Part shown: one piece after another, positions 1 to 64,000 of the stretch
Position numbering within the stretch: position 1 is the first letter of the stretch
Layout: each line of letters begins with the position of its first letter
DNA from: Hoylesella nanceiensis DSM 19126 = JCM 15639
Lineage (GTDB): Bacteria > Bacteroidota > Bacteroidia > Bacteroidales > Bacteroidaceae
DNA length: 64,000 nucleotides
Assembly: GCF_000379965.1 (NCBI RefSeq)
Contig: NZ_KB904332.1
Location: forward strand, 62,001-126,000
Direction of reading: 5' to 3'
Made by a program: the position numbers and the translations under genes
The notes under the pieces: generated by a model
Seen by the model: the letters and a program-made list of their open reading frames with translations, nothing else
Told to the model about the DNA's origin: nothing
Databases searched by the model: none

Positions 1-1135
1 CATCTGTTGCGTAGCTCATTCTGAAATAATCAGGAGCTCCAAAGGCATCTCCGCTCACTGTTGCCACATGTCCTTCTTCAAGCAAGTACATAGCAAAGTC
101 GGTCGAATTAGAGATTTTATATTTGCCATATTCCTTTCCAAAGAATGAAGAACACTTAGGGAAAAGATAGAATGCGCCTTCAGGAACATTCACTTCTAAT
201 CCTGGAATATCTTTTGCAAGCTTTACAATTAGATTTCTTCTGCGTTCGAAAACCAAGCGCATATCTTCTACGCATTGTTGACTTCCAGTGTAAGCAGCCT
301 CTGCAGCCTTTTGACTAACAGAGCAAGGACCACTTGTATATTGTCCTTGTAGCTTGTTACAGCCTTTTGCTATCCATTCAGGAGCAGCCAAGAAACCAAT
401 TCTCCAACCAGTCATTGCATAAGCTTTCGACACACCATTAATAATAATTGTGCGTTCTCTCATTCCAGGGAACTGCGCAATTGATTCGTGATTGCCTATA
501 TAACTAATGTGTTCATATATCTCATCAGACACAACATAAAGGTTTTCGTGTTTCTTAATCACCTCTGCTAAAGCTTCGAGTTCATCTTTAGAATAAACCG
601 AACCTGTTGGATTACTTGGAGAACACAATATCAACATACGTGTTTTCTCAGTAATAGCATTTTCTAATTGTTCTGGAGTGATTTTGAAGTTTGTTGAAAG
701 ATCAGTAGCAATATACACCGACTTTCCGCCTGCAATCTCAACCATTTCAGGATAGCTCACCCAATATGGAGCAGGAATAATAACCTCTTCACCTGGGTTC
801 ACCAATGCAAGAACTGCATTACACACACACTGTTTTGCCCCGTTTGATACAGAAATGTCAGTAACGCCATATTCTAAATGATTTTCGTTTCTTAGCTTTT
901 CAACAATTGCTTTACGAAGATCTACATAACCAGGAACAGGAGAATAGCGAGAGAAGTTATCGTCTATCGCTTTCTTTGCTGCTTCTTTAATATGGTCAGG
1001 GGTATTAAAATCAGGTTCGCCAACACTCATATTAATGACATCAATGCCATTAGCTTTCATTTCATTACTCTTTTGAGACATGGCAAGTGTTGCCGAAGGA
1101 GACAGTCTTTTTAAACATTCTGATAATTGTGTCAT
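1..1135 (-). CDS. PLP-dependent aminotransferase, aspartate aminotransferase type (3' end cut by window)
   Basis: This is a fold-type I class I/II aminotransferase, probably transferring amino groups between aspartate and 2-oxoglutarate in the cytosol. The frame opens with ATG at 1135 (MTQLSECLKRLSPS) and stays open to the left edge, giving 378 residues of a family usually near 400, so only about 20 C-terminal residues are missing. Visible landmarks are SNGAKQ near residue 98, the N of SPSNPTG at 175, the D of VSDEIYE at 204, and SKAYAMTGWRIG with the Schiff-base lysine at 237. It is on the same strand as ribBA and the permease upstream, but a 233-base gap with a hairpin separates it from ribBA, so it probably has its own promoter. 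The exact substrate cannot be read from sequence alone. Confidence 0.93.
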   Translation of the reverse strand, partial: MTQLSECLKRLSPSATLAMSQKSNEMKANGIDVINMSVGEPDFNTPDHIKEAAKKAIDDNFSRYSPVPGYVDLRKAIVEKLRNENHLEYGVTDISVSNGAKQCVCNAVLALVNPGEEVIIPAPYWVSYPEMVEIAGGKSVYIATDLSTNFKITPEQLENAITEKTRMLILCSPSNPTGSVYSKDELEALAEVIKKHENLYVVSDEIYEHISYIGNHESIAQFPGMRERTIIINGVSKAYAMTGWRIGFLAAPEWIAKGCNKLQGQYTSGPCSVSQKAAEAAYTGSQQCVEDMRLVFERRRNLIVKLAKDIPGLEVNVPEGAFYLFPKCSSFFGKEYGKYKISNSTDFAMYLLEEGHVATVSGDAFGAPDYFRMSYATD

Positions 1136-1226
1136 TATTTTAAGATTATAAATTAATACCGCAACAAAAATAATAAAATAATTTGTTATTTAAGATAAAA
1201 GGTAAAACTTTTAAGTTTTTGCAAGA

Positions 1227-1234
1227 CAAAAATA
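1227..1234 (-). promoter_or_regulatory. Possible -7 box for the aminotransferase gene
   Basis: Read on the minus strand this is TATTTTTG, matching the Bacteroidota -7 consensus TAnnTTTG, about 90 bases before the aminotransferase ATG. I could not find a well-spaced TTTG -33 box, so the call is tentative. Confidence 0.35.
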
Positions 1235-1325
1235 TGCAATTTGCAAGAGAATTATTCTCTAAAGCAAACTGCATATCTTTGAATAGTGCAAAGAAGCCAC
1301 TTTTCCTCTTCACCTATTTATATAT

Positions 1326-1363
1326 AAGGGCATTGATATAAGACGAGTGTCTTATGCCCCTTT
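1326..1363. terminator. Hairpin terminator 3' of ribBA
   Basis: AAGGGCAT (1326-1333) pairs with ATGCCCCTT (1354-1362), and an inner AAGAC/GTCTT stem lies between. It begins a few bases past the ribBA stop. The T tract (TTTTT) follows the hairpin on the plus strand, while the minus-strand side continues as an AT-rich tract, so it may work in both directions. Confidence 0.55.
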
Positions 1364-1368
1364 TTCTC

Positions 1369-2586
1369 TTATTCTAATGAAAGAGTGTGACCCATACGGT
1401 CTTTTTTGGTCTTCAAATACTTGTAGTCGTATTTGGTTGGAGCAATTTCAATTGGCACATTCTCTACGATTTCAAGTCCATAAGCCTCCAAACCAACTCG
1501 TTTAGTAGGATTATTGGTTATCAAGCGCATTTTATGTATTCCTAAGTGACGCAACATTTGCGCTCCATAGCCATAATCTCTTTCGTCGGGTTTGAATCCT
1601 AAGTGAACGTTAGCCTCAACAGTATCCATTCCTTCTTCTTGTAGTTTATAAGCCGCCATCTTGTTCATTAGGCCTATACCTCTACCCTCTTGTTGGATAT
1701 AAATAATCACACCTTTGCCTTCTTTCTCAATCATTTGCATTGCTTTGTGTAGCTGTTCGCCACAATCGCAACGCTGACTGCCCAAGATGTCGCCAGTAGC
1801 ACATGACGAGTGCACACGAACCAAAACAGGTTCATCTTCTTTCCACTCACCTTTCACTAAGGCAAGATGCTCCACCCCGTTTGTTTTTTGGCGGAAAGGA
1901 ATGATGCTAAAGTGTCCATATTCTGTTGGCATATCAGCTTTTACACCCACTTCAATAGCCGATTCTTCCTTCAAGCGATAAGCAATAAGGTCTTTAATGG
2001 TAATGATTTTCAGATCCCATTCTTGTGCCATCTTAATCAAGTCTGGCATTCTTGCCATGGTACCATCTTCGTTCATGATTTCCATTAGTGCTCCAGCAGG
2101 ATACAAACCAGCAATATTACATAGGTCGATAGCAGCTTCAGTGTGTCCACTTCTGCGCAAAACGCCATTTTCTTGAGCATATAAAGGATTGATATGACCT
2201 GGTCGTCCGAATGTTTCTGGAGTTGAGTTAGGATCTGCTAAAGCTTTAATTGTTGCCGCTCTGTCGCTTGCCGACACACCTGTTGAGCAGCCTTCTAACT
2301 TATCTACAGTTACAGTAAATGGAGTTCCAAGCATCGAAGTATTATCATTTACTTGGCGAGGAAGGTCAAGTTCTTTGCAACGTTCCATTGTAATGGGCAC
2401 ACAAAGCAATCCTCTTGCGTTTTTCAACATAAAGTTCACCTTTTCAGGTGTTATCATTTCTGCAGCAATAATCAAGTCACCTTCATTTTCACGGTCTTCA
2501 TCATCCACCACAATAACAAACTTTCCTTCTTTAAAGTCTTTTATGGCTTCTTCTATACTGCTTATCTTAAATTCTTCTTTTTCCAT
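1369..2586 (-). CDS. ribBA: RibBA, bifunctional DHBP synthase / GTP cyclohydrolase II
   Basis: This enzyme makes both precursors of riboflavin: 3,4-dihydroxy-2-butanone 4-phosphate from ribulose 5-phosphate, and the pyrimidine precursor from GTP. The 405-residue length fits the fused family. The N-terminal RibB domain shows [11 protein letters not shown] at 28-38, then GRPGHINPL and RSGHTEAA. The C-terminal RibA domain starts near residue 205 and carries the zinc-binding cysteines in [20 protein letters not shown] and the nucleotide-binding motif [12 protein letters not shown]. It starts 24 bases after the upstream permease gene on the same strand, so the two are probably cotranscribed. No FMN riboswitch is evident in that short gap. 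Confidence 0.97.
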
Positions 2587-2610
2587 ATTATAATTATGTT
2601 CCTTTACGTT

Positions 2611-4545
2611 TTATTTTTGTTGAATATTATCTATTTCGTCTACAATTAGCTTGTTTGTCACTATCAGTTTTTTGATGTCGTTTGCCAATCGCAATCTAAA
2701 TCGCCACATTCTAATATAAAGAATAATTCCAAGAGGGAAACAAATAGCTGCCAACACGTTGTATCTCTTTCTATCAAAAGGACGTGTATGAGCCTTTGCC
2801 GACAATATTGGAAGCTGATTTAGATAAGCGATTATTCTCGAACTACGGGTATTTGCTAAGTCTTGCACAACCTCTTCCAATTGCTCACTCAATCGTTCAA
2901 TTTCGTGATCGTCTTGGTATTTAAAGAACACTTTAATAGGATTGGGCAGACGGAGCAATTTCTTTCTTTTCAAATAGTCGTCAAACAAACCGTCTAAATA
3001 TCTTAGTTTCTCTTTAGATTCTTCGTAATGAGGTGGATAAATCACCACTTCTTTCAAAGCAAGGTGGCGTTTTAGGCGCAAGCCCAATAGCTTTGTAAAG
3101 AACACTCGATAGGCATCCATATTGAATACCACAGAGTCGTTATTGGCTTTGTAGGTCACAAACACTGCAATAGGCGTCAATACCATCATTGCAAGGGTCT
3201 TTCCAAACCATATTGCCCATATACCTTCACGAGCCATTCGATAGCCCGAGTTATCTAATATATAGTAAGTAATGAACACCAACACCGATACAATGATCGG
3301 AATACCTAAGCCTCCTTTTCGGATAATGGCTCCCAGTGGGGCACCAATAAAGAAGAAGAGCAAGCAAGATAGTGCCAATGTTATTTTGTTATAAGCTTCT
3401 ATCCAGTGGAAACGTATTGCCACATCGCCATCAACGGTCAGCATACTACGATAGTCTAACTCACTAATGTCTCTTTGTATGTTGGCAATTGCACTGCTCA
3501 CAGCTTGTTGTTTCTGTGCGCTCGACAATTTACTATAATCTGTTTCTACGTCGAATGTCTGTTTTAACGATGCTCGCTTGGTTTCTAATCGCAACGAGTC
3601 ACGGCTCGTTTTTACTTTTACAGGATTGTACAAATACGACAATTCTTTAAAGTTCACATTTCCTACGCTGTCGTAATAGTGGTTCAACGAGTCTAACGAA
3701 TGCCAAATAGCACCCATACTCTTGCTCTTTGCACTTCCACTTAACAAAGAAGCGTCGGTCAAGTTAAATCCATCATCAAAAGGAATAATGATCTTTTTAT
3801 CCACAAAAGTTTCACGACGATAAGGCACTGCCGCTGTGTTTGTGAACTCTTGAGATTGCATATTCTCGAACCATTCACCGCTCCAAAGCGACAAAAGAAG
3901 GTGTTTTCTGTCGGCAGTAGACTGCAACATACCCGAGTCGGCTAAGATAATGGCTTGGTCTTCATAACTTCCCGTCATACGATAAATCATGATTCCATAT
4001 AGCTTTCCTGTTTCATTATCTTTCTTTTGCACATAGATGTTGCTGTTAGGAATACCATCATAGAACACACCCACAGGTATTTGGGTTTCAGGACTCTTAT
4101 CTCTCATCGACAATATCAGCTGAGCTAGTTTCAAATTGGCAGTAGGACCGATATTGTTTTGGAAATAAAATGAGGCAAAAGCAATCATGATTGTAATGAC
4201 GATAAGACCTCTAAACGATTGCATGAGCGATATACCCGCTGCCTTAATAGCTGTTAGCTCACTGCTTTCACCTAAGTTTCCATAGGTAATAAGCGATGAT
4301 AACAAGATGGCAAGGGGCAACGCTTGTGGAACGAGCATCAAGCCCATGTACCAAAAGAACTGTGCAAGCACGTCCATGGTAAGGCCCTTTCCTATCAAAT
4401 CGTCAATATAACGCCATAGGAATTGCATCATTAGTACAAACTGACAAATAAAGAATGTACCAATAAAAAGCATTCCAAATTGCTTGACAATAAATATATC
4501 TAGTTTCTTTATTCTAAACATTACACTTACTATTGCTTTATTCAA
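2611..4545 (-). CDS. LptF/LptG (YjgP/YjgQ) family permease
   Basis: This is an inner-membrane permease of the family that, with the LptB ATPase, extracts lipopolysaccharide and passes it to the periplasmic Lpt bridge. It has hydrophobic segments in the first 125 residues (one reads FIVKQFGMLFIGTFFICQFVLM), a soluble periplasmic beta-rich middle, and a second membrane block near 395-470 with FFFIGAPLGAIIRKGGLG, typical of the family. At 644 residues it is much longer than proteobacterial LptF or LptG (about 360). The extra C-terminal part is charged and ends in one more hydrophobic segment near 595. The ATG at codon 9 (MFRIKKLDIF) is a plausible alternative start. ribBA follows after 24 bases. 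Confidence 0.88.
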   Translation of the reverse strand: MNKAIVSVMFRIKKLDIFIVKQFGMLFIGTFFICQFVLMMQFLWRYIDDLIGKGLTMDVLAQFFWYMGLMLVPQALPLAILLSSLITYGNLGESSELTAIKAAGISLMQSFRGLIVITIMIAFASFYFQNNIGPTANLKLAQLILSMRDKSPETQIPVGVFYDGIPNSNIYVQKKDNETGKLYGIMIYRMTGSYEDQAIILADSGMLQSTADRKHLLLSLWSGEWFENMQSQEFTNTAAVPYRRETFVDKKIIIPFDDGFNLTDASLLSGSAKSKSMGAIWHSLDSLNHYYDSVGNVNFKELSYLYNPVKVKTSRDSLRLETKRASLKQTFDVETDYSKLSSAQKQQAVSSAIANIQRDISELDYRSMLTVDGDVAIRFHWIEAYNKITLALSCLLFFFIGAPLGAIIRKGGLGIPIIVSVLVFITYYILDNSGYRMAREGIWAIWFGKTLAMMVLTPIAVFVTYKANNDSVVFNMDAYRVFFTKLLGLRLKRHLALKEVVIYPPHYEESKEKLRYLDGLFDDYLKRKKLLRLPNPIKVFFKYQDDHEIERLSEQLEEVVQDLANTRSSRIIAYLNQLPILSAKAHTRPFDRKRYNVLAAICFPLGIILYIRMWRFRLRLANDIKKLIVTNKLIVDEIDNIQQK

Positions 4546-4789
4546 AGCCTATAATAGGCTACAAATTTAGTATAAAAAAACGACATTCGTCGTGCTTTAT
4601 CTTTTTTTTCACTTCCACACACTCAAGTTTTCTATGTTCATCGATATTGAAGTGCATCGCAACAACATTTTAAACAGACAGGAAGAAGACTACATATCTA
4701 CAAGAAAATTGCCCTTTGTTGCATATTTCTACACATCAAAGAGCAATCTTTTTTATTCGTATTATCAAAGCAAGGCGAACCTTTTCCTT

Positions 4790-5263
4790 TTATTTTATGC
4801 TTACGAAATAAGGCTTTTCTCTATCAGCTAAACCCAATTCGATGATATATTTCTGCGGATTAGGCTTTGCCATTTCAATTGAAAAGCCCATAGGACAGCC
4901 ATTTTTATTGGGCATTCTTTCATCAAAAGTGCACCAATCGAACACCATTTTCGAAACATACACATTGTTATAAGATAGCTTACAGAATGTTTTTCCATCT
5001 ACAACAAGCTCTTTTATCTTCTGTCCTTTCACCAAAGCAGTATCTATCACCGCCTTATTTGTTGCACGCTCAATAACTCTTATGTGCACAACGTCTAACT
5101 CATTACTTCGTGCAAGTAAGGCATCTATCCCGCCTTCGGTTCCAAAGTCGATCACATCTTTATTCACAGAAAGTTTTTCTTTAAAGTCTAAAGCATCGCA
5201 TGCTGATAAAAAGCATGCAACAAACGCCATTAAAGTAAAGGCAACTAATTTAAAATTTTTCAT
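4790..5263 (-). CDS. Small lipoprotein, paralogue of the one at 17562-18044
   Basis: No function is recognised. The 157-residue protein has a signal peptide ending in the lipobox LSAC, with the lipidated Cys at 22. The mature part contains DFGTEGG near 40, a VIERATNK stretch, GKTFCK, and VFDWCTFDER. A second gene in this window shares the same landmarks in the same order (FGTQGG, LIERNSNK, GKRYCK, DFDWCEIEAK), so the two are paralogues. The Cys in F/YCK and the Cys in DWC are conserved and could form a disulfide. The FGTEGG start of the mature domain loosely recalls BACON-like immunoglobulin folds; this is only a hint. It is separated by 244 bases from the permease downstream. Confidence 0.85.
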   Translation of the reverse strand: MKNFKLVAFTLMAFVACFLSACDALDFKEKLSVNKDVIDFGTEGGIDALLARSNELDVVHIRVIERATNKAVIDTALVKGQKIKELVVDGKTFCKLSYNNVYVSKMVFDWCTFDERMPNKNGCPMGFSIEMAKPNPQKYIIELGLADREKPYFVSIK

Positions 5264-5522
5264 AGTTCCATCTTGTTTTTTAAGTTGTTAAATCTGCACC
5301 TACAATTATTCTCCACCACACGAACATTACAATAAACAAACCCAACTTGTTCAATTCTCAACAAGTTAGACATCTATTTTTTGGCTTTTATTGTGTTATC
5401 CGATTAGAATGAATTATTTTCAAGGGCAACAAAAGTAAAATTACTGGGGACAAAACTACTTATAAAAAACGATAAGTAGTACCTAAGCGAGGGTAAAAGA
5501 TGCTAAAAATGGATATAAAAAG

Positions 5523-5555
5523 AAAAACGCCTAAGAAATAAATCTTAAGCGTTTT
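5523..5555 (-). terminator. Terminator of tRNA-Met
   Basis: On the minus strand ACGCTTAAGA pairs with TCTTAGGCGT around a short AT loop, followed by TTTTT. It lies 11 bases past the tRNA 3' end. Confidence 0.8.
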
Positions 5556-5565
5556 GTTTGCGTTG

Positions 5566-5639
5566 TAGCGGGAACCGGGATTGAACCGGTGACCTCATGA
5601 TTATGAATCATGCGCTCTAACCAGCTGAGCTATCCCGCC
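5566..5639 (-). tRNA. tRNA-Met (CAT anticodon), elongator type
   Basis: The minus strand folds as a 74-nt cloverleaf. The acceptor is GGCGGGA/TCCCGCT with a terminal G1-U72 wobble. The D stem is GCTC/GAGC, the anticodon stem CATGA/TCATG with loop TTCATAA giving anticodon CAT, and the T stem ACCGG/CCGGT with loop TTCAATC. The first pair is not the unpaired 1-72 of initiator tRNA, so elongator Met is favoured; an Ile tRNA with lysidine-modified CAT cannot be excluded from sequence. CCA is not encoded. Confidence 0.93.
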
Positions 5640-5659
5640 ATTAGCCGTTAAAAGCGTTG

Positions 5660-5691
5660 CAAAGGTAATACATTGTTTTTAATCTCACAAA
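5660..5691 (-). promoter_or_regulatory. Promoter of tRNA-Met
   Basis: On the minus strand TTTG (5688-5691), a 20-base spacer and TACCTTTG (5660-5667) match the Bacteroidota -33/-7 consensus exactly. The tRNA 5' end is 21 bases downstream of the -7 box. Confidence 0.85.
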
Positions 5692-5758
5692 TATTTTTTA
5701 TTATTTTTCTGCTTTTTGTTCATTCCTCTTGCATTTAAGCACACCGCAACTGCTCGGC

Positions 5759-5824
5759 AAAAGCTATGTTTTTAGAGCGCAAAAGCATTGACATTACACG
5801 CTAAAAGCTATGCTTTTGAAAAGC
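5759..5824. repeat. Array A: 22-bp phased repeat, three units
   Basis: Units begin at 5759, 5781 and 5803. Each opens with AAAAGC, has a T at position 9 and mostly a T-rich stretch at 12-15 (for example AAAAGCTATGCTTTT in the third unit), and is followed by about seven variable bases. It occupies the 412-base gap between tRNA-Met and the lipoprotein gene at 6052. The rest of that gap holds the tRNA promoter and a terminator. Confidence 0.8.
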
Positions 5825-5880
5825 AATAACAATACTATTGCTACACCATGCGTAAGTAGTTAGAAGTCAAACTATTTACA

Positions 5881-5927
5881 AAAGAAAAACAACTGCGATT
5901 TCTTTATACAAAAGAGATGCAGTTGTT
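5881..5927 (-). terminator. Terminator of the lipoprotein gene at 6052-7425
   Basis: On the minus strand AACAACTGC pairs with GCAGTTGTT across a loop of about 22 bases and is followed by TTTTCTTTTG. It lies about 125 bases after the stop codon. Confidence 0.6.
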
Positions 5928-6051
5928 CTGATTAAGAGAGAAAGGAAATAATCTTTAGTTCTCTATTGTTTGAATTATTCTTTATTGATTATTTTTCTCA
6001 AAACAGCAATGAATAAAAGTTCAAACAGAAAACCAAAGAGAGTATTTTTAT

Positions 6052-7425
6052 TTAGTTACTATCAATAAGATGTATTCTTAATGGCAATACAACATCACTA
6101 AGTGCCACCTCATTTACTTGTAATAATTTCACTTTAAGATTCAACCATATACCTTCTTTCTTTGCTTCTATCACCTCAAAACGTGGTTCTAAGAAGTAAG
6201 CATCAAGGTCTGAACCTCTATTAGATGCTGCTTTCCACACTGGAGAGAGATAATTTCCATTACTCATACGCACCTCTTCTCTTTCTAAGTCTAAGTAACC
6301 ATAAGACTTTTTCAAGCTAAAATGCACATTTTTAATCCAGTTTTGAATTGGAAGAGCCTTCACTTTTGCAAGTAAATCGCCATCAGCAGAAGAGCGAAAA
6401 CGTTTTCCCATATAAGCACCAAGGTCGGCTGTTGTAGATAATCCCAACTCTGTTGCAAGCAAACTCAATGGTTTAAAGCCTTCAACTTCTTCGGTAAACT
6501 CTGCTAAAACATTCTCATTACCACTTTTATCTTGTAGCTCTATGGTTACAGAAAGTGTGTTTTGAGAATCGCTTTTGTTTACTGATTTAAGGATTGGAGC
6601 ATAAATATTGTTATCATAATCAAAGAAACCAGCATAGAACACAGCTGCATTTTCGTAAACACCACGCATATAATACTCTGCAGCTACTTCTTTTTTCAAT
6701 TGTAGCTTCGATGCATAATAAGCATTTTTATCGAAAGACAAAGTGGGTTGAGCATAGACTCCAGAACCAACATAGCCCTTATTCCCATTGTAAGTAACCA
6801 CAAATGTAAGTGTACCAGTACTTCTACCACTTTTAAACTCAAAATTACTTATCTGCAATTTTGCAAGGTCGTCGGCAGTGTACTTATAAACATTTTGTGA
6901 GTTTTGCTCTAAAACCGTGAAGTCTACAAATTGTGAAAGGTATTCAGCTGTGTACTTTTCGTTTTTCTTTAAACGATAAAGTGTATCGAAATCGAATTGT
7001 GTTTGATAGTCAACCCCATTTTTCCACTTAACAGAAAGGCGGTGCGACATATCATAATCTGATGGTTTCTTTGCGAAACCTGCATAAGTGATGGTGTGCG
7101 AAAATGGTTTGTTTTGAACCTTTCCCGATACTAAAACTTTAAAAGTTCCTTCGCTATCGTTACGCTCTTGAATAGAGGTTGAAAGCACTTCGAGGGCCTT
7201 TCCATTAACAGTCTTTGCACTTGTTTGCGCTGTTAGCGATTCAATTGCCTGATAAACATACTTTGTTTTATCGAGATTAAAATAGCTAACAAGGTCGTTA
7301 TCTGTCACTTTTATATCTTCATTGGTAGGAGTTGGGGGCGTAGGAATAGGGTCATTTCCAGACGAACTGCCTCCACATGACGCCATAATAAGCCCTACGA
7401 TCATTGTTATCCAAATTTTCTTCAT
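6052..7425 (-). CDS. Large lipoprotein of unknown function
   Basis: No family is recognised. The product is about 457 residues when started at the ATG at 7425 (MKKIWITMIVG). The frame can be extended 18 bases to a TTG, but the ATG begins a proper signal peptide. The lipobox is IMASC, followed by GGSSSGND, a flexible Gly/Ser tether common in Bacteroidota surface lipoproteins, and then a Pro/Thr linker. The rest is soluble, rich in Lys, Tyr and Ser and probably beta-rich, with no obvious catalytic motif. It is monocistronic: a tRNA lies downstream and a divergent gene lies upstream. A TACCTTTG box at 7530-7537 precedes it. Confidence 0.85.
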   Translation of the reverse strand: MKKIWITMIVGLIMASCGGSSSGNDPIPTPPTPTNEDIKVTDNDLVSYFNLDKTKYVYQAIESLTAQTSAKTVNGKALEVLSTSIQERNDSEGTFKVLVSGKVQNKPFSHTITYAGFAKKPSDYDMSHRLSVKWKNGVDYQTQFDFDTLYRLKKNEKYTAEYLSQFVDFTVLEQNSQNVYKYTADDLAKLQISNFEFKSGRSTGTLTFVVTYNGNKGYVGSGVYAQPTLSFDKNAYYASKLQLKKEVAAEYYMRGVYENAAVFYAGFFDYDNNIYAPILKSVNKSDSQNTLSVTIELQDKSGNENVLAEFTEEVEGFKPLSLLATELGLSTTADLGAYMGKRFRSSADGDLLAKVKALPIQNWIKNVHFSLKKSYGYLDLEREEVRMSNGNYLSPVWKAASNRGSDLDAYFLEPRFEVIEAKKEGIWLNLKVKLLQVNEVALSDVVLPLRIHLIDSN

Positions 7426-7802
7426 ACCTAACTTCTCTTGCAATCTGTTTTATATACAATCCTTCTTTAAGCCCTTTCTACACTACTCCATCTTGATAGT
7501 CAACACTTTTCAGATCTAAAGAAGCGCTGCAAAGGTAATAAAAATAATTGAATTTTGAGGTAAAAGCAATGTAAAACACCCCCTAAAAACAATAAAATTG
7601 CACATATTACCCGCGAAACAACACGACATTAAAAGGGCAACAATCACGAAAGAAAAAGAGAGCTAAAATTGAAAATTTCACCTTTAACGAATTGAAAAGT
7701 ATCATTTTAAGGCATAAAATATAAAAACACACGAAAAAAGGAGGGGCATTTCTGCTTATTTTTTATACCTTTGCAGCATTAATCACATAATTAATAATAA
7801 CA
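7426..7802. other. 377-base divergent promoter region
   Basis: This gap separates the minus-strand lipoprotein gene from the plus-strand purH-mreB operon. It holds a minus-strand -7 box TACCTTTG (7530-7537, no clear TTTG upstream) and a plus-strand TACCTTTG (7766-7773) 30 bases before the purH-N start. At 7562-7606 are two weak copies of the AAAAGCAATG-type unit spaced 23 bases apart. I see no gene in it. Confidence 0.6.
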
Positions 7803-8402
7803 ATGCCCGAAACAAAACAAATTAAAACCGCATTGATATCGGTTTTTCACAAAGATGGTTTAGACGAGTTGCTTGCTACACTGCACGCTCAAGGAGTTAA
7901 GTTTTTATCTACAGGAGGTACTCAACAATTTATCGAATCATTAGGCTACGAATGCCAAAAGGTAGAAAGTGTAACCTCATATCCTTCTATATTAGGAGGT
8001 CGTGTTAAAACTCTTCACCCTAAAATATTCGGCGGAATATTGTCACGTCGTGAACATGAGGGCGATAAAAAAGAAGTGATCGAATACGAAATACCTGCTA
8101 TCGACCTTGTAGTGGTAGACCTTTACCCATTTGAAAAGACTGTCGAAAGTGGCGCATCTTCAGCAGATATCATCGAGAAGATTGATATCGGAGGTATCTC
8201 TCTCATTCGTGCTGCAGCTAAAAACTTTAATGATGTGGTTATTGTTCCTAGTAAAGAAGAATACAGCATACTACTCGATATCTTAAAAGAGAATGGTGCT
8301 CAAACCACACTTGCACAACGCCAAATGTTTGCAACACGTGCTTTTGGTGTTAGTAGTCATTACGACACAGCAATACATAGCTGGTTTTCTTCACAAAAAT
8401 AG
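7803..8402 (+). CDS. purH: IMP cyclohydrolase, N-terminal half of a split PurH
   Basis: This is the last enzyme of purine synthesis, closing FAICAR to IMP. The 199 residues match the MGS-like IMP cyclohydrolase domain of PurH: ALISVFHKDG near 10, STGGTQQFIE near 37, then SILGGRVKTLHPKIFGGIL and IDIGGISLIRAAAKNF. The protein ends at SSHYDTAIHSWFSSQK, where fused PurH proteins (about 510 residues) continue into the formyltransferase domain. That second domain is encoded separately on the other strand at 26069-27250. The gene is 90 bases upstream of mreB on the same strand, and a TACCTTTG -7 box lies at 7766-7773. Confidence 0.93.
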   Translation: MPETKQIKTALISVFHKDGLDELLATLHAQGVKFLSTGGTQQFIESLGYECQKVESVTSYPSILGGRVKTLHPKIFGGILSRREHEGDKKEVIEYEIPAIDLVVVDLYPFEKTVESGASSADIIEKIDIGGISLIRAAAKNFNDVVIVPSKEEYSILLDILKENGAQTTLAQRQMFATRAFGVSSHYDTAIHSWFSSQK

Positions 8403-8492
8403 AATATCAAAGAACTGTTATTGAGGTTTGATTGCCTTCTTATCACACATAAAGCACAAACCGAGAAACAACAAGTTAAAAAGAAATAGAAT

Positions 8493-9515
8493 ATGGGATT
8501 TTTTTCATTTATCCAAGAAATTGCAATGGACTTAGGTACAGCTAACACCATTATCATCAGCGATGATAAGATAGTTGTAGACGAACCTTCGGTTGTTGCA
8601 CTTGACAGAACAAACAACAAGATGATAGCTGTGGGTGAGAAAGCTAAGCTCATGTATGAAAAAACACATGACAACATCCGCACAATACGTCCTCTTCGTG
8701 ATGGAGTTATTGCCGACTTCACTGCTTGCGAGCAAATGATGAGAGGCTTAATTAAAATGGTTCACAGTGGAAGTAGATTATTCTCTCCTTCTCTAAGAAT
8801 GGTTATTGGTGTTCCTTCAGGCTCTACTGAGGTGGAACTTCGTGCCGTTAGAGACTCTGCAGAACATGCTGATGGACGTGATGTTTATCTTATCTTCGAA
8901 CCAATGGCTGCCGCAATAGGTATCGGTATCGATGTAGAGGCACCCGAAGGCAACATGATTGTTGACATTGGTGGTGGTAGTACTGAGATTGCAGTTATCT
9001 CTTTAGGTGGTATTGTGAGCAACAACTCAATCCGAATTGCAGGAGATGACCTTACAGCAGATATTCAAGAATACATGAGTAGACAACACAATGTGCGTGT
9101 AAGTGAAAGAATGGCAGAGCGAATTAAGATACATGTAGGTTCTGCTCTTACCGACTTAGGTGACGAAGCACCTGAAGATTACATCGTACATGGTCCTAAT
9201 CGTATCACAGCTCTACCAATGGAGGTTCCCGTTTGCTATCAAGAAATTGCGCATTGCTTAGACAAAACAGTGGCAAAGATTGAGAATGCGGTGCTAAGTG
9301 CATTGGAAAACACTCCTCCTGAACTATATGCTGATATCGTAAAGAATGGTATCTACCTAAGTGGTGGTGGTGCTTTACTTCGTGGTTTAGACAAACGTTT
9401 ACAAGATAAGATTAACATTCCATTCCATATTGCAGAAGATCCACTTCACAGTGTGGCTAAAGGTGCGGGCATTGCATTGAAGAATGTTGATCGCTTCTCA
9501 TTCTTGATGCGTTAA
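8493..9515 (+). CDS. mreB: MreB, rod-shape actin homologue
   Basis: MreB is an actin-like ATPase that forms membrane-associated filaments and steers the cell-wall elongation machinery. The 340-residue length is typical. Phosphate-binding motifs are visible as MDLGTANTIII near residue 11 and MIVDIGGGSTEIAVIS near 155, with GIYLSGGGALLRGL as the adenosine motif near 288. The N-terminal MGFFSFIQE forms the short amphipathic membrane-binding segment. It heads the cluster mreB-mreC-mreD-mrdA-rodA; mreC starts 12 bases after its stop. Confidence 0.97.
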   Translation: MGFFSFIQEIAMDLGTANTIIISDDKIVVDEPSVVALDRTNNKMIAVGEKAKLMYEKTHDNIRTIRPLRDGVIADFTACEQMMRGLIKMVHSGSRLFSPSLRMVIGVPSGSTEVELRAVRDSAEHADGRDVYLIFEPMAAAIGIGIDVEAPEGNMIVDIGGGSTEIAVISLGGIVSNNSIRIAGDDLTADIQEYMSRQHNVRVSERMAERIKIHVGSALTDLGDEAPEDYIVHGPNRITALPMEVPVCYQEIAHCLDKTVAKIENAVLSALENTPPELYADIVKNGIYLSGGGALLRGLDKRLQDKINIPFHIAEDPLHSVAKGAGIALKNVDRFSFLMR

Positions 9516-9526
9516 GAACAAAGCCT

Positions 9527-10387
9527 ATGAGAAACCTTTTAGAGTTTCTATCTAAATATAATCATTGGTTTGTTTTTGTTGTCTTAGAAATCATTAGTAT
9601 CGCACTTTTATTTCAATACAACAGCTATCAAGGTAGTGTTTGGTTCACATCTGCCAACTCTGTTGCTGGAAGAGTGTATGAGTTGAGCGCAGAAGTGGAG
9701 AAGTATTTCTCGCTTGTAGATGTGAATCAACAACTAAGTTTGCGCAATATTGAGCTCGAACGACAAATAAACGTGCTCGACCAACGCATTCTTAACACCA
9801 CAAAGGATAGCTCTAACATCATAGTCGATAACAAAGAGTTATTCAATGGCTTTCAAATCATACCCGCAAAGGTAGTTACCAACTCGGTAAATGAAAGCGA
9901 TAACCTTATAACTCTCGACAAAGGACGAGCTGATGGCATTACTCCTAACATGGGAGTAGTGAGTGGTTTGGGTGTAGTGGGCATCGTTTACATGGTTTCG
10001 GAACACTATTCTATCGTGTTATCGGTGCTTAACTCGAAATCAAACATTAGCTGTACGATTAAGAATAAAGGCTATTTAGGATACTTACATTGGAACAAAG
10101 GAGCAAGTGATTTTGCCTTTTTAGATGATATTCCACGTCATGCTCGACTCAATAAGAACGACGAAATCGTTACAAGTGGATATTCTTCAATATTCCCACA
10201 GGGTATAACTGTTGGTAAAGTAACCAATGCTTACAACTCAGCAGATGGTTTATCCTATCGCTTAAAGGTGAAATTAGCAACCAATTTCAGTACGCTTCGT
10301 GATGTATTCATCATTAACAATGCCCCAATGCAAGAGCGAATTGAACTGATGAGGGCTGCTCAAGACTCCATTCAAGAAAACGAATAA
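9527..10387 (+). CDS. mreC: MreC, rod-shape determining protein
   Basis: MreC is a periplasmic scaffold of the elongasome that links MreB/MreD to the penicillin-binding protein. The 286 residues have one N-terminal membrane segment (WFVFVVLEIISIALLF, about 14-29), a coiled-coil region near 60-90 (LRNIELERQINVLDQRIL), and a beta-barrel core with TLDKGRADGITPNMGVVSGLGVVGIV, typical of the family. It is tightly linked to mreB upstream. A 123-base gap containing a hairpin separates it from mreD. Confidence 0.94.
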   Translation: MRNLLEFLSKYNHWFVFVVLEIISIALLFQYNSYQGSVWFTSANSVAGRVYELSAEVEKYFSLVDVNQQLSLRNIELERQINVLDQRILNTTKDSSNIIVDNKELFNGFQIIPAKVVTNSVNESDNLITLDKGRADGITPNMGVVSGLGVVGIVYMVSEHYSIVLSVLNSKSNISCTIKNKGYLGYLHWNKGASDFAFLDDIPRHARLNKNDEIVTSGYSSIFPQGITVGKVTNAYNSADGLSYRLKVKLATNFSTLRDVFIINNAPMQERIELMRAAQDSIQENE

Positions 10388-10414
10388 AATAAATAAAGAT
10401 AGCATTCAGGCTAT

Positions 10415-10455
10415 AACCAGCAAGAAAAGGACGCATATTCTTTTTCTTGTTGGTT
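10415..10455 (+). other. 14-bp stem-loop between mreC and mreD
   Basis: AACCAGCAAGAAAA (10415-10428) pairs over its full length with TTTTCTTGTTGGTT (10442-10455), with one G-U pair. The bases after it (TCTAATTAG) are not a long U tract, so a processing or partial-termination site inside the operon is more likely than a full terminator. The 123-base gap holds nothing else obvious. Confidence 0.5.
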
Positions 10456-10510
10456 TCTAATTAGATTGGAAATATCCAGGCAAACACCAGCATAAAGGAA
10501 GAAAGAAATA

Positions 10511-11017
10511 ATGACTTCGAAAACACTTAAAAGTATTTTATGGTATGTACTATTACTTCTTGCACAAGTATTAGTGCTTAATCATATTCATTTATTTCAA
10601 TGCGCTACACCTTTATTATATATATATATGGTGATTGGAATACGTCGTAATATTCCAAAATGGCTTTCTTTAACTGCTGCTTTCATAACAGGTTTAATCG
10701 TAGACATATTTGCAAACACTCCAGGAGTGGCGGCTGCATCAATGACTTTCATTGCTCTTATACAGCCATATCTGCTTTTATTGTTTATGAACCGTGAGAG
10801 TCCCGAGGATTTAAAGCCTACTCTTAGAACTTTAGGATTTGCCCGTTTCATCTATTTTGCATTACCATTAATACTCATTTTCTGTCTACTCTTCTTCACA
10901 TTAGAGACCTTTAACTTCTTTAATTGGATACGATGGCTCGAGTGTATCGGTGGAAGTACATTGTTAACATTGATACTTATTCTTGCAATTGAAAACATAA
11001 GAAAGAACAATGGTTGA
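10511..11017 (+). CDS. mreD: MreD, rod-shape determining membrane protein
   Basis: MreD is the integral membrane partner of MreC in the elongasome. The 168-residue protein is almost entirely hydrophobic, with about five membrane segments, including LWYVLLLLAQVLVLNHIHLF near the start, and LTAAFITGLIVDIFANTPG, which carries the small polar motif typical of MreD. The call rests on this pattern and on position: it lies between mreC and mrdA and overlaps the mrdA start by 8 bases. Confidence 0.88.
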   Translation: MTSKTLKSILWYVLLLLAQVLVLNHIHLFQCATPLLYIYMVIGIRRNIPKWLSLTAAFITGLIVDIFANTPGVAAASMTFIALIQPYLLLLFMNRESPEDLKPTLRTLGFARFIYFALPLILIFCLLFFTLETFNFFNWIRWLECIGGSTLLTLILILAIENIRKNNG

Positions 11018-12860
11018 TTATAATCTCGAAAAAAGACGTTTTATTATAGGTGGAATTGCGATGGGAATTGTTTTAATTTACATCGTAAGGCTCTTCACTT
11101 TGCAGTTATTAAGCGACGATTATAAGAAAAATGCCGACAGTAATGCATTCCTAAAGAAAGTTGATTTCCCTTCTCGTGGCGTGATATACGACCGCTCTGG
11201 AAAGCTTCTTGTTTACAACCAGCCATCTTACGACATCATGGTTGTGATGAATGAAGAAAGTGGAAGGCTCGATACTACGGAGTTTTGTAACGCCATTGGT
11301 ATTACAAAAGAGTTCTTCATCAAACGTATGAAGGACATAAAAGACCGCTCGAAAAACCCTGGCTACTCTCGTTTTACACAACAATTGTTCATGAGTCAGA
11401 TCTCAGATAAAGAGTTTAGTGTATTCAGAGAGCGTATGTTTAGATTTCCAGGATTCTACATTCAGAAACGAAGTGTACGCCTTTATCAATACCCTTACGC
11501 TGCTCATGTATTGGGAGATGTGGCAGAAGCGTCTCCAAGTGATATCGAATCAGACGATTATTATCAACCAGGTGACTACATAGGAAAGCTCGGTGTGGAG
11601 CGTTCGTATGAGAAACAGCTACGTGGAGAGAAAGGAGTTCAAATCCTATTGCGTGATGCTCACGGCCGAATTCAGGGTAGTTATCAACACGGAAAGCTTG
11701 ATCATAAACCCGTTGCAGGTAAAGATTTGACTCTAAGTATAGACCTTCAGCTACAAGCTTTGGGTGAAAGATTGATGGAAGGAAAGATTGGAAGCATCGT
11801 AGCTCTTGAGCCTTCAACGGGCGAAGTGCTATGTATGGTGTCTTCACCAACGTACGATCCCCGACTAATGGTGGGCAAGCAACGTGGTAAGAACAACCTT
11901 GCTTTATCTCGAAACGTGTGGAAACCGCTTCTAAACAGAAGTATTATGGGTCAATATCCACCTGGTTCAACCTTCAAAACATCGCAAGCTCTCACCTATT
12001 TAACCGAAGGAATCCTCACTCCTACAACGATGTTAAGCTGTCATCACGGCTTTTATTATAAAGGACTTCACGTTGGTTGTCACGCACACTCATCGCCTTT
12101 GGCTGTAACCGAAGCCCTAAGTACATCATGTAATGCCTACTTTTGCTGGGGACTTTACTACATGATAGGTAATAAAGGCAAGTATGGCAACGTCGATAAC
12201 GCTATGAATACATGGCGAGATTATATGGTTAGTATGGGATTTGGATATAAATTAGGAATCGATTTGCCTGGAGAAAAGCGTGGATTGATACCTAATGCCA
12301 CCTTTTATGATAAGGCTTACAAAGGTTCTTGGAATGGATTAACTGTCATTTCTATATCTATTGGACAAGGAGAGGTGAATCTTACGCCCCTACAAATTGC
12401 CAATCTTGGCGCCACAATCGCTAATAGAGGATATTATTATGTACCTCATGTGGTGAAGAAAGTAAAGGGAGAGCCACTCGATACCTTATATACAAGAAAG
12501 CATTACACCAAAGCAAACCGCCGTTCTTACGACTGGGTAGTAGCTGGTATGCGCTCTTCTGTTATCAAAGGAACATGTAGATCTGCCAATAGAGCAGACT
12601 ATGCAGTGTGCGGTAAGACTGGTACTGCGGAGAATAGAGGGCACGACCACTCTGTATTTATGGGCTTTGCGCCTATGGATAGCCCCAAGATTGCCATTGC
12701 AGTGTATGTAGAAAACGGTGGATTTGGAGCCGATTATGGTGTACCTATTGGCTCTTTAATGATGGAACAATATATAAAAGGAGGCTTATCTGCCAACTCT
12801 GAGAGAATGGCAGCAGACTTCCAACGACGCAGAATAGCATATGGTTCAGGTGACAGGTAG
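11010..12860 (+). CDS. mrdA: Penicillin-binding protein 2 (elongation transpeptidase)
   Basis: This is the class B transpeptidase that cross-links peptidoglycan during cell elongation, working with RodA. The 616 residues show one N-terminal membrane anchor (about 12-33), a dimerisation domain starting with FPSRGVIYDRSGKLL, and a C-terminal transpeptidase domain. Active-site motifs are complete: PPGSTFKT with the nucleophile Ser320, STSCN giving SxN at 373-375, and CGKTGTAEN giving KTG at 536-538. It overlaps mreD by 8 bases and rodA by 20 bases, consistent with translational coupling. Confidence 0.96.
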   Translation: MVDYNLEKRRFIIGGIAMGIVLIYIVRLFTLQLLSDDYKKNADSNAFLKKVDFPSRGVIYDRSGKLLVYNQPSYDIMVVMNEESGRLDTTEFCNAIGITKEFFIKRMKDIKDRSKNPGYSRFTQQLFMSQISDKEFSVFRERMFRFPGFYIQKRSVRLYQYPYAAHVLGDVAEASPSDIESDDYYQPGDYIGKLGVERSYEKQLRGEKGVQILLRDAHGRIQGSYQHGKLDHKPVAGKDLTLSIDLQLQALGERLMEGKIGSIVALEPSTGEVLCMVSSPTYDPRLMVGKQRGKNNLALSRNVWKPLLNRSIMGQYPPGSTFKTSQALTYLTEGILTPTTMLSCHHGFYYKGLHVGCHAHSSPLAVTEALSTSCNAYFCWGLYYMIGNKGKYGNVDNAMNTWRDYMVSMGFGYKLGIDLPGEKRGLIPNATFYDKAYKGSWNGLTVISISIGQGEVNLTPLQIANLGATIANRGYYYVPHVVKKVKGEPLDTLYTRKHYTKANRRSYDWVVAGMRSSVIKGTCRSANRADYAVCGKTGTAENRGHDHSVFMGFAPMDSPKIAIAVYVENGGFGADYGVPIGSLMMEQYIKGGLSANSERMAADFQRRRIAYGSGDR

Positions 12861-14322
12861 AAAAAAAGAGAAGTCAACGAGCATTCTTAGCTCCTTAGAC
12901 TGGTGGACAATAGCTATATATATCGCACTACTTGCTTTTGGATGGCTAAGCGTGTGCGGTGCAAGTTATACCTATGGCTCTACCGAAATACTCAGTTTAA
13001 GCTCTCGTTCAGGCATGCAAATTGTTTGGATTGGAACGTCAATATGCCTTGGTTTCGTTCTTCTTATGATGGACGACCGCTTTTATGACACCTTTGCTTA
13101 CGTTATTTACGGCCTACTCTTACTGCTTCTCTTTGCCACTATCTTTAATCCTCACGAGATTAAAGGCTCCCGTTCGTGGATTGTTATGGGACCCTTGCGA
13201 CTGCAACCCGCTGAGTTTGCGAAGTTTGCCACGGCATTAGCGGTTGCAAAGTTTATGGGAAGATATACTTTTAGCATGCAGAAATGGAAGGATTTTGCCA
13301 TTGCCATTGCCATTGTTGTGTTGCCAATGATCTTTATTATTGGGCAAAAAGAAACAGGTTCTGCACTGGTTTATTTCTCATTCTTCTTGATGTTTTATCG
13401 TGAAGGAATGCCAGGTAGCGTGCTGTTCACAGGAGTTGCCATGGTGGTTTACTTCGTTGTGGGCATTAAATACGAAGCGGTTATGCTGAGTGAAACCCCC
13501 ACTTCGGTTGGAAAATTCATAGTATTACTTCTTGTTCAACTCTCTTCAATAGGCATGATTCATGTTTATTGCAAAGAGAAACAAATGGTTCGACAACTTC
13601 TTGCATTGACTATAGGAACAACAGTCCTTGCTTTCCTCTTTGCAAAGTTCGTTATTCCATTTAATATTGTTATTGTACAGATTATTTTAAGTGTGTTGCT
13701 CATTCTTTATTTCATTTATAATTGGCTACACACTCGCATACATAATTATCTTTATATTGCGCTATTCTCTATCGGTTCTATTGCTTTTTTCTATTCAGCA
13801 GACTATGTATTGAATAACGTAATGGAGCCTCATCAAAGAGTTCGAATCAACGTTTTGCTTGGATTAGACGAAGACTTGTCGGGCGCAGGCTATAATGTTC
13901 ACCAAAGTGAGATAGCTATTGGCAGTGGAGGTTTAAAGGGAAAAGGATTCTTAAACGGCACACAAACAAAGCTAAAGTTCGTTCCTGAGCAAGATACCGA
14001 CTTCATTTTCTGTACCGTTGGTGAAGAAGAAGGCTTCTTAGGGTCGGCAGGTGTGCTCTTATTATTCTTGGCATTGATCCTGCGTCTCATTCATCTTGCA
14101 GAACGACAGACCTTTAAATTTGGAAGAATATACGGCTATTGCATTCTTAGTATCTTTCTCTTTCACGTTTTCATTAATGTGGGAATGGTATTAGGTTTGT
14201 TGCCAGTTATTGGTATTCCGTTGCCTTTCTTCAGCTATGGAGGTTCTTCTTTGTGGGGATTCACCTTGCTTCTATTCATCTTCTTGCGAATAGATGCTTC
14301 TCGAAACTTAGTTCGTTCTTAG
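12841..14322 (+). CDS. rodA: RodA, SEDS peptidoglycan glycosyltransferase
   Basis: RodA polymerises glycan strands from lipid II as partner of the PBP2 encoded just upstream. The 493-residue protein is polytopic, with SEDS landmarks GSRSWIVMGPLRLQPAEFAKFA near 112 and HVFINVGMVLGLLPVIGIPLPFFSYGGSS near the end. A loop insertion with extra hydrophobic segments near 235-320 makes it longer than proteobacterial RodA (about 370). Its first 20 bases lie inside mrdA. Its last 15 bases overlap the 3' end of the convergent gldH, so the two genes share their stop region without a terminator between them. Confidence 0.95.
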   Translation: MVQVTGRKKEKSTSILSSLDWWTIAIYIALLAFGWLSVCGASYTYGSTEILSLSSRSGMQIVWIGTSICLGFVLLMMDDRFYDTFAYVIYGLLLLLLFATIFNPHEIKGSRSWIVMGPLRLQPAEFAKFATALAVAKFMGRYTFSMQKWKDFAIAIAIVVLPMIFIIGQKETGSALVYFSFFLMFYREGMPGSVLFTGVAMVVYFVVGIKYEAVMLSETPTSVGKFIVLLLVQLSSIGMIHVYCKEKQMVRQLLALTIGTTVLAFLFAKFVIPFNIVIVQIILSVLLILYFIYNWLHTRIHNYLYIALFSIGSIAFFYSADYVLNNVMEPHQRVRINVLLGLDEDLSGAGYNVHQSEIAIGSGGLKGKGFLNGTQTKLKFVPEQDTDFIFCTVGEEEGFLGSAGVLLLFLALILRLIHLAERQTFKFGRIYGYCILSIFLFHVFINVGMVLGLLPVIGIPLPFFSYGGSSLWGFTLLLFIFLRIDASRNLVRS

Positions 14323-14802
14323 CATAATACCTACATCTGAGATTCCAGGAAGAATCTCTCTCTTCATGGCATGACGCACAACAAGCGCCAAAGAATCGCC
14401 CTCTTTTAGGCGAAGAGTAGACAAAGGGAAGTCGTATTGATAGTAGCTCACCCCTTTACCCTCAGCATTTCCTCTCGAATCCATTATCGCACAATTCAAA
14501 GTGTCTACTCTAATGTCTTTCGAAGGATATATTTTCCGTTCAACAACTAAGCTCAATCCCGTGAAAGGATAGTCGCTTGTAATGCGCAACCCCACTCCAA
14601 TAGAATAGAGACCGCTTGTTTTTATGCGAGGAATGGCATACGAAATAGTGTCGTTTCGCTCCCACCCTGCAATTGAAGTATGTTGATAACGATGATAAAC
14701 AACATTTCTTTTGCACGACATGCAGAATGTCAATATCGTGCAAAAGAGAAAGCATAAATAGGCAAAGTGCCTCAATTTATTGTTGTTTTGTTGGTTGTTC
14801 AC
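14308..14802 (-). CDS. gldH: GldH-type gliding motility lipoprotein
   Basis: GldH is a lipoprotein needed for gliding in Flavobacterium but also kept in non-gliding Bacteroidales, where its role is unclear. The 164 residues begin with a signal peptide and lipobox FCMSC (Cys30), followed by a soluble beta-rich domain with LRLKEGDSLALVVRH and ILPGISDVGIML, which match my recollection of GldH proteins. Its start lies 26 bases inside the 3' end of ricT, suggesting translational coupling in a holB-ricT-gldH operon. That order is common in Bacteroidales and supports the call. Confidence 0.85.
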   Translation of the reverse strand: MNNQQNNNKLRHFAYLCFLFCTILTFCMSCKRNVVYHRYQHTSIAGWERNDTISYAIPRIKTSGLYSIGVGLRITSDYPFTGLSLVVERKIYPSKDIRVDTLNCAIMDSRGNAEGKGVSYYQYDFPLSTLRLKEGDSLALVVRHAMKREILPGISDVGIMLRTN

Positions 14803-16048
14803 TGCGTGGAGTATTGTTTTTTACATTCTCATTAGAATGTTGTGGCACACCATTTCGGCGATTTTGTCCTCTGCCACCATTTCTGTTACCTTGTCTACGA
14901 CCCTCGTTCCCTTGGCCGTTACGTTGGTTGTTGCGTGGTTTTCCGTTGTTATTACCCTTATTTCCACGACCTTTCGACTTATCAAATCTACTGATATCTG
15001 CGTCAGCCAATAAGTCTTTAGGACGTTCGGGTTGTTTTCTTTCCTTCGTTCCAGTTAAGTTCTCAGGCTTTTCACCACGCTTATTCATTTCAATAATACG
15101 TCGTGCACGCTCAGCTGTTATTGTTTCAAGGTTAGCAGCCATATTCTTATCGGTAGAATAAGTAACCAAACCTGCTAAAATATCCATTTTAAAGAAGAAG
15201 TATTCTGCCTCTAATGTGTGCAGAGAAACCTCTCTACTTGGAAGTCGTTTGCCCGACTCAATGTAGTTATCTACCTCATAGTTCAAGCAACATTTAAGCT
15301 TTCCGCACATTCCTGCCAGCTTTTGTGGGTTCGGAGAAATATCTTGATAGCGTGCAGCATTAGTGCTTACAGAAACAAAGTTCTTCATCCACGAAGCGCA
15401 ACACAATTCTCTTCCGCACGGACCAGTACCGCCAATGCGTCCAGCTTCTTGTCTTGCTCCTATCTGCTTCATCTCTATTCTCACGTGAAAAGCATCGGCA
15501 AGCACCTTAATCAGTTGGCGGAAATCCACACGTTCGTCGGCAATATAGTAGAAAATAGCCTTGTTTCCGTCGCCTTGATACTCAACGTCTCCAATCTTCA
15601 TGCTAAGCCCTAAGTCTTTAGCTATTTGTCTACTCTTAATCATTGTCTGCTGTTCTCGGCTCTTTGCCTCCTCATATTTCTCGATATCCACTTGTTTAGC
15701 AAGACGATAAACACGGCGAATTTCTTCGTTTGGTTTGAGGTTTGCACGTTTCATTTGCCACTCAACAAGGCGTCCTGTCAATGAAACTACGCCTATATCG
15801 TGACCTGGATTCGATTCAACAGCAACGACATCACCTTTTTTTAGGTCGAGATTATTAACATTATGATAATAACCTTTTCGTGTATTTTTAAATTGAACTT
15901 CAACTAAATCAGTACTTTCTATGTTACCAGGAGTGCCTGCAAGCCAGTCGTAAGCATTGAGTTGTTTGTTTTGTCTTCCACAACCTTTGCCACAAATGCC
16001 ACGGTTACCTCCGTCTAACATATGAAACTTCATATCTTTATAATTCAT
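14777..16048 (-). CDS. ricT: RicT-like PSP1-domain protein with basic Asn/Arg/Gly-rich tail
   Basis: In Bacillus, RicT (YaaT) is part of the Fe-S RicAFT complex that modulates RNase Y and mRNA maturation; its role in Bacteroidota is not established. The PSP1 domain covers about residues 50-290, with cysteine clusters GGTGPCGRELCC and MCGKLKCCLNYE, and an extra Cys pair near the N-terminus (ICGKGCG). After about residue 345 the protein becomes a low-complexity, very basic tail rich in Asn, Arg, Gly and Gln, a pattern that suits RNA binding. I chose the ATG at 16048 (MNYKDMKFH). A GTG at 16081, overlapping the holB stop, is an alternative start that adds 11 residues. Confidence 0.88.
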   Translation of the reverse strand: MNYKDMKFHMLDGGNRGICGKGCGRQNKQLNAYDWLAGTPGNIESTDLVEVQFKNTRKGYYHNVNNLDLKKGDVVAVESNPGHDIGVVSLTGRLVEWQMKRANLKPNEEIRRVYRLAKQVDIEKYEEAKSREQQTMIKSRQIAKDLGLSMKIGDVEYQGDGNKAIFYYIADERVDFRQLIKVLADAFHVRIEMKQIGARQEAGRIGGTGPCGRELCCASWMKNFVSVSTNAARYQDISPNPQKLAGMCGKLKCCLNYEVDNYIESGKRLPSREVSLHTLEAEYFFFKMDILAGLVTYSTDKNMAANLETITAERARRIIEMNKRGEKPENLTGTKERKQPERPKDLLADADISRFDKSKGRGNKGNNNGKPRNNQRNGQGNEGRRQGNRNGGRGQNRRNGVPQHSNENVKNNTPRSEQPTKQQ

Positions 16049-16077
16049 TCTTTCTTGTCGCTTTATTTTTAGTTTGA

Positions 16078-17208
16078 TCACTTTCTCACCAGAAGCATCG
16101 TTACACGGAGTGTAAAATCGAAGAAAACAATCTTAGGATTGGCATTCTGTGAAAGGTCTCTTATATTTAGTTCAACAAGTTCATAGAGTTCAACAATGTT
16201 TCTTTCGTTGATGAAGGGGGCAAATTTTTGTGCAAATTGCTCTTCATCTTGAGTGAAATGAATCAATGAATCTTGTTTAAAGTTATACATAAAATTCTCT
16301 CGGAACATTCTATGAAAATACAAAAGCATACGTTTTTGCTTTTCTCTGCCATAGGTAGCAACACGTTCGCTCCATGCTTTCATCTCACGAATGTCACGTC
16401 GATACGAAGCACGCATAACGCCCACAAAGTCGTTAAAGAATTGTTTTGCCTCGCTATCTGCGTTCAACATTCTGATAGCATCTAACCAACTGCCATTGGC
16501 AATCTGTGCAACACGACGTGCGGTGTCGCCATCTAAGCCTCTTTTCTCCACCAAAGCACGTTCTAAAACGGCTGTATCTATGCGCTTCACCTGAATCATT
16601 TGCGTTCTACTTCGAACGGTTTCTAAAAGACGTTCGGGTGCTTCGCTCACCATAATGAATATGGTTTGATGTGGAGGTTCTTCTAATAATTTAAGTAGTT
16701 TGTTAGCACATTCAACGTTCATGCGCTCGGGCAACCAGATGATAGACACCTTGTAGCCACCCAAACTCGACTTTAAATTGAGCTTTCTTGTTAGATTGTC
16801 GCTCTCAGAAGCAAAGATAATGGCTTGTTGATTGGCTGCGTTCATTTGCTCAAGCCATGCGTCCATGTCAAAATATGGACCTTTTTTGAGCAACACGTGC
16901 CACTCTTTTGCAAAGTCGTCACTAATCATTTTATGATCAGCAGTGGTGCCAGTAGGACGAATAACAGGATAGCTAAAATGCAAATCGGGGTGTTCCCAGC
17001 GATCAAGCATAGCCTTAACACTCGCTGCTTTGGGATTATTAGCATCGTTCTCGCCCAACAAATGCGATGCAAGAGCCAAGGCCAACGCCATTTTTCCGCA
17101 TCCTGGTGCTCCATGAAGAAGCAGAGAATGAGGCATTTTTCCCGATTCTATAAGCGTTAACAAACGATTTTTTACGTCGTCTTGTCCTATTACTTCACTG
17201 AAATTCAT
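16078..17208 (-). CDS. holB: DNA polymerase III delta-prime subunit (clamp loader)
   Basis: This is an AAA+ clamp-loader subunit that helps place the sliding clamp on DNA. The 376 residues begin MNFSEVIGQDDVKNRLL, then show a Walker A motif HGAPGCGKMALA near 33-40. Further on come an SSLGGYKVSIIWLPERMN stretch, NKLLKLLEEPPHQTIFIM (equivalent to the Walker B/sensor region) and RSRTQMIQVKRI. The zinc-binding Cys cluster of gamma/tau subunits is not evident, which favours delta-prime. It is first in the holB-ricT-gldH operon. Confidence 0.9.
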   Translation of the reverse strand: MNFSEVIGQDDVKNRLLTLIESGKMPHSLLLHGAPGCGKMALALALASHLLGENDANNPKAASVKAMLDRWEHPDLHFSYPVIRPTGTTADHKMISDDFAKEWHVLLKKGPYFDMDAWLEQMNAANQQAIIFASESDNLTRKLNLKSSLGGYKVSIIWLPERMNVECANKLLKLLEEPPHQTIFIMVSEAPERLLETVRSRTQMIQVKRIDTAVLERALVEKRGLDGDTARRVAQIANGSWLDAIRMLNADSEAKQFFNDFVGVMRASYRRDIREMKAWSERVATYGREKQKRMLLYFHRMFRENFMYNFKQDSLIHFTQDEEQFAQKFAPFINERNIVELYELVELNIRDLSQNANPKIVFFDFTLRVTMLLVRK

Positions 17209-17400
17209 TCAATAATTATGTGTGTTGCAACAAAGAGTTGTGTTTTGTTCCTTATTTCTTTATCTGCAAAGTTACTAAAAAATAGACGTTATTCTGCACT
17301 CTATTGCTTTTTTATACACCTTTTTTGTTTATTCATTAGAATAAAGTATTCTTTCAAGTTGCTATCTTCTTGAAAAACAAGTAGTTTTTGCTTGCCATGC

Positions 17401-17488
17401 AATTGCATTGATATTGGCGTTTAAAAGCATTGTTTTTACACCCCAAAAACAATGAGTTTGCACCCTAAAAGCACTGCTTTGGGAAGGT
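17401..17488. repeat. Array B: 22-bp phased repeat, four units
   Basis: Units begin at 17401 (AATTGCATTG), 17423 (AAAAGCATTG), 17445 (AAAAACAATG) and 17467 (AAAAGCACTG). The period is exactly 22 although the sequences differ. The second half of each unit is T-rich, followed in two units by CACCC. Confidence 0.85.
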
Positions 17489-17503
17489 AAGAGAAAGGAA
17501 TAT

Positions 17504-17538
17504 AAAAAAGCGAAACACCTTTTATGGAGATGTTTCGC
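17504..17538 (-). terminator. Terminator of the small lipoprotein gene
   Basis: On the minus strand GCGAAACA pairs with TGTTTCGC around a 13-base loop and is followed by TTTTTT. It lies 24 bases past the stop codon. Confidence 0.85.
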
Positions 17539-17561
17539 CTATCTTTTAGCTGATAATTTCG

Positions 17562-18044
17562 TTATTGAATGGTAATGGTTACTGGTCCTGCCTCACCCAT
17601 TATATCTGCTTTAAGAATGTATTGTTGTGTATGTGGAGCCCCAACCTCAATTTCATAAAGAAGCGGTTTATTGTTTTTTGTAAATCTTTTCGCCTCTATC
17701 TCACACCAATCAAAGTCTACTTTCACCACTGCACCATTGCTATAGGCAATTTTGCAATATCTTTTTCCATTCAAAACAATTTCGGTTGGACGACTTCTTA
17801 ATACCGAATCGAGCACAGTTTTGTTGGAATTGCGTTCTATAAGCTGTAAATGGTATATTCCTAGCGAACCTTTTTCTTTATCAAATAAAACGTCTTTACC
17901 TCCTTGTGTGCCAAAAGTAAAATCTGTTTTATTAAACTGCATCTTGGTATCTCCTACAATATCAGAGCATGAAACGCATAAAACAAGTACAAATAAAGTG
18001 GACAATAAGCCAACAAAAGCTCTTAAAGTATTTTTATTTTTCAT
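17562..18044 (-). CDS. Small lipoprotein, paralogue of the one at 4790-5263
   Basis: No function is recognised. The product is 160 residues from the ATG at 18044 (MKNKNTLRAF). An ATG five codons earlier at 18059 is possible. The signal peptide ends with lipobox LCVSC. It shares FGTQGG, LIERNSNK, NGKRYCK, DFDWC and a closing QQYIL block with the protein at 4790-5263, at roughly 35-40 percent identity by eye. Both have their own promoter region and neither sits in an operon, so they are dispersed duplicates rather than a tandem pair. Confidence 0.85.
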   Translation of the reverse strand: MKNKNTLRAFVGLLSTLFVLVLCVSCSDIVGDTKMQFNKTDFTFGTQGGKDVLFDKEKGSLGIYHLQLIERNSNKTVLDSVLRSRPTEIVLNGKRYCKIAYSNGAVVKVDFDWCEIEAKRFTKNNKPLLYEIEVGAPHTQQYILKADIMGEAGPVTITIQ

Positions 18045-18099
18045 CTTTATAAAAGGCATTTAGGTTGATATTATTATTCTATTTTTTAGTGTCTATTCG

Positions 18100-18131
18100 C
18101 AAAGATAACTGAAAAGAATTGTATTTGCAAT
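18100..18131 (-). promoter_or_regulatory. Promoter of the small lipoprotein gene
   Basis: On the minus strand ATTG (18128-18131), a 20-base spacer and TATCTTTG (18100-18107) fit the Bacteroidota promoter pattern with one mismatch in the -33 box. Confidence 0.7.
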
Positions 18132-18162
18132 GTTCTTGGCTATCATTTTCTTTACAAACAAA

Positions 18163-18192
18163 AATAAAGCGCACAGACTTTCGTCTGTACGC
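18163..18192 (-). terminator. Terminator of the obg-pgeF-M23 operon
   Basis: On the minus strand GCGTACAGAC pairs with GTCTGTGCGC around a TTTC-type loop, followed by TTTATTTTTG. It lies 28 bases past the M23 peptidase stop. Confidence 0.85.
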
Positions 18193-18219
18193 TCATATTA
18201 TTGTTGGTTGATATGTTGC

Positions 18220-19374
18220 TTATTTGTTCGTTGTTGCGGTGACCTTACCCGACTTTGAGAAGGTCATTGTTACGTTGTGCAATGAGTGATTGGTGCAGTT
18301 AAACATGATAACAGGATTAAAACGATGGCCTTTCCACTTTACTTCGAAATGAAGATGCGGTGTTGTTGCACGACCTGTGCGACCTGTTAAGCCTATAAGA
18401 TCGCCCGCTTTCACCTTTTGTCCCACCTTAACGAGGTTCTTTGATTGGTGACTATACAATGTTTCGAGTCCTTCGGCATGCTTAATCACAATGCAATTTC
18501 CATATCCATAGTGTGGAGCCGACATGGTAACCACTCCGTCGAAGGCTGCATATATATTGTCGTTGGGCTTTGTTTTTATATCAACTCCTGAATGTCCACG
18601 TCGCCCTCCGTATGGACTTATGATGTGACAGCCAGGCAATGGGAATGCCCACTCGCCTTTTTTAAGGGTTGAAAGGTTGAGAACATAGTCGCCATTCTTG
18701 TTATACGAGCCGCTTTTTACTTTCTCTTCCTTCTCTTCTGCTTTCTTTTCCTTATCTTCTTTCTTGATATTTGTTTCGTCTTTCTTCTCAACTATGGTGA
18801 TATCAACGTGCTTTCCTTTCTTTTTACACTGCAAAATACTTTGCTTAAGCGTTTTCTTCTTAACATCAAGAATAAGCTCAGGATTCACTTTTCCACCATT
18901 CACCATAATGTAAAACAAACAAGTTGCTTTCTTGTTCTTTGTTCCTACGATGGCAATTGTTTGTCCTGCTTTTACCTTTTGCCCCACCTTTACAAGGTTT
19001 TGAGCATTGTTTTCATACACCGTTTCTAAGCCATTGTCGTGGCGAATCACCACAACATTGCCTCTATTGCCCATCTTTCGAGCCAAACGCACAGTGCCAT
19101 TAAACATGGATTTCACCGCATCGCCTTCTGAAGTGGTTATTTCTATGTCTTTATTGCTTAACAATGAGGCCTTACCTATGGGCAAAGGAAAAGAGTATTC
19201 GTTAGCAGATAAAGCTCCAAGGGAGATATAGAACGTATTAGTTTCGTCGAACAAATGAGGTGTTTCGATACTTATTTGTTGCTGTTCGGCAGCTGTAAAG
19301 GTGTCGTTAGCAGGCATAAAAGCCACCAACAAGCCTAAAAGAGCTACATAACAGAGTGTAATTAGTTTCTTCAT
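18220..19374 (-). CDS. M23 (LytM) peptidase with an inactive N-terminal copy
   Basis: This is a secreted cell-wall endopeptidase or amidase activator. The 384 residues have an N-terminal signal (LITLCYVALLGLLVAFM), a first LytM-like domain at about 60-170, a highly charged Lys/Glu linker at about 175-220, and a second LytM domain at about 240-360. The second domain has the zinc and catalytic residues H261 and D265 (HSGVD), H309 (YSHQ) and HLH at 340-342. The first copy keeps the fold signature (VRLARKMGNRGNVVVI, LVKVGQKVKAG) but has YENN and CLFYIM where YSHQ and HLHF stand, so it should not bind zinc. The gene follows obg and pgeF and ends at a strong terminator. Confidence 0.93.
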   Translation of the reverse strand: MKKLITLCYVALLGLLVAFMPANDTFTAAEQQQISIETPHLFDETNTFYISLGALSANEYSFPLPIGKASLLSNKDIEITTSEGDAVKSMFNGTVRLARKMGNRGNVVVIRHDNGLETVYENNAQNLVKVGQKVKAGQTIAIVGTKNKKATCLFYIMVNGGKVNPELILDVKKKTLKQSILQCKKKGKHVDITIVEKKDETNIKKEDKEKKAEEKEEKVKSGSYNKNGDYVLNLSTLKKGEWAFPLPGCHIISPYGGRRGHSGVDIKTKPNDNIYAAFDGVVTMSAPHYGYGNCIVIKHAEGLETLYSHQSKNLVKVGQKVKAGDLIGLTGRTGRATTPHLHFEVKWKGHRFNPVIMFNCTNHSLHNVTMTFSKSGKVTATTNK

Positions 19375-19424
19375 TTAAAATCTTTTAGGTTGAACAAAGG
19401 TGTAATGTGTGTTTTCAAGGCAGT

Positions 19425-20294
19425 CTACCCACGAAGGAGAATGCCTGTATATATTCTGCCAGAGGCCGTTCCTAAACGACGAGCAGAGAAGTATTTGTGA
19501 TGATTTGAATAGGTGCAAATGCCCGATAAGGTGATGTTTTGAGCGGGAACACCTAAGCTTTCGAGCTGTTTTTTATTGCATTGAGCCAAGTCGATGTGCC
19601 ACTTTGGTTCGTTATCTTTTGCGCTGTTGTCTACCAACACATTGTTATTGTTGATAGAAGGCAATTGAGCCGACGAACAAACACATCGCTTGTCGGTGGC
19701 AAGTCCTTTCTCATTAAAAGCGTTGAACACATCACGTCCTACCTCAAACGATTCGAATGAGATGGAAGGACCTATGACTACTTGCAATGTTTTGGGGTCG
19801 GTATTGAACGAGCGATACATCTTTTCGACGGTCTTTCGCATTATATTCTCTACTGTTCCACGCCAACCTGCATGGGCAACGGCTATGGCTTTGTGCTCGG
19901 CATCATACATAACAACAGGCACACAGTCGGCAGTTGAAACGCCAATGCACACATTTGGTTCATTGGTTATGAGTGCATCGACTCCCTCTAACAGCATACC
20001 TTGAACCGAAGGGGGTAATGAAAGGAATTCAGAAGCAATTTGTCTAACCTCGGTTTGATGTGTTTGGTGAGGTAAAACGATGTTTTTTTCGTCGATTTCT
20101 AATGCTTTTGCCAATTCTAAACGATTGCTACTTATCTGCTCTTCGTTATCTCCTACCCAAGGATTGATATTGAATGAGGCATAAGCATCGTTTACTTTGC
20201 CCTCTGCTTGCAATGAGTTGTCATCGCAAGAGCGCATGGTTGAAAAGGCTTTTACGTTGTTATCGAGTTGGTATTGATGCAGTTTTGGAATCAT
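19425..20294 (-). CDS. pgeF: PgeF-type (YfiH, laccase-domain) peptidoglycan editing factor
   Basis: Members of this family are described as cytosolic enzymes that remove wrongly incorporated precursors such as L-Ser-containing UDP-MurNAc, and as purine nucleosidases. The 289 residues show the metal-site motifs HQTH near 98, [12 protein letters not shown] near 138 and [14 protein letters not shown] near 155, and an [15 protein letters not shown] block near the C-terminus. Its start overlaps the obg stop by 4 bases (ATGA type), so it is translationally coupled to obg. The M23 cell-wall peptidase follows, which suits a wall-related role. Confidence 0.92.
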
Positions 20295-21460
20295 TCTTCA
20301 TCCTCCAAATCTACATATTCAAAGTCTTCTAAATCGTCAATATCTTCGTCTTCTACGAAAATAACCTCGCCTTCGCCTTCTGCTTCCAACTCTTCTGTAA
20401 TGCGTTGAATGTCTTTATCACGATGAACAAGAGTATCTTCGGCAATAACTCCCTTAATCTTATTGCTCTCACTGTTGAGCTCTTTCCATAGAATATCTTT
20501 CAACTCGTTAAGTCCTTGACCTGTAACTGCCGAGATAAACACGCATGGAAGGTCGTCGGGAAGGGTCTCTTTAAGCATTGAAATAAGCTCTTCGTCGAGC
20601 AAATCGCTTTTTGTTACGGCAAGAACTCTATGTTTGTCGAGCATATCGGGATTGAAATTGCGAAGCTCGTTCAATAAAATTTCGTATTCTTTCTTGATAT
20701 CATCGGTGTCACCTGGCACCATAAAAAGAAGTAATGAGTTGCGTTCTATGTGGCGTAAGAAACGCAAACCGAGTCCTTTTCCTTCGCTTGCACCTTCGAT
20801 AATACCTGGAATATCTGCCATAACAAACGACTTATTGTCGTGATATCCAACAATACCAAGAGAGGGTTCTAATGTGGTGAAAGGATAGTTGGCTATCTTT
20901 GGACGTGCACTTGACAACGAAGAAAGAAGTGTTGACTTACCTGCATTGGGGAAACCAACGAGACCTACGTCGGCAAGTAGCTTGAGTTCGAGAATGATTG
21001 TCTGCTCTTGCATGGGCTCACCAGGCTGTGCATAGCGTGGAGCTTGATTGGTTGCGGTTCTGAATTGGAAGTTACCTAAACCGCCTCTACCACCTTTTAG
21101 GAGTAGAACTTCTTGTCCATCGTATTTAACATCACACACATACTTACCTGTTTCGGCATCATATACAACGGTTCCGCATGGCACATCGATGTATTGATGC
21201 TTGCCATTGGTTCCGTGACACTTATCTCTTCCGCCGTTTCCACCATGTTCTGCGTAGACATGTCGTTGGAATTTAAGGTGCAAAAGGGTCCAATAGTTAT
21301 GGTTTCCACGCAAATAAACGCTTCCTCCATCACCTCCGTCGCCTCCGTCGGGACCGCCATTTGGATTATACTTAACGTGTCGCAAGTGCATAGAACCACG
21401 TCCTCCTTTTCCACTTCGACAATATATCTTTACATAATCAACAAAATTTGAATCTGCCAT
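20291..21460 (-). CDS. obg: Obg GTPase
   Basis: Obg is an essential GTPase that associates with the large ribosomal subunit and links growth to ribosome assembly. The 389 residues begin with the glycine-rich Obg fold ([34 protein letters not shown]), then a G domain with the P-loop [10 protein letters not shown] near 166, switch [18 protein letters not shown], and the TKSD specificity motif. An acidic C-terminal tail ([20 protein letters not shown]) closes the protein, typical of Bacteroidota Obg. It is first in the operon obg-pgeF-M23 and lies 180 bases from adk, with a terminator between them. Confidence 0.97.
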
Positions 21461-21576
21461 AACTTTACTTCCTTTCTCGTTTTAGTGCTATCCTATATGC
21501 GTTGCAATATCTTTATACAAACAAATGGGCTGTTTATAAGGCCTGAATGCCTATGTTGTAGCCTTTTAAAAAACAA

Positions 21577-21622
21577 AATAAGGAATTATGAAGTTGATGT
21601 TATAACTCCATAACTCCCTATT
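21577..21622 (-). terminator. 19-bp hairpin terminator of adk
   Basis: The arms 21577-21595 and 21604-21622 pair over all 19 positions with a few G-U pairs and an 8-base loop. On the minus strand a TTTTG/TTTTTT-rich tract follows. This cuts adk off from obg. Confidence 0.85.
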
Positions 21623-21640
21623 AGATATAGTGAGAAAATA

Positions 21641-22213
21641 TTACAACTGATCGATTACAGTAGTGATATCTCCAAATATTGTGTCAAGTTCTCCTAAGCC
21701 ATTGATGTGGTTGTGAACTCCTTCTTTCTTGTACCAATCAATCAATGGTGCTGTTTGATTGTGATAAACACCAAGACGTTTCTTGATTGTTTCTTCGTTA
21801 TCATCGCTTCTTCCGCTCTCTTTTCCACGAAGAATCAATCGTTTCATCAACTCTTCTTCAGGTACATCAAGCTCAATCATTGCAGCAATGCGATGTCCAC
21901 GCTCTGCTAACATAGCCTTTAAAGCCTCTGCTTGTGGTATTGTTCGTGGGAATCCGTCGAAGATTACACCTTTATGTTCTTTGCCAAAGCTATCGTATAC
22001 GCTTGCAAGAATATCCACCATCAACTCGTCTGGGATAAGTTGTCCCTTGTCAATGTATTCTTTTGCGGTCTTACCTAACTCGGTTCCGTTCTTAATTTCA
22101 CTACGAAGTACATCGCCAGTAGAGATGTGTTCGAAACCATATTTAGCAATAAGCTTGTCGCTTTGAGTGCCTTTTCCTGAACCAGGAGCACCAAAAATAA
22201 CGATATTGTTCAT
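21641..22213 (-). CDS. adk: Adenylate kinase
   Basis: The enzyme interconverts ATP plus AMP and two ADP in the cytosol. The 190 residues have the P-loop GAPGSGKGTQ at 8-17, AMP-binding STGDVLR near 31, GVIFDGFPRT near 82, and a short LID around LILRGKESGRSDDN, so it is the short, zinc-free type. It lies 165 bases downstream of hpt on the same strand and ends at a strong hairpin, giving a purine salvage hpt-adk unit. Confidence 0.97.
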   Translation of the reverse strand: MNNIVIFGAPGSGKGTQSDKLIAKYGFEHISTGDVLRSEIKNGTELGKTAKEYIDKGQLIPDELMVDILASVYDSFGKEHKGVIFDGFPRTIPQAEALKAMLAERGHRIAAMIELDVPEEELMKRLILRGKESGRSDDNEETIKKRLGVYHNQTAPLIDWYKKEGVHNHINGLGELDTIFGDITTVIDQL

Positions 22214-22378
22214 TTTATAGGATGATATATTAATATTGTTTGTATTCTAAAAAGATGAGGACAAAAGCTTTATTAGGGTGCTTTCATCTCTCGTTTTACC
22301 TGTCTTCACAATGCACACGCTTTCGATTCCACGTTCAAAGAGCGTAGTATTAAAAATTAATTGTGAACAACTTAGGGT

Positions 22379-22915
22379 TTATTCTACGATTGTGTAGATG
22401 TCTCTTAGGTTGCGTCCTTGATGATCATAGTCAAGTCCATAACCAAGAATAAAGTCATTTGGGATTTCCATTACAGCATAGTCTATCTCCAAAGGCACTT
22501 GAAGTCTCTCGGGTTTAACTAGCAATGAGCAGATATGAATAGACTCTGGATTGCGTGTTCCGAGTGTTTCTATCATTCGTTTCATTGTTAATCCTGTTTC
22601 AACTATGTCCTCAACAATAATAACTGTTCTGTTAGTTAAATCCTCATTGATACCTAACACCTCTTTAATTGTTCCTGTAGAGGTTGTTCCTTGATATGAA
22701 GCTAGCTTCACAAACGATATCTCACAAGGAATAGTTAACATTCTCATAAGATCCGCAGCGAATATAAATGAACCATTTAACACCGCTAATAGTAGTGGAT
22801 TTTTATCCTTCATATCGTGGTTTATACGATCTGCTACTACTTGAATTCTCTTCAATATCTCTGCTTCCGGTATAGAAGTCTTAAAGGTTTTATCCTTAAT
22901 TGTTATTTCAGCCAT
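22379..22915 (-). CDS. hpt: Hypoxanthine phosphoribosyltransferase
   Basis: The enzyme salvages hypoxanthine or guanine with PRPP to IMP or GMP. I take the start at 22915 (MAEITIKDKTFKT), giving 178 residues. The frame runs 34 codons further upstream but that part overlaps the promoter and is not family-like. The PRPP-binding motif appears as VIIVEDIVETGLTM, and LLAVLNGSFIFAADLMR precedes it. A DYDHQGRNLRDIY stretch closes the active site. A TAATTTTG -7 box lies at 22940-22947. It is divergent from nnr. Confidence 0.95.
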   Translation of the reverse strand: MAEITIKDKTFKTSIPEAEILKRIQVVADRINHDMKDKNPLLLAVLNGSFIFAADLMRMLTIPCEISFVKLASYQGTTSTGTIKEVLGINEDLTNRTVIIVEDIVETGLTMKRMIETLGTRNPESIHICSLLVKPERLQVPLEIDYAVMEIPNDFILGYGLDYDHQGRNLRDIYTIVE

Positions 22916-22964
22916 CTCTAGATACACTATATTTTGTTGCAAAATTACTAAAAATATACCATAC

Positions 22965-22998
22965 TTTGAGCACATTAGCATTAAATTTTGTATTTTTG
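22965..22998 (+). promoter_or_regulatory. Promoter abutting the nnr start (possible leaderless transcript)
   Basis: TTTG (22965-22968), 22 bases and TATTTTTG (22991-22998) form a Bacteroidota-type promoter whose -7 box ends only 5 bases before the nnr ATG at 23004. Confidence 0.6.
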
Positions 22999-23003
22999 CA
23001 TCT

Positions 23004-24521
23004 ATGAAGATATTCACAAGTAATCAAATAAAAGAGCTCGACAAATATACAATCGAGCATGAACCCATTAGTTCTTTAGACCTAATGGAGCGTGCAGCTA
23101 AAGCCATAAAAGAGGTGATTTGCGAGCGTTGGAACACACAAACACCCTTTGTTGTATTTGCAGGTCCGGGCAATAATGGCGGAGATGCACTTGCAGTTGC
23201 ACGTCTTTTACTTGGTGAGGGATACAGCGTTAAGGTGTATTTATTTAATATCCACAATAGTCTTTCGCCCGATTGTGAACAAAATAAGCAACGTTTATTA
23301 GAGCATAAGCGTGCTAAAGACTTCACAGAAGTTATCACAAACTTCGATCCACCCAAGCTAACTGAAAAGGAAGTAGTGATAGATGGTCTCTTTGGTTGTG
23401 GCATAAACAAACCTTTGTCGGGCGGTTTTGCATCGCTAGTGAAATACATCAACCAATCACCTGCAAAGGTTGTGAGCATCGATATACCTTCTGGTTTAAT
23501 GCCTGAGGACAACACTTACAATGTAAGAGTAAATGTTATCAATGCCAACTTGACCCTTACTCTACAACAAAAGAAGCTTGCAATGCTCTTAGCAGACTGT
23601 CAAAAGCACATAGGAGAATTGAAAGTTCTTGACATTAGATTATCAAGTGAATTTATAAAGAATACTTCTTCGACTTTTAATGTTATCGAAGAAGGTGACA
23701 TCGTACCATTACTTAAGAAGCGAGAGCTATTCTCTCACAAGGGATTAATGGGTCATGCGCTACTCATTGCTGGCTCTTTGGGAATGGCAGGAGCTGCAGT
23801 TTTATCTGCAAGAGCGTGCCTTCGTAGTGGAGTTGGTAAGCTAACGGCTCACGTTCCACAAGCTCTTTACCCCATATTGCAAACCGCTGTACCTGAAGCA
23901 ATGGTACATTTAGATACCAACGAACAATTCTTTTCTGAAGCAATAGATTGCGATAGCTATCATGCAGTGGGTCTTGGACCTGGCTTAGGCTTAAATGAAA
24001 CCACCGCAATAGCACTCATTGCGCAGATAAGACGTGCGCAATGCCCTCTCGTTATCGATGCAGATGCCATCAACATCTTTGGCAATCACCGTGCATGGCT
24101 ACAACAATTGCCCAAAGATATCATTATGACTCCACATCAAAAGGAATTAGAACAACTCACAGGAGCAACCTCAACAAGTAGCTACGAACAGCTAATGAAG
24201 GCCTCAGAGTTTGCTCAACACTTTGAATGTTACATCATATTGAAAGGACATTACAGCGCATTATGCCTCCCAGATGGCAATATCTACTTCAATACAACAG
24301 GCAATCCGGGTATGGCAACAGCAGGAAGTGGAGACGTTTTAACTGGAATTATCACCGCATTGCTTGCTCGTGGCTACTCACAACGTGAGGCTTCGCTACT
24401 CGGAATGTATCTTCATGGCTTGTCGGGAGACCTTGCTGTTAAGGAAATAGGCGAAGAATCGCTTATCGCAAGTGATATTATTAACTTCCTTCCAAAGGCA
24501 TTTAAACGATTAAACGACTAA
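23004..24521 (+). CDS. nnr: Nnr, bifunctional NAD(P)H-hydrate epimerase / dehydratase
   Basis: This enzyme repairs damaged, hydrated NADH and NADPH. The 505 residues combine an N-terminal epimerase domain (MKIFTSNQIKELD, FAGPGNNGGDALAVARLL near 50, DGLFGCGI near 127, SIDIPSGL) with a C-terminal ADP-dependent dehydratase domain starting near 235. That domain has GHALLIAGSLGMAGAAVL, GLGPGLGLNE and the ATP-site NPGMATAGSGDVLTGII near 435. The start is set by the signal-free N-terminus and by a -7 box 5 bases upstream. The next gene begins 5 bases after its stop. Confidence 0.95.
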   Translation: MKIFTSNQIKELDKYTIEHEPISSLDLMERAAKAIKEVICERWNTQTPFVVFAGPGNNGGDALAVARLLLGEGYSVKVYLFNIHNSLSPDCEQNKQRLLEHKRAKDFTEVITNFDPPKLTEKEVVIDGLFGCGINKPLSGGFASLVKYINQSPAKVVSIDIPSGLMPEDNTYNVRVNVINANLTLTLQQKKLAMLLADCQKHIGELKVLDIRLSSEFIKNTSSTFNVIEEGDIVPLLKKRELFSHKGLMGHALLIAGSLGMAGAAVLSARACLRSGVGKLTAHVPQALYPILQTAVPEAMVHLDTNEQFFSEAIDCDSYHAVGLGPGLGLNETTAIALIAQIRRAQCPLVIDADAINIFGNHRAWLQQLPKDIIMTPHQKELEQLTGATSTSSYEQLMKASEFAQHFECYIILKGHYSALCLPDGNIYFNTTGNPGMATAGSGDVLTGIITALLARGYSQREASLLGMYLHGLSGDLAVKEIGEESLIASDIINFLPKAFKRLND

Positions 24522-24526
24522 ATTTC

Positions 24527-25573
24527 ATGAAAAAAGGACTATTTATTCTCTTCCTTTCTATAATGGCTCTTTGCGCTAATTCGCAAACAACTGCAAACAA
24601 TGGAATATCTTATTTCTTACCCAAAACGCAGATGAAGTTGGCGATTTTAGTTGAAAAGACCACCTATACTCCTGGAGAATACGCTCAATATGCAGAGATT
24701 TATTTGAAGAAGAAGGCGGACTTAGAACCCAAAACTTCGTATAAAATAGTGGGATTGGATATGTATCTCACCGCAATACCTGACTCTTCTAAGCGTTATA
24801 CCCTTGCAATTGACCGCAAGCACAGTATTGTTGACTTGAAATTGGAGCAAAATGGCGTGATAACTGCTATCAACGGACAAGCTCAAAGCATTGCTCCTTT
24901 CAAGCAGTTCACTCCTTCTTTAAAGCCAAAAGCCCTCGATCCAAGAGACTTCCTCAGTCAAGATGCGCTCAATGCAGACAGCAAATGGAAAACAGCTGAA
25001 TTGATTGCGCAAGACATTTACGAAGTGAGAGAGAGCAAAGACATGCTTTCTAAGGGAGAAGCTGAATACATGCCGAAGGACGGAGAGCAACTAAAACTGA
25101 TGCTCAACCAACTTAATCTGAAGGAAAAAGGATTAAGAGAACTATTCGAAGGCAAGGTGGTTTGCGACACAACTCAATTCTTTATCACCTTGACACCAGA
25201 AAAAGAGCAACAACGTTCTGTTGCCTTTAGATTCTCAAAGCATTTTGGTTTATGCGCAGCAGACGACCTTAGTGGTGAACCTTGCTATGCTGTTGTAACC
25301 GATTTAAATAGTATTCCTGCTATTGAAACCAGCGCATTAGCAGACAAAAAGCAAAAAGACGACACAGGATTGTACGTTAATCAACCTGGAAAGATTAAGG
25401 TTTCGTTCGAAGGAGAGCCTATCAATAAACAATCATTCGAATTCTATGCGGCTCAATTTGGACGTGTAGAAATGCTCAATAGCACACTCTTTGGAAAGAA
25501 ATTTATAACCCACATCACCCTCAACCCTATCAATGGGGCTATAGAACACTTAAAGACTGAGCCTTTAGATTAA
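24527..25573 (+). CDS. Secreted DUF4831-type protein of unknown function
   Basis: No function is known. The 348 residues start with a signal peptide (KKGLFILFLSIMALCANSQ) and lack a lipobox. The mature part begins with YFLPKTQMKLAILVEKTTYTPGEYAQYAE, which I recognise as the DUF4831 pattern of Bacteroidales, often found beside nnr. It looks like a periplasmic, beta-rich protein. It starts 5 bases after the nnr stop and ends before a strong bidirectional terminator, so nnr and this gene form one operon. Confidence 0.78.
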   Translation: MKKGLFILFLSIMALCANSQTTANNGISYFLPKTQMKLAILVEKTTYTPGEYAQYAEIYLKKKADLEPKTSYKIVGLDMYLTAIPDSSKRYTLAIDRKHSIVDLKLEQNGVITAINGQAQSIAPFKQFTPSLKPKALDPRDFLSQDALNADSKWKTAELIAQDIYEVRESKDMLSKGEAEYMPKDGEQLKLMLNQLNLKEKGLRELFEGKVVCDTTQFFITLTPEKEQQRSVAFRFSKHFGLCAADDLSGEPCYAVVTDLNSIPAIETSALADKKQKDDTGLYVNQPGKIKVSFEGEPINKQSFEFYAAQFGRVEMLNSTLFGKKFITHITLNPINGAIEHLKTEPLD

Positions 25574-25607
25574 TGCTCATCATTTGCAAAAGATAAACTA
25601 TTGCTCG

Positions 25608-25625
25608 CACCTTATTATATATAAG
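25608..25625. repeat. CACCTTATTATATATAAG palindrome, copy 2
   Basis: This AT-rich palindrome lies 35 bases after the DUF4831 gene. Near-identical copies occur 3' of ribBA (1311-1330) and directly after tsaE (37350-37370). Confidence 0.6.
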
Positions 25626-25656
25626 AGAGCAAAGAACAAGATATAAGAAAATAAAA

Positions 25657-25699
25657 GAAGCGTTGAAAAGGAAACAATTCCTTGTTCAACGCTTTTTTT
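25657..25699. terminator. Bidirectional terminator
   Basis: AAGCGTTGAA pairs with TTCAACGCTT with an inner AAGGAA/TTCCTT stem. TTTTTTT follows on the plus strand (DUF4831 gene) and a T-rich tract follows on the minus strand (small basic protein gene, whose TGA stop lies inside the stem). Confidence 0.85.
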
Positions 25700-25889
25700 G
25701 TGTCTTGCGATTAGCTCTTTGTTGGCGGTATTTTGCTTTTTGCTTTGCCGACCCACTGCCATGAGCACCAGTGATATACTGTTTTTTCTTCGCTTTAGTT
25801 TTTACCTTTCCGTTATCCTTATCGCCTCCAGCTGATGTCTTTTTAAAAACCATTCCACCACCTGATATAATCTCATCGATATCTGCCAT
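25686..25889 (-). CDS. Small, very basic protein
   Basis: The product is 67 residues, beginning MADIDEIISGGGMVFKK and ending in a stretch dominated by Lys, Arg and Gln (AKYRQQRANRKTQKKR). There is no signal peptide or membrane segment. The composition is that of a nucleic-acid or ribosome-binding protein, but no family is recognised. The stop codon lies in the terminator hairpin. A minus-strand TATCTTTG box at 26048-26055, just past the upstream gene, could drive it separately. Confidence 0.65.
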   Translation of the reverse strand: MADIDEIISGGGMVFKKTSAGGDKDNGKVKTKAKKKQYITGAHGSGSAKQKAKYRQQRANRKTQKKR

Positions 25890-26068
25890 AATCTCAGTTT
25901 TATGTTATTTACACTACAATTGCGCAAGCAGTCTTGCCTAAACCCATTAAAACAAGGAAAGAACATCAACCTGTTGAATACAAGTATAATGCCCTTTCTC
26001 TTGCAAAATGATATGCTTTATATCTCTGCAAGATGACATTGCATTTGCAAAGATACGAAAATTATTTA

Positions 26069-27250
26069 TTAATGATGGAATAAACGAATGCCAGTGAATG
26101 CCATTGCGATATTATATTTGTCGCAAGTGTCAATAACATTGTCGTCTCTCACCGATCCACCAGCTTGTGCAATGAACTCAACACCACTCTTATGAGCACG
26201 TTCGATGTTGTCTCCAAATGGGAAGAAAGCATCGCTTCCTAAAGCCACCTTATTGTTCTTTGCTATCCATTCCTTTTTCTCTTCACGAGAAAGAGCCTCA
26301 GGTTGTTCTGTAAAGAATTGTTGCCAAGCACCATCTTTCAATACATCTTCAGAGTCTTCGCTGATATAAATATCAATTGTATTATCTCTGTCGGCACGTC
26401 CAATACCTGCTTTGAAAGGCAAGTTCATCACTTTTGGATTTTGGCGCAACCACCAAATATCTGCCTTACTACCAGCAAGACGAGTACAGTGGATACGACT
26501 TTGTTGGCCAGCACCAATACCAATTGCTTGTCCGTCTTTTACATAACAAACCGAATTACTTTGAGTATATTTTAAAGTAATCAATGCAATCATCAAGTCT
26601 CTCTTAGCTTCTTCGCTGAAATTCTTATTCTTTGTAGGAATATTAGCGAACAACTCTTCGCCATTTAGTTGTATTTCGTTTCTACCTTGTTCAAAAGTAA
26701 CGCCATACACCATTTTAGTTTCAAGCTCAACAGGCTTATAGTTCTCGTCAATTTCAATGACATTGTAAGTGCCTTTGCGCTTTTCTTGCAAAATAGCCAA
26801 TGCTTCAGGAGTATACCCAGGCGCAATAACGCCGTCGCTCACTTCTCTTTTAATAATCAAAGCAGTAGCTTCGTCGCACACATCACTAAGTGCAATGAAA
26901 TCACCATACGAACTCATGCGGTCTGCTCCACGTGCTCTTGCATAGGCACAAGCTAAAGGAGAGAGTTCAACTTTTAAGTCATCAACAAAATAAACCTTTT
27001 TAAGTATGTCGTTAAGAGGTAATCCCACTGCTGCACCTGCAGGCGAAACGTGTTTAAAAGAGGCTGCTGCAGGTAGGCCAGTAGCTTCTTTTAGCTCTTT
27101 AACCAACTGCCAACTGTTCAATGCGTCCAATAGGTTTATATAACCAGGACGTCCATTAAGCACGGTAATAGGCAACTCTCCCTCTTGCATATAAATACGA
27201 GAAGGCTTTTGATTTGGATTACATCCATACTTTAAAGCTAATTCTTTCAT
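26069..27250 (-). CDS. purH: AICAR formyltransferase, separate from IMP cyclohydrolase
   Basis: The enzyme formylates AICAR with 10-formyl-THF, the step before IMP closure. The 393 residues correspond to the C-terminal domain of PurH: LKYGCNPNQKPSRIYM at the start matches the domain junction of fused enzymes, SFKHVSPAGAAVG carries the catalytic Lys-His pair near 66, and GAGQQSRIHCTRLAGSKA and GSDAFFPFGDN follow. The cyclohydrolase half is at 7803-8402, about 18 kb away on the other strand. Together they supply the two PurH activities from two loci. The gene is divergent from the small gene at 27494. Confidence 0.94.
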   Translation of the reverse strand: MKELALKYGCNPNQKPSRIYMQEGELPITVLNGRPGYINLLDALNSWQLVKELKEATGLPAAASFKHVSPAGAAVGLPLNDILKKVYFVDDLKVELSPLACAYARARGADRMSSYGDFIALSDVCDEATALIIKREVSDGVIAPGYTPEALAILQEKRKGTYNVIEIDENYKPVELETKMVYGVTFEQGRNEIQLNGEELFANIPTKNKNFSEEAKRDLMIALITLKYTQSNSVCYVKDGQAIGIGAGQQSRIHCTRLAGSKADIWWLRQNPKVMNLPFKAGIGRADRDNTIDIYISEDSEDVLKDGAWQQFFTEQPEALSREEKKEWIAKNNKVALGSDAFFPFGDNIERAHKSGVEFIAQAGGSVRDDNVIDTCDKYNIAMAFTGIRLFHH

Positions 27251-27368
27251 TGTTCATTTATTTTGAATAGTTATATCTTTATATTCTCTTTGTTTTTTAT
27301 TTCGTCAGCCCTTGTTTTGCAAGCATGCAAAATGAAGCTTTTCGAAGTAAAATAATTGTATTCATTAT

Positions 27369-27400
27369 ATTGCGCTATTAAGTATTTTTCAATACCTTTG
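27369..27400 (+). promoter_or_regulatory. Promoter of the small gene at 27494
   Basis: ATTG (27369-27372), 20 bases and TACCTTTG (27393-27400) match the Bacteroidota consensus apart from the first -33 base. The leader to the ATG is about 85 bases. Confidence 0.7.
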
Positions 27401-27493
27401 CATGTAAATTTTTCAGCGATAAACACTGACGTTTAAATCAAATAGAGCGATACAAATATAGACATTTAATATCGATATTATTTACATAGCACA

Positions 27494-27811
27494 ATGAAGC
27501 ATGATTTATCTACACTCAGAAAGGTGATTGAAAAGAGTTTGGGAAAAACTATTTCTGCCACAACAGATATGGAGAAGGTTGTTCTTTCGTTCTCTAAACA
27601 CCAAATAACACTTAGTGGGAAGATTCTAAAACAATTGTGGAGCCACATTAAAGGCACCGAAAAATTGTCCCCAGACACTCTTAACAAGCTTGCACTTCTT
27701 GCCGGTTTTCAAAATTGGAGCGATTTTCAAAAGGCTTTACATGGTGAAAGCGACGCCGAAATTAACTACGAAGACCACACCGAACACCCCACTCCTCCGT
27801 CGAAAGACTAA
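27494..27811 (+). CDS. Small protein with possible helix-turn-helix-like segment
   Basis: The product is 105 residues and cytosolic, without signal or membrane segment. The central part LSPDTLNKLALLAGFQNWSDFQKAL recalls the short helical domain seen at the N-terminus of several Bacteroidota regulators, where a TLxxLAxxxGFxxWxxF pattern recurs. The last 20 residues are acidic and Pro-rich. I do not recognise a named family. It is monocistronic, with a good promoter at 27369-27400 and a terminator shared with rplS downstream. Confidence 0.7.
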   Translation: MKHDLSTLRKVIEKSLGKTISATTDMEKVVLSFSKHQITLSGKILKQLWSHIKGTEKLSPDTLNKLALLAGFQNWSDFQKALHGESDAEINYEDHTEHPTPPSKD

Positions 27812-27980
27812 TTCTATCATTCCGTGCAACTGCCCTTTTTATCTTTTAAGAAAGATATTGTTGCCTTTTGATAGGAATATTATCCAACCGCCACTCAATT
27901 GCTATTGCCTTGCGCACACATACTATCTATATATAAATAGGTGAATGCAAGAGGCTTTCTGCAAAGATTATAGGAAACAA

Positions 27981-28012
27981 AAATGCAGCACTCATCTGAA
28001 TGCTGCATTTTT
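27981..28012. terminator. Terminator between the small gene and rplS
   Basis: AAATGCAGCA pairs with TGCTGCATTT. T-rich tracts follow on both strands, so it can stop both the plus-strand gene and rplS. Confidence 0.85.
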
Positions 28013-28015
28013 ATT

Positions 28016-28375
28016 TTACTCTCCAACAGGAGTTTTTCTTTCTTTAATACGTGCTTTCTTACCTGTAAGTTTACGTAGGTAGTACAACTTAGCACGACGA
28101 ACTTTACCACGTTTGTTCACCTCGATGCTTTCGATGTTTGGTGATTCTAATGGGAAGATACGCTCTACACCGATAGTTCCAGACATCTTACGAACTGTAA
28201 AACGTTTTTTGTCACCATGTCCGCAGATCTTAATAACTACACCACGGTAACGTTGGATACGTTCTTTTGAACCTTCGACGATTTTGTAAGCGACAGTAAT
28301 TGTATCACCTGCTCTAAACTCTGGTGCTTGAATGCCACTTGCAAATGCTTCTTCAGCAATTTTAATTAAATCCAT
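28016..28375 (-). CDS. rplS: Ribosomal protein L19
   Basis: L19 sits at the interface of the 30S and 50S ribosomal subunits. The 119-residue length is normal. Family motifs include [22 protein letters not shown] near 20-40, [22 protein letters not shown] near 60-80, and [22 protein letters not shown] near the C-terminus. It is monocistronic, with a perfect promoter at 28465-28496 and a hairpin just after the stop. Confidence 0.98.
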
Positions 28376-28464
28376 GTTTATTTAATAATTAAATTTGTTT
28401 GTCGTTCCAATGTAACATAACGAGCAACACTTCTTCTCGCCAGCGATTACACCGAAAAGCGTTG

Positions 28465-28496
28465 CAAAGGTACAATTTAATTCTAAATACAGCAAA
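28465..28496 (-). promoter_or_regulatory. Promoter of rplS
   Basis: On the minus strand TTTG (28493-28496), exactly 20 bases, then TACCTTTG (28465-28472). The leader to the rplS ATG is about 85 bases. Confidence 0.88.
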
Positions 28497-28789
28497 GATA
28501 TATCTCTGTTTTTGTGCTTTTAGGTGATATTTAATAATTTATTGAGGTGAAACAAGGTCTTTTTTCGTTCTCACTTCACCCCTACTTCGATTAACATTTT
28601 AACCTTTATTCAAAATAAAACACCTCTCTCTTTTTCTTCTTCTAAGTAGAAAACGCTCCAAAAGAGATGCTTTTAGGAACAAACTACAATCTATTTTTTA
28701 ATAACCCCACCCCACTTCTACTTCAATTCAATTGCTTTTATTCTCCTAAAACAGAATTACACTTTATATTTCCATCTTACAAGATAGAC

Positions 28790-28921
28790 AAAAGCAGTGA
28801 TATTGTAGTGCAAACGTAATGTCTTTGCTTTGTAATAGCAGTGCTTTTATATTCTATTTCTTATGCTTTTTCCATCTAAAAGCAATGATTTTGCACCCTA
28901 TTTCCTATCTAATTGCTACAA
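28790..28921. repeat. Array C: 22-bp phased repeat, six units
   Basis: Units begin at 28790, 28812, 28834, 28856, 28878 and 28900. The first and fifth start AAAAGCAGTG and AAAAGCAATG; the others are diverged but keep the 22-bp step. Weak further units may extend upstream to about 28725. Confidence 0.8.
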
Positions 28922-29176
28922 AACGAGCATCTTTTTATCTACACATCTCATGGCTGTTCAAAACAATGAGAACAATATTCAAGAAAGAGCATCAACACAA
29001 AAGCGTTCTATTTTTGCCCACATTAAATTAAGTTACATTAACTTTTAAACGCTCATTTATAGTTAATTCTTCTTCAATAAACATTCTACCTATAAACAAC
29101 TCGTATTTCTTTTATTTTAATTAGGATCGACATTGAAGTGCAGAAAACAAACTATCGAGATACAAGTTCGTGAAAA

Positions 29177-29210
29177 TAAAAAAAGGAAAGATGTAGTTCA
29201 TCTTTCCTTT
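29177..29210 (-). terminator. Terminator of tRNA-Pro
   Basis: On the minus strand AAAGGAAAGATG pairs with CATCTTTCCTTT around a 5-base loop, then TTTTTATTTT. Confidence 0.88.
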
Positions 29211-29224
29211 CGTTATAAATTGAG

Positions 29225-29297
29225 TCGGGATTACTGGACTCGAACCAGCGACCTCGCGCCCCCCAGACGTGTGCGCTACCAACTGCGCTAAATCCCG
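29225..29297 (-). tRNA. tRNA-Pro (GGG anticodon)
   Basis: The minus strand gives a 73-nt cloverleaf. The acceptor is CGGGATT/AATCCCG with C1-G72, the proline signature. The D stem is GCGC/GCGC and the anticodon loop CTGGGGG gives anticodon GGG. The T stem GCTGG/CCAGT encloses loop TTCGAGT. The anticodon stem CACGT/GCGCG contains an A28-C42 mismatch. CCA is not encoded. Confidence 0.9.
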
Positions 29298-29310
29298 TGC
29301 AATCGTTTTG

Positions 29311-29342
29311 CAAAGGTATACAATTTGTTTTATTCACGCAAA
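29311..29342 (-). promoter_or_regulatory. Promoter of tRNA-Pro
   Basis: On the minus strand TTTG (29339-29342), 20 bases and TACCTTTG (29311-29318): an exact consensus match 14 bases before the tRNA. Confidence 0.88.
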
Positions 29343-29396
29343 TATATCATTCTGTTTTTAAAGAAAAAGTAAAATCATGAAGTTTTATCATCGCAC

Positions 29397-29429
29397 TTGC
29401 ATTATATTAATGTATAATTTGTACCTTTG
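29397..29429 (+). promoter_or_regulatory. Promoter of the aroA-porX-tsaE operon
   Basis: TACCTTTG (29422-29429) with TTG at 29397-29399 (22-base spacer) lies 55 bases before the aroA ATG. The leader carries a short palindrome around AAAGGCCTTT. Confidence 0.65.
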
Positions 29430-29483
29430 TGTAGGTCTAAAGGCCTTTAAAGGCTCACAAACAGCAACTGATATATACCCAAA

Positions 29484-30782
29484 ATGAATAACATACAACA
29501 GCACATTGGTCAACACGATGCGACATACAACATATCAATACAGCCGCCCACAAGTTTAAACGGCAATGTAGAAATACCCACATCGAAGAGCATTGCCAAC
29601 AGAAGTATTGTGATAGACGCACTTTCGAACAACACTTCTACTTTCCAAGGAGCTGTCAATTGCGACGATGTTGCGGTGATGTTGAATGGAATAAAAGGGG
29701 ACACTTGCGAGTTAAACATTATGGCTTCGGGCACTGCAATGCGTTTTTTAACGGCTTATTGGAGTATTCAACCCAACTCTACCCACATCTTAACGGGTAC
29801 AGAGCGCATGAAACAACGCCCCATTAAGGTGCTTGTAGACTCGCTTAGAACGCTTGGTGCCGACATTGAATATATGGAAAAAGAGGGCTATCCACCACTC
29901 AAAATAAATGGAAAGGCACTCGAAGGGGGTACGGTTACTATGCCTGCCGATGTCAGTTCGCAATATGTTTCGGCACTATTGATGGTTGCTCCGTTCTTTA
30001 CAAAGGGCTTAACGCTAACGCTGAAGGGCACTATTGCCTCTCGTTCGTATATCGATTTAACGATAGATATCATGACTTCGTGTGGCGCAAAGGTGCATTG
30101 GACCGACGTAGATACGATTAAAGTGGAACCAAAGAGATATGAAGCTACTCAAAGAATGATTGAGAACGATTGGACTTCGGCTTCTTATTGGTATCTGCAT
30201 CTTGCCCTTTCTAATTGCCAAGAGGCTCAAATCACGATGAAAGGTCTTAGCGAATCGTCGAAACAAGGTGACTCTGTGGTGCGCTATCTCTTCTCTTTAC
30301 TGGGCATTAAAACTGCCTTTATAAAGGAATCGGCAGATAATGACATGGCAAAGGTGGTGCTTTCGAAAGACAAGAAGAAGCTTTCGATGTTGCACTACGA
30401 TTTTATTAATGCGCCAGACTTAGCCCAAACGATGGTTGTTGCATGCGTTGCAATGGGCATTCCCTTTCGTTTTACAGGATTATCAACATTAAAAATAAAG
30501 GAAACAAATAGGATAACGGCACTTCAATCGGAGCTTCTTAAACTGGGATTTGTTGTGAATAACGACAAAAGCGACGAACTCTCGTGGAACGGAGAACGAT
30601 GTGATGTGACCTCAACTGATATCAATACGTTTGAAGATCACCGCATGGCACTCGCCTTTTCGGCTTTGACTTATCTGTTTCCAAATATCACTATCAACGC
30701 AGCCAACGTGGTTTCGAAGTCTTATCCACACTTTTGGAGCGACTTAGAGTCATTGGGTTATCTGCTAAAAGTTAAATCATAA
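29484..30782 (+). CDS. aroA: 3-phosphoshikimate 1-carboxyvinyltransferase (EPSP synthase)
   Basis: This shikimate-pathway enzyme joins shikimate 3-phosphate and PEP. The 432 residues begin after an unusual Gln/His-rich start; the core opens with VEIPTSKSIANRSIVIDAL. Substrate motifs are SKSIANR near 35, SGTAMRFLTAYW near 81 (most EPSP synthases have GTxxRPL), SSQYVSALLM near 157, and KETNRITALQSEL and FEDHRMALAFSAL near the C-terminus. It is the first gene of a six-gene plus-strand run ending with tsaE; the next gene starts directly after its stop. Confidence 0.93.
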   Translation: MNNIQQHIGQHDATYNISIQPPTSLNGNVEIPTSKSIANRSIVIDALSNNTSTFQGAVNCDDVAVMLNGIKGDTCELNIMASGTAMRFLTAYWSIQPNSTHILTGTERMKQRPIKVLVDSLRTLGADIEYMEKEGYPPLKINGKALEGGTVTMPADVSSQYVSALLMVAPFFTKGLTLTLKGTIASRSYIDLTIDIMTSCGAKVHWTDVDTIKVEPKRYEATQRMIENDWTSASYWYLHLALSNCQEAQITMKGLSESSKQGDSVVRYLFSLLGIKTAFIKESADNDMAKVVLSKDKKKLSMLHYDFINAPDLAQTMVVACVAMGIPFRFTGLSTLKIKETNRITALQSELLKLGFVVNNDKSDELSWNGERCDVTSTDINTFEDHRMALAFSALTYLFPNITINAANVVSKSYPHFWSDLESLGYLLKVKS

Positions 30783-30783
30783 T

Positions 30784-31176
30784 ATGCTTATATTAATATT
30801 ATCACTTGTCGTCTTGGGCTGTTTTGCTGCCCTTTTAGGTCTTATCTCGCATAAAAAAACAGGTAAAGACGATGTTATTCTCGAAGGTTCTGGCTCGTGT
30901 TCTACATGCAATGGCGATGATGAACACTGCATTCACGACTGCATTTTGGAAGCTGCTGTGAAGGAAGTGGAATACTTTGACGATGAAAATTTGGACGCTT
31001 TTATTGGCAGAGAGAGCGACAGTTACAATGAAAAAGAAATTGAACAGTTTCGTGAAATACTTTATACTATGAATCAAAAGGAGGTTGCCGACTGGAATAG
31101 AAGCTTGACTATACGGGGCATTAATATTCCTAATGATTTGAAAGACGAAATGATAATGATGATAGAAAACAACTAA
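30784..31176 (+). CDS. Membrane-anchored Cys-rich small protein
   Basis: No function is assigned. The 130 residues begin with one hydrophobic segment (LILILSLVVLGCFAALLGLI, 2-21), followed by a short basic stretch and a Cys cluster CSTC...CIHDC at 39, 42, 49 and 53, arranged CxxC-x6-CxxxC. The remainder is acidic and probably helical. The pattern suggests a metal or Fe-S site on the cytosolic face. The gene abuts both neighbours: aroA ends one base before it, and the ABC-3 permease starts at the base after its stop. Confidence 0.8.
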   Translation: MLILILSLVVLGCFAALLGLISHKKTGKDDVILEGSGSCSTCNGDDEHCIHDCILEAAVKEVEYFDDENLDAFIGRESDSYNEKEIEQFREILYTMNQKEVADWNRSLTIRGINIPNDLKDEMIMMIENN

Positions 31177-31986
31177 ATGGATATTTTAAGCTATTCTTTC
31201 TTTCAACATGCACTCATCGGAAGCTTGCTGGCAAGTATCCTTTGCGGAATTATTGGCACTTATATTGTAACCCGAAGACTGGTTTTTATAAGTGGAGGAA
31301 TTACGCATGCATCGTTCGGTGGCATTGGTATTGGGGTGTTCTTGGGCATCAATCCCATTCTATCAGCAATGGTGTTCTCTATCATGAGCGCTTGCGGTGT
31401 GCAGTGGTTGTCGACTAAAGGGAACATAAGAGAAGACTCTGCGATTGCTATGTTTTGGACTCTTGGAATGAGCATCGGTATTATTTGCAGTTTCTTAACG
31501 CCTGGATTTATGCCCGATTTGCCTTCGTTCTTGTTCGGAAGTATCCTTACGATTGGCGTTTCCGACCTGCTTTTGCTCGGCTCTTTGTGCCTCATCACCA
31601 CCCTTTTGTTTGTGTTTTTCTATCAAACAATTATCTGTGTGGCCTTCGATCCCATCTTTGCTAAGTCGCAACGTTTGCCTGTTCAAACGATAGAATACGT
31701 GCTGATGATTCTCATTGCCATGGCTATTGTCTCTACATTGCGCATGGTTGGAATTGTATTGGCTATGAGTTTGCTCACCATTCCACAAATGACTGCCAAC
31801 TTATTTACCTACAATTTCAAGCGAATGATTCATCTAAGTATTGCCTTTGGCTGGTTAGATTGCCTCTTAGGTCTTAGCATTAGCTATTGGTTTAACGTGC
31901 CTTCGGGGGCTTCAATCATCTTCATTGGAATTGTGATGTATGCCTTATGCAAAGCATTTAAAACCATTCAGCAACATATTCATTAA
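31177..31986 (+). CDS. ABC-3 family metal (Zn/Mn-type) permease
   Basis: This is the membrane subunit of a ZnuB/TroC/MntB-type metal ABC importer. The 269-residue polytopic protein contains FFQHALIGSLLASILCGIIG, YIVTRRLVFISGGITHASFGGIGIG near 28-52, and RMVGIVLAMSLLTIPQMTANL near 187, which are family hallmarks. No ATPase or solute-binding gene is beside it, so its partners must be elsewhere. Its start directly follows the stop of the Cys-rich membrane protein gene. Which metal it moves cannot be told. Confidence 0.9.
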   Translation: MDILSYSFFQHALIGSLLASILCGIIGTYIVTRRLVFISGGITHASFGGIGIGVFLGINPILSAMVFSIMSACGVQWLSTKGNIREDSAIAMFWTLGMSIGIICSFLTPGFMPDLPSFLFGSILTIGVSDLLLLGSLCLITTLLFVFFYQTIICVAFDPIFAKSQRLPVQTIEYVLMILIAMAIVSTLRMVGIVLAMSLLTIPQMTANLFTYNFKRMIHLSIAFGWLDCLLGLSISYWFNVPSGASIIFIGIVMYALCKAFKTIQQHIH

Positions 31987-32009
31987 TATAAAACAACACA
32001 CTTAACGAC

Positions 32010-35000
32010 GTGAAACAGTTAAAAGCCATATCAGTTCCATTGCTAATGTTGATAGTTCTACTAACAACAATAGCCTGCTCGTCGCATAAAAACACGGCAA
32101 GTAGCCGCTGGTGGCAAGGCTTTAACACCCGATATAATGTTTATTATAACGGAAAATTGGCGTATATAGATGGTGCTTTGGAGAAAGAAAACTCGAATAA
32201 AGATAACTTCACCGAGCTACTTCCATTGTACACGGTAGCCAATAAGCAGTCGAAAAACCTCGGAAGTGGTAGCTTTGACCGAGCAATAGAGAAGTCTAAG
32301 AAGGCAATTAAGCTGCATAGCATTACCAAAAGACCTGAATGGACAAAGCAAAGACGCAAAACCGAGAAAGATATAGAATGGCTTAGTCGCAAAGAATATA
32401 ACCCCTTTATTTGGAAAGCATGGCTACTTATGGGACGTTCTCAATTCCATAAGGGTGAATTTGATGAGGCTGCGGCTACCTTTTCGTACATGAGTAGACT
32501 CTATAAGACGCAACCTGCCATCTATGGAAGGGCTCGTGCGTGGCTCGCTAAGTGCTATATTGAACAAGGATGGCTATACGATGCAGAAGATGTTATTCGC
32601 AATATGCAACGTGACTCCATTCATTGGAGAGCACAAAAGGAATGGAACTACACTTTAGCAGATTACTATATCCACACAAAAGACTATCAAAAGGCGGTGG
32701 TTTATCTTCGTAAAGTGATTCAACAAGAGATGAGAAAGAAGCAAAAAGCACGTGAATGGTTCCTCATGGGACAGCTTCAAGAACTCTTAGGGAATAACAA
32801 TGAGGCTTATAAAGCATATCAACACGTTGTGCGTTTGAATCCTCCTTATGAGACAGAGTTCAATGCTCGCATCGCAATGACGGAGGTATTGGCAGACAAA
32901 CAATCGGCTAAAATGGCTGGAAAGCTAAGAAGAATGGCTCTTTCTGATAAGAATAAGGACTATAAAGACCGTATTTATTACGCTTTAGGAAACATCTATC
33001 TACTTCAAAAAGACTCACTAAAGGCCATCAGTTCGTATGAAAGAGGGCGAAAAGAGAGTACCCGTAATGGCGTTGAAAAAGGCGTATTGTTACTTAAACT
33101 CGGTGATATCTACTGGAATAAGGAGCAATACGACAAGGCAAAGTCGTGCTATGGAGAAGCTATTGGCTTGATAGATAAGGAGCGAGAAGATTATCCTGAA
33201 CTATCGAAAAGATCGACTATTTTGGATAAGTTGGTGCCTTTTACCAACGAGATAGCCCTTCAAGACTCGCTACAAGCATTGGCATTAATGCCCGAAAGTG
33301 CCCGTAATGCAGCCATAGACCGTGTTATTACGGCTCTAAAGAAGAAGGAAAAGGAAGAAAAAAGCAAGGAACAAGAAGACTATGCACGCAACATTCAAAG
33401 AGAGAATGGTGGCTTTGACGTAGACGATGGACGTGATATCATTAGCAACAACAATGCTAATGACTCTAAACAATGGTATTTCTACAACCAACAAGTGGTG
33501 AATCAGGGTAAAGCTGCATTCGAGAAGCTTTGGGGAAGACGTGAGAATACCGACAACTGGCAACGAAGTAACAAAACAGTTGTGGGCACAAACACCAATA
33601 AACAGAATGTTGTTGGACAAGAAAACAACGACACTACAGACGTTATTGATATGGACTCGCCTACTGATTCGGTTTCTAATATGAGCGATTCAAACGACCC
33701 TCACAAGCGAAGTTACTATCTTGCGCAAATTCCTTTCACGCCAGAACAACTCAAAGAAAGCAACGATAAGCTAAGCAACGCATTGTATCAGTCGGCGGTT
33801 ATCTTTAAAGATGAATTGGATAACCTACGCTTAAGCGAGCGCAACTTTATGCGTTTAGAGACTCAATTCCCTGGAAATAGCCACGAAGCAGAGGCTTATT
33901 ACCATTTATATCTATTGTATTCACGCTACAAAAACACGGCAAAAGCCAATCATTATCTTGCTCTTTTAAAGGATAAGTATCCTAAAAACGAGCTAACAAA
34001 CATCTTAACCGACCCTTATTTCGTGCAAGATGCACAGAATGGAAAGCACTTTGAAGATTCATTATATGCCGAAACATACGAGGCTTTCAAAGCTAATGAT
34101 ATCTATAAGGTTAGAAACAATCTTGCAATATCAACCAAACGCTTCCCCAAAGGCGCCAATAGAGATAAGTTTTTGTTTATCGGTGCGCTTGGAAAGTTAA
34201 ACAATGGAGAACCCAAAGAGTGCTTAGAAGACTTAGAAAACATTGTTACCAACTTCCCAAATAGTAAGCTTAACCACCTTGCAGGCAATATTATTAATGG
34301 CGTAAAAGCAGGTAGAAAGCTTCAAGGAGGCAAGTTTGATATGTCTAAAATGTGGAATCAAAGAAGCGAAGTGTTGAACAACACCGACTCAACTGCTGTT
34401 AAATCGTTTACCAACGACACCAACATTCCATTCATGGTGTTGATGGTTTACAACCCCGATTCTATCGATAAAAACAAGCTTTTATATGCCATTGCGAAAT
34501 ACAACTTCACTGGTTTCCCTGTAAGAAGTTTCGACATCGATACCCAAAGCTCACCCAATGGCGAGGAAATGCAGATTGGAGGCTTCAATAATTTCGATGA
34601 AGCGTTGCTCTATGCTCGTAAGATTAGACAACAACGAGATATCATTCGCTTGCTCAGTAAGGCGCACATATATGTCATCAGCAATAAAAATGCTGAGCTA
34701 CTCCATAGCGGTTTGGGTTATGAAGCATACGAAAAGTTCTATAACAAGCACTTCTCTGCAGCTAAACTTCCACCAATTACGCTACTCAACGAGCCAAGTT
34801 CTATCACAACGGCAAAAGAGTCAGACAACAATAAGACCGAAGAAGCGCCCAAAGAAAGCATAGACAATGGTGCTACGGTTATTCCTTTAGAGCCCGAATT
34901 GGTTGCTCCTAAGGCTGAAACGATTATTCCTTTAGAAGAAATAAAAGAGCAAACGCCTCAACAAGGCACTCAACAAGGCTCTACAACTGTGATTATTGAA

Positions 35001-35351
35001 GACGAAAAGCCACAACCAAAGGCATCGACAAACAATGACACTAAGAAGGAAACAAAGGCTACTCCTGCCCCAACTACAAAGGGTAAACAGCCTCAAAAAA
35101 CTGCCACTAAGCAGCCAACCACAACTAAACCAACCACAAAGACACCACAACAGCAACCTAAAAAGTTGCCTGCGAAAGAGGAAACAACCACTACTCGCAC
35201 TGGAATTTACTTTGGAGATGGTTTTGGCGAGCCTGCTTCTAAAACTCCAACTCAAAACAAACAGGAGAAGAAGGACACGCAAAAGAAAGACGAAAAGAAA
35301 ACAAAACGTTTTGATTTAGAAGACGATTATTATGAACTTGAAGGTTTTTAA
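32010..35351 (+). CDS. porW: PorW/SprE-like tetratricopeptide lipoprotein of type IX secretion
   Basis: PorW/SprE is an outer-envelope lipoprotein needed for type IX secretion and gliding. The 1113 residues start with a signal peptide and lipobox TIAC (Cys23), then the signature WWQGFNTRYNVYYNGKLAY near 34. A long run of TPR-type helical repeats covers about 125-420, including FIWKAWLLMGRSQFHKGEFDEAA and YYALGNIYLLQKDSLKAISSY, with a second block near 600-760. The last 150 residues are a Lys/Thr/Pro/Gln-rich low-complexity tail. The protein is longer than P. gingivalis PorW (about 600). porX starts 3 bases after its stop, which strongly supports the call. Confidence 0.85.
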   Translation: MKQLKAISVPLLMLIVLLTTIACSSHKNTASSRWWQGFNTRYNVYYNGKLAYIDGALEKENSNKDNFTELLPLYTVANKQSKNLGSGSFDRAIEKSKKAIKLHSITKRPEWTKQRRKTEKDIEWLSRKEYNPFIWKAWLLMGRSQFHKGEFDEAAATFSYMSRLYKTQPAIYGRARAWLAKCYIEQGWLYDAEDVIRNMQRDSIHWRAQKEWNYTLADYYIHTKDYQKAVVYLRKVIQQEMRKKQKAREWFLMGQLQELLGNNNEAYKAYQHVVRLNPPYETEFNARIAMTEVLADKQSAKMAGKLRRMALSDKNKDYKDRIYYALGNIYLLQKDSLKAISSYERGRKESTRNGVEKGVLLLKLGDIYWNKEQYDKAKSCYGEAIGLIDKEREDYPELSKRSTILDKLVPFTNEIALQDSLQALALMPESARNAAIDRVITALKKKEKEEKSKEQEDYARNIQRENGGFDVDDGRDIISNNNANDSKQWYFYNQQVVNQGKAAFEKLWGRRENTDNWQRSNKTVVGTNTNKQNVVGQENNDTTDVIDMDSPTDSVSNMSDSNDPHKRSYYLAQIPFTPEQLKESNDKLSNALYQSAVIFKDELDNLRLSERNFMRLETQFPGNSHEAEAYYHLYLLYSRYKNTAKANHYLALLKDKYPKNELTNILTDPYFVQDAQNGKHFEDSLYAETYEAFKANDIYKVRNNLAISTKRFPKGANRDKFLFIGALGKLNNGEPKECLEDLENIVTNFPNSKLNHLAGNIINGVKAGRKLQGGKFDMSKMWNQRSEVLNNTDSTAVKSFTNDTNIPFMVLMVYNPDSIDKNKLLYAIAKYNFTGFPVRSFDIDTQSSPNGEEMQIGGFNNFDEALLYARKIRQQRDIIRLLSKAHIYVISNKNAELLHSGLGYEAYEKFYNKHFSAAKLPPITLLNEPSSITTAKESDNNKTEEAPKESIDNGATVIPLEPELVAPKAETIIPLEEIKEQTPQQGTQQGSTTVIIEDEKPQPKASTNNDTKKETKATPAPTTKGKQPQKTATKQPTTTKPTTKTPQQQPKKLPAKEETTTTRTGIYFGDGFGEPASKTPTQNKQEKKDTQKKDEKKTKRFDLEDDYYELEGF

Positions 35352-35354
35352 GCT

Positions 35355-36908
35355 ATGAATAATGGACTACTTTTATGGATTGATGATGAGATTGAGCTTT
35401 TAAAAGCACATGTCTTATTCTTAAAGCAAAAAGGATATGAGGTGATAACTGTTAGCAATGGCTTCGATGGTATTGAGCAATGCAAACAACATTCCTTTGA
35501 CCTTATCTTGTTAGACGAGATGATGCCTGGTATAACTGGGTTGGAAACGCTTCAGCAAATAAAAGAGATTACGCCTTCAACACCCGTTGTTATGCTCACA
35601 AAGAGCGAGGAAGAAGATATCATGAACCAAGCAATTGGTTCTAAAATTGCCGATTATCTCATCAAACCTGTTAATCCAAACCAAATCATTCTATCGTTAA
35701 AAAAGAACATACACCGCAAAGAAATTGAGACGGAAGTGACGCAAATGAATTATCAACAGAGCTTTCTCGACATCTCAACTCAAATCAGTAACTGTTCAAA
35801 CTACAACGATTGGATCGACGTTTACAAGCGTTTGGTGCGCTGGGAGCTTGATTTAAGCAACACAAACAGCGCAATGAGCGAGATGCTAAGCATGCAAAAA
35901 GAGGAAGCTAACAATGGATTCACTAAGTATGTAAAATCGAATTATATTGATTGGGTGAACGGAAAAGACGCTAACAAGCCTTTGATGAGCCCTGAAATAT
36001 TCAAAACTAAGCTCTTTCCCCTTATCGATCAAGGCGAAAAAGTCTTCCTACTTATATTAGATAACTTGCGCTTCGATCAGTGGAAGGCGCTCTATAACGA
36101 CATCGCTTTGCTATATGATATCGATGAAGACCTTTACATGAGCATTCTACCCACAGCCACTCAATATGCCCGAAACGCTATTTTCAGCGGCTTAATGCCT
36201 ATGAACATTGCTAAAATGTTCCCTCATTTATGGGTAGAAGAAGATGAAGACGAGGGCAAGAACCAACACGAAGAGGAATTGATTGCAACGCAAATAGAAC
36301 GTTATAGAAGACATGATACTTTCTCATACTTTAAAGCTAACGACTCAACGGTATTAGAAAAGTATCTTGAAAACATTCGTTCTCTTGAAAAAAATCATTT
36401 CAATGTGTTGGTAATTAACTTCATTGACATGCTCTCACATGCGAGAACTGAGTCGAAAATGGTGCGTGAATTGGCATCAGATGAGCAGGCTTATCGAAGC
36501 TTAACCTTAAGTTGGTTCAAGCATTCAGCGGTGAGTGAGCTACTTAAACAATTGGCTGAAAAAGACTATAAGGTTATTATCACGACCGACCATGGTAGTA
36601 TTCGCACCAATAAACCTATCAAAATCATCGGTAAAAAGAATATCAATAGCAACTTACGATATAAATTTGGCAACACACTTGCCTACAATCAAAAGGAAGT
36701 TTTTTGTATAAAAGATCCACAAAAGGCACTTCTTCCATCGCCTAACATCAGTACTGAATATGTATTTGCAACGGGAGATAGTTTCTTTGCCTATCCCAAC
36801 AACTTCAATCACTATGTGTCTTACTACAAAAACACATTCCAACACGGTGGTATCAGCATGGAAGAAATGTTGGTTCCGCTCATCACTTTAACTCCAAAGA
36901 ATAAATAA
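35355..36908 (+). CDS. porX: PorX, response regulator with PglZ domain
   Basis: PorX regulates type IX secretion and in P. gingivalis was shown to have phosphodiesterase activity in its PglZ domain. The 517 residues begin with an intact receiver: acidic pocket D10/D11, phosphoacceptor D54 in LILLDEMMPG, T82 and K104. A helical linker covers about 120-215. The alkaline-phosphatase-like PglZ domain follows, with FLLILDNLRFDQW (D236), LPTATQYARN near 265, INFIDMLSH and TTDHGSIR. The gene follows the porW-like gene and precedes tsaE. No PorY-type kinase lies in the window. Confidence 0.94.
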   Translation: MNNGLLLWIDDEIELLKAHVLFLKQKGYEVITVSNGFDGIEQCKQHSFDLILLDEMMPGITGLETLQQIKEITPSTPVVMLTKSEEEDIMNQAIGSKIADYLIKPVNPNQIILSLKKNIHRKEIETEVTQMNYQQSFLDISTQISNCSNYNDWIDVYKRLVRWELDLSNTNSAMSEMLSMQKEEANNGFTKYVKSNYIDWVNGKDANKPLMSPEIFKTKLFPLIDQGEKVFLLILDNLRFDQWKALYNDIALLYDIDEDLYMSILPTATQYARNAIFSGLMPMNIAKMFPHLWVEEDEDEGKNQHEEELIATQIERYRRHDTFSYFKANDSTVLEKYLENIRSLEKNHFNVLVINFIDMLSHARTESKMVRELASDEQAYRSLTLSWFKHSAVSELLKQLAEKDYKVIITTDHGSIRTNKPIKIIGKKNINSNLRYKFGNTLAYNQKEVFCIKDPQKALLPSPNISTEYVFATGDSFFAYPNNFNHYVSYYKNTFQHGGISMEEMLVPLITLTPKNK

Positions 36909-36930
36909 CAATTACACAACAATAATAAAA

Positions 36931-37344
36931 ATGAAAATAAAAATCAATAGTATTGCAGACATTAAAACTGCTGCACAAGAATTTATTAACAACATAAACG
37001 GCAGTACTGTTTTTGCTTTTTATGGCTCAATGGGTGCTGGAAAAACCACATTTATCAAGGCTGTGTGCGAGTGTTTGGGTGTAGATGATGTGATTACATC
37101 ACCCACTTTCGCTATTGTTAACGAGTATCATGCTGACAACGATTCGAAAGTAATATACCACTTCGATTTCTATCGCATTAAAAAGTTAGAAGAAGTATAC
37201 GACATGGGTTATGAGGATTATTTCTATAGCAATTCGCTTTGCTTTATTGAATGGCCCGAATTGATCGAAGAGTTGTTGCCTGCTAACGCTAAAAAGGTTA
37301 CGATCACCACTTTAGAAGACGGCACAAGAGAGATCGAAATGTAA
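36931..37344 (+). CDS. tsaE: TsaE, tRNA t6A synthesis ATPase
   Basis: TsaE is the ATPase that supports the TsaB-TsaD complex making t6A37 on ANN-decoding tRNAs. The 137 residues contain the P-loop GSMGAGKTTF at 32-41, ITSPTFAIVNEY near 69, and HFDFYRIKKLEEVYDMGYEDY near 91, all typical. It follows porX after 22 bases and is the last gene of the operon. A palindrome and a strong terminator come right after its stop. Confidence 0.96.
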   Translation: MKIKINSIADIKTAAQEFINNINGSTVFAFYGSMGAGKTTFIKAVCECLGVDDVITSPTFAIVNEYHADNDSKVIYHFDFYRIKKLEEVYDMGYEDYFYSNSLCFIEWPELIEELLPANAKKVTITTLEDGTREIEM

Positions 37345-37349
37345 TTTTT

Positions 37350-37370
37350 CACCTTATTATATATAAGGTA
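37350..37370. repeat. ACCTTATTATATATAAGGT palindrome, copy 3
   Basis: This is a perfect 19-bp inverted repeat beginning 7 bases after the tsaE stop and upstream of the operon terminator. Related copies are at 1311-1330 and 25608-25625. Confidence 0.65.
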
Positions 37371-37378
37371 TAGATAAT

Positions 37379-37423
37379 AAAAGAATGAGCCTTTGGTTTT
37401 CAAAGACTCATTCTTTTGTTTTT
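37379..37423 (+). terminator. Terminator of the aroA-tsaE operon
   Basis: AAAAGAATGAG pairs with CTCATTCTTTT, with an inner CTTTG/CAAAG stem, followed by GTTTTTATAG. Confidence 0.9.
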
Positions 37424-37466
37424 ATAGTTATCGTAATTGTCTGCCGAAGACTATCTGCCTACCTTC

Positions 37467-38606
37467 TTAACGAGGGCATTTTGAAATGCGAATAGGCAAG
37501 TCGAGCACTTTATCGGGTGCGACACTACGAGTGGTTGTCGTTTTCTTTGGACCTGGAATAAGTGGACTATAATAAAGCACTTGGCGCATTCTATATTGCT
37601 GATTGGGTGTGAATGCGTAAGAATAGCAATAAGCATAATCCATTATATTGGTGGCTTCATAAACCTTTCCCGAGCAATCTTTGCGTTGGAAGAGCTCATG
37701 TACGTTGCTTGATGTTAAGCGACTTGCCAAATCTAACGCATCTTTTTCATATTGCTTTTTATTATATGAAGGTGTGTCTTGGCAATAATCGCTATCAACA
37801 CAACTATCTATCACACCATTATTTCTATCTTCTGCAAACACATGGAACAAGCCTAAGTAGTGTCCAAGTTCGTGTGCAAGGGTCACAACAACATCTTCTT
37901 CTTTATATCCTCTAAAGGTTTTCTCTTTCAAACTCGAAGTGTAACGAGCCGAAAGCGTATTGATATACTTTGCATTGATTGACACTGACAATGGGAAAGA
38001 AATGTTTTTCTTTGTCATTTTTCCAATGGCAACCTGTTCAAGTCCTTGTAATGTGGCGTTTTCTTTGGTCTTATAAGGCATGTGACTGATACCTAACACC
38101 TCGCCTTCACCACCATCTTCATCGAAAAGATACACGAATACGTTGATGTATTTATTAGGATCCCAAAGGTATTTGGTGTATTTATTGCCGTTACTGGTCA
38201 TGAAATTTTCGCAGTTAATGGGGTATTTCTCGTCCCATTGGTCATACACCACGCCTTGTGTTTTCATCTTTTCGCCCTTCTCATCTTCTGTTGCTGCAAC
38301 AAACTTTACACGAATATTGGCACTGGGTCCATAAATTCCACCTGCATAAAGTTCATTAACATAGAAAAGAAGACGGCGCAAATGGGCGTCGTTTGGAATG
38401 TATTCTTGCTTTGTTGTGCTGTTCGAAAGCACATGAAACACCACTGGCAACTCGTATAATGTGTTGTCGTTGATCTCTTTGGGAGTTTCTTTTTCTTCTT
38501 TTGGTATTGTTTTTCCGTTGTCGATAGGCTCTTTATCGCAAGCCATAAGTGCAACAACTACAAACAAACAACAAAATATTTTTGCTATTATTGTTTTCTT
38601 ATTCAT
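37467..38606 (-). CDS. M43-type zinc metalloprotease lipoprotein
   Basis: This is a metzincin-type zinc endopeptidase (pappalysin/cytophagalysin family M43) anchored as a lipoprotein. The 379 residues have a signal peptide with lipobox LMAC (Cys23), then a Lys/Glu/Pro linker. The zinc site HELGHYLGLFH is at 245-255 and the Met-turn is NIMDYAY near 322. Cysteines at SCVDSDYCQDTPS and KDCSG probably form the disulfides usual in the family. It is monocistronic, convergent with tsaE across the 37379 terminator. A good promoter lies at 38654-38684. Surface or periplasmic proteolysis is the likely role; the substrate is unknown. Confidence 0.92.
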   Translation of the reverse strand: MNKKTIIAKIFCCLFVVVALMACDKEPIDNGKTIPKEEKETPKEINDNTLYELPVVFHVLSNSTTKQEYIPNDAHLRRLLFYVNELYAGGIYGPSANIRVKFVAATEDEKGEKMKTQGVVYDQWDEKYPINCENFMTSNGNKYTKYLWDPNKYINVFVYLFDEDGGEGEVLGISHMPYKTKENATLQGLEQVAIGKMTKKNISFPLSVSINAKYINTLSARYTSSLKEKTFRGYKEEDVVVTLAHELGHYLGLFHVFAEDRNNGVIDSCVDSDYCQDTPSYNKKQYEKDALDLASRLTSSNVHELFQRKDCSGKVYEATNIMDYAYCYSYAFTPNQQYRMRQVLYYSPLIPGPKKTTTTRSVAPDKVLDLPIRISKCPR

Positions 38607-38653
38607 AAGTATTATGTTATCTTTTCTTTTTACCTAATATCTTCTGAGAACGA

Positions 38654-38684
38654 CAAAAATACGCTTTATTTTTTTATTTTCAAA
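38654..38684 (-). promoter_or_regulatory. Promoter of the M43 protease gene
   Basis: On the minus strand TTTG (38681-38684), 19 bases and TATTTTTG (38654-38661), about 48 bases before the ATG. Confidence 0.75.
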
Positions 38685-38741
38685 AGGTTTGGCTCTGAAT
38701 TTATTATTTTTTGTTAGAATCTTCTACCCTATTCTCTTTCT

Positions 38742-38895
38742 ATTTGCATTGTTATTGCCATCTAAAAGCATTGATTTTGATTGGCAATTGCATTGAGTTT
38801 TGTCGATAATTGCATTGCTTTTTGCTGGTAATAGTATAAACTTTGGGTCGTAATAATATTACTTTTATCAGCTATTTTCACTGAGTTAGCAATTC
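38742..38895. repeat. Array D: 22-bp phased repeat, seven units
   Basis: Units begin at 38742, 38764, 38786, 38808, 38830, 38852 and 38874. Starts read ATTTGCATTG, AAAAGCATTG, AATTGCATTG, AATTGCATTG, AATAGTATAA, AATAATATTA and ATTTTCACTG. The A at position 1 and T-rich positions 12-15 are kept throughout and the step is exactly 22. This is the longest array in the window. Confidence 0.85.
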
Positions 38896-38913
38896 TGTTG
38901 CTATCCTTTCGGC

Positions 38914-38954
38914 ATAAAAAATAGGCGATAGCTCGCAATGAGTTATCGCCTATT
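38914..38954 (-). terminator. Terminator of fba
   Basis: On the minus strand AATAGGCGATA pairs with TATCGCCTATT and is followed by TTTTTTATG. Confidence 0.9.
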
Positions 38955-38982
38955 GAATATTAAATCGAAATAAACTTTCTTA

Positions 38983-39993
38983 TTAGTCGATTTGAGCTAG
39001 CTTGAAATCAGAACCAAGAACGTTCTTAACTTTGTGCTCATAAAGCTCTGTCATCAAGTCACGTGCAGGTCCACAGTACTTACGTGGGTCGAATTCTCCT
39101 GGGTTTTCAGCAAACACTTTGCGTACTGCTGCAGTGAAAGCAAGACGAGAGTCAGAGTCGATGTTAATCTTACATACTGCACTCTTAGCTGCTTTACGAA
39201 GTTGTTCTTCAGGAATACCAACTGCATCAGGTAACTTACCGCCGTTCTCATTGATAATTTTTACATACTCTTGAGGTACAGATGAAGAACCATGTAGTAC
39301 GATAGGGAATCCTGGAAGTTTCTCCATAATAGCATCAAGGATATCGAATGCCAATGGTGGTGGAACCAAAAGGCCAGTCTTTGGATCACGAGTACATTGC
39401 TCTGGAGTGAACTTATAAGCACCATGTGAAGTACCAATAGAGATCGCAAGTGAATCAACTCCAGTCTTAGTAACGAAGTCAATTACTTCTTCAGGGTGTG
39501 TATAGTGTGACTCTGCTGCAACAACATCGTCCTCAACACCAGCTAAAACGCCTAATTCACCTTCAACAGTTACATCAAATTGGTGTGCATATTCTACCAC
39601 CTTCTTTGTTAATGCAACGTTTTCGTCGTAAGGTAAGTGTGAACCATCAATCATTACAGATGAGAAACCGTAATCAATACAGCTCTTACATGTTTCGAAT
39701 GTATCTCCATGATCTAAGTGAAGAGCAATCTCAGGATGTTTGTTTCCAAGTTCTTTTGCATATTCAACTGCTCCTTGAGCCATGTAACGAAGAAGTGTTT
39801 CGTTAGCATAAGCACGAGCACCTTTTGATACTTGAAGGATAACTGGTGACTTTAATTCAGATGTTGCCTTAATAATTGCTTGCAACTGTTCCATGTTATT
39901 GAAGTTGAAAGCAGGAATAGCGTAACCGCCATTGATAGCTCTTTTAAACATCTCACGAGTGTTTACAAGACCTAAAGATTTGTAATCTACCAT
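38983..39993 (-). CDS. fba: Class II fructose-bisphosphate aldolase
   Basis: This zinc-dependent aldolase cleaves fructose 1,6-bisphosphate to DHAP and glyceraldehyde 3-phosphate. The 336 residues show AIPAFNFNNMEQLQAI near 25, the catalytic/zinc region LHLDHGD near 92-98, TVEGELGVLAGVEDDV near 142, SIGTSHGAYK near 192 and LHGSSSVP near 238. It is monocistronic with a consensus promoter and a strong terminator, as expected for a highly expressed glycolytic gene. Confidence 0.96.
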   Translation of the reverse strand: MVDYKSLGLVNTREMFKRAINGGYAIPAFNFNNMEQLQAIIKATSELKSPVILQVSKGARAYANETLLRYMAQGAVEYAKELGNKHPEIALHLDHGDTFETCKSCIDYGFSSVMIDGSHLPYDENVALTKKVVEYAHQFDVTVEGELGVLAGVEDDVVAAESHYTHPEEVIDFVTKTGVDSLAISIGTSHGAYKFTPEQCTRDPKTGLLVPPPLAFDILDAIMEKLPGFPIVLHGSSSVPQEYVKIINENGGKLPDAVGIPEEQLRKAAKSAVCKINIDSDSRLAFTAAVRKVFAENPGEFDPRKYCGPARDLMTELYEHKVKNVLGSDFKLAQID

Positions 39994-40039
39994 ATTCTTA
40001 TTATTTTTTAATGAATAGTTTATATTTATCTTAGTGTTG

Positions 40040-40071
40040 CAAAGTTAACATTTTAATTCTTTCCTAACAAA
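40040..40071 (-). promoter_or_regulatory. Promoter of fba
   Basis: On the minus strand TTTG (40068-40071), 20 bases and TAACTTTG (40040-40047). Confidence 0.85.
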
Positions 40072-40150
40072 GAATAGCATTGTTTTTTATATATTTCTTG
40101 CCATTAATGAATCCCTTTTACGTTTTATTTCATCGTAAATGTACTTTCTA

Positions 40151-41401
40151 TTACTTATTTATTTGTCTTCTACCCTTTAGTAAGTAGATTGCATACAATG
40201 TGACAACATTAAATCCTACCGCTGGAATGATAAATGGAAGAACGTGATTTGTGGTATCAGCAATATAGCCCATAAGCAAGAATCCGCATCCTCCTATAGG
40301 CGTCATCATCAACAACGACGATGCTCTTTTGGTTAAACCGCCTAAGTTTTGTAATGCAAGAGAGAAGATAGTGGGGAACATTATGGCCTCGAAAAGATAC
40401 ACTCCAAGAAGCCCAACCATTGATATTACCTTGAAATTCATTAGCACCAAAGCACAACAAAGGGATGCTCCCAATCCACAAACAGTCAAAACGAGTTGTG
40501 GGCGTATGTGTTTCATAATGTAACTGCCTAAGAATCTACCCACCATAAAGAAGCCCAAAGCCAACGTTAGCAATAATGATGCAGTGCTATCGCTCATCCA
40601 ATTCATTCCAGTTACAAAGTTTATGAAATAGCTATTGATTGATATTTCAGCTATTTCGTAAGCTAACAACGCTGTTAAACCAAAGGTAAATGACTTGATT
40701 TGAACGAGTTGAATAAGTGATTTACCTAAACTTTCGCTATGTAGATTATCGTTATGAGGTATTTCGGGAAGCGAAACACGAGAGAATAAGAATGCAATAA
40801 AGAGCACAATAACGCCTAAGATGACATAAGGCACAAGCACATCGGTTATTCTTGAGGTTGATTCTGCGTCCGAAGTAGCTGTTTCTCTGAAGAAGAAAAG
40901 ACCCACAACAGATGTTGCAAACAAACTTCCTAAGCCGTTAAACGATTGAGATAGGTTCAATCTACTTGTGGCTGTTTGAGGAGATCCCAATTCTGTTACA
41001 TACGGATTGGCAGCCGTTTCGAGGAAGGTTAAGCCACAACCGATAACGAAAAGAGCCAAGAGAAAGATGTTAAAGCCACCTATATACACTCCAGGAATAA
41101 AGCTAAACGAGCCTATTGCAAAGAGAATGAGCCCTAAAACCACTCCTTTTCGATATCCAAATTTATTGATAAACATACCAGAAGGTATGGCCATGAGGAA
41201 ATATCCTAAATAAGTTGTAACCTGAATCCATGCCGATTGGGTAATAGTGATACCCAATTCGTTCTGAAAATGTTTGTTGAGCACGTCTAATATGGCACGT
41301 GCAAAGCCCCATAAAAAGAACAAAAGAGTTATCATTACGAATGGAATGAGATACTTTTGTTCGGTTAGTTTGTGCTGTTTTTTATCACTACTAGCATCCA
41401 T
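40151..41401 (-). CDS. FucP-like sugar MFS transporter
   Basis: This is a major facilitator of the fucose/glucose/galactose:H+ symporter (FHS) family in the inner membrane. The 416 residues form about 12 membrane segments. Family landmarks are FVMITLLFFLWGFARAILDVLNKHFQ near 21, FLMAIPSGMFINKFGYRKG near 71, and LTFLETAANPYVTELGSP near 124 with LNLSQSFNGLGSL after it. It is monocistronic, with a consensus promoter at 41544-41574, and is divergent from lrgAB. The transported sugar cannot be stated. It is not adjacent to a catabolic gene set. Confidence 0.9.
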   Translation of the reverse strand: MDASSDKKQHKLTEQKYLIPFVMITLLFFLWGFARAILDVLNKHFQNELGITITQSAWIQVTTYLGYFLMAIPSGMFINKFGYRKGVVLGLILFAIGSFSFIPGVYIGGFNIFLLALFVIGCGLTFLETAANPYVTELGSPQTATSRLNLSQSFNGLGSLFATSVVGLFFFRETATSDAESTSRITDVLVPYVILGVIVLFIAFLFSRVSLPEIPHNDNLHSESLGKSLIQLVQIKSFTFGLTALLAYEIAEISINSYFINFVTGMNWMSDSTASLLLTLALGFFMVGRFLGSYIMKHIRPQLVLTVCGLGASLCCALVLMNFKVISMVGLLGVYLFEAIMFPTIFSLALQNLGGLTKRASSLLMMTPIGGCGFLLMGYIADTTNHVLPFIIPAVGFNVVTLYAIYLLKGRRQINK

Positions 41402-41543
41402 TATTATATTGTTTAGTCTTATTTTATTTTCTTATTCAGTCCTTTTGCTCTCCCTTCAAAAAGCAAGCGAGCATCAATCCTTTGATAAGTTGTATCAAAT
41501 CGTTTTGTTTCTGTTTACTCAACAGATTCCTTTTTTTGCATTG

Positions 41544-41574
41544 CAAAGGTACATATTATAGGTAAAACACCAAA
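41544..41574 (-). promoter_or_regulatory. Promoter of the sugar MFS gene
   Basis: On the minus strand TTTG (41571-41574), 19 bases and TACCTTTG (41544-41551). The leader to the ATG is about 140 bases. Confidence 0.85.
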
Positions 41575-41725
41575 ACTTAAATAATATTTATATTTTTCCT
41601 AACATCATTATCTTTCCCAACTTTTTATTTTTCGACATTCAATAGGTCTCTAACTTGATTAAAAACAATGAAAATACGCACAGCTATAGAATTAGTCTTA
41701 TTCTTGAGAAGTTCGTTGTAAATAA

Positions 41726-41757
41726 GTTGTATAGCACACTTTTAAATTGTAACTTTG
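41726..41757 (+). promoter_or_regulatory. Promoter of lrgAB
   Basis: GTTG (41726-41729), 20 bases and TAACTTTG (41750-41757), about 85 bases before the lrgA ATG. Confidence 0.7.
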
Positions 41758-41842
41758 CAATTGGTAGAGCTTAAAAGCCTATCCAACAAGAATAAATATC
41801 ACAAAACATAACATCAAATAAAAGGGTAACACCTTCATAATT

Positions 41843-42244
41843 ATGGCACGACAATTCTTTATTATCTTTGGTTGCTTAGCCATAGGCGAGTTTATTGTTT
41901 GGCTAACGGGCATCAAACTGCCTTCGAGTATCATAGGAATGCTTGCGCTAACAGCCCTCTTAAAGTTCAATATTGTAGAACTTTCGTGGGTTCAAAAGCT
42001 ATCAGAGTTCTTGATATCTAACCTTGGTTTCTTCTTTGTTCCACCAGGAGTAGCTATCATGTTGTATTTAGATTTAATCCAAAAAGAATTTATTCCAATC
42101 ATCTTGGCAACGGTTGTCAGTACCATTTGCGTGCTTATCGCCACAGGACAAGCCCACCAATTGGTGATAAAGATTGAAAGAATGATTATCAAGAACAAGT
42201 TACTTCATATTAGAAGACTAAGAAGAAACAAAAAAGAAGAATAG
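41843..42244 (+). CDS. lrgA: CidA/LrgA family membrane protein
   Basis: LrgA/CidA proteins are holin-like membrane proteins linked to autolysis control and, with LrgB, to pyruvate or overflow-metabolite transport in Gram-positives; the role in Bacteroidota is not established. The 133 residues have about four membrane segments. The family pattern is visible as GEFIVWLTGIKLPSSIIGMLALTALL near 15-40 and NLGFFFVPPGVAIMLYLDLI near 65. It is followed after 2 bases by lrgB, the usual pair. Confidence 0.9.
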   Translation: MARQFFIIFGCLAIGEFIVWLTGIKLPSSIIGMLALTALLKFNIVELSWVQKLSEFLISNLGFFFVPPGVAIMLYLDLIQKEFIPIILATVVSTICVLIATGQAHQLVIKIERMIIKNKLLHIRRLRRNKKEE

Positions 42245-42246
42245 TT

Positions 42247-42945
42247 ATGAGCAGTTTCTTTTCTAACCAATATATTATATTAGCACTCACCTTCGGCGTA
42301 TTTTACTGCGCTCGTCGTTTACAACAACGCACTGGTTGGATTTTGCTTAATCCCATCTTCATAGCCATAGTTGTAATTATTTGCTATTTAAAGATCACCA
42401 AAGTTCCTTTCTCTGTATATAGAGAGAATGCCCAACTCATCGAGTTTTGGCTCAAACCAGCCGTAGTTGCTCTTGGAGTTCCTTTGTATATGCAGTTTAA
42501 AGCCATACAACGTTTGTGGTTTCCACTGATGATAGCCCAGTTTATTGGCACCTGTGTAGGTATTATTAGTTCCGTTTTAGTGGCGAAACTCTTTGGCGCT
42601 TCGAAGCTTGTTGTTATATCAATGGCAGCCAAATCGGTAACAACTCCTATCGCAATGGAGGTCACTACATCTTTAGGAGGTATCCCTGCACTTACCGCTG
42701 CCGTTGTAGTTATCACAGGAGTACTTGGTGCAATCATGGGATTTAAAACGCTTTATTATGGTCATGTCAGCAGTCCTATCGCCCAAGGGCTCTCAATGGG
42801 CTCGGCAACTCACGCCGTTGGAGCCTCAACAGCCATGATTCACAGTCCCAAATACGGTGCATTCGCCAGCTTAGGAATCATTCTTAACGGTATCTTTACA
42901 TCGTTATTAACCCCCACCATATTGCGCTTAGTAGGCATCTTATAA
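42247..42945 (+). CDS. lrgB: LrgB family membrane protein
   Basis: This is the partner of LrgA. The 232-residue polytopic protein shows LKPAVVALGVPLYMQFKAI near 75, the conserved AAKSVTTPIAMEVTTSLGGIPALTA stretch near 127, and GSATHAVGASTAM near 190, all typical of LrgB/YohK. It starts 2 bases after lrgA. Repeat array E follows its stop. Confidence 0.92.
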   Translation: MSSFFSNQYIILALTFGVFYCARRLQQRTGWILLNPIFIAIVVIICYLKITKVPFSVYRENAQLIEFWLKPAVVALGVPLYMQFKAIQRLWFPLMIAQFIGTCVGIISSVLVAKLFGASKLVVISMAAKSVTTPIAMEVTTSLGGIPALTAAVVVITGVLGAIMGFKTLYYGHVSSPIAQGLSMGSATHAVGASTAMIHSPKYGAFASLGIILNGIFTSLLTPTILRLVGIL

Positions 42946-42981
42946 TCCTTTGTAAATGAATTAGATACCTATTAAAAAAAC

Positions 42982-43069
42982 AAAAGCTATCTTTTTACTG
43001 GGAAATAACATTCCTTTTACAATGCAATAGCTATCCTTTTACACAGGAAAAGCAATCTTATTACAATCT
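42982..43069. repeat. Array E: 22-bp phased repeat, four units
   Basis: Units begin at 42982, 43004, 43026 and 43048 (AAAAGCTATC, AATAACATTC, AATAGCTATC, AAAAGCAATC). A fifth partial unit (TAAAGCATAACC) runs to within about 10 bases of the next ATG. Here position 10 is C rather than G in all four units. Confidence 0.85.
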
Positions 43070-43092
43070 TAAAGCATAACCATCAAAGAACA

Positions 43093-46062
43093 ATGACTAA
43101 TCAACCGCAACACCAATGGAGCAAGTTCTATCTTAAAGATGTGACCTTTGCCAACTTAATGATGCGACGCATTTATAACATTTTGATTGTGGCTAACCCC
43201 TATGATGCCTTTATGCTTGAAGATGATGGGCGCATTGAAGAGAAGATATACAACGAGTATATGGAGCTTGGAATGCGCTATCCGCCTACATTTACGCAGG
43301 TGAGCACCATTGAAGAGGCTGAGGATATATTGGAAAAGACCAATATAGACCTTGTTATTTGTATGCCAGGTAATGCCGACAACGATGCTTTCGACGTGGC
43401 AAGAGCCATTAAATGCAAGTTTACAGCTATCCCATGCGTGGTTTTAACACCCTTTTCTCATGGTATAACAAAGCGTATGCAGAACGAAGATTTAAGTATT
43501 TTCGATTACGTTTTCTGCTGGTTAGGTAACACAAACCTCATTCTTTCAATCATTAAACTGATTGAAGACAAGATGAATATCGAGCAAGATATCGAAGAAG
43601 CGGGCGTTCAAATGATTCTATTGGTCGAAGACTCCATTCGCTTCTACTCGTCTATTCTCCCCCATTTATACAGTTTCATTCTTGCACAAAGTAAGCGTTT
43701 ATCAACCGAAGCGCTCAATCGTCATGCCGCAACTCTACGTCAACGAGGTCGACCTAAAGTGGTTTTGGCTCGTACCTACGAAGAGGCTATGGCGTTGTAC
43801 AATAAATATCGTGACAATACTCTTGGTGTTATTAGCGATGCACGCTTTCCTTTTAAGGGCGAAAAAGACCCTGAAGCGGGCTTAAAGCTATTGTCTGAGA
43901 TTAGAAAACACGACGAATATATTCCGCTTATCATGCAAAGTGCAGAGTCGGAGAATAGAGAAAAGGCTGAAAAATCAGGCTTCCGATTCGTTGATAAGAA
44001 CTCTAAAAAGATGAGTTTAGACCTCCGTCACCTCATGGAAGAGCACATGGGATTTGGTGATTTCATCTTTCGTGACCCCAAAACACGCAAAGAAATCATG
44101 CGAATTAGTACACTAAAGGAGCTTCAAGACAACATCTTCACCATTCCAAACGACTCTATGCACTACCATATATCACGCAATCACGTGAGTCGTTGGCTAT
44201 GTGCTCGAGCCATTTTTCCCGTTTCTGCGTTCCTAAAAGATATCACTTGGCATAAATTACAGGACGTAGATACGCACCGACAGATTATCTTTGACGCCAT
44301 AGTTCAATATCGACACATGAAGAATATCGGTGTTGTGGCTGTATTCGACCGCTATAAATTCGACCAATATGCGCACTTTGCACGCATTGGAGAAGGCTCT
44401 TTGGGGGGCAAAGGTAGAGGTCTTGCATTCTTAGACAATATCATTAAGACCAATACTGAGTTCGAACAATGGCAAGGAGTGAGTGTTCAAATACCCAAAA
44501 CGCTGGTGCTTTGTACAGATATCTTCGACCAATTTATGGAGAAGAACAATCTTTATCACATCGCATTGAGCAATATTTCGGACGAAGAGATATTGAATAA
44601 CTTCTTAAAAGCTGAGCTTCCGCAACAATTAAGAGAAGACTTTATCACCTTCTTTAAGGCCACTAACACCCCAATAGCTATTCGTTCGTCATCGCTTTTG
44701 GAAGATGCTCACTACCAACCGTTCGCTGGAATATACTCAACTTACATGATTCCGCATCTCAATGATCAAGAATTGATGCTCGATATGCTTGAATCTGCTA
44801 TCAAAGGAGTGTATGCTTCGGTGTATTATAAGGACTCAAAAGCTTATATGACGGCCACAAGTAATGTGATAGACCAAGAGAAAATGGCGGTAATTCTGCA
44901 AGAAGTGGTGGGCAAAAACTACGACCATTACTTCTATCCAACCATCAGTGGGGTACTAAGATCTATCAACTACTACCCCATTGGTAACGAAACGGCTGAA
45001 GAAGGCGTTGCTTCTTTGGCCTTAGGATTGGGTAAATACATTGTAGATGGAGGCTTAACGCTTCGTGTTTCGCCACATCATCCACACCAAGTGTTGCAAA
45101 CAAGCGACACAGAAATAGCGCTTCGAGAGACTCAAACACGCTTTTATGCGCTCGATCTCAATGACATTGATTCGCTGTTTAAGGTAGACGACGGCTTTAA
45201 TATCAAGACTTTGCGTGTAAAGGAGGCTGAAAATCATGGCTCTTTAAACTACATTTCGTCTACATACGATGCATACGACCAAATCATTCGTGAAGGTTTT
45301 TACCCACAAGGACGCAAGATTATCTCTTTCACAGGGGTGCTTCAACAAGGCGTTTTCCCTCTTCCTGAGTTGTTACAGATAGCTCAACGCTGTGGAGCAG
45401 ACGCCATGAAACGACCTATTGAGATTGAGTTTGCTTGCAACATCAACGACGATAGAACGGGAAGTTTGTATCTATTGCAAATCAGACCCATTGTAGATAG
45501 TAAGCAAATGCTGAACGAAGACGTGGCAGCAATAGACGATTCGCAATGCATTTTGCGCTCGCACAACTCGTTAGGGCACGGCATTATCGACGATATTACA
45601 GACGTTGTGTATGTTAAAACAGACGATTCTTTCACCGCTGCAAATAACTATTATGTTGCAAATGATATCGAACGTCTGAACAAAAGCTTTGTAGATGAGA
45701 ACAAAAACTATATTCTTATAGGTCCAGGACGATGGGGTTCGAGCGATCATTGGTTGGGAATACCTGTTAAATGGCCTCATATTAGCGCAGCAAAGCTCAT
45801 TATTGAGACCTCATTGGCTAACTATCGCATTGATCCAAGCCAAGGAACGCACTTCTTTCAGAACCTAACAAGCTTTGGAGTGGGCTACTTTACGATTGAT
45901 GAAAACACCAAACAAGGATTTGTTCAACAACAAATTCTCGACGAAATGCCTGCTGTTGAGGAAACAAAATATGTGCGACACGTGCGTTTTTCTCAACCTC
46001 TTAGAATCTTAATGGACGGCAAACGCCAAGAAGGAGCGGTGCTTTTTCCCGAAACCAACTAA
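43093..46062 (+). CDS. Receiver-domain plus PPDK-type ATP-binding protein
   Basis: The product is 989 residues and cytosolic. Residues about 25-160 look like a degenerate receiver (DLVICMPGNAD where the phosphoacceptor loop should be). About 170-330 is a second receiver with LLVEDS near 175, SDARFP near 245 and a conserved Lys (FVDKNS). From about 425 to 800 comes the ATP-grasp domain of PEP synthase/pyruvate phosphate dikinase: GSLGGKGRG near 437, IRSSSLLEDA near 530 and LLQIRPIV near 793. A distinct C-terminal domain has GPGRWGSSDHWLG. The swivelling phosphohistidine domain and the PEP-binding barrel are absent, so it is not a complete PEP synthase. The family is known in Bacteroidota but I know no function. 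Confidence 0.85.
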   Translation: MTNQPQHQWSKFYLKDVTFANLMMRRIYNILIVANPYDAFMLEDDGRIEEKIYNEYMELGMRYPPTFTQVSTIEEAEDILEKTNIDLVICMPGNADNDAFDVARAIKCKFTAIPCVVLTPFSHGITKRMQNEDLSIFDYVFCWLGNTNLILSIIKLIEDKMNIEQDIEEAGVQMILLVEDSIRFYSSILPHLYSFILAQSKRLSTEALNRHAATLRQRGRPKVVLARTYEEAMALYNKYRDNTLGVISDARFPFKGEKDPEAGLKLLSEIRKHDEYIPLIMQSAESENREKAEKSGFRFVDKNSKKMSLDLRHLMEEHMGFGDFIFRDPKTRKEIMRISTLKELQDNIFTIPNDSMHYHISRNHVSRWLCARAIFPVSAFLKDITWHKLQDVDTHRQIIFDAIVQYRHMKNIGVVAVFDRYKFDQYAHFARIGEGSLGGKGRGLAFLDNIIKTNTEFEQWQGVSVQIPKTLVLCTDIFDQFMEKNNLYHIALSNISDEEILNNFLKAELPQQLREDFITFFKATNTPIAIRSSSLLEDAHYQPFAGIYSTYMIPHLNDQELMLDMLESAIKGVYASVYYKDSKAYMTATSNVIDQEKMAVILQEVVGKNYDHYFYPTISGVLRSINYYPIGNETAEEGVASLALGLGKYIVDGGLTLRVSPHHPHQVLQTSDTEIALRETQTRFYALDLNDIDSLFKVDDGFNIKTLRVKEAENHGSLNYISSTYDAYDQIIREGFYPQGRKIISFTGVLQQGVFPLPELLQIAQRCGADAMKRPIEIEFACNINDDRTGSLYLLQIRPIVDSKQMLNEDVAAIDDSQCILRSHNSLGHGIIDDITDVVYVKTDDSFTAANNYYVANDIERLNKSFVDENKNYILIGPGRWGSSDHWLGIPVKWPHISAAKLIIETSLANYRIDPSQGTHFFQNLTSFGVGYFTIDENTKQGFVQQQILDEMPAVEETKYVRHVRFSQPLRILMDGKRQEGAVLFPETN

Positions 46063-46227
46063 TCTATCACACTGCAACTAAAAAGCAAGAAGATGACAAC
46101 CGAAATGCTCATGCTTTGCAAGTTCTCTGCAACGATATTATAATTTTATAACATTCTCTTATTAACTTAGCCATAGTTAGTAAGGGAATTTTGCATTTTT
46201 ATTGTGCAATAATTATTCTATATTCTG

Positions 46228-46235
46228 TAAATTTG
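46228..46235 (+). promoter_or_regulatory. Possible -7 box of the XylR-type regulator gene
   Basis: TAAATTTG fits TAnnTTTG and lies 36 bases before the ATG at 46272. The upstream TTG is at a poor spacing (23 bases), so confidence is limited. Confidence 0.45.
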
Positions 46236-46271
46236 CAATACTAAACCCTACAACTAAACATCTATCCAATC

Positions 46272-47438
46272 ATGATACGCATCATATTCTTAACCGACTT
46301 CACTGAAACCTATTCGCATTCGTTGCTTTTAGGGGTACAAAAATACGCCAAAGAACAGCCCAAAGAATCGTGGGTGATATGCCGTATGCCCCCTTCTTAC
46401 AAGCAACAACATGGCATTGAGGGCGTAGTTCAATGGGCTTTGAACTGGAAAGCCAATGCTATTATCGGCAGATTTGAGCAAAATGACAACATAGAACTGC
46501 TCTTACAGCATGGAATTGCAGTGATTGCGCAAGATTTTAAACGGAGATTTAGTTCTATTCCCAATATCACTGGCGACTATATCGCTACTGGTGAGATGGC
46601 TGCTCGATTCTTTTTGCAACGTGGCTTCAAGCATTTTGCATTCTTAGGATATAAGAATATTGTGTGGAGTGATGAGCGTTTCTATGGTTATAGACACGAA
46701 CTTGCGAAACAAGGACTTAAAAACGACATCTTTATATACGACAATCAGAAGCTCGAATCGTTTTGGTTTGACGACCTACAACAGCTCTCTTCGTGGATAA
46801 AACACCTACCACCGCACACCGCTTTGTTTTGTTGTGACGACAATCAAGCCAACAATGCCATCGAAGTGTGTAAGCTTTCGGGGGTGAAGATACCACAAGA
46901 TGTAGCCATATTGGGCGTTGACAACGATAAAATGATTGCCGATTTGTCTGATCCAAAGCTATCAACTATCCGTTTAGACATCGAAAAAGGCGGTTACGAA
47001 ACAGCCCAGTTCATTGCGAAAACCATTAAAAACAAAGAGCTTATTCGTAGCAATCACAACATATATATCAAGCCTATTTCGGTGATTAGCAATGCATCTT
47101 CGGACATTTTTGCCACCAAAGACAAGTATATTTTGCAGGTGTTGGATTTCATTAAGCACAACATCAATCGCTCTATCAATGTAAAAGACATTCTTTCACA
47201 AGTGCCTTTGTCTCGTCGTTTACTTGAAATGCGATTCAAAGAAGCCACAGGAACATCGGTATATCACTATATCATTGAATGTAGAATTGATCATTTTGCA
47301 TCGTTATTAGAAACAACTAACCTTGCCATTTGCGACATCATTGCGCAATTGGGCATTAATAATTACGGCAGTTTCTCGCAACTTTTCAAAGCAAAGAAGG
47401 GCTGTACGCCTCATTGTTATCGCAATAGAAACAAGTAA
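46272..47438 (+). CDS. XylR-type regulator: LacI-like sensor plus AraC DNA-binding domain
   Basis: This is a transcription factor that probably binds a sugar. Residues 1-280 resemble a periplasmic-binding-protein/LacI ligand domain (DNDKMIADLSDPKLSTIRLD near 218; ALFCCDDNQANNAIEVC near 184). Residues about 290-388 are an AraC/XylS helix-turn-helix domain (VKDILSQVPLSRRLLEMRFKEATG, then INNYGSFSQLFKAKKGCTP). It lies just beyond the far end of the phosphatase-rich SusC/D locus and is the only specific regulator in the window, so it may control that locus. This link is inferred from proximity only. Confidence 0.9.
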   Translation: MIRIIFLTDFTETYSHSLLLGVQKYAKEQPKESWVICRMPPSYKQQHGIEGVVQWALNWKANAIIGRFEQNDNIELLLQHGIAVIAQDFKRRFSSIPNITGDYIATGEMAARFFLQRGFKHFAFLGYKNIVWSDERFYGYRHELAKQGLKNDIFIYDNQKLESFWFDDLQQLSSWIKHLPPHTALFCCDDNQANNAIEVCKLSGVKIPQDVAILGVDNDKMIADLSDPKLSTIRLDIEKGGYETAQFIAKTIKNKELIRSNHNIYIKPISVISNASSDIFATKDKYILQVLDFIKHNINRSINVKDILSQVPLSRRLLEMRFKEATGTSVYHYIIECRIDHFASLLETTNLAICDIIAQLGINNYGSFSQLFKAKKGCTPHCYRNRNK

Positions 47439-47548
47439 ACACACGCCTTTACGTTCTTTTTAGGATTCATTTTTTGTGGGGATAGCATCGCTCACAAGGC
47501 ATAATAATTTCATTATTTTTAGGTATTTTATGGTTATTCGCAACATTG

Positions 47549-47556
47549 TACCTTTG
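47549..47556 (+). promoter_or_regulatory. Promoter -7 box of the secreted-protein gene at 47606
   Basis: TACCTTTG matches the consensus and lies 49 bases before the ATG. The -33 region is AT-rich (TTTA) without a clear TTTG. Confidence 0.6.
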
Positions 47557-47605
47557 CAACCAACAAACCACGAATAACTTTTCACGATAAACAAAAATAA
47601 TTATT

Positions 47606-48256
47606 ATGCACTTAAAATCTACAAAATTTGCACTACTTGCTATTTGCATGCTTTTCATTTGCAATGCAGTGAAGGCCAATGGCTATGTTACTTTCAACTT
47701 TAAAAAGAACCCTTGGAAATTTATTAACGCTAAACAAGGTGACGAACCCAACGTTGGTAAGTTTGAAGATGGATTTGAAATTAAAGAAAAAGGCTTTACT
47801 ATCGTAAACAAAAAGCACAACGACACCAACTGGAACCGTATTGAAAACGGCTTTTTTGTGGTGTATCCCAAGAACGATATCGTTATAACTGCACCTGCAG
47901 GTGTAGAGATTTACCGCATAAACATTGTGGTAAGAAGTATTTGGGACTTTGGTCTTAAGAACGATAAGCACCTCCTTCCCGATCCAGATGAAGAGATGGC
48001 GATGTCTGAAGAGACCTTTGGTTTCGACTATGTAGGTAAAGTTGCGACCTTTACAGGTAACAACAAGAACACCGTTATCGAAACAATTACGGTGAATTAT
48101 ACTGGTACTCCAACCGCAATAAACAGTATTAACAAGCCTACAATCTACCCCATTGCGGTGTATAACCTAAGTGGTGTGAAGGTGGGCGACACCAATTCGC
48201 TTAGCAATCTGCCTAAAGGTGTGTATATTGTGAATGGCAAAAAGGTGAGCAACTAA
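47606..48256 (+). CDS. Secreted protein with type IX sorting-like C-terminal tail
   Basis: The function is unknown. The 216 residues start with a signal peptide (KFALLAICMLFICNAVKA). The mature domain is beta-rich (YVTFNFKKNPWKF, TAPAGVEIYRINIVVRS). The last 35 residues, with VYNLSGVKV, then LPKGVYIVNGKKV, follow the short C-terminal sorting pattern (YNLxGxxV...GLxKGxYIVNGKKV) common in Prevotella proteins exported by type IX secretion. porX and the porW-like gene in this window fit such a system. It has its own promoter and terminator and is convergent with the SusC/D locus. Confidence 0.82.
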   Translation: MHLKSTKFALLAICMLFICNAVKANGYVTFNFKKNPWKFINAKQGDEPNVGKFEDGFEIKEKGFTIVNKKHNDTNWNRIENGFFVVYPKNDIVITAPAGVEIYRINIVVRSIWDFGLKNDKHLLPDPDEEMAMSEETFGFDYVGKVATFTGNNKNTVIETITVNYTGTPTAINSINKPTIYPIAVYNLSGVKVGDTNSLSNLPKGVYIVNGKKVSN

Positions 48257-48309
48257 ATGCTCTTGAATATAGATATTGAATAATCTGTAATATAACAAGC
48301 CTTAATTTG

Positions 48310-48365
48310 AGTCTGCACAAGTAAGGAAAACGAACAAAACTTGCTTGTTGCAGACTTGCTTTTTA
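48310..48365 (+). terminator. Terminator of the secreted-protein gene
   Basis: AGTCTGCA pairs with TGCAGACT, extended by CAAG/CTTG, and is followed by TGCTTTTT. Confidence 0.8.
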
Positions 48366-48448
48366 ATGCCTCTTTCACCCCTCACAACGATGATTTGAAA
48401 ACCATTTGCACTGCAAATAAAAAAACAAGGAACCGACAGGTTGAAAAT

Positions 48449-48536
48449 AAAAGCGATGCTATTACACTCTAAAAGCAATGCTATTAAATGGTAAAAGGAT
48501 TGCTTTTGCAACATAATATCATTGCTTTTTCAAGAC
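48449..48536. repeat. Array F: 22-bp phased repeat, four units
   Basis: Units begin at 48449 (AAAAGCGATGCTATT), 48471 (AAAAGCAATGCTATT), 48493 (AAAAGGATTGCTTTT) and 48515 (AATATCATTGCTTTT). This is the best conserved array and shows the near-palindromic core most clearly. Confidence 0.88.
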
Positions 48537-48705
48537 GAAGAAATAGCACATTTTTTATAAGCGTGCAACAAGTGTGATGAAAGGGAAAGTTTTTAGGTTA
48601 AAAAAGTGCAACAAGTTATCTGCTTTAAACATATACTCACGATGCAAATTCTTTTAAATAGGTATTCAACAAGTACTTAGTTATTTTCTTTTCGTGCAAA
48701 AATAA

Positions 48706-48849
48706 AGAGGCTCCGCCGAGCCTCTGGTCTCTTTTTGCGTAGCTATTTTGACATTAGCTACCAGTCTTTTACACAACATCTCGTTGTTTGTCAAAACCTT
48801 CCTTTTATAAAACTAAACAATCTCAATTACCTCTTAACCTAAAGAGACC
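48706..48849 (-). ncRNA. Candidate multi-stem structured RNA ending in a terminator
   Basis: Read on the minus strand, GGTCTCTTT (48841-48849) pairs with AAAGAGACC (48726-48734) to close a domain. Inside are a 7-bp hairpin GTAGCTA/TAGCTAC (48739-48761), a 5-bp hairpin ACAAC/GTTGT (48773-48787) and a competing TTGTTT/AAACAA pairing (48784-48820). Directly after the closing stem comes AGAGGCTC/GAGCCTCT (48706-48725) with TTTATTTTTG. It begins about 70 bases past the metallophosphatase stop. It could be an independent small RNA or a 3'-UTR element; no convincing promoter is seen. Confidence 0.45.
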
Positions 48850-48919
48850 CTCTTAAAGATTTGTAGTCGTGTAAATCCTGAACACAAATATCATTAACTA
48901 ACAATGAATATGGTTGTCT

Positions 48920-50395
48920 TTACTTTTTCTTTTTGATCTCTTTATCCACCCAAAGCATTGCAGATGGAATGGTTCTTTCGGTTATATCTTTTGTAGAAAA
49001 GCCCACTTCGAGAGCTTGTCCCATGTAATTTTCAAAATAATGAAGTTCTAACTTATGAAAACCTGCAGCCAAATTCACTTTACCTTCGGCACGTTTTGCG
49101 CTGTGACCACCATCGTTATTCACCACTTCTACACCGTCTATGAAGAGCTTTGAGCCATCATCTGAATAGGTATAAAAACGATAAACTCCGCTTTCGGGCA
49201 CCTTAATATAAGCTGAAAAGATGTAACCAAAATGATCTTTCGAGCCCTCTTCATCGATAATAAAGTTGGGCATCACACCTTCTTCCTTTAAAGTTGCCTT
49301 TGGAATGTCGGCTGTTTGCTTCATATTTCCTTCGTAATAGCGATAAGAAACACCATTTTGTATGGGTTGAAAAGAAAGAGCTGGCATTACTTTTAATTGC
49401 TCTTCGTCTTTTGAAGACAAGCCCGATGGATAGTAGAAATAATCGCAATTGCCCTCATTTGTAGCTATCCATGTGTCGAACTTAAACAAATCTTCGTAAA
49501 GTTCAATGATTCTTGCACCTGGTTTCAATGCTCCATAGGCATCATAGCCACTCACTCGGCCATAGCCTAAGGCTATTTTGCGCTCTAATCCGATAAAATC
49601 ATTCTGATGATCGTGGCCTGTAAACACTCCAATAACATCTTTCTTATCTACCAAACTACCAAACATTCCGCTGTTGATGCGTGCCGACCAAATGCCATCA
49701 TCTTCATATTTACCTTGATAATCACCTCTTTCAAGAACGTTATGATACTCTACTAAGGGGATATGAAAGAACATTAAAGATGGAAGAGGACGCTTATTGT
49801 TTTGCAAGGTGAATGCTTCTGAGGTGCGACGATACCACTCTATTTGGTCGAAATGAATCCAATCGTACTCTCCAAGATCTTTATCTGGCTGATAATCGTT
49901 TGAATCTATGCAGTAAAGAACGGCTTTTGGCTTTGCATTGGCTGTGTTATTGTCGTAGATGGGCAATGCACAATTGCCGTTTCCGCTAATCTCTTTAGGC
50001 GAAGGAAGGCCTGAATAGAATTTAGAAGCAAACAACATGCGATATATTTCGTCTCTTGAAAAATGCTCTGCATCGTGATTTCCCATTGTAACAACAAAGG
50101 GTATGCGAGCGGTTTCGAATATTTCTATAATCTGTTTCCAACCCTTTTCGTATGGTTTTTCGGTGACTACATCACCTGTAAGTATAGCTATATCGGGCTT
50201 TTCTCGTTGTAAGATGTTGAGAATTGTGGTTCGAGTAGAATCGCATTTTGGTGATTTAGCGTCCCAATGTAGGTCTGTAAACTGCGCAATTCTAAACTTT
50301 TTGTTATGAAAAACAAAAGGCTTTTGAGCCCAACTGCTCACCACTTGAAGGGCAAAAAGGATTAGTATTATGAGCGATTTATAGTTCTTTGTCAT
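48920..50395 (-). CDS. Calcineurin-like metallophosphatase with PA14-type C-terminal domain
   Basis: This is a secreted phosphoesterase. I start it at 50395 (MTKNYKSLIILILFALQ), where a signal peptide begins; 18 more codons are open upstream. The two-metal phosphatase motifs are complete: FTDLHWD near 45, GDVV near 81, MGNHDAEH near 106, FFHIPLVEY near 216, and GHDHQND near 264. A C-terminal part of about 130 residues has the PA14 pattern (YIKVPESGVYRFYTYSDDGSKLFIDG), which suggests carbohydrate binding. It is the last gene of the SusC/D locus, 81 bases after the ROK kinase. Confidence 0.9.
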   Translation of the reverse strand: MTKNYKSLIILILFALQVVSSWAQKPFVFHNKKFRIAQFTDLHWDAKSPKCDSTRTTILNILQREKPDIAILTGDVVTEKPYEKGWKQIIEIFETARIPFVVTMGNHDAEHFSRDEIYRMLFASKFYSGLPSPKEISGNGNCALPIYDNNTANAKPKAVLYCIDSNDYQPDKDLGEYDWIHFDQIEWYRRTSEAFTLQNNKRPLPSLMFFHIPLVEYHNVLERGDYQGKYEDDGIWSARINSGMFGSLVDKKDVIGVFTGHDHQNDFIGLERKIALGYGRVSGYDAYGALKPGARIIELYEDLFKFDTWIATNEGNCDYFYYPSGLSSKDEEQLKVMPALSFQPIQNGVSYRYYEGNMKQTADIPKATLKEEGVMPNFIIDEEGSKDHFGYIFSAYIKVPESGVYRFYTYSDDGSKLFIDGVEVVNNDGGHSAKRAEGKVNLAAGFHKLELHYFENYMGQALEVGFSTKDITERTIPSAMLWVDKEIKKKK

Positions 50396-50476
50396 TCTAT
50401 TTATATCTATATAATGTTGATATTCAATTCTTTTGTTCTTTGTTTTCAAACTTCTCCCTGTCGCTTTGTTTTGCTT

Positions 50477-51307
50477 TTAGGGCAGACAAGATGCACCTAA
50501 CAAATTGCTATTGGATAGTTTTGAATAGCAAATGGTGGCTTCGTTCAATTCACTTGGATAAAGAAAGCCTTCGTGAAGCGACTCTATCATACTATAATTA
50601 AAGAACTCTGACGCTTGAGAAAGGCCTCCTCCGATGACAATTGCTTGCGGAGCATAAGTGTAAAACACCACTTGTAGAAGCTTTCCGAGGTGATATCCAA
50701 ACTCTTCCCATAAGCGTTTAGCAGCTATGTTGCTGTTCTTTGTCTCTTTAAAGAGCTGTTCCCCTGTTGTATTATGCTTTGAAAAGAATCCACTACTGCA
50801 ATAAGTTTCGTAGCAATCGTCGAGATATGGCAAGCAACCTATCTCGCCTGCACCTGTCTTTAAGCCTCTATATAGCTGCTTATTGATGATGATTCCAGCT
50901 CCAACTCCAGTGCCAAGGGTTATTCCTACCACATCTTTAAAGCCTTTAAGACTACCGAATCGTTGCTCACCAAGAACGAAACAATTAACGTCATTATCTA
51001 CTTTTACGGGCACATGATATTGGTTTTCGAAGTAAGTTCGAAGGTGAACCTCTTTCCAAGAGGGTATGTTTACAAGGTTATAGGCTATTCCTTTCTCTGT
51101 ATCTACAATGGAAGGAATTCCAAATCCTATTGTTGTTACATCACAATCGATGAGCTCATCGATCATTGTTTGTATTTGTTGAAGTACCTCTTGCTCTGTT
51201 CCTTGAGCCTTACACGTTTCCTTTTTGATACTTACAATAGTATTGTTGCAGACTTTAGCCACTCTAATATTGGTGCCGCCAAGGTCTATTGAGATAGATG
51301 TTTGCAT
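50477..51307 (-). CDS. ROK-family sugar kinase
   Basis: This is a cytosolic sugar kinase of the ROK family (glucokinase, ManNAc kinase and relatives), 276 residues and without the helix-turn-helix of ROK repressors. It opens with SISIDLGGTNIRVAKV (phosphate loop), has the catalytic Asp in VKVDNDVNCFVLGE near 107, GVGAGIIINKQL near 134, and VIGGGLSQASEFF near 235. The zinc motif is atypical: GEIGCLPY stands where GExGH is usual, and the CxCGxxGC cluster is missing. It lies 10 bases after the glycosidase gene, so the released sugar is probably phosphorylated by it. Confidence 0.88.
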   Translation of the reverse strand: MQTSISIDLGGTNIRVAKVCNNTIVSIKKETCKAQGTEQEVLQQIQTMIDELIDCDVTTIGFGIPSIVDTEKGIAYNLVNIPSWKEVHLRTYFENQYHVPVKVDNDVNCFVLGEQRFGSLKGFKDVVGITLGTGVGAGIIINKQLYRGLKTGAGEIGCLPYLDDCYETYCSSGFFSKHNTTGEQLFKETKNSNIAAKRLWEEFGYHLGKLLQVVFYTYAPQAIVIGGGLSQASEFFNYSMIESLHEGFLYPSELNEATICYSKLSNSNLLGASCLP

Positions 51308-51317
51308 GGTGTTACAT

Positions 51318-52949
51318 TTAAATAGTTATACTTCCTTTTCTTATCTCAAATTCTTTTTTATTGTTTTCCCATAACAATAAAAGTTTAAATGGTTCGTTGG
51401 TGGTGATGGTTACTTTTGGTTTTACATTTTTATTACTACGTTTTTCTACTTTAATATCTATACTTCCGTTCTCTCCAAAGGGGTATTTTTTGATGCCATA
51501 AGCATCGGTTAAAGTCACATCAAGAGTGATTTCACGCTCTTGTAAGTTCGCTCTGATACCGAAGATGTATTCGATTAAAACGGCAATAGGAGGCAAACCT
51601 GTCCAGCCAACAAAGTCTTTTCGAGCCATAAAGCCTGGCTTTGCGTCTTCAGGAGCATAGTATTCCCAAAACGTTCCCGTGTCTTTATACACTTTAAAGA
51701 CGTTGTCATAGTGGTTCATTGCAATGTCGAAAGCCAATTGTCGATATCCTTTTTGAGTTAAACCTGATATCAACATATAGTTAGTTCCAGGCCAAACGCC
51801 TCCTAACCAATATCTTCCATTCGCCTTATACTTAGGGTTTGAGGCTGCAAGAGATGGCGTTCTGTGAGGTCGATTGAATGAAGTTGTGTCGCTTAAATGC
51901 GCAACAAGCTGGTCAAGTCGGTCTTTTGAGAGTACATCTGTATGCAAAGCCCAATAGGCATAGATTCCTTTTACATTGCTTAAGCTGTCATCTGCATACT
52001 GATCGCATAGGAATTGCAGGTCTTTATTCCACATATTGCGCTCGATATAGGCAGAAAGTTGCTTTATATCGTCTTCAAATGTCTCTATTTCTTGCCATCT
52101 TTCGAGGTAAAATCCCATCTTTAATAAGATGTTTGCCACCATTATTTGCTGCAAACAAGCATCTAACCACACCATATGTCCATTGCTATAAATAGTATTA
52201 TAGGGCTCTTTCACACGTGGCATGTTGTCCATTCCTGTTCCCCAACCACTGCTCCAATAGGTTCCATTGCGCCAAGTTCGGTTCAATTTGAGCCACTTAT
52301 AGTAGGCAGCAAGAACGGGAAAGACTTTGTTTAAGCGTGCTTCATCACCATATTGAGTGAAGTATAGCCACTCAGACCAAGGCAAAATGTTAGGTCCAGT
52401 GCTTGTAGGATCATAGCGACTAAAGCAATCTGAGCCGTCAACTCTTATCTCTCTGCAAATGAATCCATCAGGATGTTGTTTCGAATAGAAGTTGTTTAGC
52501 GTTGCTTGAAAAGGGAAAAAGCGTTGTCCATAACGGCAAAACATGGTGATAAAAGCATCGTCCCACATAAAAATATTACCATTATAAGCAGGCGCAATGT
52601 AGCTATTTACGAAGCCAGAGTTCTCTTTTGGATGACAAATATTGCTCAATGCCAACTTCCAAGCATGCCAATACATAGCAATTTCGTCGTTATGATTCTC
52701 CCAATAAGGCTGTGGAAGCACCTTTTTAGCTTGCTCAAAAGTACCTGGAAGCGTTGTTGTTGGTTTCTCTGTGCGATAAGAATTCTCTGCAACAAGGGTC
52801 TCCATGACATACGTATTCTTATAAGGTAGCTTGTAAAGAGGCGACCCAGAGGGCATAAGATTTTGCCCAAATAACACCGAAACGATGCTAAAACAGAGCA
52901 AAACAACAGTGAGACGATGTATCCAAAGACTTCTATTATGTATTTTCAT
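51318..52949 (-). CDS. GH37/GH63-type (six-hairpin) glycoside hydrolase
   Basis: This is an exported glycosidase of the alpha/alpha-barrel clan that contains trehalases (GH37), GH63 and the MGH1-like mannosylglycerate/glucosylglycerate hydrolases. The 543 residues begin with a signal peptide. Landmarks are NGNIFMWDDAFITMFCRYGQ near 118, DGSDCFSRYDPTSTGPNILPW, the general-acid region SSGWGTGMDNMPRV near 243, GRYWLGGVWPGTNYML near 378, and GTFWEYYAPED near 420, which probably holds the base. A beta-sandwich-like C-terminal part follows. The substrate is unknown; the surrounding phosphatases suggest a phosphorylated glycoside. Confidence 0.82.
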   Translation of the reverse strand: MKIHNRSLWIHRLTVVLLCFSIVSVLFGQNLMPSGSPLYKLPYKNTYVMETLVAENSYRTEKPTTTLPGTFEQAKKVLPQPYWENHNDEIAMYWHAWKLALSNICHPKENSGFVNSYIAPAYNGNIFMWDDAFITMFCRYGQRFFPFQATLNNFYSKQHPDGFICREIRVDGSDCFSRYDPTSTGPNILPWSEWLYFTQYGDEARLNKVFPVLAAYYKWLKLNRTWRNGTYWSSGWGTGMDNMPRVKEPYNTIYSNGHMVWLDACLQQIMVANILLKMGFYLERWQEIETFEDDIKQLSAYIERNMWNKDLQFLCDQYADDSLSNVKGIYAYWALHTDVLSKDRLDQLVAHLSDTTSFNRPHRTPSLAASNPKYKANGRYWLGGVWPGTNYMLISGLTQKGYRQLAFDIAMNHYDNVFKVYKDTGTFWEYYAPEDAKPGFMARKDFVGWTGLPPIAVLIEYIFGIRANLQEREITLDVTLTDAYGIKKYPFGENGSIDIKVEKRSNKNVKPKVTITTNEPFKLLLLWENNKKEFEIRKGSITI

Positions 52950-53005
52950 AAGCTACTTTACGTGGTTTTTCTTCAATAGTTTCTTGCTAAAAAGAGGGTT
53001 ATTAT

Positions 53006-54133
53006 CTAGAGATTGAGGAGCTTTTTAATCTTTTTGAATATGTCGGTATTATCCATAAAGCCTGTAAATTGCTCAGAACCAGGCCCAAAAGCATAGACAG
53101 GAACCATCGTTCCAGAGTGATCTCGAGTTGAAAAATGACAAGTAACAGTGCCCTTTTCAAGGTCACCACCTAACAAAGTCAATCCTCCTGTCTCGTGATC
53201 GGCAGTCACAACCACAAGCGTTTCACCATCTTTAGCCGCCCATTTCATCACAGCACCAATCGTTCTGTCGAAGTCGTGCGTTTCTTTCATGAGCATATCT
53301 AATTGATTAAAGTGACCATAATCGTCTAATTGCGAGCCTTCTATCATCATAAAGAAACCTTTTTTGTTTTGATTGAGCAGCTCAATGCCCTTTAATGATG
53401 CTCGAGCTAATAGGTCTCCACGTTCATCTGGTAGCGGAGTATCCACCAAATAAGGCACAGCAAAGACCTTACCGCTATTGATTTTCTCTAAACTTTCCCA
53501 CGAACGAGCGATCTGATAGCCCTTTGTTGAAAGCTCATTGAATAGGTTTCGGCCATCATTTCGATGTTCAAAGAACTTAGCTCCACCGCCAAAGGCATAG
53601 TCAATACCGCAATTTACGTAGTCAGCAGCAATCTCTTGCTCTCTATCTCTATCGCTATTATGACAACAGAACGTTGCGGGTGTGGCGTCCCAAAGTCGAC
53701 ATGTGACTGCAATACCTGCCGACTTGCCTTTTTGTTGAGCCAACTTACAGAGCGAAGGCACAGGATTTCCATCGCCATCTACGCCTACTGCATGATAACG
53801 AGTCTTCACTCCGCTCGACAATGCCGTTCCTCCTGCACCCGAATCAGTCACCAATCGATTGAGACAAGGAGTTTTAGAAAGACCCGTGTATTGAGCATTT
53901 TCTAACCAAAGTTGTCCCCTATTGCAAGTCCATGCAGTGTAGATGTGCATCAAACTCATTCCGTCCCCTATCATCAAGATAACATTTTTCACCTTTTTTC
54001 CTTTGGGTGGAGTGATCTTTTCCACTGCATAAGGGGTCTTTAAGGTATAGGTTTGGGTGTTAGTTTGTTGTCCTTTAACTCCTAAAACAAAGGAAAGAAA
54101 CAGACTACAAAGGGCGATTGTGCGATAATTCAT
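53006..54133 (-). CDS. Alkaline phosphatase (PhoA superfamily)
   Basis: This is a secreted phosphomonoesterase. I start it at 54133 (MNYRTIALCSLFLSFVLG), which opens a signal peptide; an upstream extension of 17 codons does not. The 375 residues show VILMIGDGMSLMHIY near 50, the nucleophile Ser in VTDSGAGGTALSSG near 95, SQLDDYGHFNQ with metal ligands near 265, TADHETGGLTLLGG near 313, and an HSGTMVPVYAFG end. The set of metal ligands looks complete. It lies between the degenerate EEP lipoprotein gene and the glycosidase gene on the same strand, with gaps under 90 bases. Confidence 0.93.
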   Translation of the reverse strand: MNYRTIALCSLFLSFVLGVKGQQTNTQTYTLKTPYAVEKITPPKGKKVKNVILMIGDGMSLMHIYTAWTCNRGQLWLENAQYTGLSKTPCLNRLVTDSGAGGTALSSGVKTRYHAVGVDGDGNPVPSLCKLAQQKGKSAGIAVTCRLWDATPATFCCHNSDRDREQEIAADYVNCGIDYAFGGGAKFFEHRNDGRNLFNELSTKGYQIARSWESLEKINSGKVFAVPYLVDTPLPDERGDLLARASLKGIELLNQNKKGFFMMIEGSQLDDYGHFNQLDMLMKETHDFDRTIGAVMKWAAKDGETLVVVTADHETGGLTLLGGDLEKGTVTCHFSTRDHSGTMVPVYAFGPGSEQFTGFMDNTDIFKKIKKLLNL

Positions 54134-54215
54134 ATTGTTTCGTTTTGAAAAGGTGAGAAGAATAAAGTCTTTTCTACCACTCATTAGGTTGCAGAGTGAT
54201 AGAAAAGAACAAGTA

Positions 54216-55019
54216 TTAATTTACACTTGCCTCAATAAAAAGGCAATAACCAGTAGTGCCAGAGAGCTTAGTTGCAACTGTTTCTCGTAACATCCACGAT
54301 GTTGGTGCAATGACAAACAAGGCATAATCCTTATCTGCTTCTTTGGTTGCAAAGGCCAACTTCACATTTTGTACAGTCTTAACGGCTGTTTGAAGCTTCT
54401 CTGCTAAGCTTGTTTTTACCGAACCAACGAGCACAGCTCCATAGTTACTGCTCGCCAAACGAGTTAAAACTGGAAGTGAAGCAGTGATTTGTTCTTCGCT
54501 AGAAAAACGTGTTGTGGCAAAAGGAACAAGGATTTTGACGGGTGTTTGCACATTGCTTTGAGCCATAATAGGCACAAATTTGATGTAACAATCATCTGTT
54601 ACCTTGAAACTTTCTTCGGTATTCAACTTATGATTAAACAAGATGGTACTTCCTTCGATATTACTTGTGGTGTAACGATGAAGAGAGAACGATGTAAAAC
54701 GAGCTGTTTTCACTGCAAGATCGGTAGAAAGAGTCTTGCAAGCATCATACCATGGATAGTTTTGAACATCTGAACGCTCAACAACTCCTATTGAACACGC
54801 CTGCCCTTTGGCATTTAAAAAGTCGGAAATAGCATCGATATGGGTCTCTGTTTTATCGCTCAATGTAGATACGACATACACATCAATGGTTTTATTTTTA
54901 TTCCATTCTTTCGCTTGTTCAGAGTTTTCTTGATGATTAGGAATAACGCCCCACTCCTCTTTTATACACGAAGCACATAAAAGTGCGCCGAAAAGGAAAA
55001 ACAAATGTAGGTGTTTCAT
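54216..55019 (-). CDS. Lipoprotein, probably a degenerate EEP-fold protein
   Basis: The 267 residues have a signal peptide and lipobox LCASC. By eye it follows the order of the neighbouring EEP phosphatase: DVYVVSTLSDKTETHIDAISDFL corresponds to the VITFNIRS...LLRSE region, KILVPFATTRFSSEEQ to AASTHLDHVGGQLEQ, VLVGSVKTSLAEKLQ to LLTGDMNMGAGSTVI, and DYALFVIAPTSW to DFIFGSKGHW. The catalytic residues (Asn of TFNIR, His of THLDH, Asp/Asn of GDMN, and the SDH motif) are all replaced. It is therefore likely non-catalytic and may bind ligand at the surface. The fold assignment is inference. Confidence 0.7.
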   Translation of the reverse strand: MKHLHLFFLFGALLCASCIKEEWGVIPNHQENSEQAKEWNKNKTIDVYVVSTLSDKTETHIDAISDFLNAKGQACSIGVVERSDVQNYPWYDACKTLSTDLAVKTARFTSFSLHRYTTSNIEGSTILFNHKLNTEESFKVTDDCYIKFVPIMAQSNVQTPVKILVPFATTRFSSEEQITASLPVLTRLASSNYGAVLVGSVKTSLAEKLQTAVKTVQNVKLAFATKEADKDYALFVIAPTSWMLRETVATKLSGTTGYCLFIEASVN

Positions 55020-55264
55020 ATCGTTATATATTATTTAAATGATTCATTACTTATAGCTTATCTTTCATCAATGCCATGCGGTGGTGTTGCAATAGCATAG
55101 CTTTTAGTATGTAATAGCTATCCTTTTACCATGCAAAAGCAATGCTTTTTGAATGTAATATCAATGCTTTTTCTGCGCTGTGAATAACACTTTGCCAAGG
55201 TGCAAAATTGATTTTGGAAAAGATAAGATATAGAATATAAATTATATAAAGTGTCGGTTCAGCT
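55020..55264. other. 245-base gap inside the SusC/D locus
   Basis: This gap splits susC-susD-EEP from the remaining genes of the locus. It is largely repeat array G plus AT-rich flanks. A start for a second transcript here is possible, but no consensus promoter was found. Confidence 0.6.
55091..55178. repeat. Array G: 22-bp phased repeat, four units
   Basis: Units begin at 55091 (AATAGCATAGCTTTT), 55113 (AATAGCTATCCTTTT), 55135 (AAAAGCAATGCTTTT) and 55157 (AATATCAATGCTTTT). The step is exactly 22. The third unit has the consensus core. Confidence 0.88.
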
Positions 55265-56077
55265 CTATTTCATTTTTACTACTGAAACAACAGGGCAGTG
55301 GTCGGAAAGTTCTTTGCCGTTTAAAAAGCGGTCGAGAACACGACATGACTCTAAAGTCCAGTGACCTTTTGAACCAAAAATGAAATCGATTTTCGACAAT
55401 CCTAAGTATGTTCCGCTGTCATTGTCCATTCTTTCAAACACGGTTTCAATCTTATTGATCACCGTTGAGCCTGCTCCCATGTTCATATCTCCTGTTAAGA
55501 GCATTGGAATAGACGAGGTATAGACTTTATCCGATACCAAAACTTCGGCTTGTTCGAGCTGTCCTCCAACGTGATCTAAGTGAGTACTTGCTGCTCTTAT
55601 CACTTTTTTTGAAGGAAGAAGAATATCTGCATACACCACACCTCGTTGGTCGGCAGAACCTTTTGGACGTGGAAGTTGCAAGCAACTGCTATTCAAAATG
55701 GGGTAACGAGATAAGATGGCATTGCCATAAAGCTCGTTAAGCGAATAGCGATAGTTTTCTTCTGAATACTCACCTTTCTTGTTAGCAAGGTTATAAGAGT
55801 AGCCAAAGAGTCCAAACATATTGAGTTTTTGTGCCAATTCTGCCACAACATCACGGAATTTTCCATTACGTTGCTGACGAGAACTTCTGTTTTCTACTTC
55901 ATTTAAACAAATGATATCTGCCTCTTCACTACGCAACAACTCGGCATAGGGAGCAACATCGAAGTCGGGTTCAAATGAACGTATGTTGAATGTAATCACT
56001 TTTATCTTGTCTTGTGCACACAATTGCTGTGTAGCAAAAAGCGATACAAGGAAAAAGAATATCCATATTTTTTTCAT
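55265..56077 (-). CDS. Secreted endonuclease/exonuclease/phosphatase (EEP) family enzyme
   Basis: The EEP superfamily includes DNase I, inositol phosphatases and sphingomyelinases, so the likely reaction is hydrolysis of a phosphomono- or diester. The 270 residues carry a signal peptide (KIWIFFFLVSLFATQQLCAQ) and no lipobox. Catalytic motifs are complete: VITFNIRS (Asn) near 29, LNEVEN (Glu) near 58, STHLDHVGG (His) near 167, LTGDMN (Asp, Asn) near 195, SKIDFIFG (Asp) near 230, and SDHCPV (His) near 259. It lies 100 bases downstream of susD on the same strand. In this context a surface phosphatase acting on a sugar or glycan phosphate is more likely than a nuclease. Confidence 0.9.
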   Translation of the reverse strand: MKKIWIFFFLVSLFATQQLCAQDKIKVITFNIRSFEPDFDVAPYAELLRSEEADIICLNEVENRSSRQQRNGKFRDVVAELAQKLNMFGLFGYSYNLANKKGEYSEENYRYSLNELYGNAILSRYPILNSSCLQLPRPKGSADQRGVVYADILLPSKKVIRAASTHLDHVGGQLEQAEVLVSDKVYTSSIPMLLTGDMNMGAGSTVINKIETVFERMDNDSGTYLGLSKIDFIFGSKGHWTLESCRVLDRFLNGKELSDHCPVVSVVKMK

Positions 56078-56177
56078 AGCGATATGAAATTAGATTGTTA
56101 TGAAGTTGAGATGGAAAGATAGATAGTTTGTTTGCATTACGAAACACTTGTCTTCTTGCCTCTCAACTCTTTTAATA

Positions 56178-57776
56178 TTAATATCCCATATTTTGTTTCA
56201 AGTTGCCAGAAACACTCTTTCTAACCTGTGAAGCAGGTATTGCAAACACTTGATTCTTTACTGGATCGAAGGTGCGTTGGGGCCAAATTTCGATCTCTGT
56301 AACACCTGTTATGCTTGTTCCATCAGTGGTTGTAGAAATACCATGCAACGCTTTTGCATAAACAGTTTGTGCATCTCCCCATCTAACAAGGTCGAGATGG
56401 CGACTTGGTTGGAATTCGAATGCTAACTCACAACGACGTTGGTTCTTCAATTCAGCTTTGGTTGCAGAAGCGTTTTGTGATAGTCCTGCACGATGACGAA
56501 TTTGATTTAGCAATGCTTTTGCTTCGTTATTACCTTCGCCTTGAGTCCAAATTAAAGCCTCAGCCTTCATCAACAACACATCAGCAAAGCGAATAAGACA
56601 AGTGCCGAGGGTGTTACTTGCATTGTTTCCGTTAGGGTTTAGGGTCTTACCAATGCAGTCTGCAGCTTCGAAAGGAGCCATAAACTTTCTGAAGGTCATT
56701 CCAGATGTACTTGAAATAGTAGCTGGTGAAACTCCAAAATGAATGTCGTGACCTATAAAGGTGATGTGTTGTCCGGGATAAAGAATGGTTGCATCTCTTC
56801 GTGTATCACCTGCTTCAAAAGCCTTGTACAGTTCAAGTGTGGGCTGGAAAAAGCCCCATGTGTTGTAATATCCCCAACCTCCGTTTTGGAAAGACATGCC
56901 ATGAAACTTCGGACCTTCGGTTGCATTGCCCAAAAGTGAGAAGATATATTCTTCACAGAAGTTGTTTTCTGGTCGGAAAAGCTTGGTATAATCGGGATAA
57001 AGTGCTCGCTTATCAGCTCCTGTAAGATTGATTACTTTGTCGCAATAAGCAATTACTTTTTGATAATATGCTGCGTCCCACTGAGCTGCATACAATGCTG
57101 CACGTGCAGCAAAGGCCCACGCTGCAGCACGATGAGGTCTGCCATAATCATCTTCACTCAATTGAGAAAAGAGTGGAAGAGACTCTGCTGCCTTATCCAT
57201 ATCGTCTAAAATCATGTCGTAATTGGCAAGAACTGAAGCTGGACGAGGTTGGTCTAAGTCTGTTGTTGGGGTGTTTTCGGTTACAATAGGTATTCCTCCA
57301 TTAGGTCCATTGTCGCCATAATAAGGTGCTAACCATAAGTAAGCAAAGCCTCTATAGAAGTGAGCTTGCCCAACAGCAACGCTCTTTAAGTTGGCAGAGA
57401 TATCCATATTGGGAACGTTTCTCAACACGTCATTGGCTTTAGCGATGAGCTGATACATTGCAGGCCAATTGTCTTTGGCATCTCTTCCGTTAGATGCAGA
57501 CATCTGGAAGTTCTTTATTTGAGCTGCTTCTGCATTGGGACGACCTGTTACAAGATTGTCACTACAATTCTCAAACCACATCATTCCACGACCAGTTAAG
57601 CCTTCTTCGTATGTAAAAGCATGGAAAGCATCGAGCGCTTTGTTTACATCTGCTTCTGTTTTCCAGAAGTTTACCGAGCCTTGAACGCCGTAAGGTTCAT
57701 ACTCTAAGCCACATCCATTGAGCATAACACCAACAAGTGTGCATGCCATTATCTGTTTGATATTAAGGAATTTCAT
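56178..57776 (-). CDS. SusD/RagB-family outer-membrane nutrient-binding lipoprotein
   Basis: SusD-type proteins form a lid on the SusC channel and bind the incoming substrate. I start it at 57776 (MKFLNIKQIMACTLVG), with lipobox LNGC; the 28-codon upstream extension overlaps susC and is not signal-like. The 532 residues show the SusD-like N-terminal region (FWKTEADVNKALDAFHAF near 45), the TPR-type RGFAYLWLAPYYGDNGPNGGIPIV near 140, and the C-terminal family block RFADVLLMKAEAL followed by LLNQIRHRAGL and CELAFEFQPSRHLDLVRWG. It starts 16 bases after the susC stop. Confidence 0.95.
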   Translation of the reverse strand: MKFLNIKQIMACTLVGVMLNGCGLEYEPYGVQGSVNFWKTEADVNKALDAFHAFTYEEGLTGRGMMWFENCSDNLVTGRPNAEAAQIKNFQMSASNGRDAKDNWPAMYQLIAKANDVLRNVPNMDISANLKSVAVGQAHFYRGFAYLWLAPYYGDNGPNGGIPIVTENTPTTDLDQPRPASVLANYDMILDDMDKAAESLPLFSQLSEDDYGRPHRAAAWAFAARAALYAAQWDAAYYQKVIAYCDKVINLTGADKRALYPDYTKLFRPENNFCEEYIFSLLGNATEGPKFHGMSFQNGGWGYYNTWGFFQPTLELYKAFEAGDTRRDATILYPGQHITFIGHDIHFGVSPATISSTSGMTFRKFMAPFEAADCIGKTLNPNGNNASNTLGTCLIRFADVLLMKAEALIWTQGEGNNEAKALLNQIRHRAGLSQNASATKAELKNQRRCELAFEFQPSRHLDLVRWGDAQTVYAKALHGISTTTDGTSITGVTEIEIWPQRTFDPVKNQVFAIPASQVRKSVSGNLKQNMGY

Positions 57777-57792
57777 AATAGATTGTTTTAAA

Positions 57793-60700
57793 TTAGAAAC
57801 CAAAATTAAAACCAATAGTAAATGAGCGAGCAACTGGATAAACACCTCCATCAAGACCAAAGTTGCCTACTTCGGGATCGATACCTGTGTAGTCGGTTAT
57901 TGTAAAGAGGTTTTCGCAGTTGAAATAAAGACGCAATGTAGATTTCTTTAGGCCTAAAGCATTCAACCATTGTTGTGGAAGTGTGTAACCAAGTGTTAGG
58001 TTCTTTAAGCGAAGATAACTACCATCTTCAAGATAAAAGTCTGAAGGATTGGTGTAATTACCATTTGGATCGTCTACTAAAGCTAAGCGAGGAATACCTG
58101 ATGTGTGGTTATAATCCCACGCATTGAGAATATCTTTCAACATATTACCACCTTGTTGACGACCTGTAAGGGTCATTTGTTTGAAGGCATTGTAGATAGT
58201 TGACTTGCCAACTCCTTGGAATTGGAAACTGAAATCGAGATTCTTATAATTGAGGTTTCCACCAAATCCAAATGTAATCTTTGGCATATAGCTACCCATA
58301 TACTGATTATCATCTGAGTTGATCTTACCATCATTGTTGAAATCTACATATCTCAAGTCACCTGGTTTAGCGTTAGGTTGAATCAAATTGGTAAGTCCTG
58401 TGTTAGGATCGGTCCACTTATAATTATTGATTTCTTCTTGACTTTGGAAGATTCCGTTTGTTTTCAAAACATAATAAGAATACCATGGTTTGCCAACTGT
58501 TGAACGAAGAGGACGTTGACTGTTTACAACGATGTCGTGTTCAAGGGTCTTTCGGGTTCCAAGTTCTAACACTTCATTGTGAACGGTAGATAAGTTAGCG
58601 TTCAATCCGAAAGAAACTGCACCAATAGTTTTATGATAAGATGCGCTAAACTCCCAACCTCTGTTCACCACATCACCAATGTTTCCGTATGGTTCTACGG
58701 CAATTCCTGCTACAGAAGATACGGGAACCTTCTCTATTAGGTCTTTTGTTCGTTTGTTGAAGTAGTCTACTGTTAAGTTTAAGTCGTTGTTGAAAAGACC
58801 TACATCTAATCCAACTCCCCATTGTTCTGTGGTTTCCCACTTCAAATTCTTTGTCGCAATAGATTCTGCAAACACACCATATACCACCTTATTGAGGTTC
58901 TTTCCATAGATAATAGGCCACTCGGTATTTCCCATTGGCACGTTCCATGAATAGCGAGGAACAAGCGCAACGTTACCAACTTGACCCCAACCAGCACGTA
59001 GTTTCAATAAGTTGACGGTGCCTTTGAGAGGTTCAAAGAACTTTTCTGATGATATTTTCCAAGATGCAGACAATGCTGGGAAGACGCCAGAGTTATTGTC
59101 TTTGTATAATTTAGATGTGGCATCACGACGCAAACTTGCTGTTGCAAAGTAGCGATCGTTCCACGAATAGCCCACTCTTCCAAAGAAAGAGAGCATCGCT
59201 TCTTCCCATATTACCTCGTTAGGTTTATACTTTGTCCATTCATTTGCTTGTGGAAGGGTGCTTTCATGGCGTCCTTCTCTATCATAATTGGTGGTATAAA
59301 CGCCATACATCTTATATTTATCATACTTCGTTGTCAATCCCATCATAGCACTAATATGATGCTGTTTGATCATAGTTGAATAGGTAGCTGTTGTTTCCCA
59401 CAACCAATTATTCAAGCTAGAGTGCTCTATGTCGTGGCGATTTTCATCAGAAGGGTTACCTGGTTCGGGTACTTTATGAGTAAAGTTGTCGATCTCTGAA
59501 GAAGTAATACCAGCGGTAAATTGAGAACGGATATCTAAGTTTGCAATCGGTTTGATATGCAATGTAGTTGTAGAATATAAAGTACTTGAAGGACGTTTTT
59601 GATCTAATCGTCTCAAAAGAGCCACTGGATTGCGGAATTCTCCATATCCACTTATACCTTCTTCGGCTGCCCATCGAGGCAAAGTACCGTGATATAAGGC
59701 CTCACCATAGTTGTTATAAAGAGGTGATCCGCCTTTAGTATAATCGAAAATTGTGGCAGAACGTGGGAAGAAGATAGCGTTAGCAAGTACTCCTTCGTGT
59801 CCTTTATTGATGTTACCTTGTCCGTTTGAGAATGTATAAGTAACTTGTTCTGAGAACGATATGTATTTATTTACTTTGAAATCGAGATTTACTTTTCCAC
59901 CAAACTTACGAGCGAAGGTATTTAAAAGCACACCTTGGTCTTTGTCAAAGTTAAACGATGCCAATGCTTTAAGATTGTCGCTACCTCCTGAAAGCGATAA
60001 AGCATAATGCTCTAAAGAACCTGTTCTGAATATTTCATCAATCCAATCGGTTCGTGTAACGGCTCCATAAGCATACTTACTTGCATCTGCTGTGGTTGGA
60101 AGAGTGCCGCCATAAAGACGCACTGCATCAGCCCATACCTTATTATATTCTTGAGATGTCAACACAGAAGGTAAGTGCATAGCATTCTTTATGCTCTTAG
60201 ATATGTTCACACTAATCTTCACTTGTCCTGCTTTAGCTTGTTTAGTGGTGATAACAACCACACCTCCAGAACCTACACTAGCACCATAAATGGCAGCAGA
60301 GGCAGCATCTTTAAGGATAGTTATGCTCTCGATATCTTCAATATTGAATGGAGCTCCAGGCACACCATCAACAACATACAACACGCCATCACCGCTATTA
60401 TAATCGTTGTCGGTACCTCTTGAACCTCTACCACGAATAGATAGCGATGCAGTTGATAAGGGATCGCCTCCATTATTCTGCACCATTACACCTGGCATGG
60501 TTCCTTGTAGCATCGAAACGATATTCGATGGACGGCTTTTCATTGCGTCATCGAGTTTCACAGAAGAGATAGATGTAGACAAGTCTTGCTTTCTTTGACT
60601 TCCATAACCAATAACAACAACTTCGTTAAGCGATTTCTTTTCATCGTGAAGAACTATCGTTTGTTGCTGTTTTGATGCTTTAATAGTTTGTGAGATGAAG

Positions 60701-61002
60701 CCAATAGACGAGATTTTTATTTCTGTTCCTGGACTAATATTTACCGAGAAGCGACCATTTACGTCACTTATTGCAAGTGTCTTGCCATCCTTTAAACTGA
60801 TGGTTGCACCCACAATAGGTTCGCCCTGCTCGTCTAATACGATTCCAGTAACAACGTCTTGGCTCTGAACATTAATGTTGTTGCTCTTCAAACAAATACT
60901 TGTTGACACGGCATTCATTGGTACACAAACTGCGAGTGTGCACAAAACCGATACGAAACGGCTATGCCTTAAGGCTGTTTTTTTGACTATTCGTTTGTTC
61001 AT
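57793..61002 (-). CDS. SusC/RagA-family TonB-dependent transporter
   Basis: This is the outer-membrane channel that imports the locus substrate using TonB. The 1069 residues have a signal sequence, a carboxypeptidase-regulatory-like domain near 48-125 (VTGIVLDEQGEPIVGATISLKDG), the TonB box region LNEVVVIGYGSQRKQDL near 124, the plug with MLQGTMPGVMVQNNGGDP, RGRGSRG and DGVLYVVDGVPG, and a long beta-barrel ending SFTIGFNFGF. No sigma/anti-sigma STN domain is present and no ECF pair is adjacent, so regulation is probably by another factor. It heads the minus-strand locus with a long leader. Confidence 0.96.
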   Translation of the reverse strand: MNKRIVKKTALRHSRFVSVLCTLAVCVPMNAVSTSICLKSNNINVQSQDVVTGIVLDEQGEPIVGATISLKDGKTLAISDVNGRFSVNISPGTEIKISSIGFISQTIKASKQQQTIVLHDEKKSLNEVVVIGYGSQRKQDLSTSISSVKLDDAMKSRPSNIVSMLQGTMPGVMVQNNGGDPLSTASLSIRGRGSRGTDNDYNSGDGVLYVVDGVPGAPFNIEDIESITILKDAASAAIYGASVGSGGVVVITTKQAKAGQVKISVNISKSIKNAMHLPSVLTSQEYNKVWADAVRLYGGTLPTTADASKYAYGAVTRTDWIDEIFRTGSLEHYALSLSGGSDNLKALASFNFDKDQGVLLNTFARKFGGKVNLDFKVNKYISFSEQVTYTFSNGQGNINKGHEGVLANAIFFPRSATIFDYTKGGSPLYNNYGEALYHGTLPRWAAEEGISGYGEFRNPVALLRRLDQKRPSSTLYSTTTLHIKPIANLDIRSQFTAGITSSEIDNFTHKVPEPGNPSDENRHDIEHSSLNNWLWETTATYSTMIKQHHISAMMGLTTKYDKYKMYGVYTTNYDREGRHESTLPQANEWTKYKPNEVIWEEAMLSFFGRVGYSWNDRYFATASLRRDATSKLYKDNNSGVFPALSASWKISSEKFFEPLKGTVNLLKLRAGWGQVGNVALVPRYSWNVPMGNTEWPIIYGKNLNKVVYGVFAESIATKNLKWETTEQWGVGLDVGLFNNDLNLTVDYFNKRTKDLIEKVPVSSVAGIAVEPYGNIGDVVNRGWEFSASYHKTIGAVSFGLNANLSTVHNEVLELGTRKTLEHDIVVNSQRPLRSTVGKPWYSYYVLKTNGIFQSQEEINNYKWTDPNTGLTNLIQPNAKPGDLRYVDFNNDGKINSDDNQYMGSYMPKITFGFGGNLNYKNLDFSFQFQGVGKSTIYNAFKQMTLTGRQQGGNMLKDILNAWDYNHTSGIPRLALVDDPNGNYTNPSDFYLEDGSYLRLKNLTLGYTLPQQWLNALGLKKSTLRLYFNCENLFTITDYTGIDPEVGNFGLDGGVYPVARSFTIGFNFGF

Positions 61003-61195
61003 TGCTATGAAGTTTTAGATTTATGACTTAAAACTTGGCAGGCAACAACTTTGAAGAAGAGTTTTCTTTGGGTGTGTTTTTAATCCTAGTAGCTATGATT
61101 ATATAGGATGACGTGATATTTTATATTGGATGTTTTTGTATTTTCTTGAATGCTTCTTTAATAAGTTGTTGCCGTTATTGCCATGTTCTTTTTTA

Positions 61196-61203
61196 CAAAG
61201 GTA
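61196..61203 (-). promoter_or_regulatory. Possible -7 box of the susC-led locus
   Basis: TACCTTTG on the minus strand, about 190 bases before the susC ATG. No TTTG at the expected spacing, which would suit an activator-dependent promoter. Confidence 0.5.
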
Positions 61204-61597
61204 ATTTTACTTGCTGTTCTCCTCTTAGGAAGCACACTGCATCATCAGCGTTCATTCTAATGTACAATACCCCCTTTAAGGAAGAAACACTTTGTTTTTA
61301 TTCTTCAGTATTTAAGGTTTAGGTTGGTTGTAGAATTGTTTTTATTATATTTATATCAAAAAGTTACACAGCAAAGATAAAGCTTTACACTTGATTTATA
61401 TAAACGCATTTGCGTAATAAATATTCACTTTTGCGAAAAATATTTGTTTTTTTATTTAAAATGCGCAACGTCCTTACCTTATTAATATATAGGGAATGGA
61501 TTTCGATGCCATTGTTTTTACTTTTAAACAGGAAAGCAAAGAAAGTCGACATTTAGGCAGAATAGAGCTCAAAAAGATACTCCTTTTAAAACGACTC

Positions 61598-61645
61598 AAC
61601 CCAATTCACATCAAACAAATTACTCTATTTGATGCGAACTGGGTT
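61598..61645 (-). terminator. 18-bp hairpin 3' of gpmA
   Basis: The arms 61598-61615 and 61628-61645 pair over all 18 positions with two G-U pairs and a 12-base loop; on the minus strand a TTTT tract follows a few bases later. It lies about 90 bases past the gpmA stop. Confidence 0.7.
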
Positions 61646-61733
61646 GATATACTAAACTAAACTAATTAACTTGGTTTTACAACTTAGCTTATCTCGGTTA
61701 ATAGAAAAAGCTTTTGTTGCAAGGCTTATGAAT

Positions 61734-62426
61734 TTATTTGCCTAGATAATATTTATTGGTTACATTAAAATTATCGTCAAATTCATATACTAATGGAGTA
61801 CCTGTTGGGATCTCAACATTGATAATTTCATCGTCAGAGATGTTTTCGAAGTACTTAATTAGTGAGCGTAGAGAGTTTCCGTGTGCTGCAATCATTACAC
61901 GTTTACCTTCCATTACAAGAGGTTTAATTTCCTTTTCGAAGTAAGGAACAGTACGTGCAATTGTATCTTTCAAGCTTTCGCACATTGGAACTTCAGCTGG
62001 ATCAACATTACGATACGCTGGATTCTTTAGCGAATTGTATGGATTGTCTTCTTCCATCTTTGGTGGACGAACGTCAAAGCTACGTCTCCAGATCTTAACT
62101 TGATCGTCACCGTACTTTTCTGCTGTTTCTTTTTTGTTCAAACCAGAAAGCGCACCGTAGTGACGTTCATTAAGTTTGTAAGACTTAAACACTGGTAACC
62201 ATTCACGTTCCATTTCTTTTAGAATGATTTGTTGTGTGTTAATTGCTCTCTTAAGGTAAGATGTAAAACAGATATCGAAATCGATTCCTGCTTCTTTTAA
62301 TGCCTTACCAGCACGCTTTGCTTCTTCACGTCCATTGTCAGAGAGTTCTACATCCACCCAACCGGTGAAGAGATTCTTTTGGTTCCATTCACTTTCTCCG
62401 TGACGGACAATAACTAATCTTTTCAT
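61734..62426 (-). CDS. gpmA: 2,3-bisphosphoglycerate-dependent phosphoglycerate mutase
   Basis: This glycolytic enzyme interconverts 3- and 2-phosphoglycerate. The 230 residues open with LVIVRHGESEWNQKNLFTGW, where His8 is the phosphorylated residue. They include LNERHYGALSGLNK near 84, RRSFDVRPP near 114 and AAHGNSLRSLIKYFENIS near 182 with the second catalytic His. It is monocistronic, with a promoter at 62475-62506. Confidence 0.97.
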   Translation of the reverse strand: MKRLVIVRHGESEWNQKNLFTGWVDVELSDNGREEAKRAGKALKEAGIDFDICFTSYLKRAINTQQIILKEMEREWLPVFKSYKLNERHYGALSGLNKKETAEKYGDDQVKIWRRSFDVRPPKMEEDNPYNSLKNPAYRNVDPAEVPMCESLKDTIARTVPYFEKEIKPLVMEGKRVMIAAHGNSLRSLIKYFENISDDEIINVEIPTGTPLVYEFDDNFNVTNKYYLGK

Positions 62427-62474
62427 TGTTTTTTGTTTTATATGAAAGTTAAATTAATAAAATCTTACTATTTA

Positions 62475-62506
62475 CAAAATTACTTATAATATATTTCTTG
62501 CACAAC
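62475..62506 (-). promoter_or_regulatory. Promoter of gpmA
   Basis: On the minus strand GTTG (62503-62506), 20 bases and TAATTTTG (62475-62482), about 48 bases before the gpmA ATG. Confidence 0.7.
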
Positions 62507-62557
62507 TACCTCTTTGGGCTTTATCTTTCTTTTATACTTTGTTAAGAAATTTGTTTC

Positions 62558-63613
62558 TCAGTTGGTACTTCTTTGAGTTACAATTGCGATGGTTCGCAAG
62601 GCAATAAAATTGCGTTCAAGATACACAAAACCACCAAAAGGCATGTTTTTTCCCCACGAGTTTTTGGCAATATAATAGCTCTTTCCGTGCTTGTCGTGTG
62701 CTTTTCCTACAATACTCATCGCATGTTGGTCGTAAGTGGTGTAGCTTTCAATGGCACGTTGGCGCATATTTTGGTCTACCCTACTTATTTTCGAGCTCAA
62801 ACGAGCCACTCCCTGTTCTATAACATACTCACCCTGAGGCAACGACCCCTCCCAACATACCGCCTTATGCGCTGCCAATTGCGAATCGATGATATTCATT
62901 AAAGAATCGATGGGCACATTATTAAACAGCTCATAGCTATTGTTATCTGGACTTTCTTGCAACACTTCACGATAAAAGGGGTGATGTGTTACACTGCAAT
63001 AGGCTTTGTAACTATCCGCTGGTACAATACTTTGCGCAAATTGAAGAGGCGTATATTCCACACCAAAGAGATACACATTGAGGGGAAGTGCGCCCAAAGC
63101 ATCGTCTAAATAGCTGTTCAACGCATTTTTAAAAGACATCATTGTAGCCTTTTCTCCAGCCTTTTGCTGAGCCACAAGCATTGCCTTTCTATTGATTGCA
63201 TTTACATTTCGAGGTTGTGTTCCCTCATAACTATCAAACGGAACCAAGCCGTATTGCTGAATAAGTCGCAGACATAAGGGGGCCATTCCTGCCATTTCAC
63301 GCTTTGAATAGGCCTTACGAAAGAAGTGTTGCAAAGCATTTTGAGTGATGAGGTTGCGCTCTACAAAGGCAGGCGACAAGTTAATAGAATCGTTTTGCTC
63401 TATTCTGTCGGTCTCAATGGTCGCCAACATAGCATAAATCCAACAGGTATAGCCTTCGCCCTGCTGTTTAACAGGAGTGGTTTTAAGCAGAATGTCGTTT
63501 GTAAACACAGGAAGTTTGGATTTCATTTCCTTGTTTCCCTTGCACGACATCACAGCCAACAACAGCCCCAACATCAAGCTTATTGCCCCTATTCTCTTAA
63601 AAAACATCTGCAT
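62558..63613 (-). CDS. Papain-like (C1, bleomycin-hydrolase-type) cysteine peptidase lipoprotein
   Basis: This is a cysteine peptidase anchored by a lipid. The 351 residues have a signal peptide and lipobox AVMSC (Cys24). The C1 catalytic set is present: VKQQGEGYTCWIYAM with oxyanion Gln51 and nucleophile Cys57, DQHAMSIVG with His297, and AKNSWG with Asn318. The layout, with the catalytic Cys very near the mature N-terminus and no propeptide, is closer to the C1B (bleomycin hydrolase) type than to papain proenzymes. It follows the S41 peptidase gene on the same strand after 89 bases, so the two may be cotranscribed. Confidence 0.9.
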   Translation of the reverse strand: MQMFFKRIGAISLMLGLLLAVMSCKGNKEMKSKLPVFTNDILLKTTPVKQQGEGYTCWIYAMLATIETDRIEQNDSINLSPAFVERNLITQNALQHFFRKAYSKREMAGMAPLCLRLIQQYGLVPFDSYEGTQPRNVNAINRKAMLVAQQKAGEKATMMSFKNALNSYLDDALGALPLNVYLFGVEYTPLQFAQSIVPADSYKAYCSVTHHPFYREVLQESPDNNSYELFNNVPIDSLMNIIDSQLAAHKAVCWEGSLPQGEYVIEQGVARLSSKISRVDQNMRQRAIESYTTYDQHAMSIVGKAHDKHGKSYYIAKNSWGKNMPFGGFVYLERNFIALRTIAIVTQRSTN

Positions 63614-63702
63614 TGTTTATTGCTTCTTTTCCTTCCTAAACGCCTTTTCATTCTCCCATAACAGAGCATTAAACAAGCTCACGAAATGTGTTTATTTACC
63701 AA

Positions 63703-64000
63703 TTACTTCGCCAATTCAATTGCTTTCAATACAATTGGATTGTTTTCATTCAGTATTTGATAACACTCCGACATACCCCAGAGGTCACGAGCAATCAACG
63801 ATTTCAATTGAAGTTGAAGCATAGGAATGGTGCGTTGCCATTCTTTTTCGTCCTTATAGGTAATCTTATCTTTCTTTGCCTCAGCCACAATGCCATTCAA
63901 CACCTCGTCGGGCACCACAAAGCCATCTTTGAATTGCTCGAAAGTGGGATAACGCTTGCGTAGTTTTTTACGTTGACTATCATTATATTTAAACGCTGCA
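63703..64000 (-). CDS. C-terminal end of an S41-family peptidase (5' end outside window)
   Basis: The frame runs from the stop at 63703 to the right edge without interruption, about 98 residues. The sequence YPTFEQFKDGFVVPDEVL, then EKEWQRTIPMLQLQLKSLIARDLWGM and NPIVLKAIEL, matches what I know of the helical C-terminus of Bacteroidales tail-specific (CtpA/S41) peptidases, after the catalytic domain. No catalytic residue is inside the window. An internal GTG that yields a 71-codon frame is not a real start. Confidence 0.8.
   Translation of the reverse strand, partial: AAFKYNDSQRKKLRKRYPTFEQFKDGFVVPDEVLNGIVAEAKKDKITYKDEKEWQRTIPMLQLQLKSLIARDLWGMSECYQILNENNPIVLKAIELAK

Follow-up and report, generated by a model that had tools for sequence, protein, structure and literature searches.

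The analysed DNA, a stretch of 64,000 nucleotides that we call the window, carries seven arrays of a short repeat, which the first-pass annotation had recognized and which we found at the coordinates given there, with a step of exactly 22 bp (Table 1). The repeat unit consists of a 15-bp near-palindrome, approximately AAAAGC-AnT-GCTTTT, followed by seven variable bases. When a weight matrix trained on the same 32 units that it then scored was summed over three units, the arrays reached 56.7 to 68 bits, and the next-best place in the window, which belongs to the tail of the 38742 array, scored 25.8 bits, followed by one at 14.5 bits. The 5759 array had to be extended by a fourth unit, and exactly four units were recognized by the weight matrix in five of the seven. 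The 38742 array had been presented as the longest, with seven units; the weight matrix recognizes six in it, and eight can be traced in register, the last one weak. Its counterpart in the sister genome G276 is about 88 bp shorter, and the 38742 array is an atypical family member and not its best example. The gene at 43093-46062 (+), which starts 24 bp past an array, encodes a PPDK_N domain and a response-regulator-like stretch that scores below the curated cut-off.

Table 1. Arrays, neighbouring genes and periodicity in the 64-kb window
Feature	Position	Strand	Context
Array, 4 units	5759..5846	no strand	3' of gene ending 6052 (-), upstream of tRNA-Met (-)
Array, 4 units	17401..17488	no strand	Flanked by two minus-strand genes
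Array, 5 units by weight matrix (to 28892), more weak in-register units	28790..28943	no strand	Adjoins tRNA-Pro (-) at 29224
Peptidase_M43 gene	37467..38606	-	Neighbour of the 38742 array
Array, 6 units by weight matrix, 8 in register	38742..38917	no strand	4 units in G276
Aldolase gene	38983..39993	-	Neighbour of the 38742 array; terminator-like hairpin behind the gene
Array, 4 units	42982..43069	no strand	Ends 24 bp before start codon 43093 (+)
Array, 4 units	48449..48536	no strand	Convergent intergenic region
Array, 4 units	55091..55178	no strand	Flanked by two minus-strand genes
Coding-DNA A/T periodicity, 10.98 bp, phase-coherent over kilobases (by correlation)	1..64000	no strand	

The genome containing the window (G000; 2.65 Mb in 12 contigs) was searched with a sequence-only three-unit model built from one three-unit piece per array. 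At least 230 matches were obtained at E ≤ 1, from 150 scored of 4607 first-look candidates, an array often being counted once on each strand. The window's own contig, which was not picked for matches, holds 26 arrays in 224 kb, and we estimate about 300 arrays per genome if they are evenly spread. A 624-kb sample of the same genome contained 97 arrays, 82 of them with four units (two units in 1, three in 4, five in 8 and six in 2), and 240 kb of G276 contained 26, of which 20 have four (three units in 1, five in 3 and six in 2). Stretches of further genomes, chosen around matches, gave five units in 9 of 17 arrays of G012 and 2 of 3 of G001, five or six in 6 of 8 of G006, and three in all 3 of G005. 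Of 59 other relatives, 13 had arrays by the three-unit model at E ≤ 0.001, and among 15 named-record genomes the model detected them in 8 at E ≤ 0.01. This second set is led by P. brunnea with 138 matches, followed by BV3P1 with 107, X. rarus with 50 and P. pallens with 42.

The palindrome itself differs by genome, being AAAACCTATGGTTTT in G006, AAAATCAGTGATATT in G005 and AAAAGCTTAGCTTTT in P. brunnea. P. pallens also carries further 22-bp arrays with quite different palindromes within one genome (L216 8362, L217 9632 and 15217, L114 5933), and the same is seen in G335 (L231, L232, L045, L254) and G108 (L246 18178, L247 18579, L248 17993); CAGATATCTG, AGCTTATAAGCT, GTACTCnGAGTAC and TTACGTGTAA are examples from these three genomes. 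More than one protein, or more than one generation of sites, would seem to use a common 22-bp geometry. Palindromic arrays with a 22-bp step and about four units, each showing a different consensus, occur in other Bacteroidales records as well (L109 7393, L115 1866, L047 18690, L229 79, L041 13131, L233 1130, L234 12016 and L066 545). In G108, a near relative of P. pallens (85% identity of the aldolase gene), arrays of 4-5 units with a common unit order and a common tail lie in many places (L246-L250). An array of P. brunnea (L096 11126-11205) is located behind an aldolase gene, as in the window, and the two aldolase genes are only 73% identical.

The spacing was also evident without any model. 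The first-pass annotation had proposed autocorrelation at lag 22 as a check, and the excess was indeed present genome-wide and in related Prevotella. A lag scan of the 624-kb sample with coding DNA kept in counted 86 events for lag 22, and none of the other lags between 13 and 40 exceeded 5. On the 224-kb contig, 74 pairs of consecutive strong cores lie less than 60 bp apart, and their distances are 22 bp in 67 cases, 44 bp in 5, and 42 and 43 bp in one each. A 44-bp scan of other genomes, comparing lag 22 with all other lags from 14 to 33, gave 14 versus 0 events in G108, 10 versus 1 in P. brunnea, 5 versus 0 in BV3P1, 3 versus 0 in X. rarus, 10 versus 8 in P. pallens and 7 versus 4 in G335. 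Among 71 named Bacteroidales aldolase loci (1.31 Mb, long ORFs removed), lag 22 was found 23 times, lag 14 12 times and lag 21 10 times; thus, the excess is modest outside Prevotella-like genomes.

We examined what kind of element the unit represents. In the 82 four-unit arrays, core identity was 0.733 within and 0.726 between arrays, and the corresponding values for the spacers were 0.375 and 0.376. Since a unit resembles its neighbours no more closely than it resembles units from elsewhere, recent tandem duplication or slippage was not supported in this genome. Near-palindromes with terminal T runs would suit RNA hairpins or weak bidirectional terminators. However, pairing between the arms in 394 units of G000 was never significantly above shuffles (largest z 0.3) and fell below them at 3/13 (z -3.6), 5/11 (z -4.3) and 4/12 (z -2.2); 110 units of G276 gave deficits of the same sign but weaker (-1.7, -1.7 and -1.4). 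Such deficits would be expected of a two-armed protein site under stabilising selection. An Rfam search of the window returned only two tRNAs and nothing at the arrays. With neither an excess of compensatory arm changes nor an Rfam match at the arrays, we rejected the RNA hairpin model and give readings of this type almost no probability. Phased A-tract curvature of naked DNA alone, acting in the absence of a specific protein, is in keeping with the A and T runs that alternate every 11 bp in the unit and with the long-range A/T order described below. It has only a very slight probability in our judgement, as G5, C6 and G10 of the unit carry information equal to that of the A/T ends and the central letters vary between species while the geometry stays constant. 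The arrays are probably a row of dimer-type DNA sites, rather than an RNA hairpin or a recent tandem repeat. Four sites at 22-bp steps also bring to mind plasmid iterons and the ends of Tn7-type transposons.

Comparison with the sister genome revealed which parts of the arrays are conserved. Of 63 arrays from two large stretches of G000, 33 had no flank match in the fetched G276 DNA and 5 lacked synteny, which left 25 for comparison. Sixteen of these matched in register; since they were picked for equal unit chains, the absence of indels within them is by construction. Their 15-bp cores differ at 62 of 960 sites (6.5%), their 7-bp spacers at 68 of 336 (20%) and their 50-bp flanks at 282 of 1548 (18%), with 39 gap openings in the flanks. 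At the indel rate of the flanks, we infer that about one 81-bp stretch in eight would remain gap-free. The other nine arrays were aligned and read singly: six hold register, the 38742 array differs by the 88 bp mentioned above, one has decayed with indels in G276, and one three-unit array has no clear counterpart. Register is therefore maintained in 22 of the 25 orthologous arrays. The earlier suggestion that loose sequence and rigid spacing are under constraint was thus borne out by slowly changing cores and a kept register, and frequent indels between the units of orthologous arrays did not appear. The mostly constant unit number and the phase-locked A/T order of the surrounding genes had escaped the first-pass annotation. 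A four-unit array of G000 outside the window (C6 129937-130017, in L153) lies within a gene call and is almost unaltered in G276.

These comparisons bear on the possibility that the arrays are a dispersed selfish or decaying repeat that spread as a unit and grew by 22-bp slippage steps. The copies in G108, with a common unit order and a further tail as in a mobile or amplified repeat, the nearly identical units in L045 and the 88-bp difference of the 38742 array between the sister genomes would all fit such an origin. We nevertheless regard it as highly unlikely, because cores evolve more slowly than spacers and flanks, units show no excess identity within arrays, register is held in most orthologs, and the arrays are phase-locked with genes, as described below.

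All seven arrays of the window lie between ORFs, in agreement with the first-pass annotation. A crude gene caller assigned 56 of the 97 arrays in the larger sample to co-directional settings, 27 to convergent ones and 11 to divergent ones, and 3 are inside gene calls; one of the divergent cases is the 28790 array, beside a tRNA invisible to the gene caller. Among intergenic regions of at least 120 bp, arrays occupy 26 of the 44 convergent, 55 of the 150 co-directional and 10 of the 47 divergent ones (convergent versus divergent, Fisher p 2.7e-4). At 200-450 bp, occupancy was 16/20, 28/71 and 1/20, respectively, and above 450 bp it was 8/11, 22/32 and 9/18. Arrays prefer convergent intergenic regions and shun mid-sized divergent ones. 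Terminator-like hairpins were found at 57 of 102 3' ends with an array and at 55 of 110 without one, and in 49 of the 57 the hairpin stands ahead of the array. Since hairpins are about equally common in the two groups, the arrays do not replace terminators. The 91 occupied of 266 intergenic regions are spaced more evenly than chance (CV 0.486 versus 0.743), and none of 2000 simulations, whose weights come from the same data, was as low; two stretches tested separately gave P values of 0.001 and 0.01. The convergent-over-divergent preference, the hairpin ahead of the array and the even spacing would all suit arrays that are boundary elements only, at which a row of bound protein backstops read-through or supercoiling, the A/T lattice of the genes being a separate matter. 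We consider this unlikely: it leaves unexplained both the phase lock with genes kilobases away and the in-register spacing of arrays presented below, and half of the divergent regions above 450 bp hold an array.

The base composition around the arrays follows their register. Counted outward from 184 array ends of G000, intergenic A at positions 1-2 and T at positions 14-15 are over-represented in a 22-bp register for nine units, and this register was the best offset in each of the nine outer units. The same comb was observed in eight of nine units in G276 and in units one and five only in G012 (26 ends). It persists inside genes with a slow drift, which indicates a period just under 22 bp. In coding DNA 100-600 bp from arrays, the frequency of A is 0.415 at phase 0, with troughs of 0.23-0.29, and that of T is 0.434 at phase 13. 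The array-anchored power in coding DNA reached 482 for a period of 10.98 bp and 206 for one of 21.9 bp, whereas in 40 control trials with anchors randomly shifted by up to 400 bp the best power at 21.5-22.5 bp averaged 5.3 and never exceeded 12.6. With increasing distance, z stays above 3 for the 11-bp part of the lock as far as 2.5 kb, and for the 22-bp part it stays above 2 as far as 5 kb. The local 11-bp power is approximately constant at any distance from arrays; G276 shows the same picture, more weakly. Constant local power together with a fading lock means that the DNA is periodic throughout and that only the memory of phase declines.

This memory was measurable with the arrays masked. 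The 11-bp phase correlation between 220-bp coding windows fell from 0.72 at 220 bp to 0.48 at 1.1 kb, then to 0.28 at 2.2 kb and finally to 0.10 at 4.2 kb, and the 22-bp A-minus-T correlation was 0.24, 0.20, 0.21 and 0.165 at the same distances and 0.065 (se ~0.016) at 7.9 kb, with a best period of 21.96 bp. In the window alone, the 11-bp coherence was 0.73, 0.54 and 0.38 at 220 bp, 1.1 kb and 2.2 kb. A 50-kb stretch of E. coli K-12 gave values from -0.08 to 0.07 at 21.96 bp and at most 0.14 at its own best period over six lags. The spectrum of 500-bp windows peaks at 11.00 bp (5.15 times the median), and the amplitude by codon position is 0.128 at the third, 0.042 at the first and 0.026 at the second.

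Seven other genomes were tested for the lock, and it was present in six. For this test, the arrays and their dyads were delimited model-free, and the periods were those of the coherence analysis. At 220-700 bp from the arrays, none of 300 jittered sets reached the observed value in P. pallens, BV3P1, G108 and G012, and one did in G085. The lock of P. brunnea is weak (12/300) and is lost at 220-1200 bp (106/300), and G006 showed no significant lock at 220-700 bp (42/300). The phase relative to the dyad is similar across these seven genomes (resultant 0.95, p 0.002), their palindromes differing. Coherence at 220 bp was 0.68 in G016, 0.66 in P. pallens, 0.26 in P. brunnea and 0.23 in X. rarus. 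The 20 kb of G016 examined (L263) contained only weak lag-22 places and no lag-22 array at the usual threshold; as this DNA is coherent without clear arrays, arrays may not be needed for the lattice.

Arrays are also in register with each other. For 62 pairs of consecutive arrays less than 8 kb apart in G000, the best period between 9 and 40 bp was 21.96 bp (Rayleigh p 5e-9 at 21.965), which is the value obtained from coding DNA. The mean cosine declines with distance from 0.71 (<3 kb) through 0.59 and 0.43 to 0.20 (8-12 kb) and -0.45 (12-20 kb, n=6). In G276, which shares ancestry with G000, 29 pairs less than 8 kb apart peak at 21.98 bp (p 1e-4), pairs at 8-12 kb are out of register (mean cosine -0.23), and an earlier, smaller array set of this genome gave no significant in-register spacing. 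Where one or both arrays of a pair lay beyond the fetched stretches, the test gave p 0.06 for 14 pairs at <9 kb and p 0.32 for 24 pairs at 6-15 kb, and the six inter-array distances inside the window show no in-register spacing. The net indels between 27 neighbouring orthologous array pairs all lie within 7 bp of a multiple of 21.96 bp. Much of this fit is owed to small net changes; the 13 changes larger than 30 bp alone gave p 0.022, and in a period scan 12.33 bp fits these 13, and 22.5 bp all 27, better than 21.96 bp does.

The periodic order could be a by-product: a phased nucleoid structure, formed by plectonemes or an abundant wrapping protein, would leave a mutation bias at silent sites, and the arrays would follow the lattice, without setting it, as sites of a global protein that perform best when in register with it. 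The concentration of the signal at codon position 3, the local 11-bp power that is independent of array distance and the strong coherence of G016 in the absence of clear arrays are all compatible with this account. Against it, a stable register over kilobases is still required, and array distances and inter-array net indels lie near multiples of 21.96 bp; dinucleotide periodicity has also been argued to be under selection beyond mutational bias (PMC7537859). We regard a by-product as possible but rather unlikely.

Starting from the observed arrays with their fixed spacing and usual unit number, the constraint on their cores, the phase lock of coding A/T and the register of near neighbours, we consider a regular nucleoprotein coat whose register is set by the arrays to be the best explanation, with about an even chance of being correct. 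According to this explanation, an array would be a composite binding site, usually made of four dyad-symmetric 15-bp sites that follow one another along the same face of the helix at steps of 22 bp, or two turns, and would be recognized by a putative dimeric DNA-binding protein that binds cooperatively. Lying between transcription units, the arrays would fix the register of a coat that repeats every 21.96 bp (2 x 10.98 bp). This coat would spread outward through genes for kilobases, with A favoured on one side of each 22-bp unit and T on the opposite side, and would meet the coats of successive arrays in register. The presumable purpose would be to package the chromosome or to separate adjacent transcription units.

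Helical phase is lost over shorter lengths in free DNA, and a protein coat is the simplest physical account of a helical phase that is remembered over kilobases. A dimer every two turns would fit the A-versus-T component of period 22, and arrays acting as strong register-setting sites would be in keeping with the number of units, with the location between transcription units and with the in-register spacing. The freedom of the spacer letters at a fixed spacer length, the constrained cores and the similar phase in genomes whose palindromes differ lend it support. The intergenic comb of G012, absent past the first outer unit except in unit 5, speaks against it, as do the coherence of G016, the absent or weak locks of G006 and P. 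brunnea, the array pairs that are out of register, the weak or missing signal in the independent pairs and within the window, and the other periods that fit the indels better. The causal direction may run either way, from arrays to lattice or from lattice to array placement, and the periodic order may stem from selection or from a mutational imprint, both being compatible with the present data. The numbers of HU, HU-HIG and Lrp genes showed no clear relation to lattice or arrays. PF00216 matches number 5 each in G000, G276 and G016, 11 in P. pallens and 13 in G108, all of which are coherent, and 12 in G024 and 16 in G274.

Several known systems share individual features with the arrays. Lrp/AsnC proteins form octamers, and their four dimers bind 15-bp palindromes; the 15-bp palindrome of the unit is similar, and four dimer sites would fit an octamer. 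In contrast to such an octamer, the unit number varies by genome (3 to 6 and 8), the comb runs past four units, and the single Lrp-type gene of G000 (one PF01037 match) has no demonstrated link to the arrays. On these grounds, an Lrp octamer was not supported as the cause of the four units. BIMEs are a kind of palindromic repeat grouped with REPs. Like REP/BIME repeats (PMC3733652), the arrays are palindromic, intergenic and located between transcription units. They are distinguished by exact 22-bp rows and a phase relation to genes, and their unit consensus has neither the GTAG nor the CGTC tag of the REP superfamilies, which end a palindrome of 20-40 bp. PINSR, a 188-bp intergenic repeat of Prevotella intermedia, has more than 100 dispersed copies, mostly position-conserved between strains and with no known function (PMC4755523). 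Both are intergenic and dispersed in Prevotella. As described there, PINSR is one 188-bp sequence without 22-bp units, by which description it is set apart, and it is confined to the P. intermedia/nigrescens clade, whereas 22-bp arrays occur in G000, G276, BV3P1, P. brunnea, X. rarus and others. The common array tail of G108 may be PINSR, and PINSR is perhaps a local form of the arrays; both suggestions come from comparison by description.

Nucleosomes can be phased by barrier sites, so that fixed sites set the register. The archaeal histone analogue HTa (PMC6877293) is a precedent for a regular DNA coat with sequence periodicity, and the sequence signature seen here makes a coat of this kind a candidate; our case differs in its 22-bp repeat and its bacterial host, and no histone-like protein could be linked to the arrays. 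A bacterial "structural code" of A/T with a period of ~11 bp has been described (PMC3431218, PMC4132750, PMC7537859, PMC3940949). The ~11-bp periodicity, its preference for third codon positions and its persistence along some chromosomes are already known (PMC3431218, PMC4132750, PMC7537859), and the periodicity of E. coli DH10B reaches at least 1000 bp according to a figure legend (PMC7537859). The lattice found here shares the A/T period of 10-11.5 bp through coding DNA (11.00 bp, or 10.98 bp when anchored) and the predominance of third codon positions. It differs from the signal length of ~100 bp given in PMC4132750 by a coherence that is still appreciable at 1.1 and 2.2 kb, and from the ~11-bp periodicity as described there by a 22-bp A-versus-T component and an intergenic zero point in arrays. 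Within the open-licence literature, we found no account of four-unit 22-bp arrays or of a phase anchor.

Taken as a whole, the tentative proposal, to which we attach somewhat less than an even chance, is that the chromosomes of this Prevotella and its relatives are packaged in a bacterial chromatin with a 21.96-bp repeat, in which arrays of a lineage-typical unit number set the register, silent sites carry it, indels tend to multiples of ~22 bp, and the palindrome is rewritten between lineages while the 22-bp geometry is kept. The meaning of the ~11-bp A/T periodicity has been unsettled partly because it had no reference point, and the arrays supply a zero of phase for it. A regular, sequence-encoded bacterial chromatin thereby becomes a directly testable question. 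If the proposal is true, a chromosome-wide register would constrain silent sites and indel sizes in these human-associated bacteria.
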